Of a stretch of 64,000 nucleotides of DNA, positions 1 to 64,000 are shown piece after piece. The translations under genes and the position numbers were made by a program. Source of the DNA: a virus. The notes below the pieces were generated by a model. The model saw only the letters and a list, made by a program, of their open reading frames with translations, had not been told where the DNA came from and ran no database searches. Within the stretch, counting starts at the first letter, position 1; every line of letters starts with the position of its first letter. The stretch spans positions 25,109-89,108 of IMG/VR virus record IMGVR_UViG_3300030098_006058. One strand, written 5' to 3'.

Positions 1-1
1 T

Positions 2-3000
2 GATTTAGAATGGGATTTTGATACTGCAAGTCCAACTTTATATGCACCTGTTTATGATCCCATAAATGGAATGGGTATTAGATATTATGTATTAAATGCT
101 TCTAATGTTCCTTCTAGTAGTGGAGATGTAGCTAAGTCTTTCCAAAGTACTGGAACATGGGGAGATAGAACTATTTGGTCTTTATTTAGAGATCCATATG
201 ACGATAAAATTTATGTAGCAACTCCAAATAAAATTGGTAGTACAGGAGGATATAGTGCAAATTATAATGATACTTATGGTATAACACAGGTTTCTGCTAT
301 AACAAATTCAAGTAGTCCTGCTGGTACTGCAGAGTTTGTAGATTCAGTAGTAACTACAGGTACTAAATTAGTTAGAAAAGGTTTAGGTACAAGAGCAATA
401 AGAGATGAAGCATCTGCATCATCTGGTAAATATAATTTAACTCCATGTGATACATTTAAAGAATATGTATTAGATTCAGATGGATTTATTTGGAGTATAG
501 ACGGAGCACTTGATGCTACGAAAATTGCTGATGTAAGTAGTATTACAAATAGAAAAAATATAGCGGTTCAAAAGGAAACTGGATTTATATATTTATTAGC
601 GGGTACAGGAGCTACTCAAGCTATCTATAAAGTAGACCCTATTTCAGGATCTGTAGCTTCAGGAGTAGCAATTTCTGGAGCAGGTATTACAGGTTTTAAT
701 AGTATTTGTAGTAAAGATGGAGATGCTCTTAAATTATATGCAGTTATAGAAATAGCTGGTCCGCATTATAATTATGCAGAAATAGTAATTGCTACAGGAG
801 TAGCTACTAAAACTGCAGGTAATACATCTCATGTTGCAGTAGATACTGCATATATAGGTACTACATTATATATGGCATCTGGAGATGATCTATATAAAAA
901 TACAGGACCTGGTACATGGGCTACAGTAGGAGCTAATGGTCTAAGTACAAACTATGAAGGTTTAGCTACAGATGATACAACTTTATATGGTTATATAGCT
1001 GGAAAGAGATATACTATTAATACAACTAGTGGAGCAGCAACATTAGGAAAAAGTATAACAACAAATGGTGGAACAGCTACTTGGAATTATACAATTACAG
1101 GTGCTGGCCAAATTAATTATGCAGGAACTCTTAATCCTCTTATTACTTCTGATGGTACTATTCCTCCATTTGTAGGAGATATAATTAGAGTTGAAAACTT
1201 TGCAGGATGTTGGACTGTTAGTACAGCTTCTTCAGGAACTGCTCAAGTAGTTGGGAATGTTTTACAAAGTTATTCAGATTGTGATTCTTGTACTTTAGTT
1301 GATAGTAATTTAGAGTGTAAATTACTTGTTGATTGTTGTACAACAGGGGCCGGAATACCTCAAAAAGTAGTTGGAACTACAGATGATTCTACAATAGTAG
1401 TTGGTAATGTATATGAAATTACAGGTAATGCTACAACTTCAGATCAATTAAATAGATGTGTTAAAGCTGTTTCTCCTGATTCTGATTTATATGTTACTTT
1501 TTATAATGGAGAAGTAGGTAGTATAGATTTAACTACCGGTATTATTACACAGAATACAGGTCTTCCAAATACTATGGGTATTACTTTTGATAGTAATGGA
1601 AATGGTTTAACATTACAAGAAGATGGAAAAATTAGTTTAGTTAAACCTTCTGGTTTTGCTAATGCTATAGAAGTTAATGCTAGTGCAGTTTCCATGAATA
1701 AAGCTATTACTGTAGCGGATGATGGTACTATATATGCAGCAGGAGATGTTTCTGGTGTAACAAAATTACAAAGTATAACTTATGATAATAATGCTGATAC
1801 CATAACTTTTGGTTCTACATTAGTTAATGCTAGTGTTCTTCTTACAGGAGATATGGCTGTAGGTCCTGATACATTATTATATTGTACAGGAGATGCGGCT
1901 CCTTCTGGTGCATTAGATCCAAATGATCTATTTACTTTAGATACAACTTCAGCTACTAATACTACTATTGCAAGTTTAACTACTACATTAAGTTTAACAA
2001 CTCATCAAATAGTTAAAGGTATATCTTTTGTTAAAGATGTATGTAAAGTATTAGTTTGGGATTCTGCGTCTAATGGTTTAACATTATTTGATGTTAATCA
2101 TCTTAGTGGAGTTTTAATAAGTAGTTTATCTTTACAACATCCAGATGGTAGTTCTGCTTTTGAAATTCCTCCTACAAGTATAGCTTATAATAATCCTTGT
2201 AAATACCATACTGAAAGTTCATTTAAAGTAACTTCTTATGGAAATTGTTCTGATTGTGCTGCATCTGATACATCAAAAAAATGTAAATATAAATTAATTA
2301 ACTGTAAAAACGGTTTAGTTAAATATACTGAAGTAGATTTATCAGCAGATGTTGGTAAAATAATCTCTTTAAATGAAGTAGGATTATATAAATGTTATAC
2401 TGTAGAACATACATATTCTGATTCTGTTACAGCTGATGTAACTAAATTAGCAGGTTATACAGATTGTACTGATTGTGAAAATAGTGAAAATTCTATTTTT
2501 AGATTATTGAAATGTACTGATGAAACTTCAGATCCAAAATATACAACTGAAGATTTAACTCCAGGTATATCTGGATATGTTGGTAAAGTAGCTATTCTAG
2601 AAGGAGAATATTATGGAAGAATAGTAGATAGTTTAGGAACTTCTGCTCATTCATTATTAACTACTGCAGTAACTATTGTTAATCATACTTCAAAATGTAG
2701 TGATGCTAATTTCTATACTCGAATAACTGCATGCAATGATTCAACAAGAATTATTGATATTGACTATACCTTAAGTCCAAGTATTCATTCTTATATAGGT
2801 ACTTCTAAAGGTTTAGCTATAAATAATCTAGGAAATAAAGAAGATGAAGTTTGTTGGACAGCAGCTTCTTGGATTGAAGGTCCAACTCCTTATGTATATC
2901 AAAATATTACTGTAACTGCTTTTGCTGATGATTGTGATACTTGTGTTCAAACTGCATTAGCACCACCACCATCACAGATTGCTTTATCATCTTGTTGTAA

Positions 3001-6000
3001 TACACCATCTGGTGATTATGCTCCTGATTTTTATTTTGCAGTTACTGCTGGAGTTGATATAAATTTAGATGATGATGGATTAATTGTTGAAGCAGATATT
3101 ACAGATCCAACTACTGGTATACTTTATAATGGATGTTGGAATGTAGACGAATTACCTGGATTGATGGATCCTTCTTTTTTAACTGATTGGGATTATATTA
3201 ATGTATTAGCTTCTACTGTTGTAGGGGGAAGTCCAGGAACTAGTTGTCATGGATGTACATATTGGTGTACAGCTACAGCAGGATGTGAAGTATTAGCTTG
3301 TGTTTCATCTGCACAGGATTATTTTGTAGAGTGTGGAGGATTTAGTCAGGCCGAACAAGGTGCTGGTGTATTAGCATTTGATGAAGATCCTCTTAGAGAA
3401 TGTTTTAGATTATGTAATAATAAATTTAATGGTGTACACGGAATAAACTGGTATTGGGGTAATGGAGCAGGATTGAAGTGGGAATTATTAGGTACTCCTT
3501 ATGCTACATTTGATGGAAATAGTCAAATGGGTATGGGGATTATAGGAATGCCAGGTGATTATGGATATACTAGATTTGGAAGTGCTGTACACTGTGTAGC
3601 TGAAAATATCACTATAGGAACTAAAGATTATGTTAAGGGAGATATTTTATTTTATACCGACGGTCATCATGTGTTTAATTCTAATCATGTATTCATGGAC
3701 AATGGTACAAATTTGGCTGGAGGAGATATGGTGAGTCCAATTTCAGATATTAATTCTGCTTATGATAATTATAGAATGGCTACACAACAGGCTATTATTG
3801 TACCAGACCCTCAAGGAGGATTTATAGGTAATAGTACAAAGACTCATGCTTGGTATTATATATTTTACCAATCAACAGGAGATGGACCTTTTTATTCGGC
3901 AAAAGTATTAATGGATACTTTTAATGGATTAGGACTTGTAGCTCCTGATACTATTGACTATAAAATACATGATAATTCTACAGAAAGATTATGTGTAAGT
4001 ACTGGAAGAACTGATGATGCAGAAGAGGTTTATTGGGTAATAGAAGTACAACCATGGTATGATATTCCAAATCCAGATTTTGGAACACCATTAGCAGAAC
4101 CTAATGCAACTATACGTGTTCATAAAGTTAGTGCTATTGGATTTGAAGTAGATTATACAATATTTGAATTAGATCAAAATAATATTCAGGGGAAATTAGA
4201 TAATTTCCAACAAATGTCTGTATGTGCAAGAATAAAAATGTCACCAGATAATAAATGGATTGTTCTAACAGGTTGGCAAGGAGGAGCGAATTGGACTCAA
4301 TTATTAAGATTTGATGAAACTACTGGAGAGATAGGTCCTACTTATGGAGAAATCTGGACAGATGCTCCAAATTTAGGGTGTGTTCCTGTTACTACAGGTT
4401 GTAATACTAATATTGCGACTAGTTTTATTCCAACAATGACTGCTGTTGAATTTGATGCAGGAAGTAATTATTTATATATGATAAGGAGCGGATCAATCTA
4501 TCCGCCAGAAGTTCCATCGGGAAGTTGTGAAGGTCAAAATACAATGCAACCTGCTTTATTAAGAAGATCTCTTGATGGTGTAACTGGAGAAATAGGAGAA
4601 ATAGAAATAGTAGAAAATAATATACAGTTTTTACCAGGAATCAATAATATTCCTGCTATGGATACTGAAGGACAAGGAGAGGGTTGTGCAAATCATGCAG
4701 CTATTCCAGTAGATATGGTTATAGGACCTGATTGGAATTTATATTATGGTATGTTTAAAGGTAAATTAACTGGAAGTCAGAATACAGGTTTAAGTTCTTG
4801 GAAACAAGGAAGTTTTATAGGACAGGATTTTAATGATGGCGAATTTAGTACATATGATAAATATATAGGTAGAGTTGTTAATCCTCATAATGACTATCCA
4901 ATAGTTCTAAGTCCTAATGAAGATCAGTGGGATCAAACTTATGTAAGTTTGGAAAATCGAAGAATGGCAACAGGATTCCCAGTATACTTAAAGAAAAAAT
5001 GTGCTCTACCTAGTGAAGATGATACTGTGTATGATGTGGGTGTAGCAGCTACATATGAAGCATGTGATGAAAGTACTGATTGTGGAATAGTTATACCTCC
5101 TATACCTGCATATCAATTAACTGAGTGTGGATGTTCAGGAGCAGATGGTATTGGTTGTGGGGGAGCTATTACAGATCCGTGCTATACTTGTGATAAGGAT
5201 TATGATGGCATTCAACAAACTACTGGATTAGAAGCGCCTACTTCTAATATTGTAGCTAATCCTACTGTTGGAAATGCTAAATGGAGTACTTTAGAAACTG
5301 GTACTAATTCTAGACATTGGACAGTCATTAGAGAAGCAGTAGAATTATTAGCTACTGGAGTTGATCAAACTGTAACACTGAGTTATAGTTATTGTAAAGG
5401 TGGAACTAGTTTTCATGGAGGACAGGTTTTACAAACTTTTGAACAAGGTCCTGCAACATCTAGAACAACTGGAATAAGCAATTATACTGGTGTTGCATTT
5501 GATTATGTATATGCAATAACTGAAATACAATTTAAAGCAGAAATTGCCTATTGCTTTCAAATAATGAAGGAATTATTTGAATCAGTATTTAACAAATCTT
5601 GTGGATATGGTGCTAATTTATGTTTAAATTTTGTACCTGCAAATGCACCAGGTTTAGCTCCTGGATCTGCTGCTTTAGGAAATGAAGTTTGGGATGGGGT
5701 TACTGGAACTGGAATTGTGAATGAAGATGAACTATTAAATAATCCAGTAGGAAGCCCTCAAGGAACTCCATTCGATGATTCTGCAGGAACTTCAGGAATA
5801 TCAAATATCGGTGATATTAGAATAGGTATGTCAGCTAATTCACCTTCGCCCGCAGGTGCACTAGGTCGTGGAGGATCTCCTTCTCCTAATTCTGTACCTG
5901 GGTTATCAAGAGATACTGGTTGTTATTTCGGTAACTGTAATACACAAAATCCAGCACGTATGTATTCATTGATATGGTTAGAGGGTAATACTGAGTGGAG

Positions 6001-9000
6001 AATGAGAACTCAGCCTTATGATGAAACTATAGGAAATCTTATAAATAATTCTGGTGAGTCTAAAAATTATGAAATAGTAAGAATTATGGCCCATGAAATA
6101 TTTCATGCTTTAGGAATGGGACATTGTTGGAGAACTTTTAGGACTCAAGGAGTTGTAGATGGATTTAATTGTGCCAATGTAATAAATAGTCCTTGTACAT
6201 CTCCTGGTATACAAGGTAATGGTGCATGTGCAGGTTGGTGGGCATATTATTGCGGGGTATTAGAAACTAATTCTATAATGGCAGCAACAGTAGGTTCAGA
6301 TATGGAATGGAATGATTTCTTTGGAACACCTTCCTGTAATCTAGCAGGAGGAGATAGTGGATTGATAGATCGAACTTCTGTATGTGCTCTTTATGGTTAT
6401 ACTTATGGAAATAGTCCATATAGTGAAGCAGGAACAACTTATAATCAAATAACAAATTCTGTTATAGCCCAAGCTCAAGGAGCATCTACTACGGGATTAG
6501 CAGATGAAGATAATGATGTATGGCAATGTCCTGCATGTGAAGGTGGATTATTTTATACAACTGCTGCAGAGTTTGAACCATTTGTTGGTGGAACAATTTT
6601 ATGGAATCCTGGTGATGGATTAGGAGAAAGATGTTTTGAAGTAAGCGCTATAGATGGTATACCTGAAGGTGAAACAGATACAACTATAACAGGATATGAG
6701 GGTCCTTATGAGGACTGTGATGAATGTCTGTTAACTCAGTTGTCTCCACCTTGTTGGCAATTATCTTTATGTATGCAATGTGAAGCAAATGTAGATGGTT
6801 CGACTCCAATGAATATAATTACAACAACTGATATGAGTTCATATTGTGTCATTGGAGGAATACCAGGTGATGATGTGAATACTCCTGTAGTTGTATTAGA
6901 AGAATATCCAAATGCATGTTGGACAGTTGAATGTGCACTTTCGATAGACTTAGATGAGGCTCTATGTCAAACTGCTGCTCCAGTAACTGTAGAATCTTCA
7001 CATGCAGATTGTCAAATTTGCTGCGATGGTGTAGGGGGACAATGTTTTAGTCTTCATAGTTGTACCACTGGAGAAACATTTATAACTTTTACTAATTTAT
7101 TTATATATATAGGTCAGGTAGTTACTTTAACTCAATATGTTCCTGGAATGACACCGGGAGATTGTTTTACAGTAAGTTTATGCGGTCCTTGTGGTCCTGA
7201 TTGTTTAGGTCTTGGAGCAGTTACAGTTAATGAAACATGGAATGATTGTAAATCATGTGTGACAGAGGGACAGCAAATATATGATTTATTTGATTGTGCA
7301 ACATGTTTTGAAGAGGATTATTGGTCTTATCCAAATCCAATTCCAGCAGGATGTAATTATGTATTAGGTGTTGCTGAAACTGTAGCTATTAGTATTTTAA
7401 ATGGTATGGGTGGATCTGCTTATTTTACTGGAGATCCTGCAGTAGAAGATTCTGAAGGAAACCCATTCTGCATGAAAGTATTTCCAAGTGAGATGAATTG
7501 GTCTCCTTATGCGGTTGATGTTACTCAATCTTGTATATGTAATCCTGATGAACCTACTCCAGTTATAGGCTGTATGGATTCAACAGCATTAAATTATAAT
7601 CCAAATGCGAATACTCCATGTGATGGAACAAATGGAAATCCTGTTATTATACCATGTCAAGAAGATCAAACTATACAAACTAATCCATTAGGATGTTGTT
7701 GTATATATATAGATGATACAGAATATGAAGGATGTTGTGATCAAACAGCTGTAAATTATTGTCCAGGATGTAGTAATTGTTGTCCTGATAATAGCTGTTG
7801 TCAATATAATCCACCTCCCCCTTTAATTTCAGTACAATATGAAGAAGATTGTATAAACTGTTTAAGTTGGGATGAAATAGATGATGTATTCCAGAAAGCT
7901 GCTAAGATGTGTGATGTATGTTGGCCTCCACCAGGAATAACATATAAAGAATATTATTGTAATGAACCATTACCTGTGGTTCCTGATCCATTAGATCCTC
8001 CAATAATTGGATGTCTGGATCCTGTTGCATGGAATTATAATCCTGATGCAGAATTACCTTGTGACGGTTGTTGCGAATATGTAGATGGTTGTACAGATCA
8101 ATCTGCATGTAATTATGATCCTGAAGCAACAGAGACTAATTTAGATGCTTGTATATATCCAAATGAATGTGGAAGTTGTATAGGTGATTTAAGCTGTTTA
8201 GAACCTGGATGTATGGACCCAACAGCTTGTAACTATGATCCAAATGCACAAGAAGATTGTGTAACTTGCTGTGAATATTCTACATGTGTAGGATGTTGTG
8301 ATGAAAACGATCCTAATTATTGTCCAACGTGTACAGTTTGTAATTCTAATTATTGTGTAGCTGGAATATTTGATTGTTTATCTAATAGAGATATTTATGT
8401 ATTTTATGATATGACTTCTATGGGATATGTTGGAGCCGGAACTACACAAGATGATAGACTATTATTTGTAAATGGTATAAAGGATACTATGGATGAAGTA
8501 TATATGTGGTTAGTAAATGGAGGATATCTAGGAAATGTTTATCATTTACCAGTTCAACATGTGTCATGTGCTGTAAATGGGACTGGGATTTGTGGTGGTA
8601 CGGCTCAAGATTATAGTACTTGGATACCAACTGCAACTGCATCAGCAAACTTTGAAAGATATTTAAGATGGTTTACATATCCAGCTCATGGAAATAAAGG
8701 AGCTAATAGTGGAGATTTACCAGATTCAGATAGAGTATCTTTTGTTACTTTATCTAAATGTAATCCAGGTGCACCAAATGCGGGACAACCAACAGATTAT
8801 TGTTTTAATAATATAACATATAATACAGGTGTAGGAGGAACAACTGCTCCAATAATAAAACAGATTTCTGCTAAATATACTTGGGATGGAATAAGTGATT
8901 TTGAAAGCGGTCTTCCTCAACCTCAATTAGATCCAAATGGACATGGGGCTGCGGATGGTCCAGGTTGTGAAGGGCTGTATGATCCATATCATGAATTTGC

Positions 9001-9841
9001 TCCAGAAAAACCAGTTGATAATAGCCCAATTTGTATAGCATTTATAGATGAAAGTGGTCAACAAGGTGCAGCTGGAACTCCAGTTAGTAATACTGATGAT
9101 ACTATTAATATAGGCCAATATACATCACAAGAACTTATTTCTAGTGCACTAGCTGGTCAAGGAGATGGATGTCTGGTTACTGATTTAAATTATACTTTAG
9201 GGGCCGGAGCTGCTAATACTTTTCCATATACTGGAGATCATGGAATAGGTTTAGGGTGTCATTCAGATACTGCTTCCGATGCATCAGGATATTTAAATCC
9301 TGCTAATAATGTAACTCAAGAATACAAATGGGATTTCATGGATTTTGATAAATTCTGGTCATTAGGATATGATGATACTACATTTACTTTTAATACAGTA
9401 GGTAATGAAAATGGATACGCTCAAAATAATGCTAACTTCTTAATTATACCAGCAGCTGCACAATGGCAAGGTATGACAGATAGTAACCAACTTATTTTAA
9501 TACATCATTTAAATCAAGCTATTGGTAGAGGAGTTCCAACTCTATCAGGTCATATTGAAGTAGCAAACTTTGTAGAGTGGCCAGTATATGTAGGTACAAG
9601 TAATAATACTAGACATAGTGCTAGATACATGACAGACCCTCTTATGGTTAATAAATATGCAGGTGGACAGCAGGGATTTGCAATACAATCTGAACCAAAT
9701 AATATGTTAGGTAATTATAAATTTAATTATTCATTACCTAATGAAGTTACATCTCTTGGACAGGTAGGATCAGATGCAATGTTATTCCTTCTATTAGAAG
9801 GGCTATGTGCAAACTATATGGAGATGGGTGCAGTACAATAA
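2..9841 (+). CDS. Giant cysteine-rich adhesin / tail-associated protein with metzincin motif (5' end missing)
   Basis: The reading frame is open to the left edge, so the real start lies outside the window; residue numbers here count from the first ATG at 71. The first ~700 residues look like beta-propeller repeats. From ~400 to ~2,500 there are many modules ending in a Y/W-x-D-C-x-x-C pattern followed by 'x-L-x-x-C'. A zinc-protease signature HEIFHALGMGH lies at nt 6092-6124 (residues 2008-2018), and a Met-turn-like NSIMA has its Met at nt 6278-6280, as in metzincins (M10/M43). Residues ~2,500-2,760 hold GCxDxxAxNYxPxA repeats. The C-terminal part starts with a vWA-like strand (RDIYVFYDMTSM) with a poor MIDAS motif. 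I infer a receptor-binding or tail-fibre role from the size, repeats and position before the virion genes. It could instead be a decoration protein. Confidence 0.7.
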   Translation, partial: DLEWDFDTASPTLYAPVYDPINGMGIRYYVLNASNVPSSSGDVAKSFQSTGTWGDRTIWSLFRDPYDDKIYVATPNKIGSTGGYSANYNDTYGITQVSAITNSSSPAGTAEFVDSVVTTGTKLVRKGLGTRAIRDEASASSGKYNLTPCDTFKEYVLDSDGFIWSIDGALDATKIADVSSITNRKNIAVQKETGFIYLLAGTGATQAIYKVDPISGSVASGVAISGAGITGFNSICSKDGDALKLYAVIEIAGPHYNYAEIVIATGVATKTAGNTSHVAVDTAYIGTTLYMASGDDLYKNTGPGTWATVGANGLSTNYEGLATDDTTLYGYIAGKRYTINTTSGAATLGKSITTNGGTATWNYTITGAGQINYAGTLNPLITSDGTIPPFVGDIIRVENFAGCWTVSTASSGTAQVVGNVLQSYSDCDSCTLVDSNLECKLLVDCCTTGAGIPQKVVGTTDDSTIVVGNVYEITGNATTSDQLNRCVKAVSPDSDLYVTFYNGEVGSIDLTTGIITQNTGLPNTMGITFDSNGNGLTLQEDGKISLVKPSGFANAIEVNASAVSMNKAITVADDGTIYAAGDVSGVTKLQSITYDNNADTITFGSTLVNASVLLTGDMAVGPDTLLYCTGDAAPSGALDPNDLFTLDTTSATNTTIASLTTTLSLTTHQIVKGISFVKDVCKVLVWDSASNGLTLFDVNHLSGVLISSLSLQHPDGSSAFEIPPTSIAYNNPCKYHTESSFKVTSYGNCSDCAASDTSKKCKYKLINCKNGLVKYTEVDLSADVGKIISLNEVGLYKCYTVEHTYSDSVTADVTKLAGYTDCTDCENSENSIFRLLKCTDETSDPKYTTEDLTPGISGYVGKVAILEGEYYGRIVDSLGTSAHSLLTTAVTIVNHTSKCSDANFYTRITACNDSTRIIDIDYTLSPSIHSYIGTSKGLAINNLGNKEDEVCWTAASWIEGPTPYVYQNITVTAFADDCDTCVQTALAPPPSQIALSSCCNTPSGDYAPDFYFAVTAGVDINLDDDGLIVEADITDPTTGILYNGCWNVDELPGLMDPSFLTDWDYINVLASTVVGGSPGTSCHGCTYWCTATAGCEVLACVSSAQDYFVECGGFSQAEQGAGVLAFDEDPLRECFRLCNNKFNGVHGINWYWGNGAGLKWELLGTPYATFDGNSQMGMGIIGMPGDYGYTRFGSAVHCVAENITIGTKDYVKGDILFYTDGHHVFNSNHVFMDNGTNLAGGDMVSPISDINSAYDNYRMATQQAIIVPDPQGGFIGNSTKTHAWYYIFYQSTGDGPFYSAKVLMDTFNGLGLVAPDTIDYKIHDNSTERLCVSTGRTDDAEEVYWVIEVQPWYDIPNPDFGTPLAEPNATIRVHKVSAIGFEVDYTIFELDQNNIQGKLDNFQQMSVCARIKMSPDNKWIVLTGWQGGANWTQLLRFDETTGEIGPTYGEIWTDAPNLGCVPVTTGCNTNIATSFIPTMTAVEFDAGSNYLYMIRSGSIYPPEVPSGSCEGQNTMQPALLRRSLDGVTGEIGEIEIVENNIQFLPGINNIPAMDTEGQGEGCANHAAIPVDMVIGPDWNLYYGMFKGKLTGSQNTGLSSWKQGSFIGQDFNDGEFSTYDKYIGRVVNPHNDYPIVLSPNEDQWDQTYVSLENRRMATGFPVYLKKKCALPSEDDTVYDVGVAATYEACDESTDCGIVIPPIPAYQLTECGCSGADGIGCGGAITDPCYTCDKDYDGIQQTTGLEAPTSNIVANPTVGNAKWSTLETGTNSRHWTVIREAVELLATGVDQTVTLSYSYCKGGTSFHGGQVLQTFEQGPATSRTTGISNYTGVAFDYVYAITEIQFKAEIAYCFQIMKELFESVFNKSCGYGANLCLNFVPANAPGLAPGSAALGNEVWDGVTGTGIVNEDELLNNPVGSPQGTPFDDSAGTSGISNIGDIRIGMSANSPSPAGALGRGGSPSPNSVPGLSRDTGCYFGNCNTQNPARMYSLIWLEGNTEWRMRTQPYDETIGNLINNSGESKNYEIVRIMAHEIFHALGMGHCWRTFRTQGVVDGFNCANVINSPCTSPGIQGNGACAGWWAYYCGVLETNSIMAATVGSDMEWNDFFGTPSCNLAGGDSGLIDRTSVCALYGYTYGNSPYSEAGTTYNQITNSVIAQAQGASTTGLADEDNDVWQCPACEGGLFYTTAAEFEPFVGGTILWNPGDGLGERCFEVSAIDGIPEGETDTTITGYEGPYEDCDECLLTQLSPPCWQLSLCMQCEANVDGSTPMNIITTTDMSSYCVIGGIPGDDVNTPVVVLEEYPNACWTVECALSIDLDEALCQTAAPVTVESSHADCQICCDGVGGQCFSLHSCTTGETFITFTNLFIYIGQVVTLTQYVPGMTPGDCFTVSLCGPCGPDCLGLGAVTVNETWNDCKSCVTEGQQIYDLFDCATCFEEDYWSYPNPIPAGCNYVLGVAETVAISILNGMGGSAYFTGDPAVEDSEGNPFCMKVFPSEMNWSPYAVDVTQSCICNPDEPTPVIGCMDSTALNYNPNANTPCDGTNGNPVIIPCQEDQTIQTNPLGCCCIYIDDTEYEGCCDQTAVNYCPGCSNCCPDNSCCQYNPPPPLISVQYEEDCINCLSWDEIDDVFQKAAKMCDVCWPPPGITYKEYYCNEPLPVVPDPLDPPIIGCLDPVAWNYNPDAELPCDGCCEYVDGCTDQSACNYDPEATETNLDACIYPNECGSCIGDLSCLEPGCMDPTACNYDPNAQEDCVTCCEYSTCVGCCDENDPNYCPTCTVCNSNYCVAGIFDCLSNRDIYVFYDMTSMGYVGAGTTQDDRLLFVNGIKDTMDEVYMWLVNGGYLGNVYHLPVQHVSCAVNGTGICGGTAQDYSTWIPTATASANFERYLRWFTYPAHGNKGANSGDLPDSDRVSFVTLSKCNPGAPNAGQPTDYCFNNITYNTGVGGTTAPIIKQISAKYTWDGISDFESGLPQPQLDPNGHGAADGPGCEGLYDPYHEFAPEKPVDNSPICIAFIDESGQQGAAGTPVSNTDDTINIGQYTSQELISSALAGQGDGCLVTDLNYTLGAGAANTFPYTGDHGIGLGCHSDTASDASGYLNPANNVTQEYKWDFMDFDKFWSLGYDDTTFTFNTVGNENGYAQNNANFLIIPAAAQWQGMTDSNQLILIHHLNQAIGRGVPTLSGHIEVANFVEWPVYVGTSNNTRHSARYMTDPLMVNKYAGGQQGFAIQSEPNNMLGNYKFNYSLPNEVTSLGQVGSDAMLFLLLEGLCANYMEMGAVQ
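7568..8341 (+). repeat. GCxDxxAxNYxPxA-type coding repeats
   Basis: About six degenerate protein repeats lie in the giant adhesin, for example GCMDSTALNYNPNA, GCLDPVAWNYNPDA, GCTDQSACNYDPEA and GCMDPTACNYDPNA, with CC-pair variants between them. Motifs of this kind are known from secreted proteins of marine Bacteroidetes. The cysteines suggest disulfide-stabilised or ion-binding modules; function is not shown by the sequence. Confidence 0.8.
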
Positions 9842-9858
9842 TAAAATATAGGTAATAA

Positions 9859-9890
9859 TTTGAAATTATAAATATTTATCTATATATTTG
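9859..9890 (+). promoter_or_regulatory. Bacteroidetes-type promoter for the small virion gene run
   Basis: A -33 box TTTG (9859-9862) is separated by 20 nt from a -7 box TATATTTG (9883-9890). This is an exact fit to the Bacteroidetes housekeeping sigma consensus TTTG-N19-21-TAnnTTTG. It sits in the 88-nt gap before the gene at 9930, giving an expected transcription start near 9896. Confidence 0.7.
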
Positions 9891-9929
9891 GAAAATTAAT
9901 AGAGTAATAATTTAATAAAACATAATTTA

Positions 9930-10295
9930 ATGGCGACTTTAACACATCAATTAATAATATCTAGTACTACTACAAGCTCTGATGCTTTAAGTATTAGTAC
10001 TTCAGATGTACTTACTGTTACTGAACCGTCTATAAATATTGCAAGAAAATCAATAGCTACTGGAGCTGCTCAAACAATTTTACCTGCTATTTCAGCTAAG
10101 TTTACATATATCTATTTAAAAGCTATATCAGGAACTGCTGCTTCAGATTGGGTACAAGTTAAAATTAACGGTCAGGTTATGGCTAAATTAAGAATTGGAG
10201 AATCTATGTGGTTACCAATTTATAATAATTATGCGGTAGAAGGAGAAGCTTACGGAAATGCAGTAATTGTAGAATACGGACAATGGTCAGTATAA
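9930..10295 (+). CDS. Small putative virion protein, unknown function
   Basis: A 121-aa protein that I do not recognise. It is rich in Ser, Thr, Ala and Ile, has no membrane segment, and its strand-like pattern (TYIYLKAISGTAASDW, VQVKINGQVMAKLRIGE) suggests a beta-sandwich. Its ATG follows an AT-only leader without a Shine-Dalgarno sequence and is the first gene after the promoter at 9859-9890. Lying between the adhesin and the other virion genes, it is most likely a minor structural or decoration protein; this is inference from position and composition. Confidence 0.6.
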   Translation: MATLTHQLIISSTTTSSDALSISTSDVLTVTEPSINIARKSIATGAAQTILPAISAKFTYIYLKAISGTAASDWVQVKINGQVMAKLRIGESMWLPIYNNYAVEGEAYGNAVIVEYGQWSV

Positions 10296-10325
10296 TAGAA
10301 TGTTTAATAATAAAATAGAATAATA

Positions 10326-10628
10326 ATGGCAAGTAATAAACCGGTAAAACTTATTTCTGCAAAAAAAGCTCTTGGAGCTGAAATGACGGGGAAATATGCT
10401 ACAGTTAGTTCTGTAGATAGAATTATAAAAAATTTGCAGTTCTTCTATATTATTGGTACTACAGCTGATACAACAACTGATGGTACTGATTTAGAAGTAG
10501 GAGATATAGTTATTCAGATAGAAGATGCAGCAGCTACCTCTCATTATATGACAGTGGTAACTGCAGGAACTTTACCTGAAGCTTTTGTAGCAAATGATTT
10601 ATATATAGTATTACGACCTGGTGCGTAA
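10326..10628 (+). CDS. Small putative virion protein, unknown function
   Basis: A 100-aa protein, not recognised. It has a basic N-terminus (ASNKPVKLISAKK) followed by a predicted beta-rich body, including TDLEVGDIVIQIED and NDLYIVLRPGA at the C-terminus. The gene starts 30 nt after its neighbour, has the same ATGGCx start context, and is probably in the same transcript from 9859-9890. A small capsid- or tail-associated protein is the simplest guess. Confidence 0.55.
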   Translation: MASNKPVKLISAKKALGAEMTGKYATVSSVDRIIKNLQFFYIIGTTADTTTDGTDLEVGDIVIQIEDAAATSHYMTVVTAGTLPEAFVANDLYIVLRPGA

Positions 10629-10662
10629 TTTAATTTAATTTAATAATTTTAAAATTTTTAAT

Positions 10663-11070
10663 ATGGCTAAGAAAGAAACTAGCGCAATGAAAAAAACAGA
10701 ATTGACTAATCGTGACTTATTAGCGGTCAGTCAGGGAATCGCTTACATAAATAGTAAAGAAACTAAAGTATGGCATGCTTTATCAAAGAATATGGATAGT
10801 ATTTCTGCTATCGTAACAGAGGTAAATACACGTCATAAAGCAATAACTGAAGAGTTAGCAAAAAAAGATGATAAAGGAATAGCTATTAGAAATCCTCAAG
10901 GTCAAATTGATTTTGGAGATAATCTAGATACAGCTAATAAAAGATGGGAAGATATCATGAATGAGAAAGTTACAGTAGAACTTTTACCAATTCCTTTAGA
11001 AGATCTAAAAGATTATGGCTTAGATGCGACTATGGTTAGACCCCTGATTGGTACGTTATTAGTTGAATAA
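10663..11070 (+). CDS. Putative DUF1617-like phage protein
   Basis: A 135-aa, largely helical protein. Its layout resembles the DUF1617 phage family: a short N-terminal 'LTNRDL' segment, a helix with alternating acid and base residues, a central helix with KAITEELAKKDDKG, then NKRWEDIMNEKVTVELLPIPLEDL. In that family the last part has the pattern 'e-l-l-x-x-e-V-x-v-x-x-i-x-l-e-d-l'. The match is from memory and weak. DUF1617 members lie in phage structural gene clusters, which fits the position. A tail-assembly or chaperone function is possible but unproven. Confidence 0.5.
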   Translation: MAKKETSAMKKTELTNRDLLAVSQGIAYINSKETKVWHALSKNMDSISAIVTEVNTRHKAITEELAKKDDKGIAIRNPQGQIDFGDNLDTANKRWEDIMNEKVTVELLPIPLEDLKDYGLDATMVRPLIGTLLVE

Positions 11071-11079
11071 ACTAAATTA

Positions 11080-11295
11080 ATGGCAAGACGTATTTCAAAT
11101 TCAGAACTACATGAGGATATACTCGAAATTAAACAGGATGTGAGTGATCTTAAAAAAAGATTACTCGATCCTGATTTCGGTATCGTTTCTCGTGTAAATA
11201 GAAATACTTCTTTTCGTAGTAGTGCAGGTAAAGTCCTGTGGTCAATTTGGGTAGCAATAGTGGGAATTCTGGCTAAATTGATGTTTTGGAATTAA
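11080..11295 (+). CDS. XhlA-like small membrane protein, possible holin
   Basis: A 71-aa protein with an amphipathic, charged N-terminal helix (HEDILEIKQDVSDLKKRL) and one C-terminal membrane segment (VLWSIWVAIVGILAKLMFW, about residues 52-70). This is the layout of XhlA/holin-accessory proteins, which couple a coiled-coil helix to a single membrane anchor. It lies 9 nt after the previous gene and just before a second membrane-anchored protein, so the pair may be a lysis module. No endolysin gene is next to it. The holin role is inference. Confidence 0.5.
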   Translation: MARRISNSELHEDILEIKQDVSDLKKRLLDPDFGIVSRVNRNTSFRSSAGKVLWSIWVAIVGILAKLMFWN

Positions 11296-11305
11296 ATTTT
11301 AATGT

Positions 11306-11905
11306 ATGAAGATAGATCCGAAATGGTTAATAATAATAGGTTTAGTTATTTTTATATTACTGTCTAGGGCATGTAACAATAACTTTATACTAGGACCAAA
11401 GGTAATAGATGAAGTAACAACCGTACATACAGATACGTTGAGAGTTACACATATAGACACTCTACAATTTGTAGATACTATTCAAAGAATAGTAACTGTA
11501 AAAATAGAAGAACCTGTTAAAGTAATCATTGAAGATGATGTTTGGGATGAACTTAATATAAATGAATATAATAATTCATTTAATGATAGTTTAATAGATG
11601 GAACTATTTATACTAGGGTAGATGGAACAATGTTAGATCAAGAATTTAATTATATTCCTAAATTTCCTCAGTATATTATTCAAGTAGATACAGTTATGGT
11701 AAATACCTTGACGAATACTACAACAACAGTTCAATCTAGATTTAATTTAAATATAGGAGCAGAAGTAGGAGGTAATCCTGAAATGTTTAACTTCTCTCCT
11801 TTAATAGGCTTTACAAGTCGAAATGGGTTTTCATATTCCTACAGATATGGAATAATGGATAAAACACATAATGTAGGAATAATGTATAATTTTAAAATAA
11901 AATAA
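11306..11905 (+). CDS. Membrane-anchored protein with beta-rich C-terminus, spanin-like candidate
   Basis: A 199-aa protein. Residues 6-20 (KWLIIIGLVIFILLS region) form a membrane anchor followed by Arg-Ala-Cys; the SRAC sequence is not a good lipobox. The middle part has alternating Val/Thr repeats (VDEVTTVHTDTLRVTHIDTLQ style). The C-terminal ~50 residues (NIGAEVGG, FSPLIGFTS, YSYRYGIMD, VGIMYNFKIK) alternate aromatic and polar residues as in outer-membrane beta-strands. An inner-membrane anchor with an envelope-spanning, beta-rich tail suits a spanin-type lysis protein, or a virion protein. It is translated next to the XhlA-like gene. I do not recognise a precise family. Confidence 0.55.
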   Translation: MKIDPKWLIIIGLVIFILLSRACNNNFILGPKVIDEVTTVHTDTLRVTHIDTLQFVDTIQRIVTVKIEEPVKVIIEDDVWDELNINEYNNSFNDSLIDGTIYTRVDGTMLDQEFNYIPKFPQYIIQVDTVMVNTLTNTTTTVQSRFNLNIGAEVGGNPEMFNFSPLIGFTSRNGFSYSYRYGIMDKTHNVGIMYNFKIK

Positions 11906-11907
11906 TA

Positions 11908-12591
11908 ATGGGTCTTTTAGAAAAATGGAAAAATAGATTTGCTCCCGGTGGAGGAGATCGTATTGTAAGAACCAAAACAACCTATGGACAAAATTTAGAT
12001 CGTTCAGTAGATATGAATGGATTAATTACTGATATTGAAGATAATTTTGGTTCAGCTGCAAATGTAAGTTCAAATGAAACTAATATTGCTACTAATACAG
12101 CGAGTATTACTACTATTAATTCTTTGAATCCAAATAGTGCAAAAATAAATGTTACAGCAATAGGAGCAAAATCAGCTATGAATGCTCAGAATCTACATTT
12201 GATTGGAAATGTTATAACAATAGTACCTAGTCCAGGTGCGGGTAAAGCTATAGTACCTATAGCTTTAACTATAACATGTAAAGGAGGTTTGATAACAGAA
12301 AGTTCTAATAAAAGTTTAGTTTTTGGTTATGATTTTGTATTAACAGGCGGTCAAATGGGATTTTCAAGAGTTATGGGAACTGTGGCGAGTGGTAGATTTC
12401 AAACTTTAATGACTTCTCCATCTGCAGCGTCAGGAAATTGGATTCCTAAAACAGATGCAACCGATTCTCCAGAAGATAAACCACTTATCATGTGGGCAAG
12501 TGGAGCTCTTAATGGTAATTGGACTATAGAAGGTGGACTAGTATTTTGGTATGAGGCTACTTGTACTGATGCGGGTGTTTGGTCTGTTTAG
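11908..12591 (+). CDS. Putative minor virion protein, unknown function
   Basis: A 227-aa protein, start 3 nt after the preceding stop. The N-terminus (GLLEKWKNRFAPGGGDR) is basic. A Ser/Thr/Asn-rich segment (NVSSNETNIATNTASITTIN, about residues 50-70) looks like a trimeric-fibre-type coiled coil or linker. The C-terminal half is Gly-rich and beta-predicted and ends in ATCTDAGVWSV. Head-tail context and the fibre-like linker point to a small tail-fibre or tip protein. Not assigned to a known family. Confidence 0.5.
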   Translation: MGLLEKWKNRFAPGGGDRIVRTKTTYGQNLDRSVDMNGLITDIEDNFGSAANVSSNETNIATNTASITTINSLNPNSAKINVTAIGAKSAMNAQNLHLIGNVITIVPSPGAGKAIVPIALTITCKGGLITESSNKSLVFGYDFVLTGGQMGFSRVMGTVASGRFQTLMTSPSAASGNWIPKTDATDSPEDKPLIMWASGALNGNWTIEGGLVFWYEATCTDAGVWSV

Positions 12592-12612
12592 TATTAACTT
12601 TATAAAATAAGT

Positions 12613-13746
12613 ATGGTATTACAATATACAATACAGGGACAACTGGTAGGTCGGTACCAAGATGTTTCCGAAGCTTCAAATAAAACCGATATAGATAATG
12701 GAAGTATACATAAAGTACTTCGAAGAGAAAGAACCACAGCGGGTGGTTTTATATGGAAGTTAGAAGATGAAGTGAGTGAGAACATTAGTTCGAATGAACT
12801 TAAAGATGCGATAAATGCGCAGGGATTAAGTGAAGATGAAGTTAAGTCAGTTAAGATCTGGCAAACTATGAGCGGTGAGACTAGATATTCTATAGTAACT
12901 AAAGAAGGTAGTCAAGCAGCTCAGAAATTTAAAGATGAGTTCTTTGAAAAATTGAAAACAATATCTCCCGCTCCAAAAGCGAGGAAATATACTGCATTGG
13001 ATACAAATCCAATAGTATATGAGATTTCTTTACCTGATATACATTATGGTAAAGAAACTGATGAAGATGTAAAAACAGCAGAAGATCATTTTATGGATTC
13101 TGTTAAAGAATTACATGGGAGAGCATCAGGATTAAGTATTGAAAGGTTTCTATTACCAATAGGAAATGACGGTATGAATTCTGAAGGAATGAGAAAGACT
13201 ACAACTAAAGGAACACCTCAAAATGATTCTATAGATTGGCAAAAATCTTTCATAGGGTATACTAAATTAATAATTAATGCGGCTAATTATTTAGCTGAGT
13301 ATGCTCCGGTAGATATTGTTATAGTACAAGGAAATCATGATTTTGAACGTATGTTTTATGCAGGTGAAGTTTTATCTGCATGGTTTAAAAATGATCATGA
13401 TGTAACAGTAGATAATGGATTAGATAGTAGAAAGTACTATGAGTATGGAGTAAATATGATTATGTTTACCCATGGCGATAAAGAAAAAGCAGCTGAGATG
13501 CCACTTATAATGGCAACTGAGCAGCCTGTAATGTTCTCAAGAACTAAATTTAGAGAGGTTCATTGTGGACATTTACATAAAGAAATGGTGAATGAATATA
13601 GAGGAATTAAAGTAAGATTTATTCCTTCTATTTGCGCGAATGATTCATGGCACAAATTAATGGGCTATCAATCTTTAAGATGCGCGCAAGCATATATATG
13701 GAATAAGGAAAAGGGGTGTGAAGGTTATTTACAAGTAAATATATAA
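12613..13746 (+). CDS. NUMOD1-like domain fused to calcineurin-type metallophosphoesterase
   Basis: A 377-aa protein. Residues 7-50 match a NUMOD1-type DNA-binding repeat: GQLVGRYQDVSEASN, then SIHKVLRRERTTAGGFIWK. Residues ~133-370 carry all metallophosphoesterase motifs in order: DIH (142-144), GND (184-186), GNHD (240-243), HGD (287-289) and GHLH (319-322). These bind two metal ions and hydrolyse phosphoester bonds; SbcD/Mre11-like nucleases use the same set. NUMOD1 domains usually accompany homing endonucleases, so the fusion suggests a DNA-directed nuclease or phosphatase. It lies among virion genes, upstream of the connector genes. The substrate is unknown. The start at 12613 is chosen because it precedes the complete NUMOD1 unit. 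Confidence 0.8.
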   Translation: MVLQYTIQGQLVGRYQDVSEASNKTDIDNGSIHKVLRRERTTAGGFIWKLEDEVSENISSNELKDAINAQGLSEDEVKSVKIWQTMSGETRYSIVTKEGSQAAQKFKDEFFEKLKTISPAPKARKYTALDTNPIVYEISLPDIHYGKETDEDVKTAEDHFMDSVKELHGRASGLSIERFLLPIGNDGMNSEGMRKTTTKGTPQNDSIDWQKSFIGYTKLIINAANYLAEYAPVDIVIVQGNHDFERMFYAGEVLSAWFKNDHDVTVDNGLDSRKYYEYGVNMIMFTHGDKEKAAEMPLIMATEQPVMFSRTKFREVHCGHLHKEMVNEYRGIKVRFIPSICANDSWHKLMGYQSLRCAQAYIWNKEKGCEGYLQVNI

Positions 13747-13749
13747 TTA

Positions 13750-14487
13750 ATGGCAGTAACTTTAAATAAATTAGTTTATGATATAAAGAATATAGGATAC
13801 GGGGGTGTATCATCTGACGACGCCAAGATTAGTGATAAGCAGATAGCTTATTGGGTAATGATTGAGCGGTCTATGTTACTTTCTCAAGTTATGGGAAAGA
13901 AGCTCCGAGTTCCTGCTTCTTGTATCGAAACTCTTGAAAGTGTTTATTTAGAAGTTGTTGATGCTGCTGAAGCTTGTGAAGTTGATTTAGGGGTTCATGT
14001 ACTTAAATCCGTAAAGCCTATACCCAGAACAGTTCAGAGGAATCACTTGGATAGTATTTTGGCTGTTGAGTCTTTAGATGGTGAAAGAGCTTTTTCTGAA
14101 ACTACTACGTTTCGAAGAAAGTGGAATAAGTATAATAAGTATACCAGTTCTAAAAATCGTTGGTATATAAAAGATAGTCATCTTTATGTAAGTTGTGATT
14201 TATTGATTGAAGCAGTGAAAGTCACCGGTGTATTTGAAGACGCTGAAGAAGTTTGGTTACATAATAGATGCGATGAAGATTATGCTGCATCTGGAGAAGC
14301 CCCCACTGGCAAGTCCTGTGAATATGATTGGGACACCCCATTTCCGATTTCTATGTCTGTAGCAGACCAGGTTACAGATCTTGTATTGAAAAAAAGATTA
14401 CAAGCAACATTAGCATTACCTAATGATGAAACCAATAACGCTAAAGGAGATGGAGAACAAAATGTGCAAGCAGCAGCTCAAAAATAG
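13750..14487 (+). CDS. Putative head-tail connector / ring protein (crAss-like)
   Basis: A 245-aa protein starting with a helix-turn pattern typical of phage adaptor proteins: LNKLVYDIKNIGYGG, then SDKQIAYWVMIERSMLLSQ. It is followed by a beta-rich middle and a C-terminal helix (SVADQVTDLVLKKRLQATLALPNDETNNA). In crAss-like phages a protein of this size and layout sits upstream of the tail hub gene and forms a ring between portal and tail; I recall the pattern but cannot align it here. It begins 3 nt after the phosphoesterase gene, and its end overlaps the next gene. Confidence 0.6.
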   Translation: MAVTLNKLVYDIKNIGYGGVSSDDAKISDKQIAYWVMIERSMLLSQVMGKKLRVPASCIETLESVYLEVVDAAEACEVDLGVHVLKSVKPIPRTVQRNHLDSILAVESLDGERAFSETTTFRRKWNKYNKYTSSKNRWYIKDSHLYVSCDLLIEAVKVTGVFEDAEEVWLHNRCDEDYAASGEAPTGKSCEYDWDTPFPISMSVADQVTDLVLKKRLQATLALPNDETNNAKGDGEQNVQAAAQK

Positions 14488-14902
14488 CTGCACTTTAACT
14501 CAGGCTTATAAATCATATGATGATTATTATAAGGTTGGTTATAAAACATATAGAAATATATGTGAAGATTTTAATAAGAAAATTATGGATGATATTCTAT
14601 TAAAGTCAAAAGAATTTAAGATGCCATTTAGATTAGGCTCTTTAAGGATAAAAAAGAAAAAAATGAATTTCTCTAATAAGCTGAGAAACAAATTAAAAAT
14701 TGATTGGAAAGCTACGAGAGAAAATAATAAGGTTATATATCATCTCAATGATCATACAAATGGTTATAATTATAGATGGTATTGGGAAAAAAGAAATGCT
14801 ATAATTAAAAATAAAAGTATATATAGCTTTCAAGCTACTCGTACAAATAAAAGACGATTAGCTACATTATTAAAGAATAATGAAATAGACTATTTTGAAT
14901 GA
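14462..14902 (+). CDS. Conserved crAss-like phage protein of the virion cluster
   Basis: A basic, ~146-aa protein resembling a family I recall from many crAss-like phages. Key features are an N-terminal 'Y-K-x-Y-x-x-I-C-x-x-F-N-K-x-I-M' helix, F-R-L-G-S-L-R-I-K-K-K-K, then D-W-K-A-T, Y-H-L-N-D-H-T-N-G-Y, R-W-Y-W and the ending A-T-R-T-N-K-R-R-L-A. Function is unknown to me. The frame is open up to an ATG at 14423, but I start at 14462 (MCKQQ), which cuts the overlap with the preceding gene to 26 nt. Its stop overlaps the next start (ATGA). Confidence 0.65.
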   Translation: MCKQQLKNSCTLTQAYKSYDDYYKVGYKTYRNICEDFNKKIMDDILLKSKEFKMPFRLGSLRIKKKKMNFSNKLRNKLKIDWKATRENNKVIYHLNDHTNGYNYRWYWEKRNAIIKNKSIYSFQATRTNKRRLATLLKNNEIDYFE

Positions 14903-15654
14903 TTTATAAATATGTATCAGTATATGAAATAATAGAAGGAGTATATAGAGATTCAGGTATTAAAGAAGAACTTGATATTTGGGACGTAATTGAATGGGCC
15001 GGAGAAGCTTTAGAGTTAATTGGTGCTGGGATGACCTATGTAGAATTAATTGGAGAGATTTGTGTCCATGAACATCGAGCACAATTACCATGTAATTTTC
15101 ACAGCTTAGAACAAATTTCATATAAAGGTATACCTTTACCATTATGCAGTGGTACATTTGGTGCTATTTCAACTACACCTACAAATACAACAACAAATTA
15201 TATTGATGGGGAAGAAGTTAATGAAAATAACTTTCCTATGACAGATACGATGACTGGGAGTCGTGGAAATTGTTATTATATAAATGATAATTTTGTAGTT
15301 ACATCTTTTGAAGAGGGTTGTATTTTAATGACTTTTAAAGGTATAAATGTTGATAAGGAAGGGTATCCTATGATGCCAGATCATATCAGTTATAAGAAAG
15401 CTGTTAAATCATATATACAAACAATGATAGATCGTATGTGGTGGAGAAAAGGGTCATTACCGGAAGCTGTTTATAGAGATAGTCAAAGAGATTGGGAATG
15501 GTATGTTAAACAAGCACGTGGTGCGGTAGCTATGCCAAATCTTGATGCTATGGAGAATATTAAGAATCAATGGGTTAAATTGAAACCTAACATGAATTCT
15601 CATCAAACTTTCTTTACTGATTTAGCAAGTCCAGAACGAAGGAAACTTAAATAA
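14899..15654 (+). CDS. Putative head-tail connector / tail adaptor protein (crAss-like)
   Basis: A 251-aa protein that starts inside the stop of its neighbour (ATGA) and ends in the start of the next (TAATG), so translation is probably coupled across three genes. Features are an acidic N-terminal helix (SVYEIIEGVYRDSGIKEE), a beta-rich middle with a short strand ending FEEGCILMTFKGINVD, and a C-terminal helical part rich in Trp (MIDRMWWRKG, DWEWYVKQARG). This layout matches proteins that sit just before the tail hub in crAss-like phages. Ring or tail-adaptor function is inferred from context. Confidence 0.6.
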   Translation: MIYKYVSVYEIIEGVYRDSGIKEELDIWDVIEWAGEALELIGAGMTYVELIGEICVHEHRAQLPCNFHSLEQISYKGIPLPLCSGTFGAISTTPTNTTTNYIDGEEVNENNFPMTDTMTGSRGNCYYINDNFVVTSFEEGCILMTFKGINVDKEGYPMMPDHISYKKAVKSYIQTMIDRMWWRKGSLPEAVYRDSQRDWEWYVKQARGAVAMPNLDAMENIKNQWVKLKPNMNSHQTFFTDLASPERRKLK

Positions 15655-18600
15655 TGGCAAAAAAAGATTCAAATATTATAGTTAATACCTTTACTAAAGG
15701 TATAAATAAAGATGCAGCTAAATATATTTTACCTCCTGATACTTATTATGATGCGCAAAATGTAAGAATAACCGCTCATGAAGGTAGAGAAGGAATGTCC
15801 TTAGTTAATGTTGAAGGTAATGACTTTTTAATTAAGATTCCATGTTCTACAGTTGCATGGAAAATTAAAATGTTCGAGCAGATTTATTATGATGAAACTT
15901 TTTGGCCTAATCAAGTTTGGGGACCTCTTACATTTAATATTACATATAATGGTCAGACTTATTCACATATTTTACCAGGTGGTACAGGTGGTAATATAGT
16001 TGCTCAACTTTATGAGGAAGTAAGATTTTCAAATCAATGGTTATATCCTGATGGTTCTACAAATACATTCCCCTCTGAAATAAATATTAATTATGATAAT
16101 AGTAATTATGAATTAACATTTTGGTCAAATGTTATAACTAATCAAGTTTTAAACATCGCATTAGTAGATAATGTTGGAAATCCTGTAGGTTGGACACAGC
16201 AAACAGCATTAGGTAATAGTTGGTGTGACTTAGAAGTAATTGGTTATACTACTATTAGAGATGATATTTATATTTTTACAACTTCTGATGAATCAGAAGA
16301 AGGAGGAAATGGACAAGTATGGAGATTACAATATGATCATTCTAGTAATGTTGCAGCATTAACTTGTATGATTAATAGAGATGATATAAAATTTACTAAA
16401 CGTCATCCTATTCAAGCTATTGGTAGATATGAAAATAGAAAGACGCAAACTATATATTGGACAGATAATTTTAATCCACCAAGAAAATTAAATGTAGCAG
16501 ATGATTTAGTTTCTATGGTAGTTCCTACTAGATTTTTAGATTTAGCACCACGTACTTCATTTCAAATACCTGTTTTAGTTAATATTGCTACTGGAGGATC
16601 ACTACCTGCAGGAAATTATCAAGCAGCATATAGATATAAAAGTGCTGAAGGAGCAGTCACAGAATGGTCACCTTTAAGTAATCCAGTTAGTATTTATGGT
16701 GATTCAGAAACAGATCCTTTTTGTGATATTGAGGGAGATTTAATACAAGATGATGCAAATACAGATCCAGGAAATGAAGGTAATGGAGAAATTACTAATA
16801 AAAAATTAGTTTGGGATCTTCAAAATCTAGATGTTGATTATGATATTATTGAATTTGCAGCTATATATAGAACTATATATAGAGATGAAAGTGATAATGT
16901 TGATTATTCTAAAGCCTATATTTTCCTAGAACAAGAGAATAATAATTCAACAATTCAATTTGAACATACAGGATCTGAACAGAAAATATTAACTACTATT
17001 TCTCAAATAAGAGAAGGGATTGGAGCTACTTTTGAGAGAGTAAAAACTATTTCAAGTAAAGATAATAAATTATTTCTAGGAAATATTGTTAATACAAGTT
17101 TTTTAGTAGACTACGATGCTAGAGCTTATAGATTTATTAATGATGGTGGTTTAAATCCAACAGCTTTATTAAACTCACAAACAGATCTTCCTGTTATTAT
17201 TAATGGAAATACTCCATTTGCTCCTGGACCTGGTCAAACTGCTATTGATGCAGTAGTAGAAAATCATGATTGTATATGTCCTTATAATGATGAAAATCCA
17301 GATACAAATCCAGATTGGTATACAAATGACCAATATAAATACCAATCAAATGGTACTATTCTAGGTGGTACAGGTCCTAATGTTAGTTATAGATTTATAA
17401 CAGAAACAATGGTAGGTGATCGAGCAGTTCCTCAAGCGGGTCAAGTAGGGAATGGTGATGTAATGGGATTCAATGGTTGGGGATATAACTTTGGATTTTG
17501 GAATTTTGATTTCGGATGTGGACGTTATAGACCTTGGCCTTTTGATGGATCGTGCTTAGTAGGTGAACCACCTGTAACTAATAATAATATAGTTAACTTA
17601 TTTGGAGGAGTAGGTGTTCAAAATTATCCTATGAATGGTACTATAGATAATTTTAAAAGTTCTTATAAGCATAGTTTATATCAAGGTTATGCTAGAGGAG
17701 AAGTATATAGATTTGGTATAGTTTTTTATAATAATAAAGGACAATCAAGTTTTGTTAATTGGATTGGTGATATAAAATTTCCATTTGAATATGATCGAGA
17801 TCTAAATGTGTGGCCAGATTGGAGAGGTGCTCAATTTTCTATTTTTTATTGGAATGCTGATGCTGGAACTCCTGATCTGTTAGCTGGACAACCTTTTAAC
17901 TATTCTGGAAATATGGAAACTCGGAGTTTAGGTATTGAATTTACAGTTAATCTTGGAGGCTTAGATATAGCTGGTCAGGGTATTACAGGTTATTCTATAG
18001 TTAGAGTAAATAGGGATATGGAAAGAGATGCATCTAGATTAGGACAAGCTTTAGCTGGCCAGGTGTGTAGAGCAAAAGTGAGAGGAAATGTAGGTGGATG
18101 TGCTCAAAATAATGAAATTCATGCATTTCCTACTCAACGAGATAATTTAATTCCTATACCTTGTTCACAAAATTGGCAAGGAAATAGTGGGTGTTGGGAA
18201 AATTCTTTAATGTCGATAGATACTGGTCAAGATGATAATAACGTTAATATTAGTGGATTAGGACCACCAAATCCAAATAGTGCAAGACCTTTATTTCCGT
18301 GGGGACATTCGTATCATGCTGGAGTTAGAATATATTTTACTGAACAACAAACTATGTTGTTATATGGCCCAATAAATTGGGTTAATAGTAGTACAAGTGA
18401 ACAGTTTAATACTGATAAAAAAACTATATTTCAAAAAGGAGATTATGTAAAAATATCTTCTGTTTTACAACCATTACCAAATGAGGATTATGGAAATTTA
18501 CCTGTTACTTTTTTTGAAAACCAGTTAGGAAGTCAATGTAATACGAATGCACCTACAGGTATGTGGTATAAATATTACTATCCTGTAAGTATTGGAGCAG

Positions 18601-21140
18601 GTACAGGGTGGAATCCAACTATGACTTATTGGGGAGGAACGCCTATAGGAGTTTTTTCTCAAAATCCTGCCAATCTTAAAATAGAGCTTGAATATTCAGC
18701 ATGGGTAGGAGATGGTCAAACATTATCTCAAAATTCAGATAGTTCTATGAAGGGACATTTTTGTAATGTAACTAATTTTAGCCATCTTATGCATACTAAT
18801 TGTCAGTGTGAAAGTTGTGGACCTGGTATCAATACAGCATATAATTATAATACTAGTATGAATCTCTGTTCATCAGGATCTGTAGGATTAAGACCTAGAT
18901 CTATTGGTAGTGAGTGTACTTTTGTTACTACAAAAAATAGAATACCTTGGCCAGATATGGGTATGGGACAAGGTACTTGGAATCAACCTGGTGGTTTATC
19001 AGATGTAGGAGCAACTAATCCTGAAGAATTTTCCGCAGGAACATATACAAGATGTATAGTAAATTATGAGAGATATTCTACTCCTTATGGAGGACCTACT
19101 TTTTCAGATCGTACTCGATCTGTATATCAACTATGTAATCATTATAGACCTATAACAGTTGCTAGTAATAATCAAATAAATGAAGTTTATGGTGGAGATG
19201 TAATTGTTACATTATTCGATTATACTCAATATGATAAAAATTGGGGACAGGCTCCACCATGGTTAGCACGTGCAGGTGTAATAGCTGCAGGTTTACAAGG
19301 TGAAGAAGAAGATGGTGGTGGTAATTGTAATTCTGCTTGTACAATGACTGAAGATGAATTATCGGATTCTGAATGGGGAATAGTAGTAGGCTGTGTAGCT
19401 CCTTTAGAAATACATACTGCTAATCCTGAAATGAGACATGGATACCATTTTGCTTCTAAGGGAGGGTCAGCACCATCTGTATATCCTGATAATGGTACTA
19501 GTCTACATGATGAATATAGATATATGTCAGGGTATAATGCTCCTAATGATATTAGAAAATTTATTCCTGTTCCTTTTAATGTTAATCTAAACGAAGAGTT
19601 TGATACTAGAATCTATTATTCTAATACAAAAGTGAATGGCGAAACAGCTGATTCTTGGGGAACCTTTAAAGTAGGAAATTTTAAAGATGTAGAAGGAATA
19701 TACGGTCCTTTAAATAATTTATTAGTTTTTGGAAATAGAATGATGTTTTGGCAAGATAAAGGTTTTGGAATTTTAAATGTAAATCCAAATGCTATTGTTC
19801 AAGCAGCTGATGGTTTAGAATTACAATTAGGAACTGTATCTAGTGGCACTGGTGCATTTATTCAATCTTATGAATATGCATCAACAAAATTTGGCGCTAA
19901 ACAACAATGGGCTATAACTAAAAGTGATTATAATGTATTCTTTTTTGATATATTAAAAAAGAAATTCTTTGCTTATGGTGGTGATGGTAATAAACCATTA
20001 TCAGATGTTACAGGTATGGCTACTTGGTTTGAAGACGCTTTACAAGGAGATATACTAAAGAAAGATAATCCTATCATGGGTGAGGGTATTACAGCAACTT
20101 ATGATAATAGACATAGTGAAGCTATCTTTACTTTTCATGATAGAGGATTACCTAATACATTTGAGGTACAATATCTTAATGGAGAATTAGTAGGAAGCCA
20201 TTCTGATTTAATGGTTGGAGCACTAAGACCTTTAGATAATTGTAATGATTGTTTAAATTTTGAATGTGGTTTTCATAGTTTCATGAATCCTTTAGTTATT
20301 GAACAGTTAGAATATAATGGACAAACATATGGCCCAATATTTATAGTAGTAAAAATAGGGTGTCCTGGAAATCCTGCAGTTGATCCTTATGAGATAGGTG
20401 ATCTTATGTTTTTTAGTAATGATCTAGAATTTTTAAATCTTAGCGGAGGAGAAGTTTTTGAAATGTTATGTAATAGCGCTTCGAAAAGTTTTACATTATC
20501 TTATAATGAATTTATAAAAGGTTTTACTTCTTTTTACGACTTTCATCCTTCTATATATATTAATGATGGAAAAAGAATTATAAGTCCTAATTGTCAAAAT
20601 TCATGTTATACAGGAGATGATTCTTTTTATAGGGATAAATTATATATGCATGATATAGGTAATTATGGACAATTTTATGAATATATAGTACCATCTTCAA
20701 TAGCAGTAGTAACAAATGTAGCATCAGTTTCAACTAAAGTATTTGATAATATTTCTTTTCATATGGAATCATTACAAGTAGAAAATGAACCTTTAAATGA
20801 AGATTATGATGTTCAAAACGATGTATTTGATAAAGTTAGATTTATGACAGATTATCAAACATCAGGATGGGTAAACTTAATTCCAGGAAATAATATAAAG
20901 AAAAAAGAACGAGAATGGCAAGCACCTGTTTTTCGTAATGTAATGTCAGATACTCCTGCTAATAATGATCTTTATGATGTATCTAATTATGATTTAGATA
21001 GACAATTTAAAGATAGATTAAGAGATAAGTATTTAATGACAGAATTAGTATATAATAATTTTAATAGTTTAGGTCAGCCTAAAAACATTAAAATAATAAT
21101 GGATTACTTTAGAGCTTACTTTAGAGGATCTTTTAGGTAA
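15654..21140 (+). CDS. Tail hub / 'muzzle'-type protein, P22 gp10-like N-terminus
   Basis: An 1,828-aa protein. Its N-terminus (IIVNTFTKGINKDAAKYILPPDTYYDAQNVRIT, with N, F, G, D, P, Y, A, N, V, R as key positions) is the signature of phage 'stabilisation' proteins of the P22 gp10 type, found in crAss-like tails. In crAss-like phages a long version forms the end of the tail tube through which cargo and DNA pass. The remainder is beta-rich, aromatic and has scattered Cys clusters such as NCQCESCG near residue 1050. It directly follows the connector genes and is followed by a promoter and the three cargo-type genes. The assignment is good for the N-terminus and inferred for the rest. Confidence 0.75.
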   Translation: MAKKDSNIIVNTFTKGINKDAAKYILPPDTYYDAQNVRITAHEGREGMSLVNVEGNDFLIKIPCSTVAWKIKMFEQIYYDETFWPNQVWGPLTFNITYNGQTYSHILPGGTGGNIVAQLYEEVRFSNQWLYPDGSTNTFPSEININYDNSNYELTFWSNVITNQVLNIALVDNVGNPVGWTQQTALGNSWCDLEVIGYTTIRDDIYIFTTSDESEEGGNGQVWRLQYDHSSNVAALTCMINRDDIKFTKRHPIQAIGRYENRKTQTIYWTDNFNPPRKLNVADDLVSMVVPTRFLDLAPRTSFQIPVLVNIATGGSLPAGNYQAAYRYKSAEGAVTEWSPLSNPVSIYGDSETDPFCDIEGDLIQDDANTDPGNEGNGEITNKKLVWDLQNLDVDYDIIEFAAIYRTIYRDESDNVDYSKAYIFLEQENNNSTIQFEHTGSEQKILTTISQIREGIGATFERVKTISSKDNKLFLGNIVNTSFLVDYDARAYRFINDGGLNPTALLNSQTDLPVIINGNTPFAPGPGQTAIDAVVENHDCICPYNDENPDTNPDWYTNDQYKYQSNGTILGGTGPNVSYRFITETMVGDRAVPQAGQVGNGDVMGFNGWGYNFGFWNFDFGCGRYRPWPFDGSCLVGEPPVTNNNIVNLFGGVGVQNYPMNGTIDNFKSSYKHSLYQGYARGEVYRFGIVFYNNKGQSSFVNWIGDIKFPFEYDRDLNVWPDWRGAQFSIFYWNADAGTPDLLAGQPFNYSGNMETRSLGIEFTVNLGGLDIAGQGITGYSIVRVNRDMERDASRLGQALAGQVCRAKVRGNVGGCAQNNEIHAFPTQRDNLIPIPCSQNWQGNSGCWENSLMSIDTGQDDNNVNISGLGPPNPNSARPLFPWGHSYHAGVRIYFTEQQTMLLYGPINWVNSSTSEQFNTDKKTIFQKGDYVKISSVLQPLPNEDYGNLPVTFFENQLGSQCNTNAPTGMWYKYYYPVSIGAGTGWNPTMTYWGGTPIGVFSQNPANLKIELEYSAWVGDGQTLSQNSDSSMKGHFCNVTNFSHLMHTNCQCESCGPGINTAYNYNTSMNLCSSGSVGLRPRSIGSECTFVTTKNRIPWPDMGMGQGTWNQPGGLSDVGATNPEEFSAGTYTRCIVNYERYSTPYGGPTFSDRTRSVYQLCNHYRPITVASNNQINEVYGGDVIVTLFDYTQYDKNWGQAPPWLARAGVIAAGLQGEEEDGGGNCNSACTMTEDELSDSEWGIVVGCVAPLEIHTANPEMRHGYHFASKGGSAPSVYPDNGTSLHDEYRYMSGYNAPNDIRKFIPVPFNVNLNEEFDTRIYYSNTKVNGETADSWGTFKVGNFKDVEGIYGPLNNLLVFGNRMMFWQDKGFGILNVNPNAIVQAADGLELQLGTVSSGTGAFIQSYEYASTKFGAKQQWAITKSDYNVFFFDILKKKFFAYGGDGNKPLSDVTGMATWFEDALQGDILKKDNPIMGEGITATYDNRHSEAIFTFHDRGLPNTFEVQYLNGELVGSHSDLMVGALRPLDNCNDCLNFECGFHSFMNPLVIEQLEYNGQTYGPIFIVVKIGCPGNPAVDPYEIGDLMFFSNDLEFLNLSGGEVFEMLCNSASKSFTLSYNEFIKGFTSFYDFHPSIYINDGKRIISPNCQNSCYTGDDSFYRDKLYMHDIGNYGQFYEYIVPSSIAVVTNVASVSTKVFDNISFHMESLQVENEPLNEDYDVQNDVFDKVRFMTDYQTSGWVNLIPGNNIKKKEREWQAPVFRNVMSDTPANNDLYDVSNYDLDRQFKDRLRDKYLMTELVYNNFNSLGQPKNIKIIMDYFRAYFRGSFR

Positions 21141-21143
21141 AAA

Positions 21144-21174
21144 TTTGGAAAATCAATAAAAATTATTATTTTTG
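21144..21174 (+). promoter_or_regulatory. Bacteroidetes-type promoter for the cargo / RNA polymerase genes
   Basis: TTTG (21144-21147), a 19-nt spacer and TATTTTTG (21167-21174) fit the Bacteroidetes promoter consensus exactly. The site lies in the 55-nt gap before the gene at 21196; transcription should begin near 21180. It would allow the three very long genes 21196-45204 to be expressed independently of the upstream virion genes. Confidence 0.7.
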
Positions 21175-21195
21175 TAAATTGGTAAAGTATAGTTA

Positions 21196-23778
21196 ATGGC
21201 GAATAAAAAGAAAAAAAGTTTTTCATATGAATATGGTGGTAATTCTCTAGGAATGCCTAAATGGTCTCCTATGATGAAAGCAGAATATGGTTATGGTTCT
21301 AGTGGAGCAAATCAAGGTTTAGATTTGGTAACAAATAATATAGATAAATTTTTACCTCCTACAAATCCTCTTTCTATAGGATTAAAAGTACTTAATACTG
21401 GAATAGATATATTCAATGTACATAGAACAAACCAAAAAATAAAACAAGAAAAAAAGACATTAAATGAGAAAAGAGAATTAACTAATCTGTTAATGGATCC
21501 AGATTCTAATAAAGACTCATTAAATATGACTCAGGCTATAGCAGCTAATCAAAGTGATATTGCAAGGATAGAGAATCTAGAAGAACAAAATATGATGACA
21601 GATGCTATTTTACCAAATGCTAGGAATCTAGTTAATGCTGGATTAGGTACTGCAGGAGTTGATTATACAGCTGAAGGTTTTGATGAAAAAGAATTTGTAC
21701 AAGGTTTATTTGGTAATGCTGCTTATGGAGGATCTCAACAACCTACTGAAAACTATGAAGCAGAAGGAGGAGAAGTTATTCAACATGAACCTGGAAATCA
21801 GCCTGGAACAACAGGTAATATGAAAACTGTGGGTAATAATCCAACTTTATCTAAATTAGAAGGTAAGTCTCATAATCGAGGAGGAGAAGCTGTAAGTTCT
21901 GACGGAGATCAATATGTATATTCTAATAAATTAAAATCAGATGAATGGGGAATAACCTTTGCAGCAGCCGCAGAAAAAATAGCTAATAAAATAGAAAAAT
22001 TTGAAGAAGCAGCAAGTGATGGGGATAAGATAACAAAAGATACTGCTGCAGCTATGATTCAAGAATGGAATGGTAGGTTGCTTAAATTAAAAGAAGAACA
22101 AGAACGGAAGAGAGAAGAAAAATTTATGGAAATGTTACAGTCAGGTGCATCGATGGAAGAACTTTCACAGAATTTTCCTGATATACTTGAAAAGTTTATG
22201 CAAGAGAACTTAGATCCTCAACAACAATCTGGAGCTCCTCAGCCAGCTATGGATCAAGGTTTAGGAGAAGCAGAAGCTATGCTTCCACCTGAAATGAGAT
22301 ATGGTGGTAAAATGTATGAACATGGTGGACCACATGATGATGATCCATGGTTACCTAGAACAGATGTAGGTACAGATGCAACACAAGGACGTTTAACTGA
22401 AATGACTTTTTCAGGTTATGGTCAACCTTTAAATATATATTCAAATGATCCTAAAATGAGTGAATATCTTCAAGGATTATCAGGTACAGGAGATCAATTA
22501 GGCGCTAAATGGTGGGGAGGTCTTCCGCCAGATCTTAAAGCAAAAGCTCAAGACTTAGGTATTACTGGTTTAGGAAGCTTTGGTGATGATGTTAATCTTA
22601 TAACACAATTTGAACAAGCTGCTAATGAATTAGGATATGAGATGCCTATAGAAGAATTAGGTCAAGGTAAAGTTGGAGAATATATTCTAGGGGTTTCTGA
22701 TTGGTCCCCAACAACAACACCTTCTCTAGAAACAAAGGGATTTGAAGGATTTCCATCTAAAGAATTTACATTAAACCCTGATGATTTTAAAGTAGAGGAA
22801 GAAGAAGGTGGAAGAGAGAAATGGACAGCTCAACCTACTACAGATCCTTTATTTGGACCATTTCCTCCACAAAAAAGGCGTAATCCTATTGATTTTAGCT
22901 TTCTCAACACTAGGCGAAATATTGATTTAGGAGAAGGTAATGAAGATATATTTAATACAGGTACAGGAGAAGACAATGACCCTGAAACTGAAACTGAAAC
23001 TCCAAATAGAAAAAGTAGGATAAATATGCCGAATTTAAGGAACATTCTGAAAATGAAATTTACAAATCAGAAGAAAGAAGAAAATGCTGAGGATCCTACA
23101 AACACTAAAGAAAAAAGAGGATTTGATTGGACAGCTTTACAAAATATGAAATTATCACCGTGGTATAATTTATCAAAATCTAAAGAACCACTAACTCCTA
23201 GCCAGATGCGTCTTAATCCTTTCTATCATGAATTAACTACTAGAGAAGATAGAGATATAAATATACAACCGATATTAAATCGTAATTTAGATATGATGTA
23301 TACAAATCTAGATCTATCAAAAGACTTTACTGGCGGTTCAAGTAGTAGTATTATGTCTGCTTTTAATATGGCAGATCAAACAAGACAGCAAGGAGATAGT
23401 TCAGCTTGGGGTCAAAAATTATCAGGTGAAGCTCAAATAGAAGCTCAAAATGATGCAATGAAGATGGGGCTGGGAGAAGGCTTTGCAGCAGAACAAAGAA
23501 GAATAGATGAATTAATAGGTATGAAACAGGGTAAAAGACAAGAGTTTGAAAAAACTTTCTTTGAACAAATAGATGCAATGGGAGACTTAAATAGACAGGA
23601 AAGGAATATGAGGGCTCAAGATGAGATGCTAAGTAAAGTATTACAAAAAATTTACGGTATAAATTTAGCTGACTTTAAATCTAAATTTGGAGGATCTCCT
23701 CCTGAATATGATGTTAATCAGATAGATTGGAATGATCCAGAAATAATATCTCTTATAAAAAGTTTATTAAAAAATTAA
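21196..23778 (+). CDS. Putative virion cargo / internal structural protein
   Basis: An 860-aa protein. The N-terminal ~60 residues include GYGSSG-type Gly-rich and hydrophobic segments (PTNPLSIGLKVLNTGIDIF). At ~190-260 there is a conserved-looking module: AEGGEVIQ, GKSHNRGGEAV (starting at residue 223) and YVYSNKLKSDEWGITFA. I recall a similar module in crAss-like virion proteins located between the tail hub and the RNA polymerase genes. The middle is helical and charged (KEEQERKREEKFMEML), followed by a Thr/Glu-rich linker and a Gln-rich C-terminus. No enzyme motif is visible. Position suggests a scaffold-like or ejected internal protein. Confidence 0.6.
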   Translation: MANKKKKSFSYEYGGNSLGMPKWSPMMKAEYGYGSSGANQGLDLVTNNIDKFLPPTNPLSIGLKVLNTGIDIFNVHRTNQKIKQEKKTLNEKRELTNLLMDPDSNKDSLNMTQAIAANQSDIARIENLEEQNMMTDAILPNARNLVNAGLGTAGVDYTAEGFDEKEFVQGLFGNAAYGGSQQPTENYEAEGGEVIQHEPGNQPGTTGNMKTVGNNPTLSKLEGKSHNRGGEAVSSDGDQYVYSNKLKSDEWGITFAAAAEKIANKIEKFEEAASDGDKITKDTAAAMIQEWNGRLLKLKEEQERKREEKFMEMLQSGASMEELSQNFPDILEKFMQENLDPQQQSGAPQPAMDQGLGEAEAMLPPEMRYGGKMYEHGGPHDDDPWLPRTDVGTDATQGRLTEMTFSGYGQPLNIYSNDPKMSEYLQGLSGTGDQLGAKWWGGLPPDLKAKAQDLGITGLGSFGDDVNLITQFEQAANELGYEMPIEELGQGKVGEYILGVSDWSPTTTPSLETKGFEGFPSKEFTLNPDDFKVEEEEGGREKWTAQPTTDPLFGPFPPQKRRNPIDFSFLNTRRNIDLGEGNEDIFNTGTGEDNDPETETETPNRKSRINMPNLRNILKMKFTNQKKEENAEDPTNTKEKRGFDWTALQNMKLSPWYNLSKSKEPLTPSQMRLNPFYHELTTREDRDINIQPILNRNLDMMYTNLDLSKDFTGGSSSSIMSAFNMADQTRQQGDSSAWGQKLSGEAQIEAQNDAMKMGLGEGFAAEQRRIDELIGMKQGKRQEFEKTFFEQIDAMGDLNRQERNMRAQDEMLSKVLQKIYGINLADFKSKFGGSPPEYDVNQIDWNDPEIISLIKSLLKN

Positions 23779-23781
23779 AAA

Positions 23782-26700
23782 ATGGCAATAAATCAACACA
23801 TGCAACCTGCACAAACTTCTTTGATGCAGACTTATGTACCTCTTCCTTTTAAAGAGTTAGCTATGGTCGGTGCGCATAATAAAGAAAAAAGTGATGAAGG
23901 TGAATTATTATATAATACATTAGATCAAAGTTTATTAAAAGTTAAAGCAAGAGGACATGCACATCAGCAGATATTATCCGATTATTCTAAAAATTTTGAT
24001 ACTCAATTAAGTAATATATATGATAAGCATGGTGGAGATTATATGAAAATGATACCAGATTTAAAGGTATTAAAAAATACATTAGCAAAAGATGTAACTC
24101 AAGGAAATCTTGCTACTATTATATCACAAGCTGAACAAGCTGGTTTACATGATGAAGGTCTAGTAGAATTAAAAGGAAAAGAGGGAGGAAAATATTATGA
24201 TGAAGATTTATATTGGCAAATTCCAGGGTCTGCAGGACGTGATTGGGTAGATGCTCAAATGTGGGGTCTGGTGGAAAATCCAAACCAAGAAGGAGTATGG
24301 GATTTTGATTTCCCTACAGGTTCTGAAAATCCTTATGTTACAGGAGAAGCTAAATTACCAACAGCTTATAGTTATAGCGGTCATCATCATGCAGCTCAAG
24401 AACATGATGAAACTAAAAAGGTATTTGATCCTATTAAAACAGAAGTACAGCAATTTGTTCAAGATGGGATGACTGTAGAAACACAAAGTAAAACTATAAA
24501 TAGAATTTATAAAGCAGCTATGAATGATTATGGTTCTTTATCTTCTAATTATAGATCTGAAATTGAATATTTAAACGGTTTAAATGAAGGAGCAGATCCG
24601 TCTCATCCAGTAGAGAAAGCTACAGAATTCTTAGATGTATATTATGAAGTTACAGGCTTTATGGATAATGGAGATCCAATATTTGGAGATTTATCGGGCC
24701 AAGATTTATTAGATAGACAACAACAATATAAAGATTATATAGAAGCGTTAACATTAGAAGATGGAACAACTCCATCAGATGTGGCTAGAAAATTAGCTAA
24801 TATCAATACAGTAGCACAATTAGGTGAAAAGTATGTATTAGGATCTACTAAAATAAAATCTGTTAGTGATTCTACAAAAGGTTTTAGTGTTAAAAGACCT
24901 GATAAAACTGTTGTCCAAATTTCTATGGATGGTTATGTTGAAAAGAATGCAATGCCTGTTATAACCGAGAAAGAGGGAGGAGCAACTTATGAACCTATTC
25001 ATGATGCATCTAACCCAGCTCTAGCTTTTAAAAATTATACAAGAGATTTATTTATTGAATACGAAAATATGTTTAAAATGTATTCACAGTATATGGAAAA
25101 TGAGGGATCAATGTCAGCAGAGATGAAGCAAGAAAAATTACAGCAATTACAAGATCTAGAATATCAAATAAGGGCTTATAAAAATGTTGAACATGATCTT
25201 TTACATGATACTGCATATGATATGGGCGTATTCGCTCGAATGGATTATGGTCCTGAAGGAGAATTTAAATTTCCTAATAGAATATGGGCTAAAAGAACGG
25301 AAGTAGGAAAAGAGCATTGGCAAGCATATGGTTATACAAATCTTTTCTTTGGTAAAGATGGAAAACCCGTTAGTTTGGATGAATTTATGAAGATACATGA
25401 TTATAAAAATGAAATGCAGGTTTATCTAGATATGGAAGAACATTTAGCAAAACAACTTGAAAATTATAAACCTAGTTTTTATTCTCAAAATATTCATGAT
25501 AAACAAAAGATGTCGGGAAGTGATCATATGCCAGTATCTATTATAGGTATGATGGTACATCCAGACTTCTATATTAACAATACAGATGTATTTGGTGATG
25601 ATAGATCTTTATGGAAGAATGCTGAAGATAGAATTAAAGAACAAAAATTATTTCAAGGTAGAGATATTAGAAAACGAATTGTAGATAGCTCAGGAGATGC
25701 AGATTTCGATGAACAAGTAGCAAAAGCTTTATTACCTATATTTGGTAATACAGGTTTACAATCTGTATTTAGAACTCCTGATGGTAAACAAGTATCCATA
25801 TCTGATTATTTTACCGAAGAATGGGGAGCTACACAATGGGGTGAATATTTAGAGGATATATCAGATAAAAATAAAGCTCAAAGTTTTTCAATTCAAGCAA
25901 CTCCTTCACATACTGTAAATAATAGTTCTCTGTATCCTGGAGGGTTTAAAGGTATGCTTAGTATTCCGACTGGTGGAAAACATAGGGGAGCTGATAGTGA
26001 AGATTCAACATTAAATCTTTTCTTTGATATGCCTGCTGAATATACAGAAAGAAAACTAACTATGTATCCTGATGGTACTTTATATAAAGATTATGGTTCA
26101 GATGGAGCTGCAGAATATTTAAGAGTTAATATGGAATATGCTGTACAATTAGATTTAGATGCAGCTTCTGATATTCCAGGAGATAGAATTCCTACTAAAA
26201 AACGAGGAATTCCAGGTGGGGCTATGTTTGAAACAGGAGAATATGATCCAAATGATACATACCCATTAGGTCATTGGTATTTTGAAACAAATCCAATAAC
26301 TGGTCAACCTCTTGTTAGTACTGATGGTACACAAATGGATCAATTTTTATTTAGACCTACAGAGGGTATGTTACTAGATGTAACATCTGATGGTACTCAT
26401 GTATACGCTACAGGAAATGAAGTATTTAATGCAGATACTCAATTACAAGAAGTATTCAATGTTTTTGCTCTAAATGATCCTAATAGTAAATGGGCATTTG
26501 ATATGATATTTGGAGGTAATGTATTAAATAATTCAGCAGATCAGCTAAAAGAACAATTTTCATATGAAGGAGGTATACCAGCAAAAGAAGATATTACGCA
26601 TATTATAGAAGATAAATCAGGTCAAAGAGTAGAATTTGAATTAGAGGAGGGTCAAACATTATATCCATCTCGTTATAAAAATAGCGAGGGTAATAATGTA

Positions 26701-28059
26701 AATTTAGTTGAGAATCCAGCGATAAACGAAGTTCGAAATGGCCAAGTTTGGCCTAATGCAGGCTATGAAGATTATGAGGGGGAAAATGCATTAGATGAAC
26801 CTCTTAAATTACCACTTTCTCATTTTCTACAGTCTACAAATCAGGAATTAAGAACAGTAGGTAGTGACTATTTAGATAATTTAGATTTAGATGTTTTATC
26901 TGGAGTAACAGTTACACTATCAAATGGTCAAACTGTAGATATAGCACAAGCACTTTCTGACGGTCGAATGACTATGGAATTTACTACTGGAGATGATCTT
27001 GAATTAGTTCAAAATAATTCTAATAGAGATTATAAAGAACAAGAAAAAATTTATAATGATGCAAAGAAAAAATGGGAAGATGGAGGAAAAGTTGGTAATA
27101 TAGGAGCAGAAAAACCAAATAGTTCATTCCATACACTAGGACAAGCTATTGATATTGCAGGGGGTGAGGGTATATATGATATTATACTTGTTGATCGTAC
27201 TGGATATGTTCCTGCTATTGCTCAAGATGATGTTCCTTGGCAGACAATGCCATCTAATAAAAGACACTTTTATGGAAAGAATTTTAGACCAGGAGTATGG
27301 ATAGGTCAAATAAAGCAACCAGAAAACTATGGATTTGTTGGTGACTATGTTGATGTTTTTGGAGATACATGGAATGTTCAAAAAGATGATGCACAAGAAT
27401 TTGCTAAACATGAAAAGAACAAAACAGGAGCTCTATATGCTTGGCCAGGTTATGCAGGTACACCGAAATCGATTAAGGATGATAGAAGACTGGGGATAGG
27501 ATATATTGATTATTGGGCTGAGGGATGGTATTCTCAAGAATATCTAGAAGATCTTAAAGCGCTCCATGGTGAAAAGGATTATGACTATCAAGTCTTCCCA
27601 ACAGGACTTGGAAAAACAAATCCAAATGATCCTTTTATACCTATAGGTACTAATGAAGCAGGTGGTTACATTTGGGGGGATGGTTTTTTTGGTGAGAATG
27701 ATTGGTTTGATTATAGAGGTGAGGGATATACCGCTGCGAGTCCTGGTTGGAATTCTGTACGTTTAGGTGATATTACAATTAATGGTACAAAACCTTTTAA
27801 AAATACTCAGAAAGAATTAACTAAATTAGTATTTGATGCATTGTGGGAAACAAAAAATAATGGAGATAATTCTGCAATATTACAAAAAATAGGGAAACCC
27901 GTTACAGATAAAACAATGAGTGAAAATCCATTAGAGAAACTATATTTTAAATACAGTGATTTAGATTTTGGTCAGATGCCAGGAGAATGGTGGCACTGGT
28001 CAGTTGGAGAAAATAGAGATTGGAATAGTACTATAAAATATCCAGATTGGGTCGAATAA
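23782..28059 (+). CDS. Virion cargo protein with C-terminal M15 (VanY-like) peptidoglycan peptidase
   Basis: A 1,425-aa protein. The N-terminal ~1,050 residues are mixed helical and beta without recognised motifs. The C-terminal part carries the M15 D,D-peptidase pattern: an 'RDYKEQEKIYNDAKKKW' helix near 1075-1095, then SFHTLGQAIDI (residues 1115-1125; zinc ligands His1117 and Asp1124), and EWWHW (1402-1406; Glu1402 and His1405 as catalytic base and zinc ligand). Such enzymes cut peptide cross-bridges of peptidoglycan. The ~280 residues between the two halves of the active site are far more than usual. Lying between the tail hub and the giant RNA polymerase gene, it is likely packaged and ejected to open the cell wall. 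Confidence 0.75.
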   Translation: MAINQHMQPAQTSLMQTYVPLPFKELAMVGAHNKEKSDEGELLYNTLDQSLLKVKARGHAHQQILSDYSKNFDTQLSNIYDKHGGDYMKMIPDLKVLKNTLAKDVTQGNLATIISQAEQAGLHDEGLVELKGKEGGKYYDEDLYWQIPGSAGRDWVDAQMWGLVENPNQEGVWDFDFPTGSENPYVTGEAKLPTAYSYSGHHHAAQEHDETKKVFDPIKTEVQQFVQDGMTVETQSKTINRIYKAAMNDYGSLSSNYRSEIEYLNGLNEGADPSHPVEKATEFLDVYYEVTGFMDNGDPIFGDLSGQDLLDRQQQYKDYIEALTLEDGTTPSDVARKLANINTVAQLGEKYVLGSTKIKSVSDSTKGFSVKRPDKTVVQISMDGYVEKNAMPVITEKEGGATYEPIHDASNPALAFKNYTRDLFIEYENMFKMYSQYMENEGSMSAEMKQEKLQQLQDLEYQIRAYKNVEHDLLHDTAYDMGVFARMDYGPEGEFKFPNRIWAKRTEVGKEHWQAYGYTNLFFGKDGKPVSLDEFMKIHDYKNEMQVYLDMEEHLAKQLENYKPSFYSQNIHDKQKMSGSDHMPVSIIGMMVHPDFYINNTDVFGDDRSLWKNAEDRIKEQKLFQGRDIRKRIVDSSGDADFDEQVAKALLPIFGNTGLQSVFRTPDGKQVSISDYFTEEWGATQWGEYLEDISDKNKAQSFSIQATPSHTVNNSSLYPGGFKGMLSIPTGGKHRGADSEDSTLNLFFDMPAEYTERKLTMYPDGTLYKDYGSDGAAEYLRVNMEYAVQLDLDAASDIPGDRIPTKKRGIPGGAMFETGEYDPNDTYPLGHWYFETNPITGQPLVSTDGTQMDQFLFRPTEGMLLDVTSDGTHVYATGNEVFNADTQLQEVFNVFALNDPNSKWAFDMIFGGNVLNNSADQLKEQFSYEGGIPAKEDITHIIEDKSGQRVEFELEEGQTLYPSRYKNSEGNNVNLVENPAINEVRNGQVWPNAGYEDYEGENALDEPLKLPLSHFLQSTNQELRTVGSDYLDNLDLDVLSGVTVTLSNGQTVDIAQALSDGRMTMEFTTGDDLELVQNNSNRDYKEQEKIYNDAKKKWEDGGKVGNIGAEKPNSSFHTLGQAIDIAGGEGIYDIILVDRTGYVPAIAQDDVPWQTMPSNKRHFYGKNFRPGVWIGQIKQPENYGFVGDYVDVFGDTWNVQKDDAQEFAKHEKNKTGALYAWPGYAGTPKSIKDDRRLGIGYIDYWAEGWYSQEYLEDLKALHGEKDYDYQVFPTGLGKTNPNDPFIPIGTNEAGGYIWGDGFFGENDWFDYRGEGYTAASPGWNSVRLGDITINGTKPFKNTQKELTKLVFDALWETKNNGDNSAILQKIGKPVTDKTMSENPLEKLYFKYSDLDFGQMPGEWWHWSVGENRDWNSTIKYPDWVE

Positions 28060-28068
28060 TTATTACAA

Positions 28069-31000
28069 ATGAGTGAGAAAACATCAGCATTAAAGGGTAT
28101 ATTTTCAAATACCTCTACAGAATTAGATCCGGGTACGAATTTACCTAAGAGCCCTACTAAAGGTCCTAACGACCCTCCTATTGCTCCTCCCAAAGGTGCT
28201 AAAAGGTATAATAGAGGAGGATCTAATTCTAATTTATGGGGAGATGGTGTAAATAGTGTATCTGATATATTTAAAATCCCTTCTGAAACAGGTAAGATGG
28301 GAACTCCCCCAACAATATTTCCAGGTCCTAGTTATTACGATTTACCGGATGTAGATTTTGATATATACGATAGAGGGACTACTCTTCAACGAAGAGCTAG
28401 TAGGCAAGGTGTAGGAGAACAAATACTAGGAGCTTTGAATCAAGCAGTATTTGGAGAAGTTTTAGGAGGAACTATTGAAGCTCTGGGAGCCTTAGCAGAT
28501 TTTGCATGGGGTGGAATAGGTGAAACGTATGGTAACTGGATGACTGAATTAGGATCTGATATAAGAAATTTTACAAAAGAGATTACTCCTATTTATCAAA
28601 TGTATCCAGGAATGGCTTGGAATCCGTCTGATTCTGGATGGTGGGCTCAAAATGCAGTATCTGTAGCATCTACACTATCATTACTTATTCCTGCTAGAGG
28701 AGTTCAAGTAGCGGGAGGAAAACTTATGATGGGAATTGCTAAGGGTACAAAGAAAATTAATAAGGCTAAAAAAGGAACTAAACTTCATAACTTCGCTAAA
28801 AAAATTGAAAATGCAGCGCACGGTACAAAATGGACTAGAGCTGCAGGTACGGCTGTATTAGGAGGTACTGCTAGTAGATTTATGGAAAATTATAGAGAAG
28901 CTGCAGAAACTGGAGTACATTCTCTTGAAAAAAATCTAAAATTTTTATCTGATCCGGAAAATCTAGAAGAGTTTTTAAATAGTGAAGAAGGTCAGATATT
29001 TTTAGAAGAAACAGGAATTACAAGAAATGATCCTAATATCGTAACTAAAGCTGCACAATATGCTTCCGGAAAAGCTGCATCGCATGCATTTAAAATAGAT
29101 TGGGCTAACTGGGCTTTTGATGTATTTCAATACGGTCTTATGTTTTCTCCTGGGTTATTTGGAAAGATAGGAACACGTACCGGAAAAGGTTCTTCTGCTG
29201 CAACGAAAGCTCAACAAGGATTTTTAAAGGCTCCAAAAAAAGTTAAATCACCTAGATTTGGAAGACTAGGTGCTGCATTTAATTGGACTGTTAAAAAAGG
29301 TAAACCTTTTGCTAAATGGGCTGCATGGTCTGCTACAGAGGGTGTAGAAGAGATGGTTAACTATATTGGTATGCAAGAAGGTATTCGAAGAGGTGATTTA
29401 ATATTAGGTAATACAGGATATACTAATAAAGAATATATAGAATCTGATGACTTTTTAGGACGTTTAGATCACTATATGGAACAAGGTGGATTTTGGACAT
29501 CCGCTATGTGGGGTGCGATAGGTGGAGGTATATTTACCGGGGTTGCAGGTATTAGAAATAGAAATTATCATAAAAAATTAGCAGAACAAAAAGTACAAGA
29601 AATTGGAGAAAGAACAGCGTTAATTACTGAATTAATGCAAGAAAGACAAAGATATGAAGCAATAGGAGATATTGACGGTATGAGAAAGATCGATCAACAA
29701 CTTGCTATTGAATTGGCGTTAAAAGCTGCAGCTGTAGGAAATGTAGACTTATTATTAGAAATGATTAATGACCCTATGATGGATGAAGCTTTAGAGTCAG
29801 GGGGAATGAAAAAAGAAGATATACAAGCTAAAAAGAAAGAAATAATAGAAACTGTTGAGCTAGTTGAGAAATTATATAATTCTAGAATGAATACCCTAAC
29901 AGGGGATAAATATAGTGATGCATTAGGAGCATCTATTGTTAGAATGGAAATGAATATTTCTATGTATCAAAATCTTATTGATGAGATAAATAAACGTATA
30001 GAAGCAGGAGAAACATCAGATGTTGTTTTACAAGATGGTTTTAAAATTGGGTCTAATACTAAAAATAGATATGATTTACAAAGAAAAATACAAGAAGTAA
30101 ATAAAGTACTTCAAATGTTTGAACAAATTAGGTCTGGTCTAGAAAAAGCAAATGCTGAAGCCGGAACTTCTGAAAAAGATAAACAACAAAATAGTTTAGC
30201 TTTAGAAGAAACTAATAAGCAGATAGAAAAATATAAACAACAATTATCAGAGCTTGAAAAGAAATCAACTCTTGCTAAAAAAGATTCTCAAGATAATTAT
30301 GATGCGGGAGTATATAAACAAGAAGAAGACTTTTTAAAGAAAGTCCAAGAGATGGATCAAAGAGGGCTAGCAGAAAAGAAAGCTTTATATACAAATTTAC
30401 GGGATTTAAGTTGGGAACAACTCAATAGATTATTATCAGGAGAAACAACATTAATAGATAAAGATAAAAAAGAAGTAGGAAAAGCAAGTGTTCCAAAAAC
30501 TGAACAAGAGGTTATAGAAGATTCTTTAGGGACAGGTACAGAACAGGCTAAACAATCAGCTCAAACAAGAGCAAAAATACAAGATTTAAGAAACTTTATA
30601 ATAAAAAATAAACCAAGTTTAAAAGCTCTTGATGATTTTATTGCACAATATCCTACTGATCAAGAGTTTCAAAGAGTAGCCGCATTAGCTAGAGAAGCTT
30701 ATGCGCAATATAAAAATGAACAAGATTTTCGTGATAAAAATGACAGCTTTAGATCTAAATTAAAGAAAGTTATTAAAAAGGAAACAGACGAAATAAAAGA
30801 TTATATTGATGAAGCTAATAAGAAATTTTTAGAAGAATTAGATAAACTTACTAAACCTAAAACATCTATGAAAGATGTACGTAAAGGTGTTGAAACAGAG
30901 ATTTGGTATAGAAATTGGATAGAAAATGGAGCTCTTAGAACTTATGGTATTAAAGAATCTCAGGATTATTTAATTAATGAATTATTTGATGAATTTACAC

Positions 31001-34000
31001 CGGTTATTTCTGTTGTTTGGAAAGGAAAAGTAGGTTCTTTATTTATAGACCCAGAAACTAATGAATATATTTTTAGACATGGAAGATCTGGAAAAGAAAC
31101 AATTATACCTGTAGAGCCAGAAACTGCTTCAAATAAATATAGGAACTCTAAAGGACAGTATACTAAAGGAGCTACTTTACGTCATTTAGATATGAGATTA
31201 TTAAAGAATTCATATCTAAATATGAGTATTATAGCAGATGGTAGAACTATTATGATTAATGGTGAATACTATAATATATTAGATTCTGATCCTTCATCAG
31301 CAATTAAATATAATAAAAAAACAGCTGAAGTTTTAGGAGTACATTTAACTAAATGGGATGGAACAAAAGTTTTCATTACTACTCCTGGCCTTAAATATGA
31401 GATAGCTAATATAATTGAAACTTTGGAAGCTGTTAAAAGAATTCAGTTTAAAAACTTAGTGCAAAATGATTTTATGATCATTGAACATGAGGGTACAGAA
31501 TATATAGTTCAATATGAAAATGCTGGAATGAAAGGTTTATTCCAGGATTACCAAGAATTAACAGTTAGATTAGAAGATGGTACTCCAGCTTCTTCCGATA
31601 TAAAGAAAGAAGTTTTAAAAATCGCTAATCAAAATCTTACAAAAGCAATAGAACAAGAAATTAATAATATTAAAGTTAAATATAATGAAGCTAGAACATC
31701 TAATAATGTTACTCCCGCCAAAAATACAGAAACAACTCTTGAGTCTACACCCGAACAAGAGGGCAAAATTTCTGAGGACCCAGGGAAGGTCAAACAAATT
31801 ACGCAATCCGAAATAAATTCAGAGAAAATAGAAGAATCTTCTGAAGGAAAAAAGGAAGAATTAAATACAAAAGAAGAAAAAGATTTAGCGAACGGTGCAC
31901 GTAATAGTATTGAACAAAATTCCTCTTCAATTACTGAAGAAGAAAATCAAAAGAATACAAAAGAAGAAGAGACACAGAATAAAGAACAAACGAAAAAAAA
32001 GCTAGAAGAGGTTATAGGCTTAGGCTCACAGCATGAATCAAATGAAAGTACTACACCTGAAGATGAGATGAATAAAGATCAAAATACTTTAGGATTAATT
32101 TCTTCTCCAACTGATACAGATCCAGATAATTTAGATGCACAATATCCATCAGGTTTTATTACAGAAATGGCCTGGATTAATATAGGAACAAAAGAAAATC
32201 CTTTAATTGTTAATTTACTTGATGGTAATGGTAATTTAATTGGAAATAGAATAGGTATTGGAACTGTTCCTTATATAGATAAGACTATAGAAGAAATGTC
32301 TAATCTTGAGAAGAGTTTATTAGAAGCAGGAAATGCTCGTATTGTAAAACTATATCATTGGAAACCTGTAGAATCAAATGTTGATGGTGTAATGACAGTT
32401 TTAACTGAAGGAAGTCGAGCTATTGTAGATGAATCTCAATTAAAAGAATTAACTAATGACGAAGGAAAGCCATTATTTAGAATATGGAAAACCAATACAG
32501 TAAAAGTAAGTGATTATATATCAACAGATGTATTAAATAGTCCTAAATTTGGGGTAGGGACTAAAATTATTTTAAGAGTTGAACCAAATGATCAATTCTT
32601 CTCATCAAATGAACCTAATAAAGTAACTATTACATTAAGATTAGCATCTAATCCATCTATTATTTTAACTAAAAGACAAGGAGTTTTTGAACAAGATGGA
32701 GAACTTTATGATCAAGTAAAGTCAATGTTAGAATCGGGAGATATTAAAGATATAGAAGCCGAAGTAACTGGAAAAACAAATGGATATGTTATCAATATTA
32801 AAAGGAATGGAAAATCAGTTGAATCTAGTTTAAATACTTTAGAAGGACAATTTCCTTTAATATTAGGTTATGCTCAAGGAGATGTTATGAGAATTGAAGG
32901 AGAAGAATATCAAGATATTATAGTTCCAGATAGTCCTTATTATGAGTCTGGTGCTACTTATTTAATTATACCTGCATCTAATGGAACATATATACCAGTC
33001 AGGTTAAATACACAAAAATTAACAGATTTTGCAGCTGAAAAAGTGTTAGAAATAATATTATCTGAGATTACAAATCCTGAACAAAAAAGAGCGCAAGTTA
33101 ATAAAATTGTTAATGTTTATTCTAAAGTTACTAGTGATAAGGTATTGGCTTTAGATAATTATGAATTTAAATTTAAATATGGTGATTTTAATATTGGTAT
33201 ACAATATAATATAGAAGGAAGCGGTAAAAACGCTAAAAACAATTTAAAAAATGCAATAGAAGGTAAACCTTTTCATTTCAAATTATATGATGAATTTGGT
33301 CTTCAAGTTAGTAAAGGAGAGTTTAAAGATGGAGATACTATAAAACAAAAAACATTAAGAGAATCTTCAGAATTAAATATAAATGAAAACGGTCCTATAA
33401 AAGAGGCTATTATAGAACATTTAAAAACTAAATATTATAATATTCAAAAAAATGAATTAAATAGTGACCAAAAATTTATATCTCCCCTAAAAGATGGTAA
33501 AGTATATAAAAATTACTTAGAGTATTTATCAGACCCAGAATTAAAAATAATAACTCATGATATTCCAAGCGGATCTCAAACAAAATTCTTTAATACAAAA
33601 GTATTTTTTAAACTTACATCTAAACCAATTAAAGCTACTTCTAAAAAGAAGAGTGCACCCTCTTTCCTTAGTTCAAGTGACAAAAAAGTTATTAATAGTG
33701 TAGAAACTGAAAATGAAAATATTTCTGAAATTCCTACTGAATATGATGAAGTAAAAGGAAAAGTAAAAAAATCAGGTCGAAGAAAATACACTGTTACAGA
33801 ACAAACAGATAATAGTCAAAGAAATCCTAATATTGAGACATTTGATCCAACAAAATTAGCAGGTATCCCGAAAGATAGTACTGTAGAAAGTTCAGATAAT
33901 TTATCTGATAACGAGAATAATATTATATCAGATAAATCTGAAGAAAGAAAAAATAATAAAAGTGATGATAATTTTGATGTTCAATTAAGACAAAGATATG

Positions 34001-37000
34001 AAACAGATCCTGCATCTGATATACTATCTGAAAAAGAAGTACAATGGTTTAAAGATAAATTTGGAGAAGAGGGATTAGAAATAGCCCAAAGAATTAAATA
34101 TATTATATTAAAAGATGGCCGAATGGCATATGGAAAATACCATAAAGGTATGGTTACATTAGCACAATTTGGTAAAGAAGGTACAGCTTATTGGGAAGCT
34201 ATGCGTCGTATAATGGATTTACATCTAACACCAGAAGAAAAAAATGATTTAACTCTTGCAGCTATTAATAGATGGAATGATACAGATCAAAAACAAGTTG
34301 AAATAAATATTGCTAGAGGTTTTATGGAATTCATGTTAACTGAAAATGACTCATCTCTTTCTGGTATTTTAAAAAGATTCTTTAGAAATCTTCTATATTA
34401 TATAAAAAATATGTTAGGTATGAAGCCTAGTATAGATCAAATGTTCAAAGATTTATCTAATAGAACTTATACAAAATATAATGTTAAAGAATTAAATGAA
34501 TTATCTCAAGTTCAAAATGTAGCTAAATTACGAGAAAAGAAAAATTATACAGAACTAGAGGTTGAAGATATAACCTCAAGTATAAACTTTATGTTATGGG
34601 AACATTTAAATAATAAATATGGAGATAATTGGGTAGATATTTTAAGTAAACCTGTAGAACTTGCAAAAGAATATGAAAAAATTAGAATAAGTTGGAGAAA
34701 TAAGTCAGAAGAAAGATTGAAAGATCCAAATTTAAGTGAGCTTAATCGAAGAATCCATTCTAATATATTAGATATAACTGATGAATCTGTATTTTATACC
34801 CAATTTGAAAAAGTAGGTAAAAATAGAATCAATTTAGAAAATGTTACTGATGTTGGATTTAGAGATTTAGCAGTAGAAGGGTTGATAGAATGGGGTTATA
34901 AATTTAAATTTAAAAAAGATTTTACTCTAGATTACGACTCTAAACCAGAAATAACAGAAGCAATTCCTAATGAAGAAGAAGTATCTACTGAAGATATTGG
35001 AATTGAAGATATAGAAAAATTAGAAAAGATATATGGTATGAATTTTTGGCATCAAGACCAAAGATCTACATTATCTAAAGAGGTTAAAATAGGATTAAGT
35101 TTTATTAAGAGCCGTGAGAGAAGTAATATAACAGGTAGTTATAAATTTATACCATTTGATGATATATATAATTATATTTCTGCTGCACTTTCTAATGTAC
35201 CTCAAAAATATATAGAATCTACATTAAGAGGTTTACAAAATAAAACAGTAAATGGTCAAAATGTAATGCCAAGCGTTATTAGAGTATTTGATCAAGCTTC
35301 CGACCAATGGAAAAGAAAATTCTTAACACATTTCAATAAACAAAATATTTTATTTAAAACATTAGTTATTGAAGGAGGTAAAACTAAAACTGTATTTACT
35401 AATAGAAATGGTATCCACCAACAAATTATGAATGAATGGATAGCAGCACGAGGTTTAACTAATATCTTTACAGAAAGAGTAGGAAAACCCGACGAAATAA
35501 ATATAGAAGAAGTTGAAAAAATATGGAGTAAAACAAAACCAGACATTTTCTATGATCAATTAATGCCTATTTACCAAAAATATATTAAATTATTAGGTAA
35601 TCAAGCTGAACAAACAAAAGGAAAAGAAGAATATTTAAAAGTAATGACTCTTATTCTTGAAAAAATTGGGATAACTATACCAAAAGATGTTCAAAATGGT
35701 ATTATAAATGATGAAAAAATGAATGTGAAAGATTTACATTCATATATGACGGGTACAAATTCTGTATCTTATATGTTCACTAATAAACTTTTAAAAGGAC
35801 TTAGTCCATATATAGCAGAGAATCTAGAAGGGATGGCTCTTGGTAGACTTGCAGAGCTAGTTGCACAGTATAGAGTTGATAAATATTTATCTTCATTTAT
35901 TGGAGGAAACAGAAAACCTATATTTTCTATTAATCTTAATACATTTGGTTCAGATAGAGTTAATTTATTAACAGATCCTAGAACGTCGAAGCAGACAATA
36001 GATGAATATTTAAGTGATTCTTTTTATAATCCTCTTCCAGATAATAACAATTATATGCATCTTATTTTAAGATTGTTACAAATCCCTGAAGTAAGAGATA
36101 AATTTGTATTAAGTACTTTTGATGTTATACAAGAAAGAGGAGAATTTCAAGCAGGTAAAACATACGACGAATTAACAGAAGCAGTTTCTTGGAAAACAAG
36201 ATATGCTATGTTTTATAATAATGGATTACCATTTGCAGAAATTAATACAGGTACTAAAAGTGATAAAACAAATTTTCAATTTGTATTAGTTCCTAAAATA
36301 AACTATATGAATAGACGTCTTGGATTATGGACATCTCCTCATCAAGAAAATGCAAAAACATTTGTAGATACAGCTATAGATTTATTATATCCTTTAGCAT
36401 TAGCAGAATACAATAATATAATAAGAACAGAAAATGAATTATTTGGTCCTACTCCAATAAGTCCACGGGAAGAAATAAAAAATGTACATTATAAAGATGT
36501 TCCAGGAGATAGAAAAGGAAATGGATTAAGATTCTCTATGTTGGATATATTAAATGATTCTCAATATGAAATATTTACTCCAGAAGGTAGATTAAGAAGA
36601 CCTAGTAATGGGCTGACGCATGAAGATATGAATAGAATGCAAGCTTTAATAAAAACAGGTATTAAAAATTTCGTATTAAGAGAAGTGAATAAAACTTTAG
36701 ATTCAATGTCTAAATCAGGGGTCGTTAATAAAGTTAAAGAAGGCCATTATACAAATAATGGTTTACCTAGTGAAACATTAGCAGGAAGAGTAGGTACTGA
36801 AAATAATATATATGACTCCTTAGTTGGGTTTGCTATAAACGATTTAGTATATAAAAATTATCTCTCTACAATATTTGGTCCACCGGCCTTTTATTATAAA
36901 AATATTGTAGATAAAATGAAAAGAGGTTACCAAGATGTAACTCCAGGTTATAATGTAATAGTTGGTAAAAATGGTATGAAATCAAAGTTTAACCATGTAA

Positions 37001-40000
37001 CATTACGGGATATTTATAAACAACGACCTGAAAATGTTGCAAGGATAAAGAAAATATTAACAGATGCAGGAGTTTCTAATAAGGTAGCAGATAGAATTTC
37101 ACAAGCATATGCAAGTGTAATTAAAACTGATGGTCAAGGATATGTAACATTAGAATTTTACAAACAGATTTTAGAATCTACAGGACAATGGAGCCCTCAA
37201 CATCAAGAGTATTATGAAAAATATTGGGTTACAGGTAAAAAAATGCCAGCAGAAGCTAGAGATTTATTATTAGATCCTCTTAAAACATTCTATTTTGGAC
37301 CAAGAGTACATACTAATTCATTAGGAAATACAAGATTACGATGGGAACAATTAAAACATTCGGTTGTACCATTATTAAGAGAATGGACTGAAACTACAAA
37401 ACAAGAAGGAGAATTTACTTTAAATAATCTTAGACAAAGAATGGAAGGTGTAGGACAATATAAAGGTTTTACTCCAATAGATATGGTTGATTTTGAATCA
37501 GGTGTAAAAGTAGGTGCTAACGGTCTTACAGAATTTAATAGACCAGAAACATGGGTAGTTGAACAATTTGAAACTAAAAATTTAAGATTACCACAACTTA
37601 TTAAAACTAAAGTTAAAGATCCATTAGATGGAACTCAATGGGCTAAATTAATTTTAGAGAATTTATCTGTAGATAATAATTATACAATATTTGAAAAATC
37701 TTTTAATGGAGAAGAATTAAGAAAATTATATAACGATATATATGCTGAGAAAATTAAAAGATCTTCAGAGAAACTTATGAAACGAATAGGTTGGAATTCA
37801 TTTAAACAGAAATGGGAAAATAGAGACGAACTTATAAATACGCCAGAATTTGCACAAGCTCAATTAGAGTTTTTGAAAAAAGTAAGAGCTATTATAGAAG
37901 ATGGATTGACACAAAGAAATATGTCAGGTGTATATTTTGATGCTTTAGATTTAAGGGAAGTAAATGATATGATTACTAAATTTGATTTTGCTGTTCCTTT
38001 AGCATTCCCGACGTTTGCTAAAACATTTGAAAATTTACTTAATTCAGTTGTTAAAAATAATGTATTAAAACAAAGAGTACATGGTATGTCTGCTGTACAA
38101 GTAGCTGAATTTGGATCAGGAGTAGGTCAATTTACTGATGAATTACAAATTAAAAGATCTCCAAGTGGTGGTATATATGCAGAAGCGAGATTGTCTTATG
38201 ATATAGCTCTTAAATTAGGTTACCAGGGTAAAGTAGGTGAAATAAAAAATATAGATAAAAATATCTTAGAAGTATTAGGATATCGTATTCCAACTCAAGG
38301 TAAAAATTCTATGATATCTTTAAAAGTAATTGAAATATTACCAAGTACTATGGGAAGTATTATTCAGGTTCCTTCAGAATTAACTACAATGATGGGACAA
38401 GATTTTGATATTGATAAATTATATCTTATGTTCCCAGAACGTACTAAAACAGGGACAAAAATTGAAGCGTTCTCATACGACACATATTTATCTAAAGGAA
38501 GAAGTTTTGATGGTATCGGAGAGCAGAGTTTAAATAATGCTTTATTTGATATTAGAAAGGCTATACTAGAATCTAAACATACTGCTAGAGAAATTTTAGA
38601 TCCCCTTGATACAACTACTTATGAAGAAAAAATACGTGAATATGAACGTTTAGGAATAATACAGAAATTACAGAACTTGGCTGCAAATGCAACATCGACA
38701 GATGTATTCTTTGAAATGATTAATAAGGATGCTAATATGCTTATTGGTTTATTTTCATTACATGCTACAGGACATGCAATGGCCCAAGAAATGGGATTAG
38801 AATTAGATGATTTTTATTCTATTAATATAAATATTAATGGAAATGAATCATTAACTGATTTATCTCGTATTTTTGATTATTATGGTGGATTTATATCTAC
38901 TAATATTTCTGAAGATCAAAATGAATCATTAGATAACGGTACTAAACAACAAATAGGTAGGGTAGGAATTAATGTTTATAATCACGGTGTAAAAGCGCTT
39001 TTAACTAGAGCTGGGATCCCAGGAGGGATTGCTATTGATTTTATAAATCAAAAAATAATTAGAGAATATTTAGAGCTAAGACAGACTCAACCGGAAACAG
39101 TAAGTGAATTAGAATTAGCTGAACAATTAGCAGCTAAATATAAAGTTGCACAAGAATTCCAAGAAGCGAGAAAAGGTGCTAGATTTTTTACACCTACTCC
39201 AAAAAGCTTAACAGAAGGTCTTTCATTGGATTTAAAAGATAGAGAAAATGCTATTCAACAAATACAATTATTATCAGACTTTTTAAAATACCAAAAAGTA
39301 GGTAAAGATTTATCTAAATTTAATAAAATGGTATCTCCGGAGACTCTTAAAAATACAAGTAGAATGAGTTTCTTCGAAGAGTGGAAAAGAATAGAGGAAT
39401 ATTTAAACAGTGAAGATTCTTCATTAAGATGGACAAAAGGAAAAACAGCTAGATTAGAAGCATATGAAAAGTATGGTGTTGATGCAGCGTTAGATTTAGT
39501 AGGACATTTCTTACCTTATAATACTGAAGCATTTTTAGCATTAAAAGATAAAATTAGTGAAGTATTGGCTATTAGAGATGGTATATTAAAACCAGATCAA
39601 ATAGATGTAATAAATAGTTTAGCTTTATATTGGTTATTTACTCAAAGAACAGAAGATAATCCATTACATAGAGCTTTATATGCTACAAATGAAGAGAATG
39701 CTATAACAGGAGAATATAATTCATCTTTAATATCAAAAAGATTATTTAGTAAAAAAGAAAGTTTAGCTTCTGAGTTATTAAAATTAAAGAAAGACTATCC
39801 AGAATTAAGAAATGATATTTTATTTGGGCTGTTATTCCCACATCGTGATAATGCTATAAAGTCTTTACAATTAATAGCTTTTAATAATAGTTCTAAACTT
39901 AGTCCTATTGTAAGATCTAGAATTTCAAATCGATGGAATGAGATATTAAATTTAGGAAAAAAATGGCAAGGTCAAAAATTAGAAGAATTAAGTCCTCTAG

Positions 40001-43000
40001 ATAGGCTTCAAGCAAATAAAGATCTTAGATTACAAAAATTTGGATTACAATTAGCAGCTTATTCTATAATAACATCAGGATTTATGATGGGCCCTAATTC
40101 TTTTATTGATTTATTACCTATTTCTTATCTTGAAGGTGCAGGATTTACTAGCTTTTTTAGAAAACAAATAAGAGGATTACAAGATCCTGGATTCTTTGGT
40201 GACCATGCTATAGATCAAATTATACGTAATATATTTAAAGATAAAGGATTAGTCCATTCGGTAAAATGGAGCAGTTTGCAAAAACCCTCTCTTAAAGGAT
40301 TATTAAGCTTTAATAAAAATACTTATTTTGTACGATTTGATTCTAATAAAGGATTAAAACAACATGAAGATCCTAGCACTGCGGCTAAATATATAAAATC
40401 ATACCATAGAGATACTACAGGAAAAGGAAGAGGAAAATGGAGATTATTTAGAATGGTAGGAAATCCACAACAAAATGGTGCTTATTATGAAGAAATATCA
40501 CCTTTAGGAGAAAGATGGAAATTTGTAGAATTATTTGAAGGAGGTTTAAAAGAAAAAAGTGTACATCCAGAGAATACAACTAGATTTAATATTACCCAAG
40601 AAAATGATATACGTGATAATACTACAGAAGGTGGAAATCCTAACAATGTATCTAATTTTGGAGAAAGTATGGGTTTATTTAGAATAGCCCCAATGTTTAA
40701 ACAATCTATTATAAAAGATTTAGATAATCGATTAATAGAATGGGTTCAAAAACATTATGGATTTAGTATTCAGGAATATAATAATCTTAAGAAAAGATTA
40801 GGAATTGATGCAGTGGGTATGGCAGATCTTTTAAATAGAACTTTATATTTATCAAGCTCAAGAGACCGTTTAACTGTACCAGAAGAAGTAGGACATGTTT
40901 TTATAGCATCATTACCTGAAAATATACAAAGAGAAATAGCAAGTTTAGCAGGCCAAACTAAATTACATCAAGAAGTTGCTAAAGAATATGCTAATGTATA
41001 CCAAACACCATTACAATTCCAATTAGAAACTGCTGGTAAGTTATTAGGTATGTATATTACACAGCAAGAAACAGGAGAAACTCTTAAAATAGAAGAAGCG
41101 GAAACTCCTGGTTTACTTGGAGCATTAAAACGTGCCTGGAACTGGCTTTGGAATAATATATTTAAATTATTTAATAAAGACATAGCTAGAACTGAATTAG
41201 AAAAGAATTTAGACGAATTATTTGGTCCTATGGCATCTAAAATTTATATGGGAATGAATCCTACAGAAATAAATAAAGATGCATCGGCTGAAAATTTAAA
41301 AACATTTGCAGAATTAGGAATAAATAAATTCTATAATCTAAATAAAGCAGCAGATAATATGAAAAGTAAAATTATAAATGCTGTAAATAATGTACAAACT
41401 TTTGTAGATGAAACGGGTAGAAAAGTAGATCAAAGATTAAGTAATGATAGTGTATCTGATTTAATTAACAGAGAAAAAGAAAGATTAGAAAGAACATTAG
41501 GGTGGAAAAAATCTGATTTCTTAAAAGAGCTTTTAAAAGAGAGTGAGGGAATCCAATTACCAGAAGTGAACGGAAAATTCTATACTATGGATGGTATAAA
41601 ATTACATAGAGTTTCTGATGTTATTCAATTATACCAACAACCGTTCGAAGAAGCTAAATTTGCTTCTTTAATAGCAGCAAAAAATAAAAGAGAAGGGAAT
41701 GAATTTAATACTAAAGATAGAGTATTAAAATTGTGGGAATTTCTTAGAAAAGATGTAGGAACAGGTATTCATACAGCTTTAGAAGCTATCATTAATAATA
41801 AAGATCCTAGGGAAGCTTTAACAGAATTAAATTTAAATCCTATCTCTAAAGCCGCTATTTTAAATAATTTACAAGAACTAAAAGATTGGGTAAATAAAAG
41901 AAAAGCAGCTGGAAGTAAACTACATGCAGAAGTAAAAATAGGAGACAAAATTGATTTAATAGGTGGTACAATAGATGTTTTAGAACAAACAAGTAATGGT
42001 AGAATTATTTTACATGATTGGAAAACAAAAATGTTAGGTAAATTTGTTACATTAAATCAAAAGTTACCAGCATTTAAAGAAGGTCCATTAAGTGGATTAC
42101 CTAATACTAAATTAAATCAATATAGATTACAACTTTCGCTATACAAACATATTATAGAACAAAAGGGATTAAAAGTAGATGACATACAAGTCCATGGTAT
42201 AGAAGTAGATACACAATGGAGTGAAAATGGAATTTTCTTTAATAATATTAAGTTTTTATCTGATAGACAAACAGCAAAGTCTACATTAAAGAATATAAAA
42301 CCTGTAAAATCTTACATAATTACTAATATTATGCGGGATATTAATCCTAGAAGTACTGCTAATATTAAAAAAGAGATAGATAATATATCTAAAGTAGCTG
42401 ATATATTAGCAGAAGCTAGAAATAATATTTTAACAAAAATAGCAGCACATAAGAAAACAGGAGATAAAACATATAGAGCTAGTTTAGAATCTTTATTAAC
42501 TAAATTAGATGAATTGAGTGAACGACAAGGGATAGCAGAATTTATGAAACAAGCTGTAAGAGATATTAATTTAGCGCATAAAAGATTATTAGAATTACAA
42601 GAAAAATCAGCTATTAATGCAAAAGATTTAATTGCAATAAGGAATTTTGTTGGAACTTATGATATTTTAGATAGAATGTTATTGATGTTACCAACATTAG
42701 TAGAAACAGATCAAATAAAAGAAATAGAAAACTTTATTGCACCAGCTATTGCAAAAAGACAAATGATTGATAGCTTATTCCTAGAATTAGGAATACCATT
42801 AGTGGCTAGTTTAATTATGGAAAAAACTACTAATCCAGACATGACTCTAGAAAAAGTAACTAAGCAATTAACCGAAGCTAGCCGTGATATAGGGTATTTA
42901 GAAAGATGGTTAGATGCATTAGGAGATTCAAATGATACTATATTAGCTAATGTAGATAAAATAATTAAAGATAAAAGAGGAGAAGTACAAAGATTTGAAT

Positions 43001-45204
43001 TAGATCTGATATATGGAAGTGATACTCAAACTGGATTGTATGATATGCTTAAAGAATTAGAAGATTATCAAAAATCACAAGGAAAAAATGTTAATCATTT
43101 TAGAGAATTGTATGATTTCATGTTAGAAAGAGATTCTAAAGGAGAACTAACAGGAGGTATCGTACAAAAAACTACAAAAGAATGGAGAGATAAAGTAAAA
43201 GTTCTTATTGAAAATGCTCAGAAGCAAGGTAGAAAACCTACAAAAAGAGAATGGGCAGAATTTTATAATAATAATCCTATTGAAATAAATCCACAATATA
43301 CTTCATTAATGAATCTTAGTGAAAATGATACTAGAAGAAATTTTTATAAATATTGGGTTGATACATATCAAAGTGCACAAAAACAATTACCAGCACATAT
43401 GAGAAAAGCTTGGGGTGGATTTATGTTACCTTCTATAAGAGCAACACATCAAGAGCAATTATTAGAGAAAAAAGGAGGTGTACATAAAAAAGGATTAGCA
43501 GCTGTAAAAGAAGTATTTACTGAACATATGGCAATACATGAAGATGATGTACATTATGGACAACTATTAAATGAAAAAGGAGAACCTTTAGATTTTGTAC
43601 CTATTCATTATAATAGATTAATTGGTACTGAAGAAGATCAATTACATCCTGAAGATGTTACCTATGATTTAGCATCTCAATTAAGAATGTATACTACAAT
43701 GGCTACTAACTTTGCTAAAATGCAAGAAGTATTACCTGAATTAGAAATTATTAAACAGGCTATTAAAACAAGAAGAGTCGTTAAAAATTGGAGTGGAAAA
43801 CCGGTTATAGATCCTGTAACACAGCAACCAGTAACAACGCCAGGTATACAGTCTCATGCTTATAATAGATTAATTGATTACTTTGATATGGTAATTTATG
43901 GAAAGAGAAAAGCTAAAGGAAATGTTAGAGAGATAGCAGGTAAAAAAATCACTTCTGATAAACTATCTGACTCATTCTTAGGATATAATGCATTAAGAGT
44001 ACTTGCACTTAATAAATGGGCGGGTATGGCTAATATAGGAATGGGTACTCTTATGAATTGGATCGAAGGGTTTTCTGCACAATTTGTAACAATAGAAGAT
44101 TTAACAAAAGCAACTGCTACTTATTATGGGGATAGTAAAGGAATAATTGATGATATCCTCCAACGAAGACCGTCGTCTAAAACAGGATTACTAAATGAAG
44201 AATATAATGTTTTACAAAATTTTGATGAATTTGGTAAAAGAATAGATCATAGAAATATTGGTCTTAGAAGTTTACATTTAGGCGCTTCTTTCTTTATGAT
44301 GTCTGCTGGTGAGCATATGATACAATCAAAATTAGCTCAAGCTTTTATGCATAATAAGAAGTTTAAAATTTCAGGTGGTAAAGAAATAAGTTTATATGAT
44401 GCTTATACAGTAAAAAATGGAAGATTAGTATTGAATAAAGAGGTAGCAGAACAATGGAGTGATGAAGATAGAGTTAGATTTTCTGAAAAAATTCAAGCTG
44501 TTTATCAACGTATGCATGGTATATATAATACAGCAGATAAAGCAGCTCTTCAAAAATATGCTATAGGTAGATGGGTTATACAATTCCGTAAATGGATGCG
44601 CCCAGGATGGGTAAGAAGATTTGGAGGTATAGAAAAAATGTTTTATGATAAAGAATCAGAATTTAAAAATCCTGAGTGGAATGAGAGATTTGATTCTTAT
44701 TGGGAAGGAAATTATGTAACTACATTTAAATTTTTAAAACAATTAGCTTCTGAAGCTGTCAAAGGTAAATTCCAAGCTAAACTTAATTGGAAAGATCTTT
44801 CACCGTGGCAAAAAGCTAATTTAAAAAGAGCTTTTGGAGAAGTTAATGCTTTCTCTATTTTAATGTTAGCTAGCTATTTATTAATTCCAGAAGGAGATGA
44901 CAAAGATGATGCTCCATGGAATACAATTTATGTATTAAAACGTGTACAACAAGAGTTAGGATTCTATATGTGGATTCCAAATACTATTGATATTTTAAAA
45001 GCTCCCGCTGCTAGTATAACTACTATAGAAGTATTCTTTAAATTCTTAGAACAATTAGCTGATCCTACTGAACAGTATGAAAGAAAGACAGGAAAATATG
45101 AAAAAGGAGATTATAAAATTGAGAAAAGATTTAAAGACTTATTACCGTTTAAAGAATTGTGGACCAGGGCTGAGGATAAACTTAAATGGTTTGATTTAAA
45201 ATAA
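28069..45204 (+). CDS. Giant virion protein: beta'-like RNA polymerase, PD-(D/E)XK nuclease and accessory domains
   Basis: A single 5,711-aa frame. Visible order: hydrophobic stretches near 190-215 and 478-496; coiled coil ~500-1000; acidic linker 1210-1360; beta-rich part to ~1870; second linker ~1880-1980; a degenerate HExxH site (WEAMR, 2042-2046); a 'TGTKSDK' segment (2728-2733); RNA polymerase core with YRIPTQG (3405-3411) and GQDFDID (Asp3445, 3447, 3449); EEVGH (4272-4276); PD-(D/E)XK nuclease with His4568, Asp4636, Asp4650, Lys4652; long helices ~4700-5100; a C-terminal hydrophobic segment (FSILMLASYLLIP, ~5591-5603). The RxPT...DxDxD arrangement matches cellular beta' (NRAPT...NADFDGD) and crAss-like virion RNA polymerases. 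Expected to be ejected and to transcribe early genes. Where it might be proteolytically cut is unknown; the two linkers are candidates. Confidence 0.8.
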   Translation: MSEKTSALKGIFSNTSTELDPGTNLPKSPTKGPNDPPIAPPKGAKRYNRGGSNSNLWGDGVNSVSDIFKIPSETGKMGTPPTIFPGPSYYDLPDVDFDIYDRGTTLQRRASRQGVGEQILGALNQAVFGEVLGGTIEALGALADFAWGGIGETYGNWMTELGSDIRNFTKEITPIYQMYPGMAWNPSDSGWWAQNAVSVASTLSLLIPARGVQVAGGKLMMGIAKGTKKINKAKKGTKLHNFAKKIENAAHGTKWTRAAGTAVLGGTASRFMENYREAAETGVHSLEKNLKFLSDPENLEEFLNSEEGQIFLEETGITRNDPNIVTKAAQYASGKAASHAFKIDWANWAFDVFQYGLMFSPGLFGKIGTRTGKGSSAATKAQQGFLKAPKKVKSPRFGRLGAAFNWTVKKGKPFAKWAAWSATEGVEEMVNYIGMQEGIRRGDLILGNTGYTNKEYIESDDFLGRLDHYMEQGGFWTSAMWGAIGGGIFTGVAGIRNRNYHKKLAEQKVQEIGERTALITELMQERQRYEAIGDIDGMRKIDQQLAIELALKAAAVGNVDLLLEMINDPMMDEALESGGMKKEDIQAKKKEIIETVELVEKLYNSRMNTLTGDKYSDALGASIVRMEMNISMYQNLIDEINKRIEAGETSDVVLQDGFKIGSNTKNRYDLQRKIQEVNKVLQMFEQIRSGLEKANAEAGTSEKDKQQNSLALEETNKQIEKYKQQLSELEKKSTLAKKDSQDNYDAGVYKQEEDFLKKVQEMDQRGLAEKKALYTNLRDLSWEQLNRLLSGETTLIDKDKKEVGKASVPKTEQEVIEDSLGTGTEQAKQSAQTRAKIQDLRNFIIKNKPSLKALDDFIAQYPTDQEFQRVAALAREAYAQYKNEQDFRDKNDSFRSKLKKVIKKETDEIKDYIDEANKKFLEELDKLTKPKTSMKDVRKGVETEIWYRNWIENGALRTYGIKESQDYLINELFDEFTPVISVVWKGKVGSLFIDPETNEYIFRHGRSGKETIIPVEPETASNKYRNSKGQYTKGATLRHLDMRLLKNSYLNMSIIADGRTIMINGEYYNILDSDPSSAIKYNKKTAEVLGVHLTKWDGTKVFITTPGLKYEIANIIETLEAVKRIQFKNLVQNDFMIIEHEGTEYIVQYENAGMKGLFQDYQELTVRLEDGTPASSDIKKEVLKIANQNLTKAIEQEINNIKVKYNEARTSNNVTPAKNTETTLESTPEQEGKISEDPGKVKQITQSEINSEKIEESSEGKKEELNTKEEKDLANGARNSIEQNSSSITEEENQKNTKEEETQNKEQTKKKLEEVIGLGSQHESNESTTPEDEMNKDQNTLGLISSPTDTDPDNLDAQYPSGFITEMAWINIGTKENPLIVNLLDGNGNLIGNRIGIGTVPYIDKTIEEMSNLEKSLLEAGNARIVKLYHWKPVESNVDGVMTVLTEGSRAIVDESQLKELTNDEGKPLFRIWKTNTVKVSDYISTDVLNSPKFGVGTKIILRVEPNDQFFSSNEPNKVTITLRLASNPSIILTKRQGVFEQDGELYDQVKSMLESGDIKDIEAEVTGKTNGYVINIKRNGKSVESSLNTLEGQFPLILGYAQGDVMRIEGEEYQDIIVPDSPYYESGATYLIIPASNGTYIPVRLNTQKLTDFAAEKVLEIILSEITNPEQKRAQVNKIVNVYSKVTSDKVLALDNYEFKFKYGDFNIGIQYNIEGSGKNAKNNLKNAIEGKPFHFKLYDEFGLQVSKGEFKDGDTIKQKTLRESSELNINENGPIKEAIIEHLKTKYYNIQKNELNSDQKFISPLKDGKVYKNYLEYLSDPELKIITHDIPSGSQTKFFNTKVFFKLTSKPIKATSKKKSAPSFLSSSDKKVINSVETENENISEIPTEYDEVKGKVKKSGRRKYTVTEQTDNSQRNPNIETFDPTKLAGIPKDSTVESSDNLSDNENNIISDKSEERKNNKSDDNFDVQLRQRYETDPASDILSEKEVQWFKDKFGEEGLEIAQRIKYIILKDGRMAYGKYHKGMVTLAQFGKEGTAYWEAMRRIMDLHLTPEEKNDLTLAAINRWNDTDQKQVEINIARGFMEFMLTENDSSLSGILKRFFRNLLYYIKNMLGMKPSIDQMFKDLSNRTYTKYNVKELNELSQVQNVAKLREKKNYTELEVEDITSSINFMLWEHLNNKYGDNWVDILSKPVELAKEYEKIRISWRNKSEERLKDPNLSELNRRIHSNILDITDESVFYTQFEKVGKNRINLENVTDVGFRDLAVEGLIEWGYKFKFKKDFTLDYDSKPEITEAIPNEEEVSTEDIGIEDIEKLEKIYGMNFWHQDQRSTLSKEVKIGLSFIKSRERSNITGSYKFIPFDDIYNYISAALSNVPQKYIESTLRGLQNKTVNGQNVMPSVIRVFDQASDQWKRKFLTHFNKQNILFKTLVIEGGKTKTVFTNRNGIHQQIMNEWIAARGLTNIFTERVGKPDEINIEEVEKIWSKTKPDIFYDQLMPIYQKYIKLLGNQAEQTKGKEEYLKVMTLILEKIGITIPKDVQNGIINDEKMNVKDLHSYMTGTNSVSYMFTNKLLKGLSPYIAENLEGMALGRLAELVAQYRVDKYLSSFIGGNRKPIFSINLNTFGSDRVNLLTDPRTSKQTIDEYLSDSFYNPLPDNNNYMHLILRLLQIPEVRDKFVLSTFDVIQERGEFQAGKTYDELTEAVSWKTRYAMFYNNGLPFAEINTGTKSDKTNFQFVLVPKINYMNRRLGLWTSPHQENAKTFVDTAIDLLYPLALAEYNNIIRTENELFGPTPISPREEIKNVHYKDVPGDRKGNGLRFSMLDILNDSQYEIFTPEGRLRRPSNGLTHEDMNRMQALIKTGIKNFVLREVNKTLDSMSKSGVVNKVKEGHYTNNGLPSETLAGRVGTENNIYDSLVGFAINDLVYKNYLSTIFGPPAFYYKNIVDKMKRGYQDVTPGYNVIVGKNGMKSKFNHVTLRDIYKQRPENVARIKKILTDAGVSNKVADRISQAYASVIKTDGQGYVTLEFYKQILESTGQWSPQHQEYYEKYWVTGKKMPAEARDLLLDPLKTFYFGPRVHTNSLGNTRLRWEQLKHSVVPLLREWTETTKQEGEFTLNNLRQRMEGVGQYKGFTPIDMVDFESGVKVGANGLTEFNRPETWVVEQFETKNLRLPQLIKTKVKDPLDGTQWAKLILENLSVDNNYTIFEKSFNGEELRKLYNDIYAEKIKRSSEKLMKRIGWNSFKQKWENRDELINTPEFAQAQLEFLKKVRAIIEDGLTQRNMSGVYFDALDLREVNDMITKFDFAVPLAFPTFAKTFENLLNSVVKNNVLKQRVHGMSAVQVAEFGSGVGQFTDELQIKRSPSGGIYAEARLSYDIALKLGYQGKVGEIKNIDKNILEVLGYRIPTQGKNSMISLKVIEILPSTMGSIIQVPSELTTMMGQDFDIDKLYLMFPERTKTGTKIEAFSYDTYLSKGRSFDGIGEQSLNNALFDIRKAILESKHTAREILDPLDTTTYEEKIREYERLGIIQKLQNLAANATSTDVFFEMINKDANMLIGLFSLHATGHAMAQEMGLELDDFYSINININGNESLTDLSRIFDYYGGFISTNISEDQNESLDNGTKQQIGRVGINVYNHGVKALLTRAGIPGGIAIDFINQKIIREYLELRQTQPETVSELELAEQLAAKYKVAQEFQEARKGARFFTPTPKSLTEGLSLDLKDRENAIQQIQLLSDFLKYQKVGKDLSKFNKMVSPETLKNTSRMSFFEEWKRIEEYLNSEDSSLRWTKGKTARLEAYEKYGVDAALDLVGHFLPYNTEAFLALKDKISEVLAIRDGILKPDQIDVINSLALYWLFTQRTEDNPLHRALYATNEENAITGEYNSSLISKRLFSKKESLASELLKLKKDYPELRNDILFGLLFPHRDNAIKSLQLIAFNNSSKLSPIVRSRISNRWNEILNLGKKWQGQKLEELSPLDRLQANKDLRLQKFGLQLAAYSIITSGFMMGPNSFIDLLPISYLEGAGFTSFFRKQIRGLQDPGFFGDHAIDQIIRNIFKDKGLVHSVKWSSLQKPSLKGLLSFNKNTYFVRFDSNKGLKQHEDPSTAAKYIKSYHRDTTGKGRGKWRLFRMVGNPQQNGAYYEEISPLGERWKFVELFEGGLKEKSVHPENTTRFNITQENDIRDNTTEGGNPNNVSNFGESMGLFRIAPMFKQSIIKDLDNRLIEWVQKHYGFSIQEYNNLKKRLGIDAVGMADLLNRTLYLSSSRDRLTVPEEVGHVFIASLPENIQREIASLAGQTKLHQEVAKEYANVYQTPLQFQLETAGKLLGMYITQQETGETLKIEEAETPGLLGALKRAWNWLWNNIFKLFNKDIARTELEKNLDELFGPMASKIYMGMNPTEINKDASAENLKTFAELGINKFYNLNKAADNMKSKIINAVNNVQTFVDETGRKVDQRLSNDSVSDLINREKERLERTLGWKKSDFLKELLKESEGIQLPEVNGKFYTMDGIKLHRVSDVIQLYQQPFEEAKFASLIAAKNKREGNEFNTKDRVLKLWEFLRKDVGTGIHTALEAIINNKDPREALTELNLNPISKAAILNNLQELKDWVNKRKAAGSKLHAEVKIGDKIDLIGGTIDVLEQTSNGRIILHDWKTKMLGKFVTLNQKLPAFKEGPLSGLPNTKLNQYRLQLSLYKHIIEQKGLKVDDIQVHGIEVDTQWSENGIFFNNIKFLSDRQTAKSTLKNIKPVKSYIITNIMRDINPRSTANIKKEIDNISKVADILAEARNNILTKIAAHKKTGDKTYRASLESLLTKLDELSERQGIAEFMKQAVRDINLAHKRLLELQEKSAINAKDLIAIRNFVGTYDILDRMLLMLPTLVETDQIKEIENFIAPAIAKRQMIDSLFLELGIPLVASLIMEKTTNPDMTLEKVTKQLTEASRDIGYLERWLDALGDSNDTILANVDKIIKDKRGEVQRFELDLIYGSDTQTGLYDMLKELEDYQKSQGKNVNHFRELYDFMLERDSKGELTGGIVQKTTKEWRDKVKVLIENAQKQGRKPTKREWAEFYNNNPIEINPQYTSLMNLSENDTRRNFYKYWVDTYQSAQKQLPAHMRKAWGGFMLPSIRATHQEQLLEKKGGVHKKGLAAVKEVFTEHMAIHEDDVHYGQLLNEKGEPLDFVPIHYNRLIGTEEDQLHPEDVTYDLASQLRMYTTMATNFAKMQEVLPELEIIKQAIKTRRVVKNWSGKPVIDPVTQQPVTTPGIQSHAYNRLIDYFDMVIYGKRKAKGNVREIAGKKITSDKLSDSFLGYNALRVLALNKWAGMANIGMGTLMNWIEGFSAQFVTIEDLTKATATYYGDSKGIIDDILQRRPSSKTGLLNEEYNVLQNFDEFGKRIDHRNIGLRSLHLGASFFMMSAGEHMIQSKLAQAFMHNKKFKISGGKEISLYDAYTVKNGRLVLNKEVAEQWSDEDRVRFSEKIQAVYQRMHGIYNTADKAALQKYAIGRWVIQFRKWMRPGWVRRFGGIEKMFYDKESEFKNPEWNERFDSYWEGNYVTTFKFLKQLASEAVKGKFQAKLNWKDLSPWQKANLKRAFGEVNAFSILMLASYLLIPEGDDKDDAPWNTIYVLKRVQQELGFYMWIPNTIDILKAPAASITTIEVFFKFLEQLADPTEQYERKTGKYEKGDYKIEKRFKDLLPFKELWTRAEDKLKWFDLK

Positions 45205-45545
45205 TGGAAAAATTTGATCCCTATAATGATGAAGAATTAGATGGGTTTTCAGATGAAGAAAAAGAAGTAATAAGAAGATCATCTATGATTAATACTTATA
45301 GACTCATTGTTAATAATTACGACTTTAGTATTTTTCCTGATACCATGTTTTGGTTACTCACAAATTATAAAGATAAAAATGTTCTAGATATTTTATTAGA
45401 ATATTTCGAATCTACCGAAGAATATGAAATGTGTGCAGATATCTATAAAATACAAAAATCTTTGGACAGAGTAATTGCCAACCGTGCGAAAAAAAGAGAA
45501 GGCTTGATTAAATACTTAATAGAGCCAAATAAAGATGAACAGTAG
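45204..45545 (+). CDS. Small acidic protein, unknown function
   Basis: A 113-aa protein whose ATG overlaps the stop of the giant gene (TAATG), so translation is probably coupled. It is acidic at the N-terminus (DPYNDEELDGFSDEEKEV) and basic at the C-terminus (NRAKKREGLIKYLIEP), helical throughout, with no membrane segment. Last gene of the + strand block, ending 3 nt before the converging replication block. Not recognised; it may be a small virion or regulatory protein. Confidence 0.6.
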   Translation: MEKFDPYNDEELDGFSDEEKEVIRRSSMINTYRLIVNNYDFSIFPDTMFWLLTNYKDKNVLDILLEYFESTEEYEMCADIYKIQKSLDRVIANRAKKREGLIKYLIEPNKDEQ

Positions 45546-45579
45546 ACATCACCGGTATTCTATACCAGCAATATCTACT
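45541..45579. terminator. Hairpin at the convergent gene end
   Basis: An imperfect stem lies across both stop codons: 45541-45549 pairs with 45571-45579 (one mismatch), then a 4x4 internal loop, then 45554-45558 (GGTAT) pairs with 45562-45566 (ATACC). It is the only space between two converging operons, so it may act as a bidirectional terminator. There is no clear T-tract, so the call is tentative. Confidence 0.4.
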
Positions 45580-46139
45580 ATGTTCATCAATTTCTTGAAT
45601 TCGTTTTTATCAAAAATCTCATCATCCTTATTAATAATAGGCCAAACTTCATCATCTGCCGATAATTGAATACCGATTTTATCTTCCCAGTACTCTCTTA
45701 AAGTGCTATCCTTATCCAGGATTAGGGGCATTGGGCTATTTTTAGTCCGATGTCTCATAATACGAATTTTAGCGGGATCAGAAAATTTAGAATATTTACC
45801 CGTTATAAAGTGATTATAATCTCTTTCAAAAGAAGGGGAAATTGTAAATACGAACATAATATAACCATCTACAGCATCATAAGATACTTTAAAATATTTA
45901 TCATTTTCTAATTTTTTTTCCAATTCTCTAAAAGAATTATTATACATCCATTTAAATAACACAAAAACATCGGGGGAACTAAAATCCCAATCATTCATAC
46001 TAGTATCACCAAGATACGCATTTACAATATAGGGTTTTAATTCCATCTTTGAATAACCAATTAATGGCATCAAAAATTCCAATGTCTTCGTGGGGGTAAT
46101 ATTATCCTTTATTTTCTTCAATTCTAGAGATAAACTCAT
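45549..46139 (-). CDS. Conserved-looking protein of the replication block, unknown function
   Basis: A 196-aa protein, last gene of the - strand block. Mixed alpha/beta with aromatic-rich segments (DVFVLFKWMYNNSFRELEKKLEN, DGYIMFVFTISPSFERDYNHFITGKYSKFSD). The motif KIRIMRHRTKNSP is strongly basic and might touch nucleic acid. Its start lies 38 nt inside the PD-(D/E)XK exonuclease gene, implying coupled expression. I think similar proteins occur in crAss-like phages but cannot name a family. Confidence 0.6.
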   Translation of the reverse strand: MSLSLELKKIKDNITPTKTLEFLMPLIGYSKMELKPYIVNAYLGDTSMNDWDFSSPDVFVLFKWMYNNSFRELEKKLENDKYFKVSYDAVDGYIMFVFTISPSFERDYNHFITGKYSKFSDPAKIRIMRHRTKNSPMPLILDKDSTLREYWEDKIGIQLSADDEVWPIINKDDEIFDKNEFKKLMNIVDIAGIEYR

Positions 46140-47109
46140 CTGATAACTTTAAATTAACAACTCCATCATTTTTATAATACTCCATTGGGAAATCCCATTG
46201 GTTATTGTCTACATGCCATTTATATCTATTAACTAATTCATCAAATTGATCTAAACCAATAGATAAATCTGCTAGATCTGGCTTATAGACAACACACTCA
46301 TGTAGGCCAGTGGTCTGCACCACTACAATATAAGAAAGAATATCGTATTCTTTAGTATCAATTCCAAGTTTTTTCAAATAGCTATGTACTGCTAGTCTGT
46401 AAATAGCCATTTGTCTATAATAATTATAAGAGAAATAACTTCTCTCAAAATTATATACAGATTTGGAACTTGTTTTCAAGTCTACGATATAAACTTTCTT
46501 ATTTTCTACATCAAGTATTAAATTGTCAATAATAGATTTTACATCAATTTCTTTATATATCCAAGAAATTTCAAATTCAGGCTTTCTATCCCCCTCACCA
46601 GGGAATATTAAACTGTTTGCTTTCTCATGTTTTAAAATACTACTATGGCAAGCCATTACAGTATTCATATCATCTTGAGATAATACAGTTTTACCTAAAT
46701 TTTCTTTTAGAAATTTGTAATAAGCTTGATTCTCGTCAGAATTAAACTTTTTTAACACGGTTTCTAAGGCCGTTTTAAAACCAGCTTTATCATAACATAA
46801 CTCATGTAATGTTTGATAACCATCTAATTTCATTTCTTTTGGCATATGTTCATTAATCATAGTATCTTCCGCTTCTACATATGATTCAATGAATACACCC
46901 ATCATTCCTCCTACAGGATTAGAATGAGATACTACATATCGATTATTAAATTCGGTAAATTCGAACATATAACAATGTATAGCAGATCCTAAATCAAATG
47001 CTTTACTATCTTTATCTAATTCTCTCCTTTTGTATTTTAAAAAATACTGAGGACTTACACTAAGAGCACTTAACGAAGAGTGACTAATGTGATTTAATAT
47101 ATCATTCAT
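46102..47109 (-). CDS. PD-(D/E)XK (RecB/Cas4-like) exonuclease
   Basis: A 335-aa protein with the full set of RecB-family nuclease features. SHSSLSALSVSPQYF (residues 9-23) and LGSAIH (40-45, His45) are followed by PEFE (Glu180), SIIDNLILD (Asp195), VYIVDLKTS (Asp210 and Lys212, the D-x-K core) and the QxxxY-like YYRQMAIYRLA (Gln233, Tyr237). These residues bind metal and cut DNA; phage members resect ends for recombination. The 8-nt overlap with the upstream RusA-like gene and the nearby Sak4-like ATPase and SSB suggest a recombination role. Confidence 0.85.
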   Translation of the reverse strand: MNDILNHISHSSLSALSVSPQYFLKYKRRELDKDSKAFDLGSAIHCYMFEFTEFNNRYVVSHSNPVGGMMGVFIESYVEAEDTMINEHMPKEMKLDGYQTLHELCYDKAGFKTALETVLKKFNSDENQAYYKFLKENLGKTVLSQDDMNTVMACHSSILKHEKANSLIFPGEGDRKPEFEISWIYKEIDVKSIIDNLILDVENKKVYIVDLKTSSKSVYNFERSYFSYNYYRQMAIYRLAVHSYLKKLGIDTKEYDILSYIVVVQTTGLHECVVYKPDLADLSIGLDQFDELVNRYKWHVDNNQWDFPMEYYKNDGVVNLKLSDEFISRIEENKG

Positions 47110-47587
47110 CTTTTTTATATTTACTTAGTTCGAAAACTAATTTTCTATCCTCAAAGTCCTCTACAGGTACAAATTCAATTTCACCAGAATTAGGAATAAT
47201 TTCACAATTATCATCATCAATCATACCCATTTCTACTAAGGTATCTTGAAAACATTTAATCCATATCCATAAATTGTCTACATCCCATTTTGGAACGTAA
47301 CCATCTTTAGGCTTCCTCCAACTTAAGTTCCCTTTATACATTCTTACATCACCATGATTTATAGCTGTATAAACATATAATTTAACTTTCATAGGCAATA
47401 AATCGTCTAATTCAAGTATATCTGGAATATATTGTTGAATATATGTATGCATTCGTCGAACTACTAAAGCTCGTAAATGATAATTCATACCAGTAAATAA
47501 TTTTTGACCGTTTATTTTAACATATTTCTTTTTAGTTTTTGCTATATGTGTAATAAACTTAGGAATAGTTATTAATACTTTATCCAT
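47102..47587 (-). CDS. RusA-like Holliday junction resolvase
   Basis: A 161-aa protein. The core motif of RusA resolvases is visible: WDVDNLWIWIKCFQDTLVEMG (residues 101-121) with Asp102, Asp104, Asn105 and Asp115, then IDDDN (123-127). In RusA these acidic residues bind the metals that cleave four-way DNA junctions. Length is a little above RusA (~120 aa) because of a longer N-terminus (TIPKFITHIAKTKKKYVKINGQK). Between rIIB-like and exonuclease genes it would act in recombination or in resolving replication intermediates. Confidence 0.7.
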   Translation of the reverse strand: MDKVLITIPKFITHIAKTKKKYVKINGQKLFTGMNYHLRALVVRRMHTYIQQYIPDILELDDLLPMKVKLYVYTAINHGDVRMYKGNLSWRKPKDGYVPKWDVDNLWIWIKCFQDTLVEMGMIDDDNCEIIPNSGEIEFVPVEDFEDRKLVFELSKYKKDE

Positions 47588-47610
47588 GTTTCTTAATTGC
47601 TTTGGGAAAT

Positions 47611-47636
47611 AGGGAGCCCGTTAGGACCCCCTCCCT
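47611..47636 (-). promoter_or_regulatory. Intergenic hairpin between rIIB-like and RusA-like genes
   Basis: AGGGAG (47611-47616) pairs with CTCCCT (47631-47636) around a 14-nt G/C-rich loop in a 56-nt gap. On the - strand it reads as a G-rich hairpin with no long T-tract, so it may limit readthrough, protect mRNA ends, or control the next gene. Its 5' arm resembles that of the larger element at 52160-52262. Confidence 0.4.
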
Positions 47637-47643
47637 GATTAAC

Positions 47644-48660
47644 TTAATTACTTGCAGCTATTTCAACAGCTAAACGATCATTTTGAGCTAATTCAGCTTC
47701 AAGATCATTTATTTGTTTTCTTTTAGCTTCCTCATATGCTTTTAAATCTTCTGTCATCGATTTAGCATTGAATTCACTATAATCAGATTCTAGATATACA
47801 TTCTCGTTCTCACCATTACTAATAGCAATAGGAAAATATTCACAGCATCTCATTTTAGTGTTATTGTAATCTGATGGCACTGCCACCACATTACGAGGAC
47901 TTACTAATACTTCAAGTATCACACCGTCACCATACCCAAAGTCATGAACATATTCCATAGATCCCACGTGTAATCCATGAGAACATGTTTGACCCGGATC
48001 AGGGTCACACTCTTCTCTTGGCATTATAATAGGCTGACCTACTTTAATTACCATTCCATGAGCGCCACTATGATAAGGTGCAAAAGTTAATGATTGAGTA
48101 TATTTCTGCTCTTGTTCGCCAGTGTCTTCATTGTATTCGAACTGAACAATTTCTTCCCCAGTCTTTTTATCATACTTTGACTTAACTTTACAGGCTTTAT
48201 ACGCAAGAAAATACCCTTTGTCTGTTATCGGATGGCCATTATGCTCTAGAAAGCTATATAATTGCTTTCTAACAGCTTTATCCGGATTTAATAACAGATG
48301 CTTCCAGAAATTAATTAAACCTTCTAAAGGAATTCCATCCTCCATCCACTTCATTAATTTCTTTGCTAAAAAGTTTGGTATAGGATCAGTAGTACCTTTA
48401 AGATACATTTTCCTACCACCATCAAATTCAAATCTCCCATCAGTTTGATTTTGAATTCGGTGTCCAGGAGTTAGCAATTCCTGAACCTTGCCAATAATGG
48501 CAGCTCGTTCATTATTATCTCTAGATTTATTATAATTTTCAGCTAATTTAATAACTTTATCAGCTTCAGAGAAGCTTCTAGAAATACTTTTTGGTAGTCC
48601 ATCGATAATGACTTGAACGGTGTCTTTTTCGACTTTACAGACTAAATAACTATTTTTCAT
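47644..48660 (-). CDS. rIIB: rIIB-like protein
   Basis: A 338-aa protein similar in layout to T4 rIIB. The C-terminal conserved part reads CSHGLHVGSMEYVHDFGYGDG (around 220-245), then VILEVLVSPRNVVAVP and KMRCCEYFPIAIS. The N-terminal half has the LTPGHRI, FDGGRKMYLKG and 'PIPNFLAKKLMKWMEDG' segments seen in this family. In T4 rIIA and rIIB act together in blocking prophage-encoded exclusion. The gene overlaps the rIIA-like gene by 11 nt, as expected for a pair, and crAss-like phages commonly carry both. Confidence 0.75.
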   Translation of the reverse strand: MKNSYLVCKVEKDTVQVIIDGLPKSISRSFSEADKVIKLAENYNKSRDNNERAAIIGKVQELLTPGHRIQNQTDGRFEFDGGRKMYLKGTTDPIPNFLAKKLMKWMEDGIPLEGLINFWKHLLLNPDKAVRKQLYSFLEHNGHPITDKGYFLAYKACKVKSKYDKKTGEEIVQFEYNEDTGEQEQKYTQSLTFAPYHSGAHGMVIKVGQPIIMPREECDPDPGQTCSHGLHVGSMEYVHDFGYGDGVILEVLVSPRNVVAVPSDYNNTKMRCCEYFPIAISNGENENVYLESDYSEFNAKSMTEDLKAYEEAKRKQINDLEAELAQNDRLAVEIAASN

Positions 48661-51121
48661 TTTTAATTAATTTTTTATTCAATTTTTTAAATTTTAAGGT
48701 TTCTTTATTCTTAGATTTTAGATAAGCTCTTAATGTTAAAAATAACTCTTTATCACGAAGTCGTTTTTCATCATTACTAGTTTCAACTTGTCTTAAATTT
48801 TGAATAATATCTAATCCTTTGGCATATTCTTCTAACTCTTTTAAAGTTTCTAAAGCTTTATGATCTACACAATCATATTCCTTACACATCTCTAATAAAA
48901 CCTCTCTTTCTTTCCAATTTAAAGATTGAAAATGATTATAATAATTAATATGCAATTTATGCAATTTTTTCCATTTATAAAAGAGTTTTTCATTAAGAGG
49001 TTTAAAGATTTGGAACATATTAATAGCTTCAACTCTATCTTTTATTAAATGAGCAGTATACCATCTTTTTACAATATCATGTTTCATTTTAAATAATTCT
49101 TCAATGTTAATATATTCACTTAATTCATCTTTAATACTATTAGCAACTTTAAGTATAACAACTCCATCATGATCTCTCCCATACTTTCTTTCATCTTCTT
49201 CAGGTTTATAAAAGAATCCACTTACTATATAATTCCTAGAATACATATTATAGGCTTTATCTCCTTGTCTACAAATAGAACCAACAGCTTTAAGTAAAAC
49301 ATCATGTTTAGAATTACCATAAATAATAATACCACCTTTATCTTTATATTCACCTAACTTTTCACCATCGGTTTCTATATTACCAAATTTATTATTATCA
49401 TTATGATCTTGATAAAATCTTCTACAAAATAACTTACCTAATCTTTTTCTTCTAGCTTGATCAGTTTCAAAATTACCTATAGCTTCTAATTCAGCTTCAT
49501 TAGTTACTTTAACATCATCATAACTATTAAATTTATGTTTACAACCATCCATTAGTTTACACATAATATTAAAATCAGATAAAATAGTAGCAGGAGTTCT
49601 AACTTCTAATCTAGCGCCCCACAAATCATAATCTTTTTCAGAAGCAATAACTTTATCGTCACATCTATTCTTTCTTAATTGAATATATTTCAGTTTTCCT
49701 TCTAATACAGTATCAAGAATATAAATATCTTTAGATTTTCTAAATGTCTTAGTAGGTTTCTCAGAACCATCTTCCCTTTTTTCATAAACTTGATCTTGAT
49801 AATAAATAGGATAATCTAAAAAATCTTCCCATTTAGTTTCAACTTTAGAAACTCTAAATCCTCCAGAATACTTACTATTATGTTCTTTAGAAACAGTATT
49901 AATAGTAAAACCCATAAATAATTTATTTATAGCTTTATCTTGTAAAGGATTCAGACTTAAATCTCCTACCATATCCATTTTAAGATCATCTCGCTTTAAG
50001 TTAGCAATATGAGCTCTTACCGCAAATACAGTTTTATATTCATGATTATAATAAGAATGTCTTTTATTTATAGCATGAGCCATTTCAATCCAATGTATAA
50101 AATCTGTTGCATTATTTAATTCTTTATTACAATCATCTATACATTGGTTTCTAACCTTCTTATATTTAGCTTTAATTGCTTCTTTAGTTCTATCAGTATA
50201 TCGAATAGATTCCCTTGATGGAACCAAATCAATTTCACCAATAGCAAACTTAAGAGCAGCTGGAGCACGATCTTCATCTATTCCATCTAATTGATTAAAA
50301 TCTAAAGGATATCTTACTCTACCTACCATACAATGTACTTCTCTATCAATATGATCAAAATCAGTTAATTTTAAAGCTATAGCTAAATCATCATCTTCAT
50401 ATTCACATTGAATAGCTTGCATTTTAGCACCTAATCCTTCTTCAATATTTATATATTCTAAGTTATCAAAATATAATAATTGCTGTTCTATAGACTTTTT
50501 AAACGTTCTAAGATCTTTATCCTCTTTTATAGGTATAATTACTTCAGTAGAGTTTAAATCCTCTGTAGGGCTTGATTTTATCATATCCATATGAAATGCA
50601 TCATTACCTTTATATAACATATAAGAATATTTAACACCATTATGATTAGCTATAATATAAAATGTATTAGTATATGCAAATGGAGATTTAGCTCCAATAC
50701 CAAATCCACCTATTTGTAAATTGTTATCTCTTTTAGTTGAATTACCAAACATAGTGTAGATAGTTTCTACTCTTTGTTGGCTTAATCCAATACCAAAATC
50801 TCTAAATATCATTGCATTACCAATACCTAATAATATATTCTCTTCTTGAAATTCTATTTGAGGACACTTTTTATCATCATGCCAATATTTAGATTCATCT
50901 TCATGAGTACTAGGAATAGTTCCCATTCTCTTAAGACGCTTCTCTCTATGTGCATCATAACAATTAGATGTTACTTCTCTTACTATAGAACCTATAGGAT
51001 CAGAATATAAATTAATTAAAGAATCGATGATAATTCCCATAGAATCTTCACCGATCTTAAATTTATTGGTTTTCATTTCACCAATAATTTTTTCTACGCT
51101 TTTTTCTCTTTTAATTTCCAT
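48650..51121 (-). CDS. rIIA: rIIA-like protein with GHKL ATPase domain
   Basis: An 823-aa protein. The N-terminal GHKL ATPase motifs are clear: N-box EVTSNCYDAH (residues 49-58), G1 box FRDFGIGLS (106-114, Asp108) and G2 box IGGFGIGAKSPF (137-148). This fold binds ATP as in HSP90, MutL and GyrB. The C-terminal ~500 residues are rich in Lys, Tyr and Asp and not recognised. T4 rIIA is a membrane-associated protein of similar length (~725 aa) that works with rIIB against exclusion systems. Overlap with both neighbours indicates one operon. Confidence 0.78.
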   Translation of the reverse strand: MEIKREKSVEKIIGEMKTNKFKIGEDSMGIIIDSLINLYSDPIGSIVREVTSNCYDAHREKRLKRMGTIPSTHEDESKYWHDDKKCPQIEFQEENILLGIGNAMIFRDFGIGLSQQRVETIYTMFGNSTKRDNNLQIGGFGIGAKSPFAYTNTFYIIANHNGVKYSYMLYKGNDAFHMDMIKSSPTEDLNSTEVIIPIKEDKDLRTFKKSIEQQLLYFDNLEYINIEEGLGAKMQAIQCEYEDDDLAIALKLTDFDHIDREVHCMVGRVRYPLDFNQLDGIDEDRAPAALKFAIGEIDLVPSRESIRYTDRTKEAIKAKYKKVRNQCIDDCNKELNNATDFIHWIEMAHAINKRHSYYNHEYKTVFAVRAHIANLKRDDLKMDMVGDLSLNPLQDKAINKLFMGFTINTVSKEHNSKYSGGFRVSKVETKWEDFLDYPIYYQDQVYEKREDGSEKPTKTFRKSKDIYILDTVLEGKLKYIQLRKNRCDDKVIASEKDYDLWGARLEVRTPATILSDFNIMCKLMDGCKHKFNSYDDVKVTNEAELEAIGNFETDQARRKRLGKLFCRRFYQDHNDNNKFGNIETDGEKLGEYKDKGGIIIYGNSKHDVLLKAVGSICRQGDKAYNMYSRNYIVSGFFYKPEEDERKYGRDHDGVVILKVANSIKDELSEYINIEELFKMKHDIVKRWYTAHLIKDRVEAINMFQIFKPLNEKLFYKWKKLHKLHINYYNHFQSLNWKEREVLLEMCKEYDCVDHKALETLKELEEYAKGLDIIQNLRQVETSNDEKRLRDKELFLTLRAYLKSKNKETLKFKKLNKKLIKNEK

Positions 51122-52128
51122 GCGCTTATTAATTTATTTATTAAACATTTAGTTTCTTCACTTGTATGAGATTTTCTATAATCAGCTATATCTTTAAATC
51201 CATTTGACCGTGTTTTAAAACTTTGAAGAAAAATAGGTTTAAATCCATATCTTTTTCTTAGTTTATTAGCACCTTTAACACCAGTTAAATCAAAATCATT
51301 TAATATATATATATCATTGAATCTCTCATATAATTCGTGAGTAACAGTATCTTTAATATTTGTAATTTCATTTTGTAAAGCGACACTAGTAAATCCTAAT
51401 GTTCTTAATACCATCACATCTTTTAATGCTTTAGTAATAATTAACATGTCAGATTTTCTTGGGAGTTGATCCCAACCTTGGAATATAGTTCTATTGGTAT
51501 TGCTCATCCATTTATATCCTGTTAAAGATAATGGACGATATATTTTCCATGTATATTCATTATCCTTATAAAATAAATACCCATAAATAGGATTATTATT
51601 TACATAAGTAGCGACTGTTCTGTCACCTACAAATACACATTTACAAGAAAATACATTATATACTTTAAGTAAATTCTTGTCAATACCATATTGACCCCAA
51701 TAATTCTCATCTACAAAAGTAAATGCTTGTGTCTTAACATTAATTGCTCTTTTTGGAACAAAATTTAATTGTTTAATATCAGTTCTGTAGCCTGTATACT
51801 CTCGACTTTTATAACCATATTGGCTATACATTAATTCTAAGTTAAAATCAGAATTTATTTGAATTAGTGCATCAAAGAAATGTATATTAAATTTCTTTTG
51901 TATAAAACTAAAACAATCTCCTGACTCACCAGTACCAAAATCTTTATATCTTATAGTTCCTTTTTTATCTGTAAATAATGAAAAGCTAGGCTTATCATCT
52001 TGACGAAAAGGACTATTCATTACAATTCCTGATTTAAAATCACGACCTAAATAATAACTAAAGATTTGATACTCACTTATTTTTTTTAATACAGCCTTTT
52101 TGGATAATTGAATATTAATTTTATACAT
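51094..52128 (-). CDS. DnaG/TOPRIM-type primase with altered key residues
   Basis: A 344-aa protein. The N-terminal part resembles the DnaG zinc-binding domain: SPFRQDDKPSFSLF (39-52) aligns with the usual 'CPFHxExxPSFxV' but lacks the Cys/His ligands. KDFGTGESGDCFSFIQ (62-77) follows. The TOPRIM domain has IITKALKDVMVLRTLGF (230-246), where the normal acidic residue is Lys233, and LNDFDLTGVKGANKL (276-290) with Asp278 and Asp280. I recall the TK-x-LKDV variant from crAss-like primases. Expected to make RNA primers with the DnaB-type helicase. The upstream gap holds a structured element. Confidence 0.72.
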   Translation of the reverse strand: MYKINIQLSKKAVLKKISEYQIFSYYLGRDFKSGIVMNSPFRQDDKPSFSLFTDKKGTIRYKDFGTGESGDCFSFIQKKFNIHFFDALIQINSDFNLELMYSQYGYKSREYTGYRTDIKQLNFVPKRAINVKTQAFTFVDENYWGQYGIDKNLLKVYNVFSCKCVFVGDRTVATYVNNNPIYGYLFYKDNEYTWKIYRPLSLTGYKWMSNTNRTIFQGWDQLPRKSDMLIITKALKDVMVLRTLGFTSVALQNEITNIKDTVTHELYERFNDIYILNDFDLTGVKGANKLRKRYGFKPIFLQSFKTRSNGFKDIADYRKSHTSEETKCLINKLISAWKLKEKKA

Positions 52129-52159
52129 TTTTATAATATTTAATTACCTACAAGAAAAA

Positions 52160-52262
52160 GAGGGGGTTCAGTACGTAACCATGTGAACCGCGTCCTTTAT
52201 CGCTAAGAGTGGAAACTTTAAAAACCAATTTAAAAACTCTATCACCGCGAGGACACCCCCTC
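52160..52262 (-). ncRNA. Structured RNA element ending in a T-tract, between SSB-like and primase genes
   Basis: In the 154-nt gap, 52160-52167 pairs perfectly with 52255-52262 (8 bp, mostly G-C). Inside are one arm formed by 52192-52196/52250-52254, 52201-52203/52247-52249 and 52206-52210/52236-52240, and a second small hairpin 52167-52170/52184-52187. The fold is thus a three-way junction. On the - strand the outer stem is followed at once by TTTTT (52154-52158), so it can act as an intrinsic terminator, attenuator or the 3' end of a small RNA. No known riboswitch class was recognised. Confidence 0.55.
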
Positions 52263-52282
52263 CTAATCTCTAATCACATTAC

Positions 52283-52846
52283 CTAAAACGGTAAACCAGA
52301 TTCAGCAGGCGTTTCATTTGTAACAGTATTACTTGCTAATGTAGCTGGGTTATCAGCTTCATCTTTTTCCATTTTATCAAAACTAGTTATATTTAACTTA
52401 GTTGGATCAGTATCCATTGTTTCAACAAATGGTACATACTTTGGAATAGAAACATAATTATTATAACTGTAAACAGTTTTAACTCTTAATTTCTTTCCTA
52501 AATATGTATTACCAAGTAAAGTAATTACAGTTTTTGCAAAATTATCAAAAGAATCTGCATTAATAACTATCTTCTCTTCATCCATGAATTTAGTCATAAT
52601 ATGCTTTACTCTTTTCATTTGAGATTGCAATTTCTTTTCCCAACCTTCGTTGGCTGTATCTATTGGCCATTCAAAATGATTTAACTTAGATCCCTCACTT
52701 GAAGTAAATTCAAATTTAAGAAATGCATTACCATTACTAGCCGTGTCAATACTAACACCCGTCATTTCAACATCTTCACTTATACCAAGCGGAAATACTG
52801 AGGTTGACGTACCCTCTGACTTTAAAGTCTGATTAATTTGATACAT
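52283..52846 (-). CDS. Single-stranded DNA-binding protein (SSB-like)
   Basis: A 187-aa protein with a beta-rich N-terminal two thirds (NAFLKFEFTSSEGSKLNHFEWPI, LGKKLRVKTVYSYNNYVSIPKYVPFVE) compatible with an OB-type fold. A low-complexity Thr/Glu/Ala tail ends in ESGLPF, like the D/E-x-x-P-F tip by which SSBs recruit partners. It lies directly downstream of the Sak4-like ATPase; Sak4 recombinases are known to work with an SSB. The fold is not proven by a motif, so the call rests on tail, size and neighbourhood. Confidence 0.62.
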   Translation of the reverse strand: MYQINQTLKSEGTSTSVFPLGISEDVEMTGVSIDTASNGNAFLKFEFTSSEGSKLNHFEWPIDTANEGWEKKLQSQMKRVKHIMTKFMDEEKIVINADSFDNFAKTVITLLGNTYLGKKLRVKTVYSYNNYVSIPKYVPFVETMDTDPTKLNITSFDKMEKDEADNPATLASNTVTNETPAESGLPF

Positions 52847-52867
52847 AAATTTAATTTTAATCGATTA

Positions 52868-53539
52868 TTACTCATTATAGTACTTTTCCATTACTGTTTT
52901 AATTGATAGTAAACAGTTTGGAATTAAATAGTCATCAAACATACCTTCAGGAGATTTCGCAGTTGAAACTCCATCAGATTGTGTTTGAAACATATATTCG
53001 TTACTTCCTTTACCATCTGATTTAACATCGGTAAATAAAACAACGCTCGACATAGACTCTAAAACAATTCTATCTAATTGTTTTCCAGCTGTCATTACTT
53101 TCTTGTATTGAGCACCCATATCATTGTATCCTTCTTCAGAATGCGCTAATACAAATACATCAATATTATCAGGTAATATTTGATTTATTATTGTAAATAT
53201 ATCATATATACCACCAGATAATTGTGTCCACTTTTCAAATCCTTTAATATGTCTCTCTCCCATTACTTTATCTGTCATCATACGATTAATAGTATCGATA
53301 ACAACAGTTTTAATATGAGGAGCTTTTTCAGGAATAGCTTTCAAAATATTACATATTTCTACTAAAGAAGATACTTTAGAATAATTCTTATTTTCTTTAG
53401 AATAATTCTTTTTCCATCCTTTAAAAGGTAATGCTTTTTGATCACTATTTATATAAAAAGTGGATTTTGGATCCAGATTTCTACTTGCTGTGGATTTACC
53501 AGATCCAGATTTACCACAAACAATTACTAAATTTGCCAT
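52868..53539 (-). CDS. Sak4-like RecA-family ATPase (single-strand annealing / recombination)
   Basis: A 223-aa protein. Walker A is CGKSGSGKST (residues 8-17), Walker B is HIKTVVIDTIN (75-85), and VFVLAHSEEGYND near 130-142 is the sensor-like segment. This compact RecA core without N- or C-terminal extensions matches Sak4/AAA_24 phage ATPases, which help pair single strands during recombination-dependent replication. It starts MANL after an AT-rich leader and ends 21 nt before the SSB-like gene. An alternative is a general phage AAA ATPase without recombination function. Confidence 0.7.
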   Translation of the reverse strand: MANLVIVCGKSGSGKSTASRNLDPKSTFYINSDQKALPFKGWKKNYSKENKNYSKVSSLVEICNILKAIPEKAPHIKTVVIDTINRMMTDKVMGERHIKGFEKWTQLSGGIYDIFTIINQILPDNIDVFVLAHSEEGYNDMGAQYKKVMTAGKQLDRIVLESMSSVVLFTDVKSDGKGSNEYMFQTQSDGVSTAKSPEGMFDDYLIPNCLLSIKTVMEKYYNE

Positions 53540-53540
53540 A

Positions 53541-53918
53541 TTATTTCTCTTTTAATATATAAAAACCTAATTTTAAATAATTCATTGCATCTGCAAATCT
53601 ACCATCAATACTTTCTGCTTGAGGAATTTTAGGATCCTTAGCATAAGACATAATAGCTGCTACATGTTTATAAAAATAAACACTCCAAGCTTGCATAGGA
53701 GTTGTTCCGCTTAACTCTGCAGCTTTTCTAAAATTTGCTAACACATCGCCATTAGCTTGAGTATACCCAGGTCTTTTGGCATCTTCAATAGTTCTCGCTA
53801 ATAACTCTAATTCTTGTACACATTTTTCATAACTATCACCATTAAGATAAGTTATTTCAGTTGTGTCATCTGTACTTTGACTACTAAACTCATAGTCTTC
53901 ATTAAACAGTTTTGTCAT
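53541..53918 (-). CDS. DUF1599 / MazG-like helical protein
   Basis: A 125-aa helical protein. The pattern RPGYTQANGDVLANFRKAAELSG, then TPMQAWSVYFYKHVAAIMSY and GRFADAMNYLKL, resembles the phage DUF1599/nucleotide-metabolism family, in which 'D-x-x-x-N-F', 'K-H' and 'R-x-x-D-x-x-N-Y' recur. All-alpha pyrophosphohydrolases of the MazG type bind nucleotides with similar acidic residues. A role in nucleotide clean-up is thus possible but not shown. It overlaps the DnaB-type gene by 17 nt and ends 1 nt before the ATPase gene. Confidence 0.5.
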   Translation of the reverse strand: MTKLFNEDYEFSSQSTDDTTEITYLNGDSYEKCVQELELLARTIEDAKRPGYTQANGDVLANFRKAAELSGTTPMQAWSVYFYKHVAAIMSYAKDPKIPQAESIDGRFADAMNYLKLGFYILKEK

Positions 53919-54906
53919 CTTCTTCTGAATTTAAATTATAAATATTATCTGTAGCATAATCTACAACACGATTATACATTAATTCATTTTTCATTTTAGC
54001 AATACATGGTTTACCTTCTCTTACTTTAAGAAAATGCCAAAATAAAGCACCTCCAGTAGGCCATGCTTTAGGTCCATAAGTTTCTAATCCTAATTGCTCA
54101 GGATTCATTGAAACCATTACTAAATCTGAAAACATATAAACAGAATCTCCACCAAATAAATCTTTCTTTTTGGGAAATTGTTGTGATGGTTCAGTAGCTC
54201 TATCAGCTTGTTCTATTTCTCTATTTAATTGAGATAAGAAAACAAATGCTATTTTATATTTTTTCTTTAATGCATTTGCCATAACCATTAGTTCTACTAA
54301 AACAATTCTTTCCATTTCACCTGCTCTACCTCTAACAAGAATAGTATGATCTAACATAACAACCACACCTCTTTCTTGATTTTCTTCAGTTGTAGCAAAG
54401 TGTTCTATAGTATTTCTAATTAATTCAACATTACCTGGCATTTCTACATACCAAATAGGATATTGAGTTAACTCTTTGCTCGTAGCTAAAACTTTATAAT
54501 AAGCAGCATCAGATAAATTATAACCTTCAATACCACTATGTAGTTTTCTTGTTGTTGTATTTAATGCACTAGAAAATTTACGACTCACTAATTGACGAGC
54601 TAACATCTCGAAATTAAATGATAATACCGCAAAATTTTCATCTGGATTTAATTTAAACAATTCTGTTTCTAATTGATTGATAATAGCAGTTTTACCACTA
54701 CCTGACATACCCGCTATAGTATGTATAGTGTTCCACTCTATTCCATCCATACTCACATGGTTATATTTAGACCATGGAGTTCTTAAGGATTTAATTAATC
54801 CTTTTCTTCTATTGTCAATATACTGAACAGCATCAAATGCTGCTTTCTTTATACTTGTATATTGAAGTCTCGGTTTATTAACTGTGTTTTTAGGTACCGT
54901 TGTCAT
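53902..54906 (-). CDS. DnaB-type replicative helicase
   Basis: A 334-aa protein corresponding to the RecA-like motor of DnaB. Motifs are IHTIAGMSGSGKT (Walker A, residues 61-73), VLSFNFEM (H1a-like), VVVMLDHTI (Walker B) and FVFLSQLNRE (H3-like, with the Gln sensor), followed by KKDLFGGDSVYMFSDLVM. The usual N-terminal domain of DnaB is reduced to ~55 residues. It should unwind the fork together with the DnaG-like primase and the family A polymerase. The start overlaps the stop of the upstream gene by 4 nt. Confidence 0.85.
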   Translation of the reverse strand: MTTVPKNTVNKPRLQYTSIKKAAFDAVQYIDNRRKGLIKSLRTPWSKYNHVSMDGIEWNTIHTIAGMSGSGKTAIINQLETELFKLNPDENFAVLSFNFEMLARQLVSRKFSSALNTTTRKLHSGIEGYNLSDAAYYKVLATSKELTQYPIWYVEMPGNVELIRNTIEHFATTEENQERGVVVMLDHTILVRGRAGEMERIVLVELMVMANALKKKYKIAFVFLSQLNREIEQADRATEPSQQFPKKKDLFGGDSVYMFSDLVMVSMNPEQLGLETYGPKAWPTGGALFWHFLKVREGKPCIAKMKNELMYNRVVDYATDNIYNLNSEEDDKTV

Positions 54907-55490
54907 ATCAAATCTTCACCATATTTAGTATCGCTAGTAGATACGTTAGTACTTGCTTCGAGAAAACTAGCATAAGCATCCCAAGCATTTTTATTAATAT
55001 AAGTTTCTAAAGCATGCATGTACTGCATATTTCCTCCTCTTTTACGAGTTTCTAATTCTTTCTTCAAACATGCAATAACATGCGTATGCTTTAAAAAATT
55101 ACCTTTTATATATCTATCATATTTCTCTTTACAAACTTTAGCAGCTTTAGCAGAAAGACTTGTAGGTCTTAATACTCTGACTGATCTACCGTTATAAACT
55201 TTAATAGGATACATATCAAATAATTCAGTGAAATAAGATTCCTCGACACCTAATAATTTACGCACTTTACTTCTAGCTATAGTAATACAAGTAAAAGGAT
55301 TTTTAGGATCACAAGTTAATATATAACCTTGATCCACAAGTCCTTGTACTTCTTTTTGTGCAAAAGTATATAGTCTAACATAGTTAATAAACATGTCAGT
55401 TTTACCTTCAAATAATAATACTAACATAACATATTGAGACGCAGTTAGTTTGTTCTTGATCAATCCAAGAACATTCATTTCTATATTCAT
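54903..55490 (-). CDS. Unknown replication-block protein, possible helicase partner
   Basis: A 195-aa helical protein. The N-terminal part (GLIKNKLTASQYVMLVLLFEG, VQGLVDQGYILT) looks like a winged helix, and the middle (KVYNGRSVRVLRPTSLSAKAAKVCKEKYDRY) is basic. It is the first gene after a likely promoter and is directly followed by the DnaB-type helicase with a 4-nt overlap. Loader or initiator proteins often occupy this place, but no motif proves it. Confidence 0.55.
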   Translation of the reverse strand: MNIEMNVLGLIKNKLTASQYVMLVLLFEGKTDMFINYVRLYTFAQKEVQGLVDQGYILTCDPKNPFTCITIARSKVRKLLGVEESYFTELFDMYPIKVYNGRSVRVLRPTSLSAKAAKVCKEKYDRYIKGNFLKHTHVIACLKKELETRKRGGNMQYMHALETYINKNAWDAYASFLEASTNVSTSDTKYGEDLI

Positions 55491-55512
55491 ATATCGGGAA
55501 ATTTATAGTTTA

Positions 55513-55544
55513 CAAATATAATTAATTTACATCTATTATACAAC
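55513..55544 (-). promoter_or_regulatory. Probable Bacteroidetes-type promoter for the helicase operon
   Basis: Read on the - strand, a -7 box TATATTTG (55520-55513) lies 20 nt downstream of GTTG (55544-55541), one base from the TTTG consensus. The gene at 55490 begins 23 nt after the -7 box. It is the one clear gap inside this otherwise tight operon. Confidence 0.5.
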
Positions 55545-55984
55545 TATAATTGTAAAACTTCTTCAAGTTTAAATCTAGTTGTAAGAGCTTCAGAAATAGT
55601 TACCATTTCAGATGACCATTCATAAACATCTCCAGCATATACCAAGCAATAAGCTGATAATACTAATTGATCATTTATAAATTGTTTACCTTTATCAGTA
55701 ACTCTCCAATGCCCATTATTATTTGGATCTACTTCAATTAATTTCCATTTCTCCAAATAACTATAATCCATTGCTGTGGCTCTTAAACCTAACAATGAAA
55801 ATACATTTTGAACATGAATGTATACACCATCCTTTGTTCTATTATGTATTATTGCCAATGCTTTACACATATTGGCATTCAACTTTCGTTTATAAGCCTT
55901 AACTAACTGTCCACAAGCGGGACAGCCAGTTCCAGACTTAAAGTTTTTACGAAGATGATCTTTGGCTTCAAGTATTGTCTTCAT
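55544..55984 (-). CDS. Zinc-ribbon / winged-helix-like protein
   Basis: A 146-aa protein from the start I choose (MKTILEAKDHLRK). An upstream ATG at 56014 would add ten residues but deepen the overlap with the helicase gene. Residues near 20-33 read CPACGQLVKAYKRKL, half of a zinc-binding knuckle; no second CxxC pair is present. The rest resembles a winged helix (NMCKALAIIHNRTKDGVYIHVQNVF, YLEKWKLIEVD, HWRVTDKGKQFI). I recall similar 'CPxCGq-x-x-K-x-Y-x-R' proteins in many phages. A DNA-binding role is likely, target unknown. Confidence 0.6.
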   Translation of the reverse strand: MKTILEAKDHLRKNFKSGTGCPACGQLVKAYKRKLNANMCKALAIIHNRTKDGVYIHVQNVFSLLGLRATAMDYSYLEKWKLIEVDPNNNGHWRVTDKGKQFINDQLVLSAYCLVYAGDVYEWSSEMVTISEALTTRFKLEEVLQL

Positions 55985-57185
55985 ATTCTTTATAATTAAA
56001 AATTTCAGTTTCATATTCTTCCTGAGATGAGGCTACCCATTTCTCTTCTTGACTATTTTCAACATAGATACGAAAGATGACCGCCTGCTTATTTGCTTTC
56101 CATCTAACTGTTCTACCTATACGTTGAATCATGTCTTTAGTTTTACTGGTTCCACTAGCAATAATTGCCATGGAAATATCGGGTACATTCATACCTTCGT
56201 TCAAAGCCTTAGCTGTAGATATTCGTGTTATTGAATTCCCGCTTTTCAATAAATCTAAATTTTCATTTCGTTTCTTTTTAGGGATCTTACTATGAAAACT
56301 TAAACAATTATCTAACTCTTCTGTGACTTTGTCAGCAAAATCTATAGTTTGAGAAAATACGATAGCCTTTCTCTCAGAATAAATATTTGATATTTTTTTA
56401 ACTGCTTCTAATTTAGCTTTAGCATTATATAATATATTCTTTCTTTTTGTCATTGCAGCATTACACATAAAAGGATAAGATGCATTATTGTCATCTAATA
56501 CAAGCCCTTTACGTTGTAAATATACTTCATAAACATTTTTCTTCATACATGAAAACATATTCTTTAAATCTTTATTAAAATAAGGAAATAAAGAATTAAA
56601 TGTTTTATCTGCTTTATTATATTCTGCTAATTCTGTAGGTGTTAACTCAACTGGTACATTATAAATCTTAAATGGACTAATTAATCCAAGATCTTGTGCA
56701 TCAGTTGTTTTAATAGTATGTATAATAGGAGCTATTCCTGTTAATAATCTTAATTTTACTCTGTCTATATGAGCAGATAATCCTAATATCTTATTAAAAT
56801 AATTATTAGAAAAGAAATTAAAATATTCAGGAGACATATAATTATGTACTTCATCAGCTATTATTAAATCAAAACTATGACCTATCCATTTATATGCAGT
56901 TTGAATACAAACACATTTTACACATTGTTCAAAGACTTCACCTTCATCCCATTTGTAAAATTCATCTTTCCATGATCTATCTCTAATAGTTTCAGTAGGA
57001 GTTAATATTAATATCCTAGCTTCCATATTAGTTAATTTGGCCATATAAGCCGCAGCAAGCACTCCACATCGAGTTTTACCGATTCCGGTAGCATACTCTA
57101 GTGTCCCCCTGCCATGCCACGGCTTAGACCACCATTTATTTAAACCACTTCTCTGAATTTTATCTTTAGATTCAGATATTGTCAT
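55968..57185 (-). CDS. SF2 DNA helicase (UvsW/DEAD-like)
   Basis: A 405-aa protein with superfamily 2 motifs: motif I YATGIGKTR (31-39), Ia ILILTPTET, motif II ADEVH (110-114), motif III-like LGLSAHIDR, motif IV AIVFSQTIDFADK, motif V STAKALNEGMNVPDIS and motif VI MIQRIGRTVRWK. T4 UvsW and other phage SF2 helicases remodel forks and branched DNA; that role fits the neighbours. Length is short for a fully decorated helicase, so it is mainly the two RecA-like domains. Overlaps its upstream neighbour by 4 nt. Confidence 0.85.
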   Translation of the reverse strand: MTISESKDKIQRSGLNKWWSKPWHGRGTLEYATGIGKTRCGVLAAAYMAKLTNMEARILILTPTETIRDRSWKDEFYKWDEGEVFEQCVKCVCIQTAYKWIGHSFDLIIADEVHNYMSPEYFNFFSNNYFNKILGLSAHIDRVKLRLLTGIAPIIHTIKTTDAQDLGLISPFKIYNVPVELTPTELAEYNKADKTFNSLFPYFNKDLKNMFSCMKKNVYEVYLQRKGLVLDDNNASYPFMCNAAMTKRKNILYNAKAKLEAVKKISNIYSERKAIVFSQTIDFADKVTEELDNCLSFHSKIPKKKRNENLDLLKSGNSITRISTAKALNEGMNVPDISMAIIASGTSKTKDMIQRIGRTVRWKANKQAVIFRIYVENSQEEKWVASSQEEYETEIFNYKEYEDNT

Positions 57186-57904
57186 ATAGCATATTCTTTA
57201 AAATGTTTATGTAATTTAGTATAATCCTCCATAGCATTACTAGGATGAGAAGACTTTAAAGCATCTGTAGCTGCACCATATAAAGCATATAATGTTCGTT
57301 CAGCAAATTTATTATCTAATGCATTATGAGGTGAATATTCACCATCATTCCAACTAGACTTTATTTTGTTCATCTGAACTCCATTAAGAATATCTTTATT
57401 TAAATATGCATCTCCTAATATTTTAGCTGCTTCTACATCAGTAATACCTACTTGTTCAAACATAATAAGATCATCTGTTGCTTGTTCAGCTGCTATATCA
57501 GCTCTTGCAATAACTGAAGGTATAATATCTTCAAGATCTTCCCATACATTTATTGTATGTTTTCTTATCTTAGTAATATCACCAACAAACATTAAATTAC
57601 TACATACAACTACTTGAGCACCAGAACATAAGCCTACTGCTACAGATTTATCATATGAATTTCTAAAACCTATAGATATATTATGATGTATCCCAGGTGC
57701 TTGAAAATTCATAACTCCAAACATTTGTCTACCTTCTCTAGCCATTTCAAAATTCCTACTAGTTAAACCCCAGTAAGAAGGTATATGCTTTTCAATACTT
57801 AATACAAGATCAGTATGTGAGACTGGCATATAAGAGTCTGTCATTGTTGGAAGAGGAATTGTACTTAATTCACTTACTTCCTTAGTTGAAAATCTTTTTT
57901 TCAT
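57182..57904 (-). CDS. DUF932-like protein
   Basis: A 240-aa protein. The centre (HHNISIGFRNSYDKSVAVGLCSGAQ then VVVCSNLMFVGD) is typical of DUF932, a family shared by phages and plasmids with unknown activity. Most of the rest is helical. It abuts the DNA polymerase gene and overlaps the helicase gene by 4 nt, so it belongs to the replication operon. A DNA-metabolism role is inferred only from context. Confidence 0.7.
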   Translation of the reverse strand: MKKRFSTKEVSELSTIPLPTMTDSYMPVSHTDLVLSIEKHIPSYWGLTSRNFEMAREGRQMFGVMNFQAPGIHHNISIGFRNSYDKSVAVGLCSGAQVVVCSNLMFVGDITKIRKHTINVWEDLEDIIPSVIARADIAAEQATDDLIMFEQVGITDVEAAKILGDAYLNKDILNGVQMNKIKSSWNDGEYSPHNALDNKFAERTLYALYGAATDALKSSHPSNAMEDYTKLHKHFKEYAI

Positions 57905-59778
57905 TATTTACTCCATTTTTTAGTTATTGTATAATCTACTGTCATATCAAACCCTTTGATAATCATTGCGCCAGCTTCTTTCATTAGCTTGCATTGTAAT
58001 TTAGCCCATTCTTCAGCAAAATCATCTCTTACTTCTACACCTATTTCATCATGTACTTGTGTTACCATATAACATGGTAAATTAAACTTTTTAATGTGTT
58101 CTCTAATAAGAACCATAGCTTGTTTAATCATATCTGCACCAGTACCTTGAATTGGTGTATTCTTAGATGCTCGTTCAATAGCACCCATAGTTTTAAAATC
58201 TTTTTGAGATGTATGTATACCTTTGAACCAATTAGGAAACCATCTAATCCTTCTAAAAGGTTTAAATGTTCTAATATGTCCATTTTCTACACCATATCTA
58301 CCAAGTTTATGTAAGAATGCTTTAATGTTAGGAAATGCACTAAAATATTTATTAATTAATTTAGCAGCTTCATCAACACTAATATTTAGTGTATCAGATA
58401 ATTTAAATTTACTCATACCATAAGCTAAACCAAAATTAATAGTTTTAATCATAGTTCTTAAAGCTATTTTATCACCGGTATGCCATTGTTCGCCAAATAC
58501 TAATTCAGCACAAACAGAATGTAAATCTTCATTATTTTTCCTACAACTAATCCAAACTGGATCTTGAGAACCATAAGCGATAATAGCTAACTCCTGCCCA
58601 CTATAATCAACAGATACAATACTATATCCATCTCTAGAATGAAAGCAATTCCGAAACTGATTCCTCGCTGGAATGTTCTGCATATTAGGCTTACGATCCT
58701 CTTTAGATCCACTAGAAACTCTTCCTGTGTTTAAAACTTGCCAGAAAGAAGTTCTAACCTTACCATCTTTCATCACATATTTAAGAAAAGATTTACCATA
58801 AGTACTCGATATTTTTTGCTTTTCTTTATATCGTAAATACTTGGTAATCAGAGGTTTATCTTTAAACTTAGATAGCTCAAACGCATTCACGTTATCTATT
58901 TTTTTACCTAGGTATGAAGAAATTACTCTTTTTACCTGAAGAGGAGATGACCACTTAACGTCTACTTTACGCAAATCTTCAACTGGAGTAAACATATCTA
59001 ACTGCACATAATCAGCTATAAAATCAGTCAACCTATTAACCACGATTTCATTATCTAATTCATCTTCTAAATCTGTTACTACTACTTCATTTTGTTTTGC
59101 GTTTTCTAACCAAGAACGCTCATCAAAACATAGACCATTATATTCTATGTCAGCAAATGCTAATACAGCTTTACATTCAAGTAAATGAATTCTCATGAGT
59201 CCTAATTTGTCTATTTGTGTTATTTGTTGTTCTCTAATGTTTAATAAGTATTTTACGTCGTCAGCGCCATATACAATTTGCTCAGTACTAAAAGGTTTCC
59301 CTTCTAATCCGATGAACTTATTGCGAATTTCTTTGTTAAGTGATCTCCCCAGATATCTTTGTGTTAAATGATTAAGACTATATCCATATTTATCTTTACC
59401 ACAATTTAATACACATTCAGCTAACATAGTATCATAAACATTTTCTACTTCAATATTATAATTTGATTTAATAAATTTATAATCAAATTTAACATTGTGA
59501 AATATCTTTAATACTTTTTTACTTTCTAATATATTTCTTAATGGTTCTATAGATATATCTCTTGTATCTATCACATATTGAACTTCTTCTGTTCCAATTT
59601 GAAACATTACTATTTTCTTTCGAGTGAAGTCCTTTCCCGAAGTTTCAGTATCAACTCCTAAAACAAGTTGATCTTTCAAATAATCTACACATTCCTCCAT
59701 TGTTGATAATTCAAAATGGGAGGTCTCTGTCCCTGTTATTTGGTTTTGATTTGTTATTAATTTTATCTTGCTCATCAT
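57904..59778 (-). CDS. Family A DNA polymerase with 3'-5' proofreading exonuclease
   Basis: A 624-aa protein. The exonuclease domain has GVDTET (Asp43, Glu45), FHNVKFDY (Asp99) and YGADD (170-174). Polymerase motif A is SVDYSGQE (Asp391), motif B is RTMIKTINFGLAYG (Arg441, Lys445, Phe449, Tyr453) and motif C is VHDEI (Asp577, Glu578). No 5'-3' exonuclease domain is present, as in other phage PolA replicases. Phe449 sits at the position that discriminates against dideoxynucleotides in E. coli Pol I. Expected to be the replicase, working with the DnaB-type helicase, primase and SSB. Confidence 0.93.
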   Translation of the reverse strand: MMSKIKLITNQNQITGTETSHFELSTMEECVDYLKDQLVLGVDTETSGKDFTRKKIVMFQIGTEEVQYVIDTRDISIEPLRNILESKKVLKIFHNVKFDYKFIKSNYNIEVENVYDTMLAECVLNCGKDKYGYSLNHLTQRYLGRSLNKEIRNKFIGLEGKPFSTEQIVYGADDVKYLLNIREQQITQIDKLGLMRIHLLECKAVLAFADIEYNGLCFDERSWLENAKQNEVVVTDLEDELDNEIVVNRLTDFIADYVQLDMFTPVEDLRKVDVKWSSPLQVKRVISSYLGKKIDNVNAFELSKFKDKPLITKYLRYKEKQKISSTYGKSFLKYVMKDGKVRTSFWQVLNTGRVSSGSKEDRKPNMQNIPARNQFRNCFHSRDGYSIVSVDYSGQELAIIAYGSQDPVWISCRKNNEDLHSVCAELVFGEQWHTGDKIALRTMIKTINFGLAYGMSKFKLSDTLNISVDEAAKLINKYFSAFPNIKAFLHKLGRYGVENGHIRTFKPFRRIRWFPNWFKGIHTSQKDFKTMGAIERASKNTPIQGTGADMIKQAMVLIREHIKKFNLPCYMVTQVHDEIGVEVRDDFAEEWAKLQCKLMKEAGAMIIKGFDMTVDYTITKKWSK

Positions 59779-59974
59779 TTCTAATTTTTAAATCTTCTGC
59801 GTATTTTTCAACGCATGCTAAACATATATTACTTCGTGTACTTATTATAATAGATCCCATACCAACTCGTATAGATTTATTACTCCACACTGCTAAGTGA
59901 AATTTATTTGGAGGTATCTTAGCCTTACACTCCCCGCATTTTCGCCTGCGTAAGGCTTGATCTAATACCCACAT
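59711..59974 (-). CDS. Small zinc-ribbon protein with SSB-like tail
   Basis: An 87-aa protein. CGEC (residues 13-16) and CLAC (51-54) form two zinc knuckles about 35 residues apart. The C-terminus is charged and ends NNRDRDLPF, like the partner-binding tip of SSB proteins. Its last 68 nt overlap the DNA polymerase start in another frame. First gene of the polymerase operon, so it may be a replication accessory or regulator. The spacing of the Cys pairs and the codon pattern support a real gene. Confidence 0.6.
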   Translation of the reverse strand: MWVLDQALRRRKCGECKAKIPPNKFHLAVWSNKSIRVGMGSIIISTRSNICLACVEKYAEDLKIRNDEQDKINNKSKPNNRDRDLPF

Positions 59975-59985
59975 ATTTATTTCGT

Positions 59986-60054
59986 TTAATTTGTAATTTT
60001 ACATAAGATTAAAAATCCTATGATATATAATAATATTAATCCTAATATCTCCAT
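59986..60054 (-). CDS. Possible 22-aa membrane peptide
   Basis: A short frame (ATG at 60054, TAA at 59986-59988) encodes a hydrophobic peptide beginning MEILGLILLYIIGF and ending LCKITN, enough for one membrane span. It sits 11 nt before the zinc-ribbon gene in the same direction. The length is too small for certainty; the AT-rich base composition could produce it by chance. Confidence 0.3.
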   Translation of the reverse strand: MEILGLILLYIIGFLILCKITN

Positions 60055-60115
60055 CTAAATTTTTTATTATTTAATACTAATCTGCTAATCTGGATTTATT
60101 ATGATTAAAATGTTT

Positions 60116-60225
60116 TAGGATAGCTAGGAGTCAAACCTAGAAATAGGGTTCTATTTCGGATAACTAGCACATCCTCTCAGCATATCTCGATAATATACTA
60201 AACATATCTCAGCCATGTCTATCCT
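60116..60225 (-). tRNA. Atypical tRNA-like structure, class II features, isotype uncertain
   Basis: On the - strand a perfect 7-bp acceptor (60225-60219 with 60123-60117), extended outwards by flanking complementarity to 14 bp, encloses a T-arm CTAGG-TTTGACT-CCTAG. Before that lies a 6-bp variable-arm-like hairpin (AAATAG-AACC-CTATTT). An anticodon-like stem GGATG/TATCC has loop TGCTAGT. The 5' part reads ATGGCTGAG as in Ser/Leu D-arms. The RNA is 110 nt, about 20 too long, and the anticodon loop lacks T33. It may be a decayed or tRNA-mimicking element. The rest of the gap 59975-60268 appears empty. Confidence 0.45.
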
Positions 60226-60268
60226 AAAACATTAAGATAAATTGGTGCTAAGAATATACAGTATAAGA

Positions 60269-60454
60269 TTATTTTAATGGTCCATGTATTGATTTAATAT
60301 ATGTACCATTTCTACTATCCCATACTACCCTGCCATTTGAATGTAATTTTGTTCTGTCTTTTAATGATTTCATACGCTCTTTGTAGTCTTTTTTAGACTC
60401 ACCTGGTTGACGTTTACCTTTCATATTAATATTATAAAATGCTGATTCACTCAT
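60269..60454 (-). CDS. Small basic protein, unknown function
   Basis: A 61-aa protein, strongly basic (KGKRQPGESKKDYKERMKSLKDRTK), ending in a short strand-like part (GRVVWDSRNGTYIKSIHGPLK). The start overlaps the stop of the upstream gene by 4 nt, which supports a real, co-transcribed gene. Charge suggests nucleic-acid contact; no family recognised. Confidence 0.5.
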   Translation of the reverse strand: MSESAFYNINMKGKRQPGESKKDYKERMKSLKDRTKLHSNGRVVWDSRNGTYIKSIHGPLK

Positions 60455-60699
60455 ATTGTTCCTATTATTAAACAGGTAATAGCAGCTTTTAAACTGGTTA
60501 ATCTATCATCCATAATATTAATATCTTCTTTACTTGCTGTTTCTTTAACACTCTCTCTTAATGCTTCTACTTCAACAAGTTTAGCATCTAATACCTCAAC
60601 AGCATAAGGTAAATGTGTTTTTCTTTTCCTTATATCAGGAGTTAAATTCATAAGATATTCATATTTCTTATGTATTTCTTCATTAATATTTATTTTCAT
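60451..60699 (-). CDS. Small helical protein, unknown function
   Basis: An 82-aa protein with a long, charged heptad-like helix (YAVEVLDAKLVEVEALRESVKETASKED region) and a short hydrophobic end (LKAAITCLIIGTI). It is followed with a 4-nt overlap by the basic 61-aa protein, making a two-gene unit downstream of the large non-coding stretch. Not recognised; a coiled-coil regulator or adaptor is possible. Confidence 0.5.
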   Translation of the reverse strand: MKININEEIHKKYEYLMNLTPDIRKRKTHLPYAVEVLDAKLVEVEALRESVKETASKEDINIMDDRLTSLKAAITCLIIGTI

Positions 60700-60819
60700 A
60701 ATTATTTAATTTTATTTTAACATTATATTAACATTAGATATGTATATTGTCTTCAATGAAAATAGACATATCTAAATTTATTTACATTATCATGATGATA
60801 ATAGTATTTGCTTTAAGCG

Positions 60820-61505
60820 TATAAGCCTAGTGATACTTTCAATAATAATGGGTTTAACACTCTAGCTCTTTAGCACTGTGTTACATCGTCCGGTGGACTA
60901 CTTTCCCGCGATAAGCTGGCCGGCCTATCTTTATTATCTAATAATATCACTGGCTCATACATAAACAATAGCAAGATCAGAACAGTCCATGGTTATTCTG
61001 CTAATGCGATCCATAATATAATCCCAACTTACATCCCTAATTAAAGAGAAATCTTCCGAAAATATATTAATTAGTTCTATACAGAACTAGAGGACCCATT
61101 AGACCAGCCTAACAACGTGGTGTTATCGTAAATATCCATTCGGATAAATAGGATAATCAGCACTACATGGTGACGTGCTTTACAAGACCCTGTTAATATC
61201 CCTGCTGGGAGTGGTGTATGAGGATTTACTCTCATACCTAATGCAGCCTCACGGTTCAACACTTGCTATTATTTATAATGATTTATACAAAAAAACTATG
61301 TGAACAGGAAATGGTATTTATTCACACAAAGTATAACAGGTAGTTAATAATTAAATACAACCTGCTCACATAGTTATAGGATAGGGATATTATGACCGCA
61401 CAAAAAAGAAGCTGTAGCCAAACAATAAAAGCTAGAACTAAAAACACCGGTTGAGAGCATTACTGTATTCTCTATCCCTATTATAATTGCCAGCAGGGAG
61501 AATTT
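60820..61505. ncRNA. Candidate large structured non-coding RNA region
   Basis: No convincing gene lies between 60700 and 61568. The stretch holds many hairpins: 60855-60860/60878-60883, 61133-61137/61142-61146, 61159-61163/61175-61179, 61216-61222/61231-61237, a long one at 61294-61308/61361-61375 (14 of 15 bp) extended by 61314-61320/61352-61358, and 61381-61389/61473-61481. A perfect 10-bp helix links 61199-61208 to 61490-61499 over 280 nt. Local GC is higher than in nearby genes. Flanking genes are all on the - strand, which is the likely direction. Large ornate phage RNAs such as GOLLD and ROOL occur near tRNAs, but I cannot assign a class. 60700-60819 shows nothing. Confidence 0.5.
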
Positions 61506-61568
61506 TGTGTTCAGAACGACCCGGTATGTTCTTATTAACTCATCTCCCCCTTTTAAACTCTGGACTTG

Positions 61569-61642
61569 TGGAGGTGGCCGGAATCGAACCGACGTTCTTA
61601 AGCAGTATTCATCATACTGCGAAAGCAAACCACTGCACCCCC
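61569..61642 (-). tRNA. tRNA gene, isotype uncertain
   Basis: A 74-nt RNA with a 7-bp acceptor (GGGGGTG at 61642-61636 with CACCTCC at 61576-61570, one G-U), discriminator A, and a canonical T-arm GTCGG-TTCGATT-CCGGC. The D-arm is short (GTG/CGC). The anticodon arm is a stem CAGTA/TACTG with loop TGATGAA, in which position 33 is G, not T; reading from the preceding T would give GAT. The ends resemble bacterial tRNA-Cys but the anticodon does not. No CCA is fully encoded (it continues CA). Possibly degenerate or specialised. Confidence 0.6.
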
Positions 61643-61705
61643 ATGTGGTAAAACGAATAATTGTTGTAGCACCTTCTATTATTAATTTAATTAACTTAAA
61701 CTGTC

Positions 61706-61852
61706 TTACCACTTGATTTTTTCATACCAATAATACCATTCTAATTCATTTTTCCGCTTCATAGATTGTATTTGTTGATAAATAGCAAAGTCTAGTGCTT
61801 TTCTTTTGCTATATAGTCTTATTATCCAATAAAGTATTTTAGATGTCTTCAT
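61706..61852 (-). CDS. 48-aa basic, aromatic protein
   Basis: The frame opens with ATG at 61852 (MKTSKILYWIIRLYSKRKALD) and ends with TAA at 61706-61708. The C-terminus is rich in Trp/Tyr and Lys (NELEWYYWYEKIKW). The start overlaps the stop of the upstream membrane protein gene by 14 nt, a spacing seen elsewhere in this phage. Small size leaves some doubt; function unknown. Confidence 0.5.
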   Translation of the reverse strand: MKTSKILYWIIRLYSKRKALDFAIYQQIQSMKRKNELEWYYWYEKIKW

Positions 61853-62120
61853 ACTTATTTAATGTACAAAACATGCCAATACCTCTTGCATATTCTCCTT
61901 TTATTACTTCAGTTAATTTAAATAGAGTTATACCTACTATTACTGAGAAATAAAGGATTATTAAGTCAAATATGACTATTTTTGCTATTCCTACATCCAT
62001 TACATAATAAGGTAATAGAAACATAAAGAATAGACTTGCTAATATGAATACTACTTTTAATAAGCATTCAACCCAAAATAACATTAGTTTTTTCATTTTT
62101 TTTCTTTTTAAATTAAACAT
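61839..62120 (-). CDS. Small membrane protein with two transmembrane segments
   Basis: A 93-aa protein. Two hydrophobic spans are visible, LFWVECLLKVVFILASLFFMFLL (about 14-36) and IVIFDLIILYFSVIVGITLF (about 47-66), with a basic N-terminus (FNLKRKKMKK). Translation may begin at the second Met (MKKLMLF) rather than the first. A 23-nt hairpin repeat lies just upstream. Possible inner-membrane protein involved in exclusion or host takeover; this is speculation. Confidence 0.55.
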   Translation of the reverse strand: MFNLKRKKMKKLMLFWVECLLKVVFILASLFFMFLLPYYVMDVGIAKIVIFDLIILYFSVIVGITLFKLTEVIKGEYARGIGMFCTLNKYEDI

Positions 62121-62144
62121 TTAACTTGATTCTTATTTTAAAAA

Positions 62145-62167
62145 TGAACAGTTTGTCTTCATGTTCA
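62145..62167 (-). promoter_or_regulatory. Repeated 23-nt hairpin, copy 1
   Basis: TGAACA (62145-62150) and TGTTCA (62162-62167) form a perfect 6-bp stem around an 11-nt loop. On the - strand it is followed by TTTTTAAAA, so it may terminate transcription of the gene at 62178 or act as a protein-binding site before the membrane protein gene. The same stem and part of the loop recur at 62543-62565. Confidence 0.45.
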
Positions 62168-62177
62168 GGAATAGATA

Positions 62178-62486
62178 TTAAAAATAAGGATTATATCCTT
62201 CATTCTCTAAATCTTCTAGATCAGGATGATAATCTGCTTTACTTTTTAACCATTCATACATTTCTTTCTTCAGTAAATCTACTGAATATGTACCGTAAAG
62301 TAATATCATCTCTAATTGTTCAAGATTTCTTTCACGGTCAGCATAAACAGCCATAAAGTCTAGATTATGTACCTTTCTAATCATTAACAATATGTTTTGT
62401 AAATGATTATCATCTAAATCTGTGATAAGAATATTCTTACCTTGTTGTGTCTTCCAGTATACTGGAAAGTTAAGTTCTTTTTGCAT
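62178..62486 (-). CDS. Small acidic protein, unknown function
   Basis: A 102-aa protein, mixed alpha/beta (KNILITDLDDNHLQNILLMIRKV, DFMAVYADRERNLEQLEMILLYG) with an acidic C-terminus (YHPDLEDLENEGYNPYF). Not recognised. It is the only gene bracketed by the two copies of the 23-nt hairpin, which suggests it may be a separately controlled cassette. Confidence 0.5.
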   Translation of the reverse strand: MQKELNFPVYWKTQQGKNILITDLDDNHLQNILLMIRKVHNLDFMAVYADRERNLEQLEMILLYGTYSVDLLKKEMYEWLKSKADYHPDLEDLENEGYNPYF

Positions 62487-62542
62487 ATTAATGTCTTTTA
62501 ATGTTCATAATTATTGATTTATACAGTTTACTCTGTTAAATT

Positions 62543-62565
62543 TGAACAGTTTAATATCATGTTCA
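62543..62565 (-). promoter_or_regulatory. Repeated 23-nt hairpin, copy 2
   Basis: TGAACA (62543-62548) and TGTTCA (62560-62565) form the same 6-bp stem with an 11-nt loop as copy 1; the shared sequence extends to the following AGGA on the + strand. It lies between the stop of the 234-aa gene and the start of the 102-aa gene. On the - strand AAATTTAACAG follows, so it is not a good terminator; an operator or mRNA element fits better. Confidence 0.45.
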
Positions 62566-62588
62566 GGATACAATTAGTCAGCTATGAC

Positions 62589-63293
62589 TTACAATTTAGG
62601 TAGAGTATCTACAGGTTTAATTTCACCAGTTACTGTATTCACTACTTCTTTTGAACTAACAATCTTGTTTAAAGGATTGTATTCAATATCATCTTCAGTA
62701 GCTTCAGCAATCATATTGTGAGTCCAATCATCTACATTTTCAAACTCATCAGTTTCTGCATTATAAGTTGCAGCAGCTAATTCAGTTTTACTAAATATAT
62801 GAGATAACTCACCATTATTATTACCATAGATGAAATCACCATCTCTTCCTTTCTTTTTAGCAGATTTATCTAAGTTAGCTAAATCCCACTCATCTCCTTC
62901 AAATGTCTCATTGATTCTAATTCTCAAGAACAACTCTTGACCTAGATGATTAATTGATGGGTTTTCAACACCTAAGAACATAGGTTCTCCACCAATCTCC
63001 AAAGCATTTAGAGTTTCTTCAGTTAAATGTTTAGGAAACATATTCAGAAGTTCTGTTGCTTTGATGAGACTAAATACTCTTCTTGCACCTCTATTATTAA
63101 ATCTTGGGTCAGATGCATTTAAAATACCCAACATATTAGTCATTCTTTGACCAGTATTAACTCTTTCAGCTACTTCTAGTTGAAAGTTATCAATAGTTGG
63201 ATCATTAGAGTTGACCTTTCGTACAGTTAATGCTGCACACACACCTTCTTTAAGGTTCTTTATGAAATTATCAATTTGTTGTTGTAAATCCAT
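62589..63293 (-). CDS. Acidic protein, unknown function
   Basis: A 234-aa protein, acidic and soluble. The segments EGVCAALTVRKVNSNDPTIDN, NFQLEVAERVN, PRFNNRGARRVFSLIKATELL and LGQELFLRIRINETF suggest a mixed fold. The C-terminus (VVNTVTGEIKPVDTLPKL) is strand-like. I do not recognise a family. In position it lies among early-type small genes, so a host-interaction or DNA-binding-like accessory role is possible. Its 5' region is a long gene-poor leader. Confidence 0.5.
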   Translation of the reverse strand: MDLQQQIDNFIKNLKEGVCAALTVRKVNSNDPTIDNFQLEVAERVNTGQRMTNMLGILNASDPRFNNRGARRVFSLIKATELLNMFPKHLTEETLNALEIGGEPMFLGVENPSINHLGQELFLRIRINETFEGDEWDLANLDKSAKKKGRDGDFIYGNNNGELSHIFSKTELAAATYNAETDEFENVDDWTHNMIAEATEDDIEYNPLNKIVSSKEVVNTVTGEIKPVDTLPKL

Positions 63294-63653
63294 GTCTTTA
63301 TATGATACTTATGTTTATTCTCCGCTTATCAATTTTCAGAGTCTAATGACAACTTTAGCTATATATATATTAATATATACTATTATTATCGTGGTTAAAA
63401 TAGGTTAAAAAATGGTATATGAGAGTATTAACTGTCTTTGAGTATACTTTTATTTTCATAATGATGCTACACTCTATAGTTGGAATTGTTTTAATGTGAT
63501 TAAAAGGAATATAATTCAAATATAAAAAAAGAATTAGTTAATACTCTATACCTACATTTAGTAAAGGTTCTTGATCTAGTGTTTTGTGAAGAAGACTATC
63601 AAATGCATATTCATATGAGGGTAATTTAATAGTCTTCAACTCCAACCAAGAGT
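63294..63653 (-). other. Gene-poor leader with two doubtful small frames
   Basis: No confident gene. On the - strand a -7-like box TATATTTG (63524-63517) lacks a matching -33 box. Two tiny frames are present: 29 aa at 63459-63370 (starting MKIKVYSKTVNTLIYH), and 33 codons at 63639-63538 (TTG start; KTIKLPSYEYAFDS then LLNVGIEY). The second reads like a real protein tail. The remainder is AT-rich with no visible structure. Confidence 0.3.
63538..63639 (-). CDS. Possible short peptide or frameshifted tail of the upstream gene
   Basis: A 33-codon frame with TTG start; it has no ATG. The peptide (KTIKLPSYEYAFDSLLHKT, DQEPLLNVGIEY) has a protein-like composition. It is in the -1 frame relative to the 74-aa gene just upstream, whose last codons are the A-rich ATT AAA AAA before TAA, so a -1 frameshift could join them. 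Chance cannot be excluded. Confidence 0.25.
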   Translation of the reverse strand: MKTIKLPSYEYAFDSLLHKTLDQEPLLNVGIEY

Positions 63654-63878
63654 TTATTTTTTAATATAATTATTTATTTTATTCATGTCAGCATAAATCA
63701 TAATCCTTTTATGTCCATCCCAAGTACAGCTTCTTTCTAATTTATCTGTTGTTGGATTGTATTGTTTAGGGTAATGTATTAGTCCCATAAATTGATGACC
63801 AAATAATGTTGGTTCTCCAAATATTTCATGAATCAGGTCCATTTCAGATTCTAATGCGTTTATCCATTGTTTATTCAT
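63654..63878 (-). CDS. Small protein, unknown function
   Basis: A 74-aa protein (NKQWINALESEMDLIHEIFGE, GHQFMGLIHYPKQYN, WDGHKRIMIYADMNKINNYIKK). Mixed helix and strand, several His residues, no membrane segment. No family recognised. It follows a terminator-like hairpin and therefore may head its own transcript, although no consensus promoter is visible in 63879-63918. Confidence 0.45.
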   Translation of the reverse strand: MNKQWINALESEMDLIHEIFGEPTLFGHQFMGLIHYPKQYNPTTDKLERSCTWDGHKRIMIYADMNKINNYIKK

Positions 63879-63918
63879 AGCTAGTTAATTTTAAATTTAT
63901 TACTGTTTCTAGGCTTAT

Positions 63919-63969
63919 AAAAAGAAAAGGAGAGGAGGATCCACCCCCAAGGTTTCATTATACCTCTCC
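63919..63969 (-). terminator. Terminator-like hairpin at the right edge
   Basis: On the - strand GGAGAGG (63969-63963) pairs with CCTCTCC (63935-63929) around a 27-nt loop and is followed by TTTTCTTTT (63927-63919). This fits an intrinsic terminator for a gene lying mostly beyond the window. A frame open from the edge (ending RLGEV, stop at 63958-63960) may be the tail of that gene. Confidence 0.5.
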
Positions 63970-64000
63970 CAATCTCTTCAATACCGTGAAAAAAATGTAA

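Follow-up and report, generated by a model that had tools for sequence, protein, structure and literature searches.

What occupies a gap in a minus strand otherwise tightly set with genes? The window analysed here, a stretch of 64,000 nucleotides, covers positions 25109-89108 of an 89,108-bp virus contig. Comparison with PHROG assigns its terminase, portal and major capsid proteins to head-and-packaging families. By tblastn, the capsid protein is 44% and the portal protein ~35% identical to those of gut crAss-like phages, and the family A DNA polymerase is ~30% identical to theirs. On the strength of these matches, we classify the phage by sequence as a divergent crAss-like phage. Two of its reading frames, of 5,711 aa (28069-45204, plus strand) and 3,256 aa (71-9841, plus strand), are unusually large for an 89-kb genome.

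On the minus strand, genes for helicases, primase, exonuclease and RIIA/RIIB adjoin a region, from 60700 to ~61705, that contains no gene of the strand's tight set. A sequence-only reading of the window had marked 60820-61505 as gene-free and densely complementary, and had suggested a large structured RNA, possibly of a new class. The gene-free gap was confirmed and the core interpretation, a structured RNA, was right; taken as a whole, that reading is partly supported.

Homologues and architecture of the element

DNA polymerase relatives were gathered from IMG/VR as the source of homologues. Six loci (L002-L007) contain DNA similar to the RNA region, one of which, L002, is ~96% identical to the window over 2.2 kb. 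Motif scans and a covariance model, which for searching comprised the P7 arm only, added L008, L010-L014, L016, L018, L091 and L093, bringing to 17 the contigs, window included, with an RNA homologue upstream of DNA polymerase A. A pattern restricted to the 5′ core recovered seven contigs, all previously known from P7, and both ends therefore belong to one element. Among clade relatives (those with a polymerase identity of 62% or more), all 14 with sufficient upstream sequence carry the RNA; in the seven that lack it, the contig extends no more than 2.4 kb beyond the polymerase on that side. A sister lineage with a polymerase ~50% identical yielded no homologue, nor did a single-pattern scan of the genome collection, and blastn against annotated phages and plasmids returned only chance-like matches to the RNA region. 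Matches of L082, L083 and L087 to the pattern GCCGGCCAGCTTATCGCG were taken as chance, with only 18-22 bp matched, and a weak model match in L020 (34.5 bits) was set aside because the upstream sequence there resembles a helicase gene and lacks the core motif.

Homologous noncoding blocks in L002-L007, together with alifold z-scores, place the whole conserved element at 60729-61500 on the minus strand, with approximate ends (5′ at ~61500, 3′ at ~60729). The span of 60820-61505 was thus nearly right, but stopped short of the 3′ end, as the conserved element continues to ~60729. Across homologues the core measures ~300-550 nt, and the RNA reaches up to ~770 nt with its 5′ extension.

Read 5′ to 3′ on the minus strand, the element begins with the P0 domain, H1, P1, a conserved strand, the P2 hairpin and a variable P3, and continues with UGUAAAGnnnGUCA, P8, a variable region holding P5 and P6, P8′, ACU, P1′ and, directly, P7. 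The universal core (60819-61277) consists of the P1-closed 5′ domain and the P7 arm; it occurs in all homologues with enough sequence, and its elements follow the same order in close and distant relatives. The P0 helix, in the 5′-most domain (61381-61481; 61473-61481 paired with 61381-61389), and the 5′ hairpin H1 (61294-61375) occur in the close group only. P1, whose 5′ arm (61262-61276) pairs with a 3′ arm at 60961-60975, closes a branched 5′ domain, to which the 17-bp P7 arm with its bulged A is joined without a spacer. Within this domain lie the P2 hairpin (61216-61237), the motif UGUAAAGnnnGUCA (61171-61184), kept from the window to the most distant relatives, and P8, with a 5′ arm (61166-61170) just after a conserved GUCA and a 3′ arm (60987-60991) just before a conserved ACU. 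The P5 stem-loop (61117-61163) was delineated by alifold and the P6 helix (61001-61102; 61092-61102 paired with 61001-61012) in the close group. The 5′ side of P7 (60944-60960) reads GUAUGAGYCAGU... and the 3′ side (60819-60836) ...ACU-A-GRCUUAUAC, with the bulged A at 60828; the stretch that P7 encloses is highly variable in length among homologues.

The sequence-only reading had also placed the region beside tRNA-like genes. Such neighbours are real: elements at 60112-60228 and 61566-61642, both on the minus strand, flank the region, and ARAGORN calls neither. The first is a class II tRNA-like element, traced by nhmmer and alignment in RNA-bearing relatives (L003:2848-2955, L011:5623-5722, L013:5666-5765 and others), and stands 0.6-1.0 kb downstream of the RNA in every such relative examined except L005. 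It has a long acceptor, a long variable arm and a canonical T loop, with anticodon loops such as UGCUAGU, UGCAUGG, UCAUGG and UCCGGG that do not carry U33, and is possibly a tRNA mimic. The second has tmRNA-like ends, scores 42.3 bits, below the cut-off of 47, and among close relatives occurs only in the window and L002.

The sister lineage carries a second, unrelated covarying RNA of ~240 nt, found in 28 contigs (for example L069:4676-4944, minus strand; L024:4088-4310; L046:4450-4717; L075:4125-4409). Its position is 3-4 kb upstream of the polymerase gene, and it is probably encoded on the strand opposite to that gene. Eighteen of its 48 predicted pairs show two-sided changes (alifold z, -11.0). 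Three of its loci gave no Rfam match at E≤1, and none was found in annotated phages.

Conserved base pairing on the minus strand

The dense complementarity noted from sequence is reflected in folding energy: the minus strand of 60760-61560 folds at -222 kcal/mol, better than its shuffles (z, -3.3; plus strand, -2.6). Conservation of individual helices was then read from homologues. The covariation counts that follow are numbers of sequences rather than independent events, and the distant group carries most weight because the close group comprises only five or six sequences.

In P7, all 17 pairs have 100% of cells paired across 12 distinct sequences, five pairs show two-sided changes, and none of 500 shuffles attained the covariation score. 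L013 and L014 show additional exchanges, C-G to G-C and U-A to C-G, and retain the bulged A. The arms of P1 largely differ between groups, yet each pairs best with its own partner: in ten sequences cognate arms give -12 to -18 kcal/mol, against means of -3.5 to -6.8 for swapped arms. Two two-sided changes in P1 occur within the close group. All five pairs of P8 form in each of 11 distinct sequences (covariation score 0.93; 0.27 when shuffled), and at the place of P2 the distant relatives have a hairpin, with a loop that is mostly AGGAAC, in which four of six pairs show two-sided changes; both sets of counts come from alignments of short, hand-cut arms and lean towards the proposed pairing. P2 in the close group has two-sided changes in four of its seven pairs.

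The remaining helices belong largely to the close group, for which RNAalifold independently gives 23 pairs with two-sided changes. Four of these fall in P6, where cognate arms mostly outperform swapped ones. H1 is the hairpin that had been described as 14/15 bp; its arms (61361-61375 and 61294-61308) pair at 15 of 15 positions on the minus strand, with one G-U, and all 15 pairs are 100% paired in the close group, three of them with two-sided changes. The hairpin is thus real, and compensatory changes maintain it as they do P1, P7, P8 and the P2 hairpins. At P0, three unrelated arm pairs, in the window, in L003 and L006, and in L007, are each self-complementary. P5 folds in the window, L002, L003 and L007 (z, -3.0 to -4.7) and weakly in L006 and L005. 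The P5 sequence of L002 differs from that of the window and still folds, despite ~96% identity elsewhere, a replacement that suggests module swapping inside the RNA.

Two further candidates were rejected. A perfect 10-bp helix spanning ~280 nt (61490-61499 with 61199-61208), part of the sequence-only reading, is present but at chance level: two such pairs were found against 0.36 expected, 11% of Markov shuffles do equally well, and the helix has a C-A mismatch in L002, is absent from the other homologues and clashes with a local hairpin. The 3′-terminal inverted repeat TTTAGATATGT/ACATATCTAA was not counted as a helix either, since L005-L007 break one pair without compensation.

Three measures bear on strand. 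At the fifth pair of P7, eleven sequences have G-U and one has U-G, an exchange that fixes the minus strand because the opposite strand would have an A-C mismatch. Covariance-model scores are 81 bits for the minus and 26 bits for the plus strand, and the alifold z of the alignment is -16.9 and -8.2, respectively. Translation, which would have spoken against an RNA, finds no support. Substitutions in the RNA region are spread evenly over codon positions (36/40/26, 34/45/35 and 41/40/38), whereas the neighbouring 82-aa gene (16/6/28) and the polymerase (100/68/212) show the usual third-position excess; indels in the RNA region break frame. These patterns argue against coding, and the element is not translated. 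That the element is a structured RNA on the minus strand we regard as close to certain.

Leader, known RNA family, DNA element or intron

In every case the RNA is followed closely, on its own strand, by a run of genes that leads to DNA polymerase A, and in most distant relatives the next start codon is 31-37 nt away. Both features would suit a 5′ leader that acts in cis, like a riboswitch, attenuator or autoregulatory element, on the same-strand replication and small-gene operon. The genes that follow tell against it. The next gene varies among relatives (82-aa, 53-aa, lipoprotein, MENI-type and L018 types), so that the first downstream genes come from at least four different families and are not homologous. 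L006 and L007 have an additional gene separating the RNA from the operon, and the distance from RNA to polymerase ranges from 0.7 to 3.4 kb. The next gene also often starts just after a AATGTnTAAnTnAAA-type motif, which precedes other genes too, giving downstream genes a leader-like motif of their own. A terminator scan of the RNA locus found no intrinsic terminator; a promoter scan there found promoter-like sites no commoner than in shuffles. Because the RNA stays while the small genes change, and because the motif is shared, the comparison of loci favours a stand-alone RNA, which is probably the correct description; we consider a leader unlikely.

The motif AATGTnWAAnWnAAA stands ~20-30 nt before several start codons (window 60724 and 62121, minus strand; L005:5698, 5839 and 7361; L008:3503; L010:2452; L013:4836) and may serve these phages as a promoter or as a signal for the start of translation. 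Downstream of the RNA in L008, L011, L012, L016, L091 and L093 is a small lipoprotein-like gene (MKDNSKLSDVSW...LLSSCS), then another small gene, whose product resembles the MENI-type protein of L010, L013 and L014; the two are perhaps a spanin-like pair.

The RNA could also belong, as a diverged member, to one of the large phage RNA families already known. For GOLLD and ROOL a more conserved 3′ part and a variable 5′ part, tRNA-like neighbours, a phage host and a size of this order are reported (PMC12286853), traits similar to those of the present RNA. GOLLD is a large structured phage RNA, often beside tRNA genes, with conserved 3′ and variable 5′ regions (PMC12286853); the present RNA has this division too, as a resemblance only. 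Its helices differ from those of GOLLD and it is confined to one crAss-like clade. ROOL is likewise a phage RNA of several hundred nucleotides near tRNA genes, without a known protein partner (PMC12286853), and the class II element may give the present RNA a comparable neighbourhood, though ARAGORN calls no tRNA there. The homo-oligomeric cage of GOLLD, and the pseudoknots and cage assembly of ROOL, are features of those RNAs, the one described here being known from its sequence.

Over a 2-kb region of the window, Rfam 15 models gave no match at E≤5 except to the tRNA-like element, and the RNA loci of four relatives gave, at E≤2, a single snoRNA match below its cut-off. Scanning the whole window against Rfam likewise assigned this RNA to no family. 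The sequence-only reading had raised GOLLD and ROOL as identities; a search with their models and those of OLE and the introns returned nothing, and neither identity is supported. For tmRNA and permuted tmRNA (RF00023, RF04321), likeness is limited to the neighbour at 61566-61642 on the minus strand, with its tmRNA- or tRNA-like ends, whereas the large RNA has no detected tRNA-like domain, conserved reading frame or match; in it ARAGORN found no tmRNA, and cmscan found only the separate 77-nt element. Membership of a known family is thus very unlikely, and we place the RNA among the large phage RNAs, broadly taken, as a new family of its own that matches none in Rfam 15. Literature searches, which covered only a minority of subscription papers, found no earlier description of it, nor of any large structured RNA in crAss-like phages.

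A noncoding, AT-rich stretch that contains inverted repeats and neighbours replication genes might also be a DNA element, such as a replication origin or a packaging or recombination site, its repeats forming DNA hairpins. This is highly improbable, as conserved G-U pairs occur on one strand only, P7 exchanges G-U for U-G, and both the model score and alifold z are much stronger on the minus strand. Least tenable is a group I or group II intron or its remnant, for although large ribozymes occur in phages and P7, a bulged-A helix near the 3′ end, may be loosely like intron domain VI, the Rfam intron models gave no match at E≤5, no flanking exons or split gene were recognised on either side, complete small genes follow, the P7 loop is long and variable, and no domain-V-like hairpin was recognised.

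Proposed role and significance

We favour a new family of structured noncoding RNA that stands alone, is encoded on the minus strand with the replication genes and serves in trans as a scaffold; we give this reading a probability of about 0.6. Such an RNA would be transcribed during infection and would act as a compact RNA or RNA-protein scaffold. Conserved sequence within a helix, a strictly kept bulged nucleotide and conserved junction strands are usual for binding sites. All three traits are seen here, in P7 with its bulged A and at the P8 junction, which is why we propose a scaffold; among roles in trans, a scaffold or RNA-protein function remains a tentative choice. Docking sites would be provided by the conserved sequence inside P7, the bulged A and the conserved UGUAAAG, GUCA and ACU strands, and the partner could be a phage or host protein, or another RNA surface. 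By analogy, the role may be comparable in style to that of the ornate phage RNAs GOLLD and ROOL.

A bolder and quite unlikely possibility is that this is a clade-defining RNA with a new role, working with the co-conserved class II tRNA-like element, whose anticodon loop is not a normal one. Together they might, for example, make up a two-part RNA-protein particle that interacts with the host's translation or RNA processing in infected cells.

The large structured phage RNAs GOLLD and ROOL are still without known function. The family described here now has a defined secondary structure, a fixed strand and locus and a linked tRNA-like partner, which opens it to targeted probing, structure determination and deletion tests. 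That every testable member of the clade has it indicates that the phage life cycle retains a role for this RNA.
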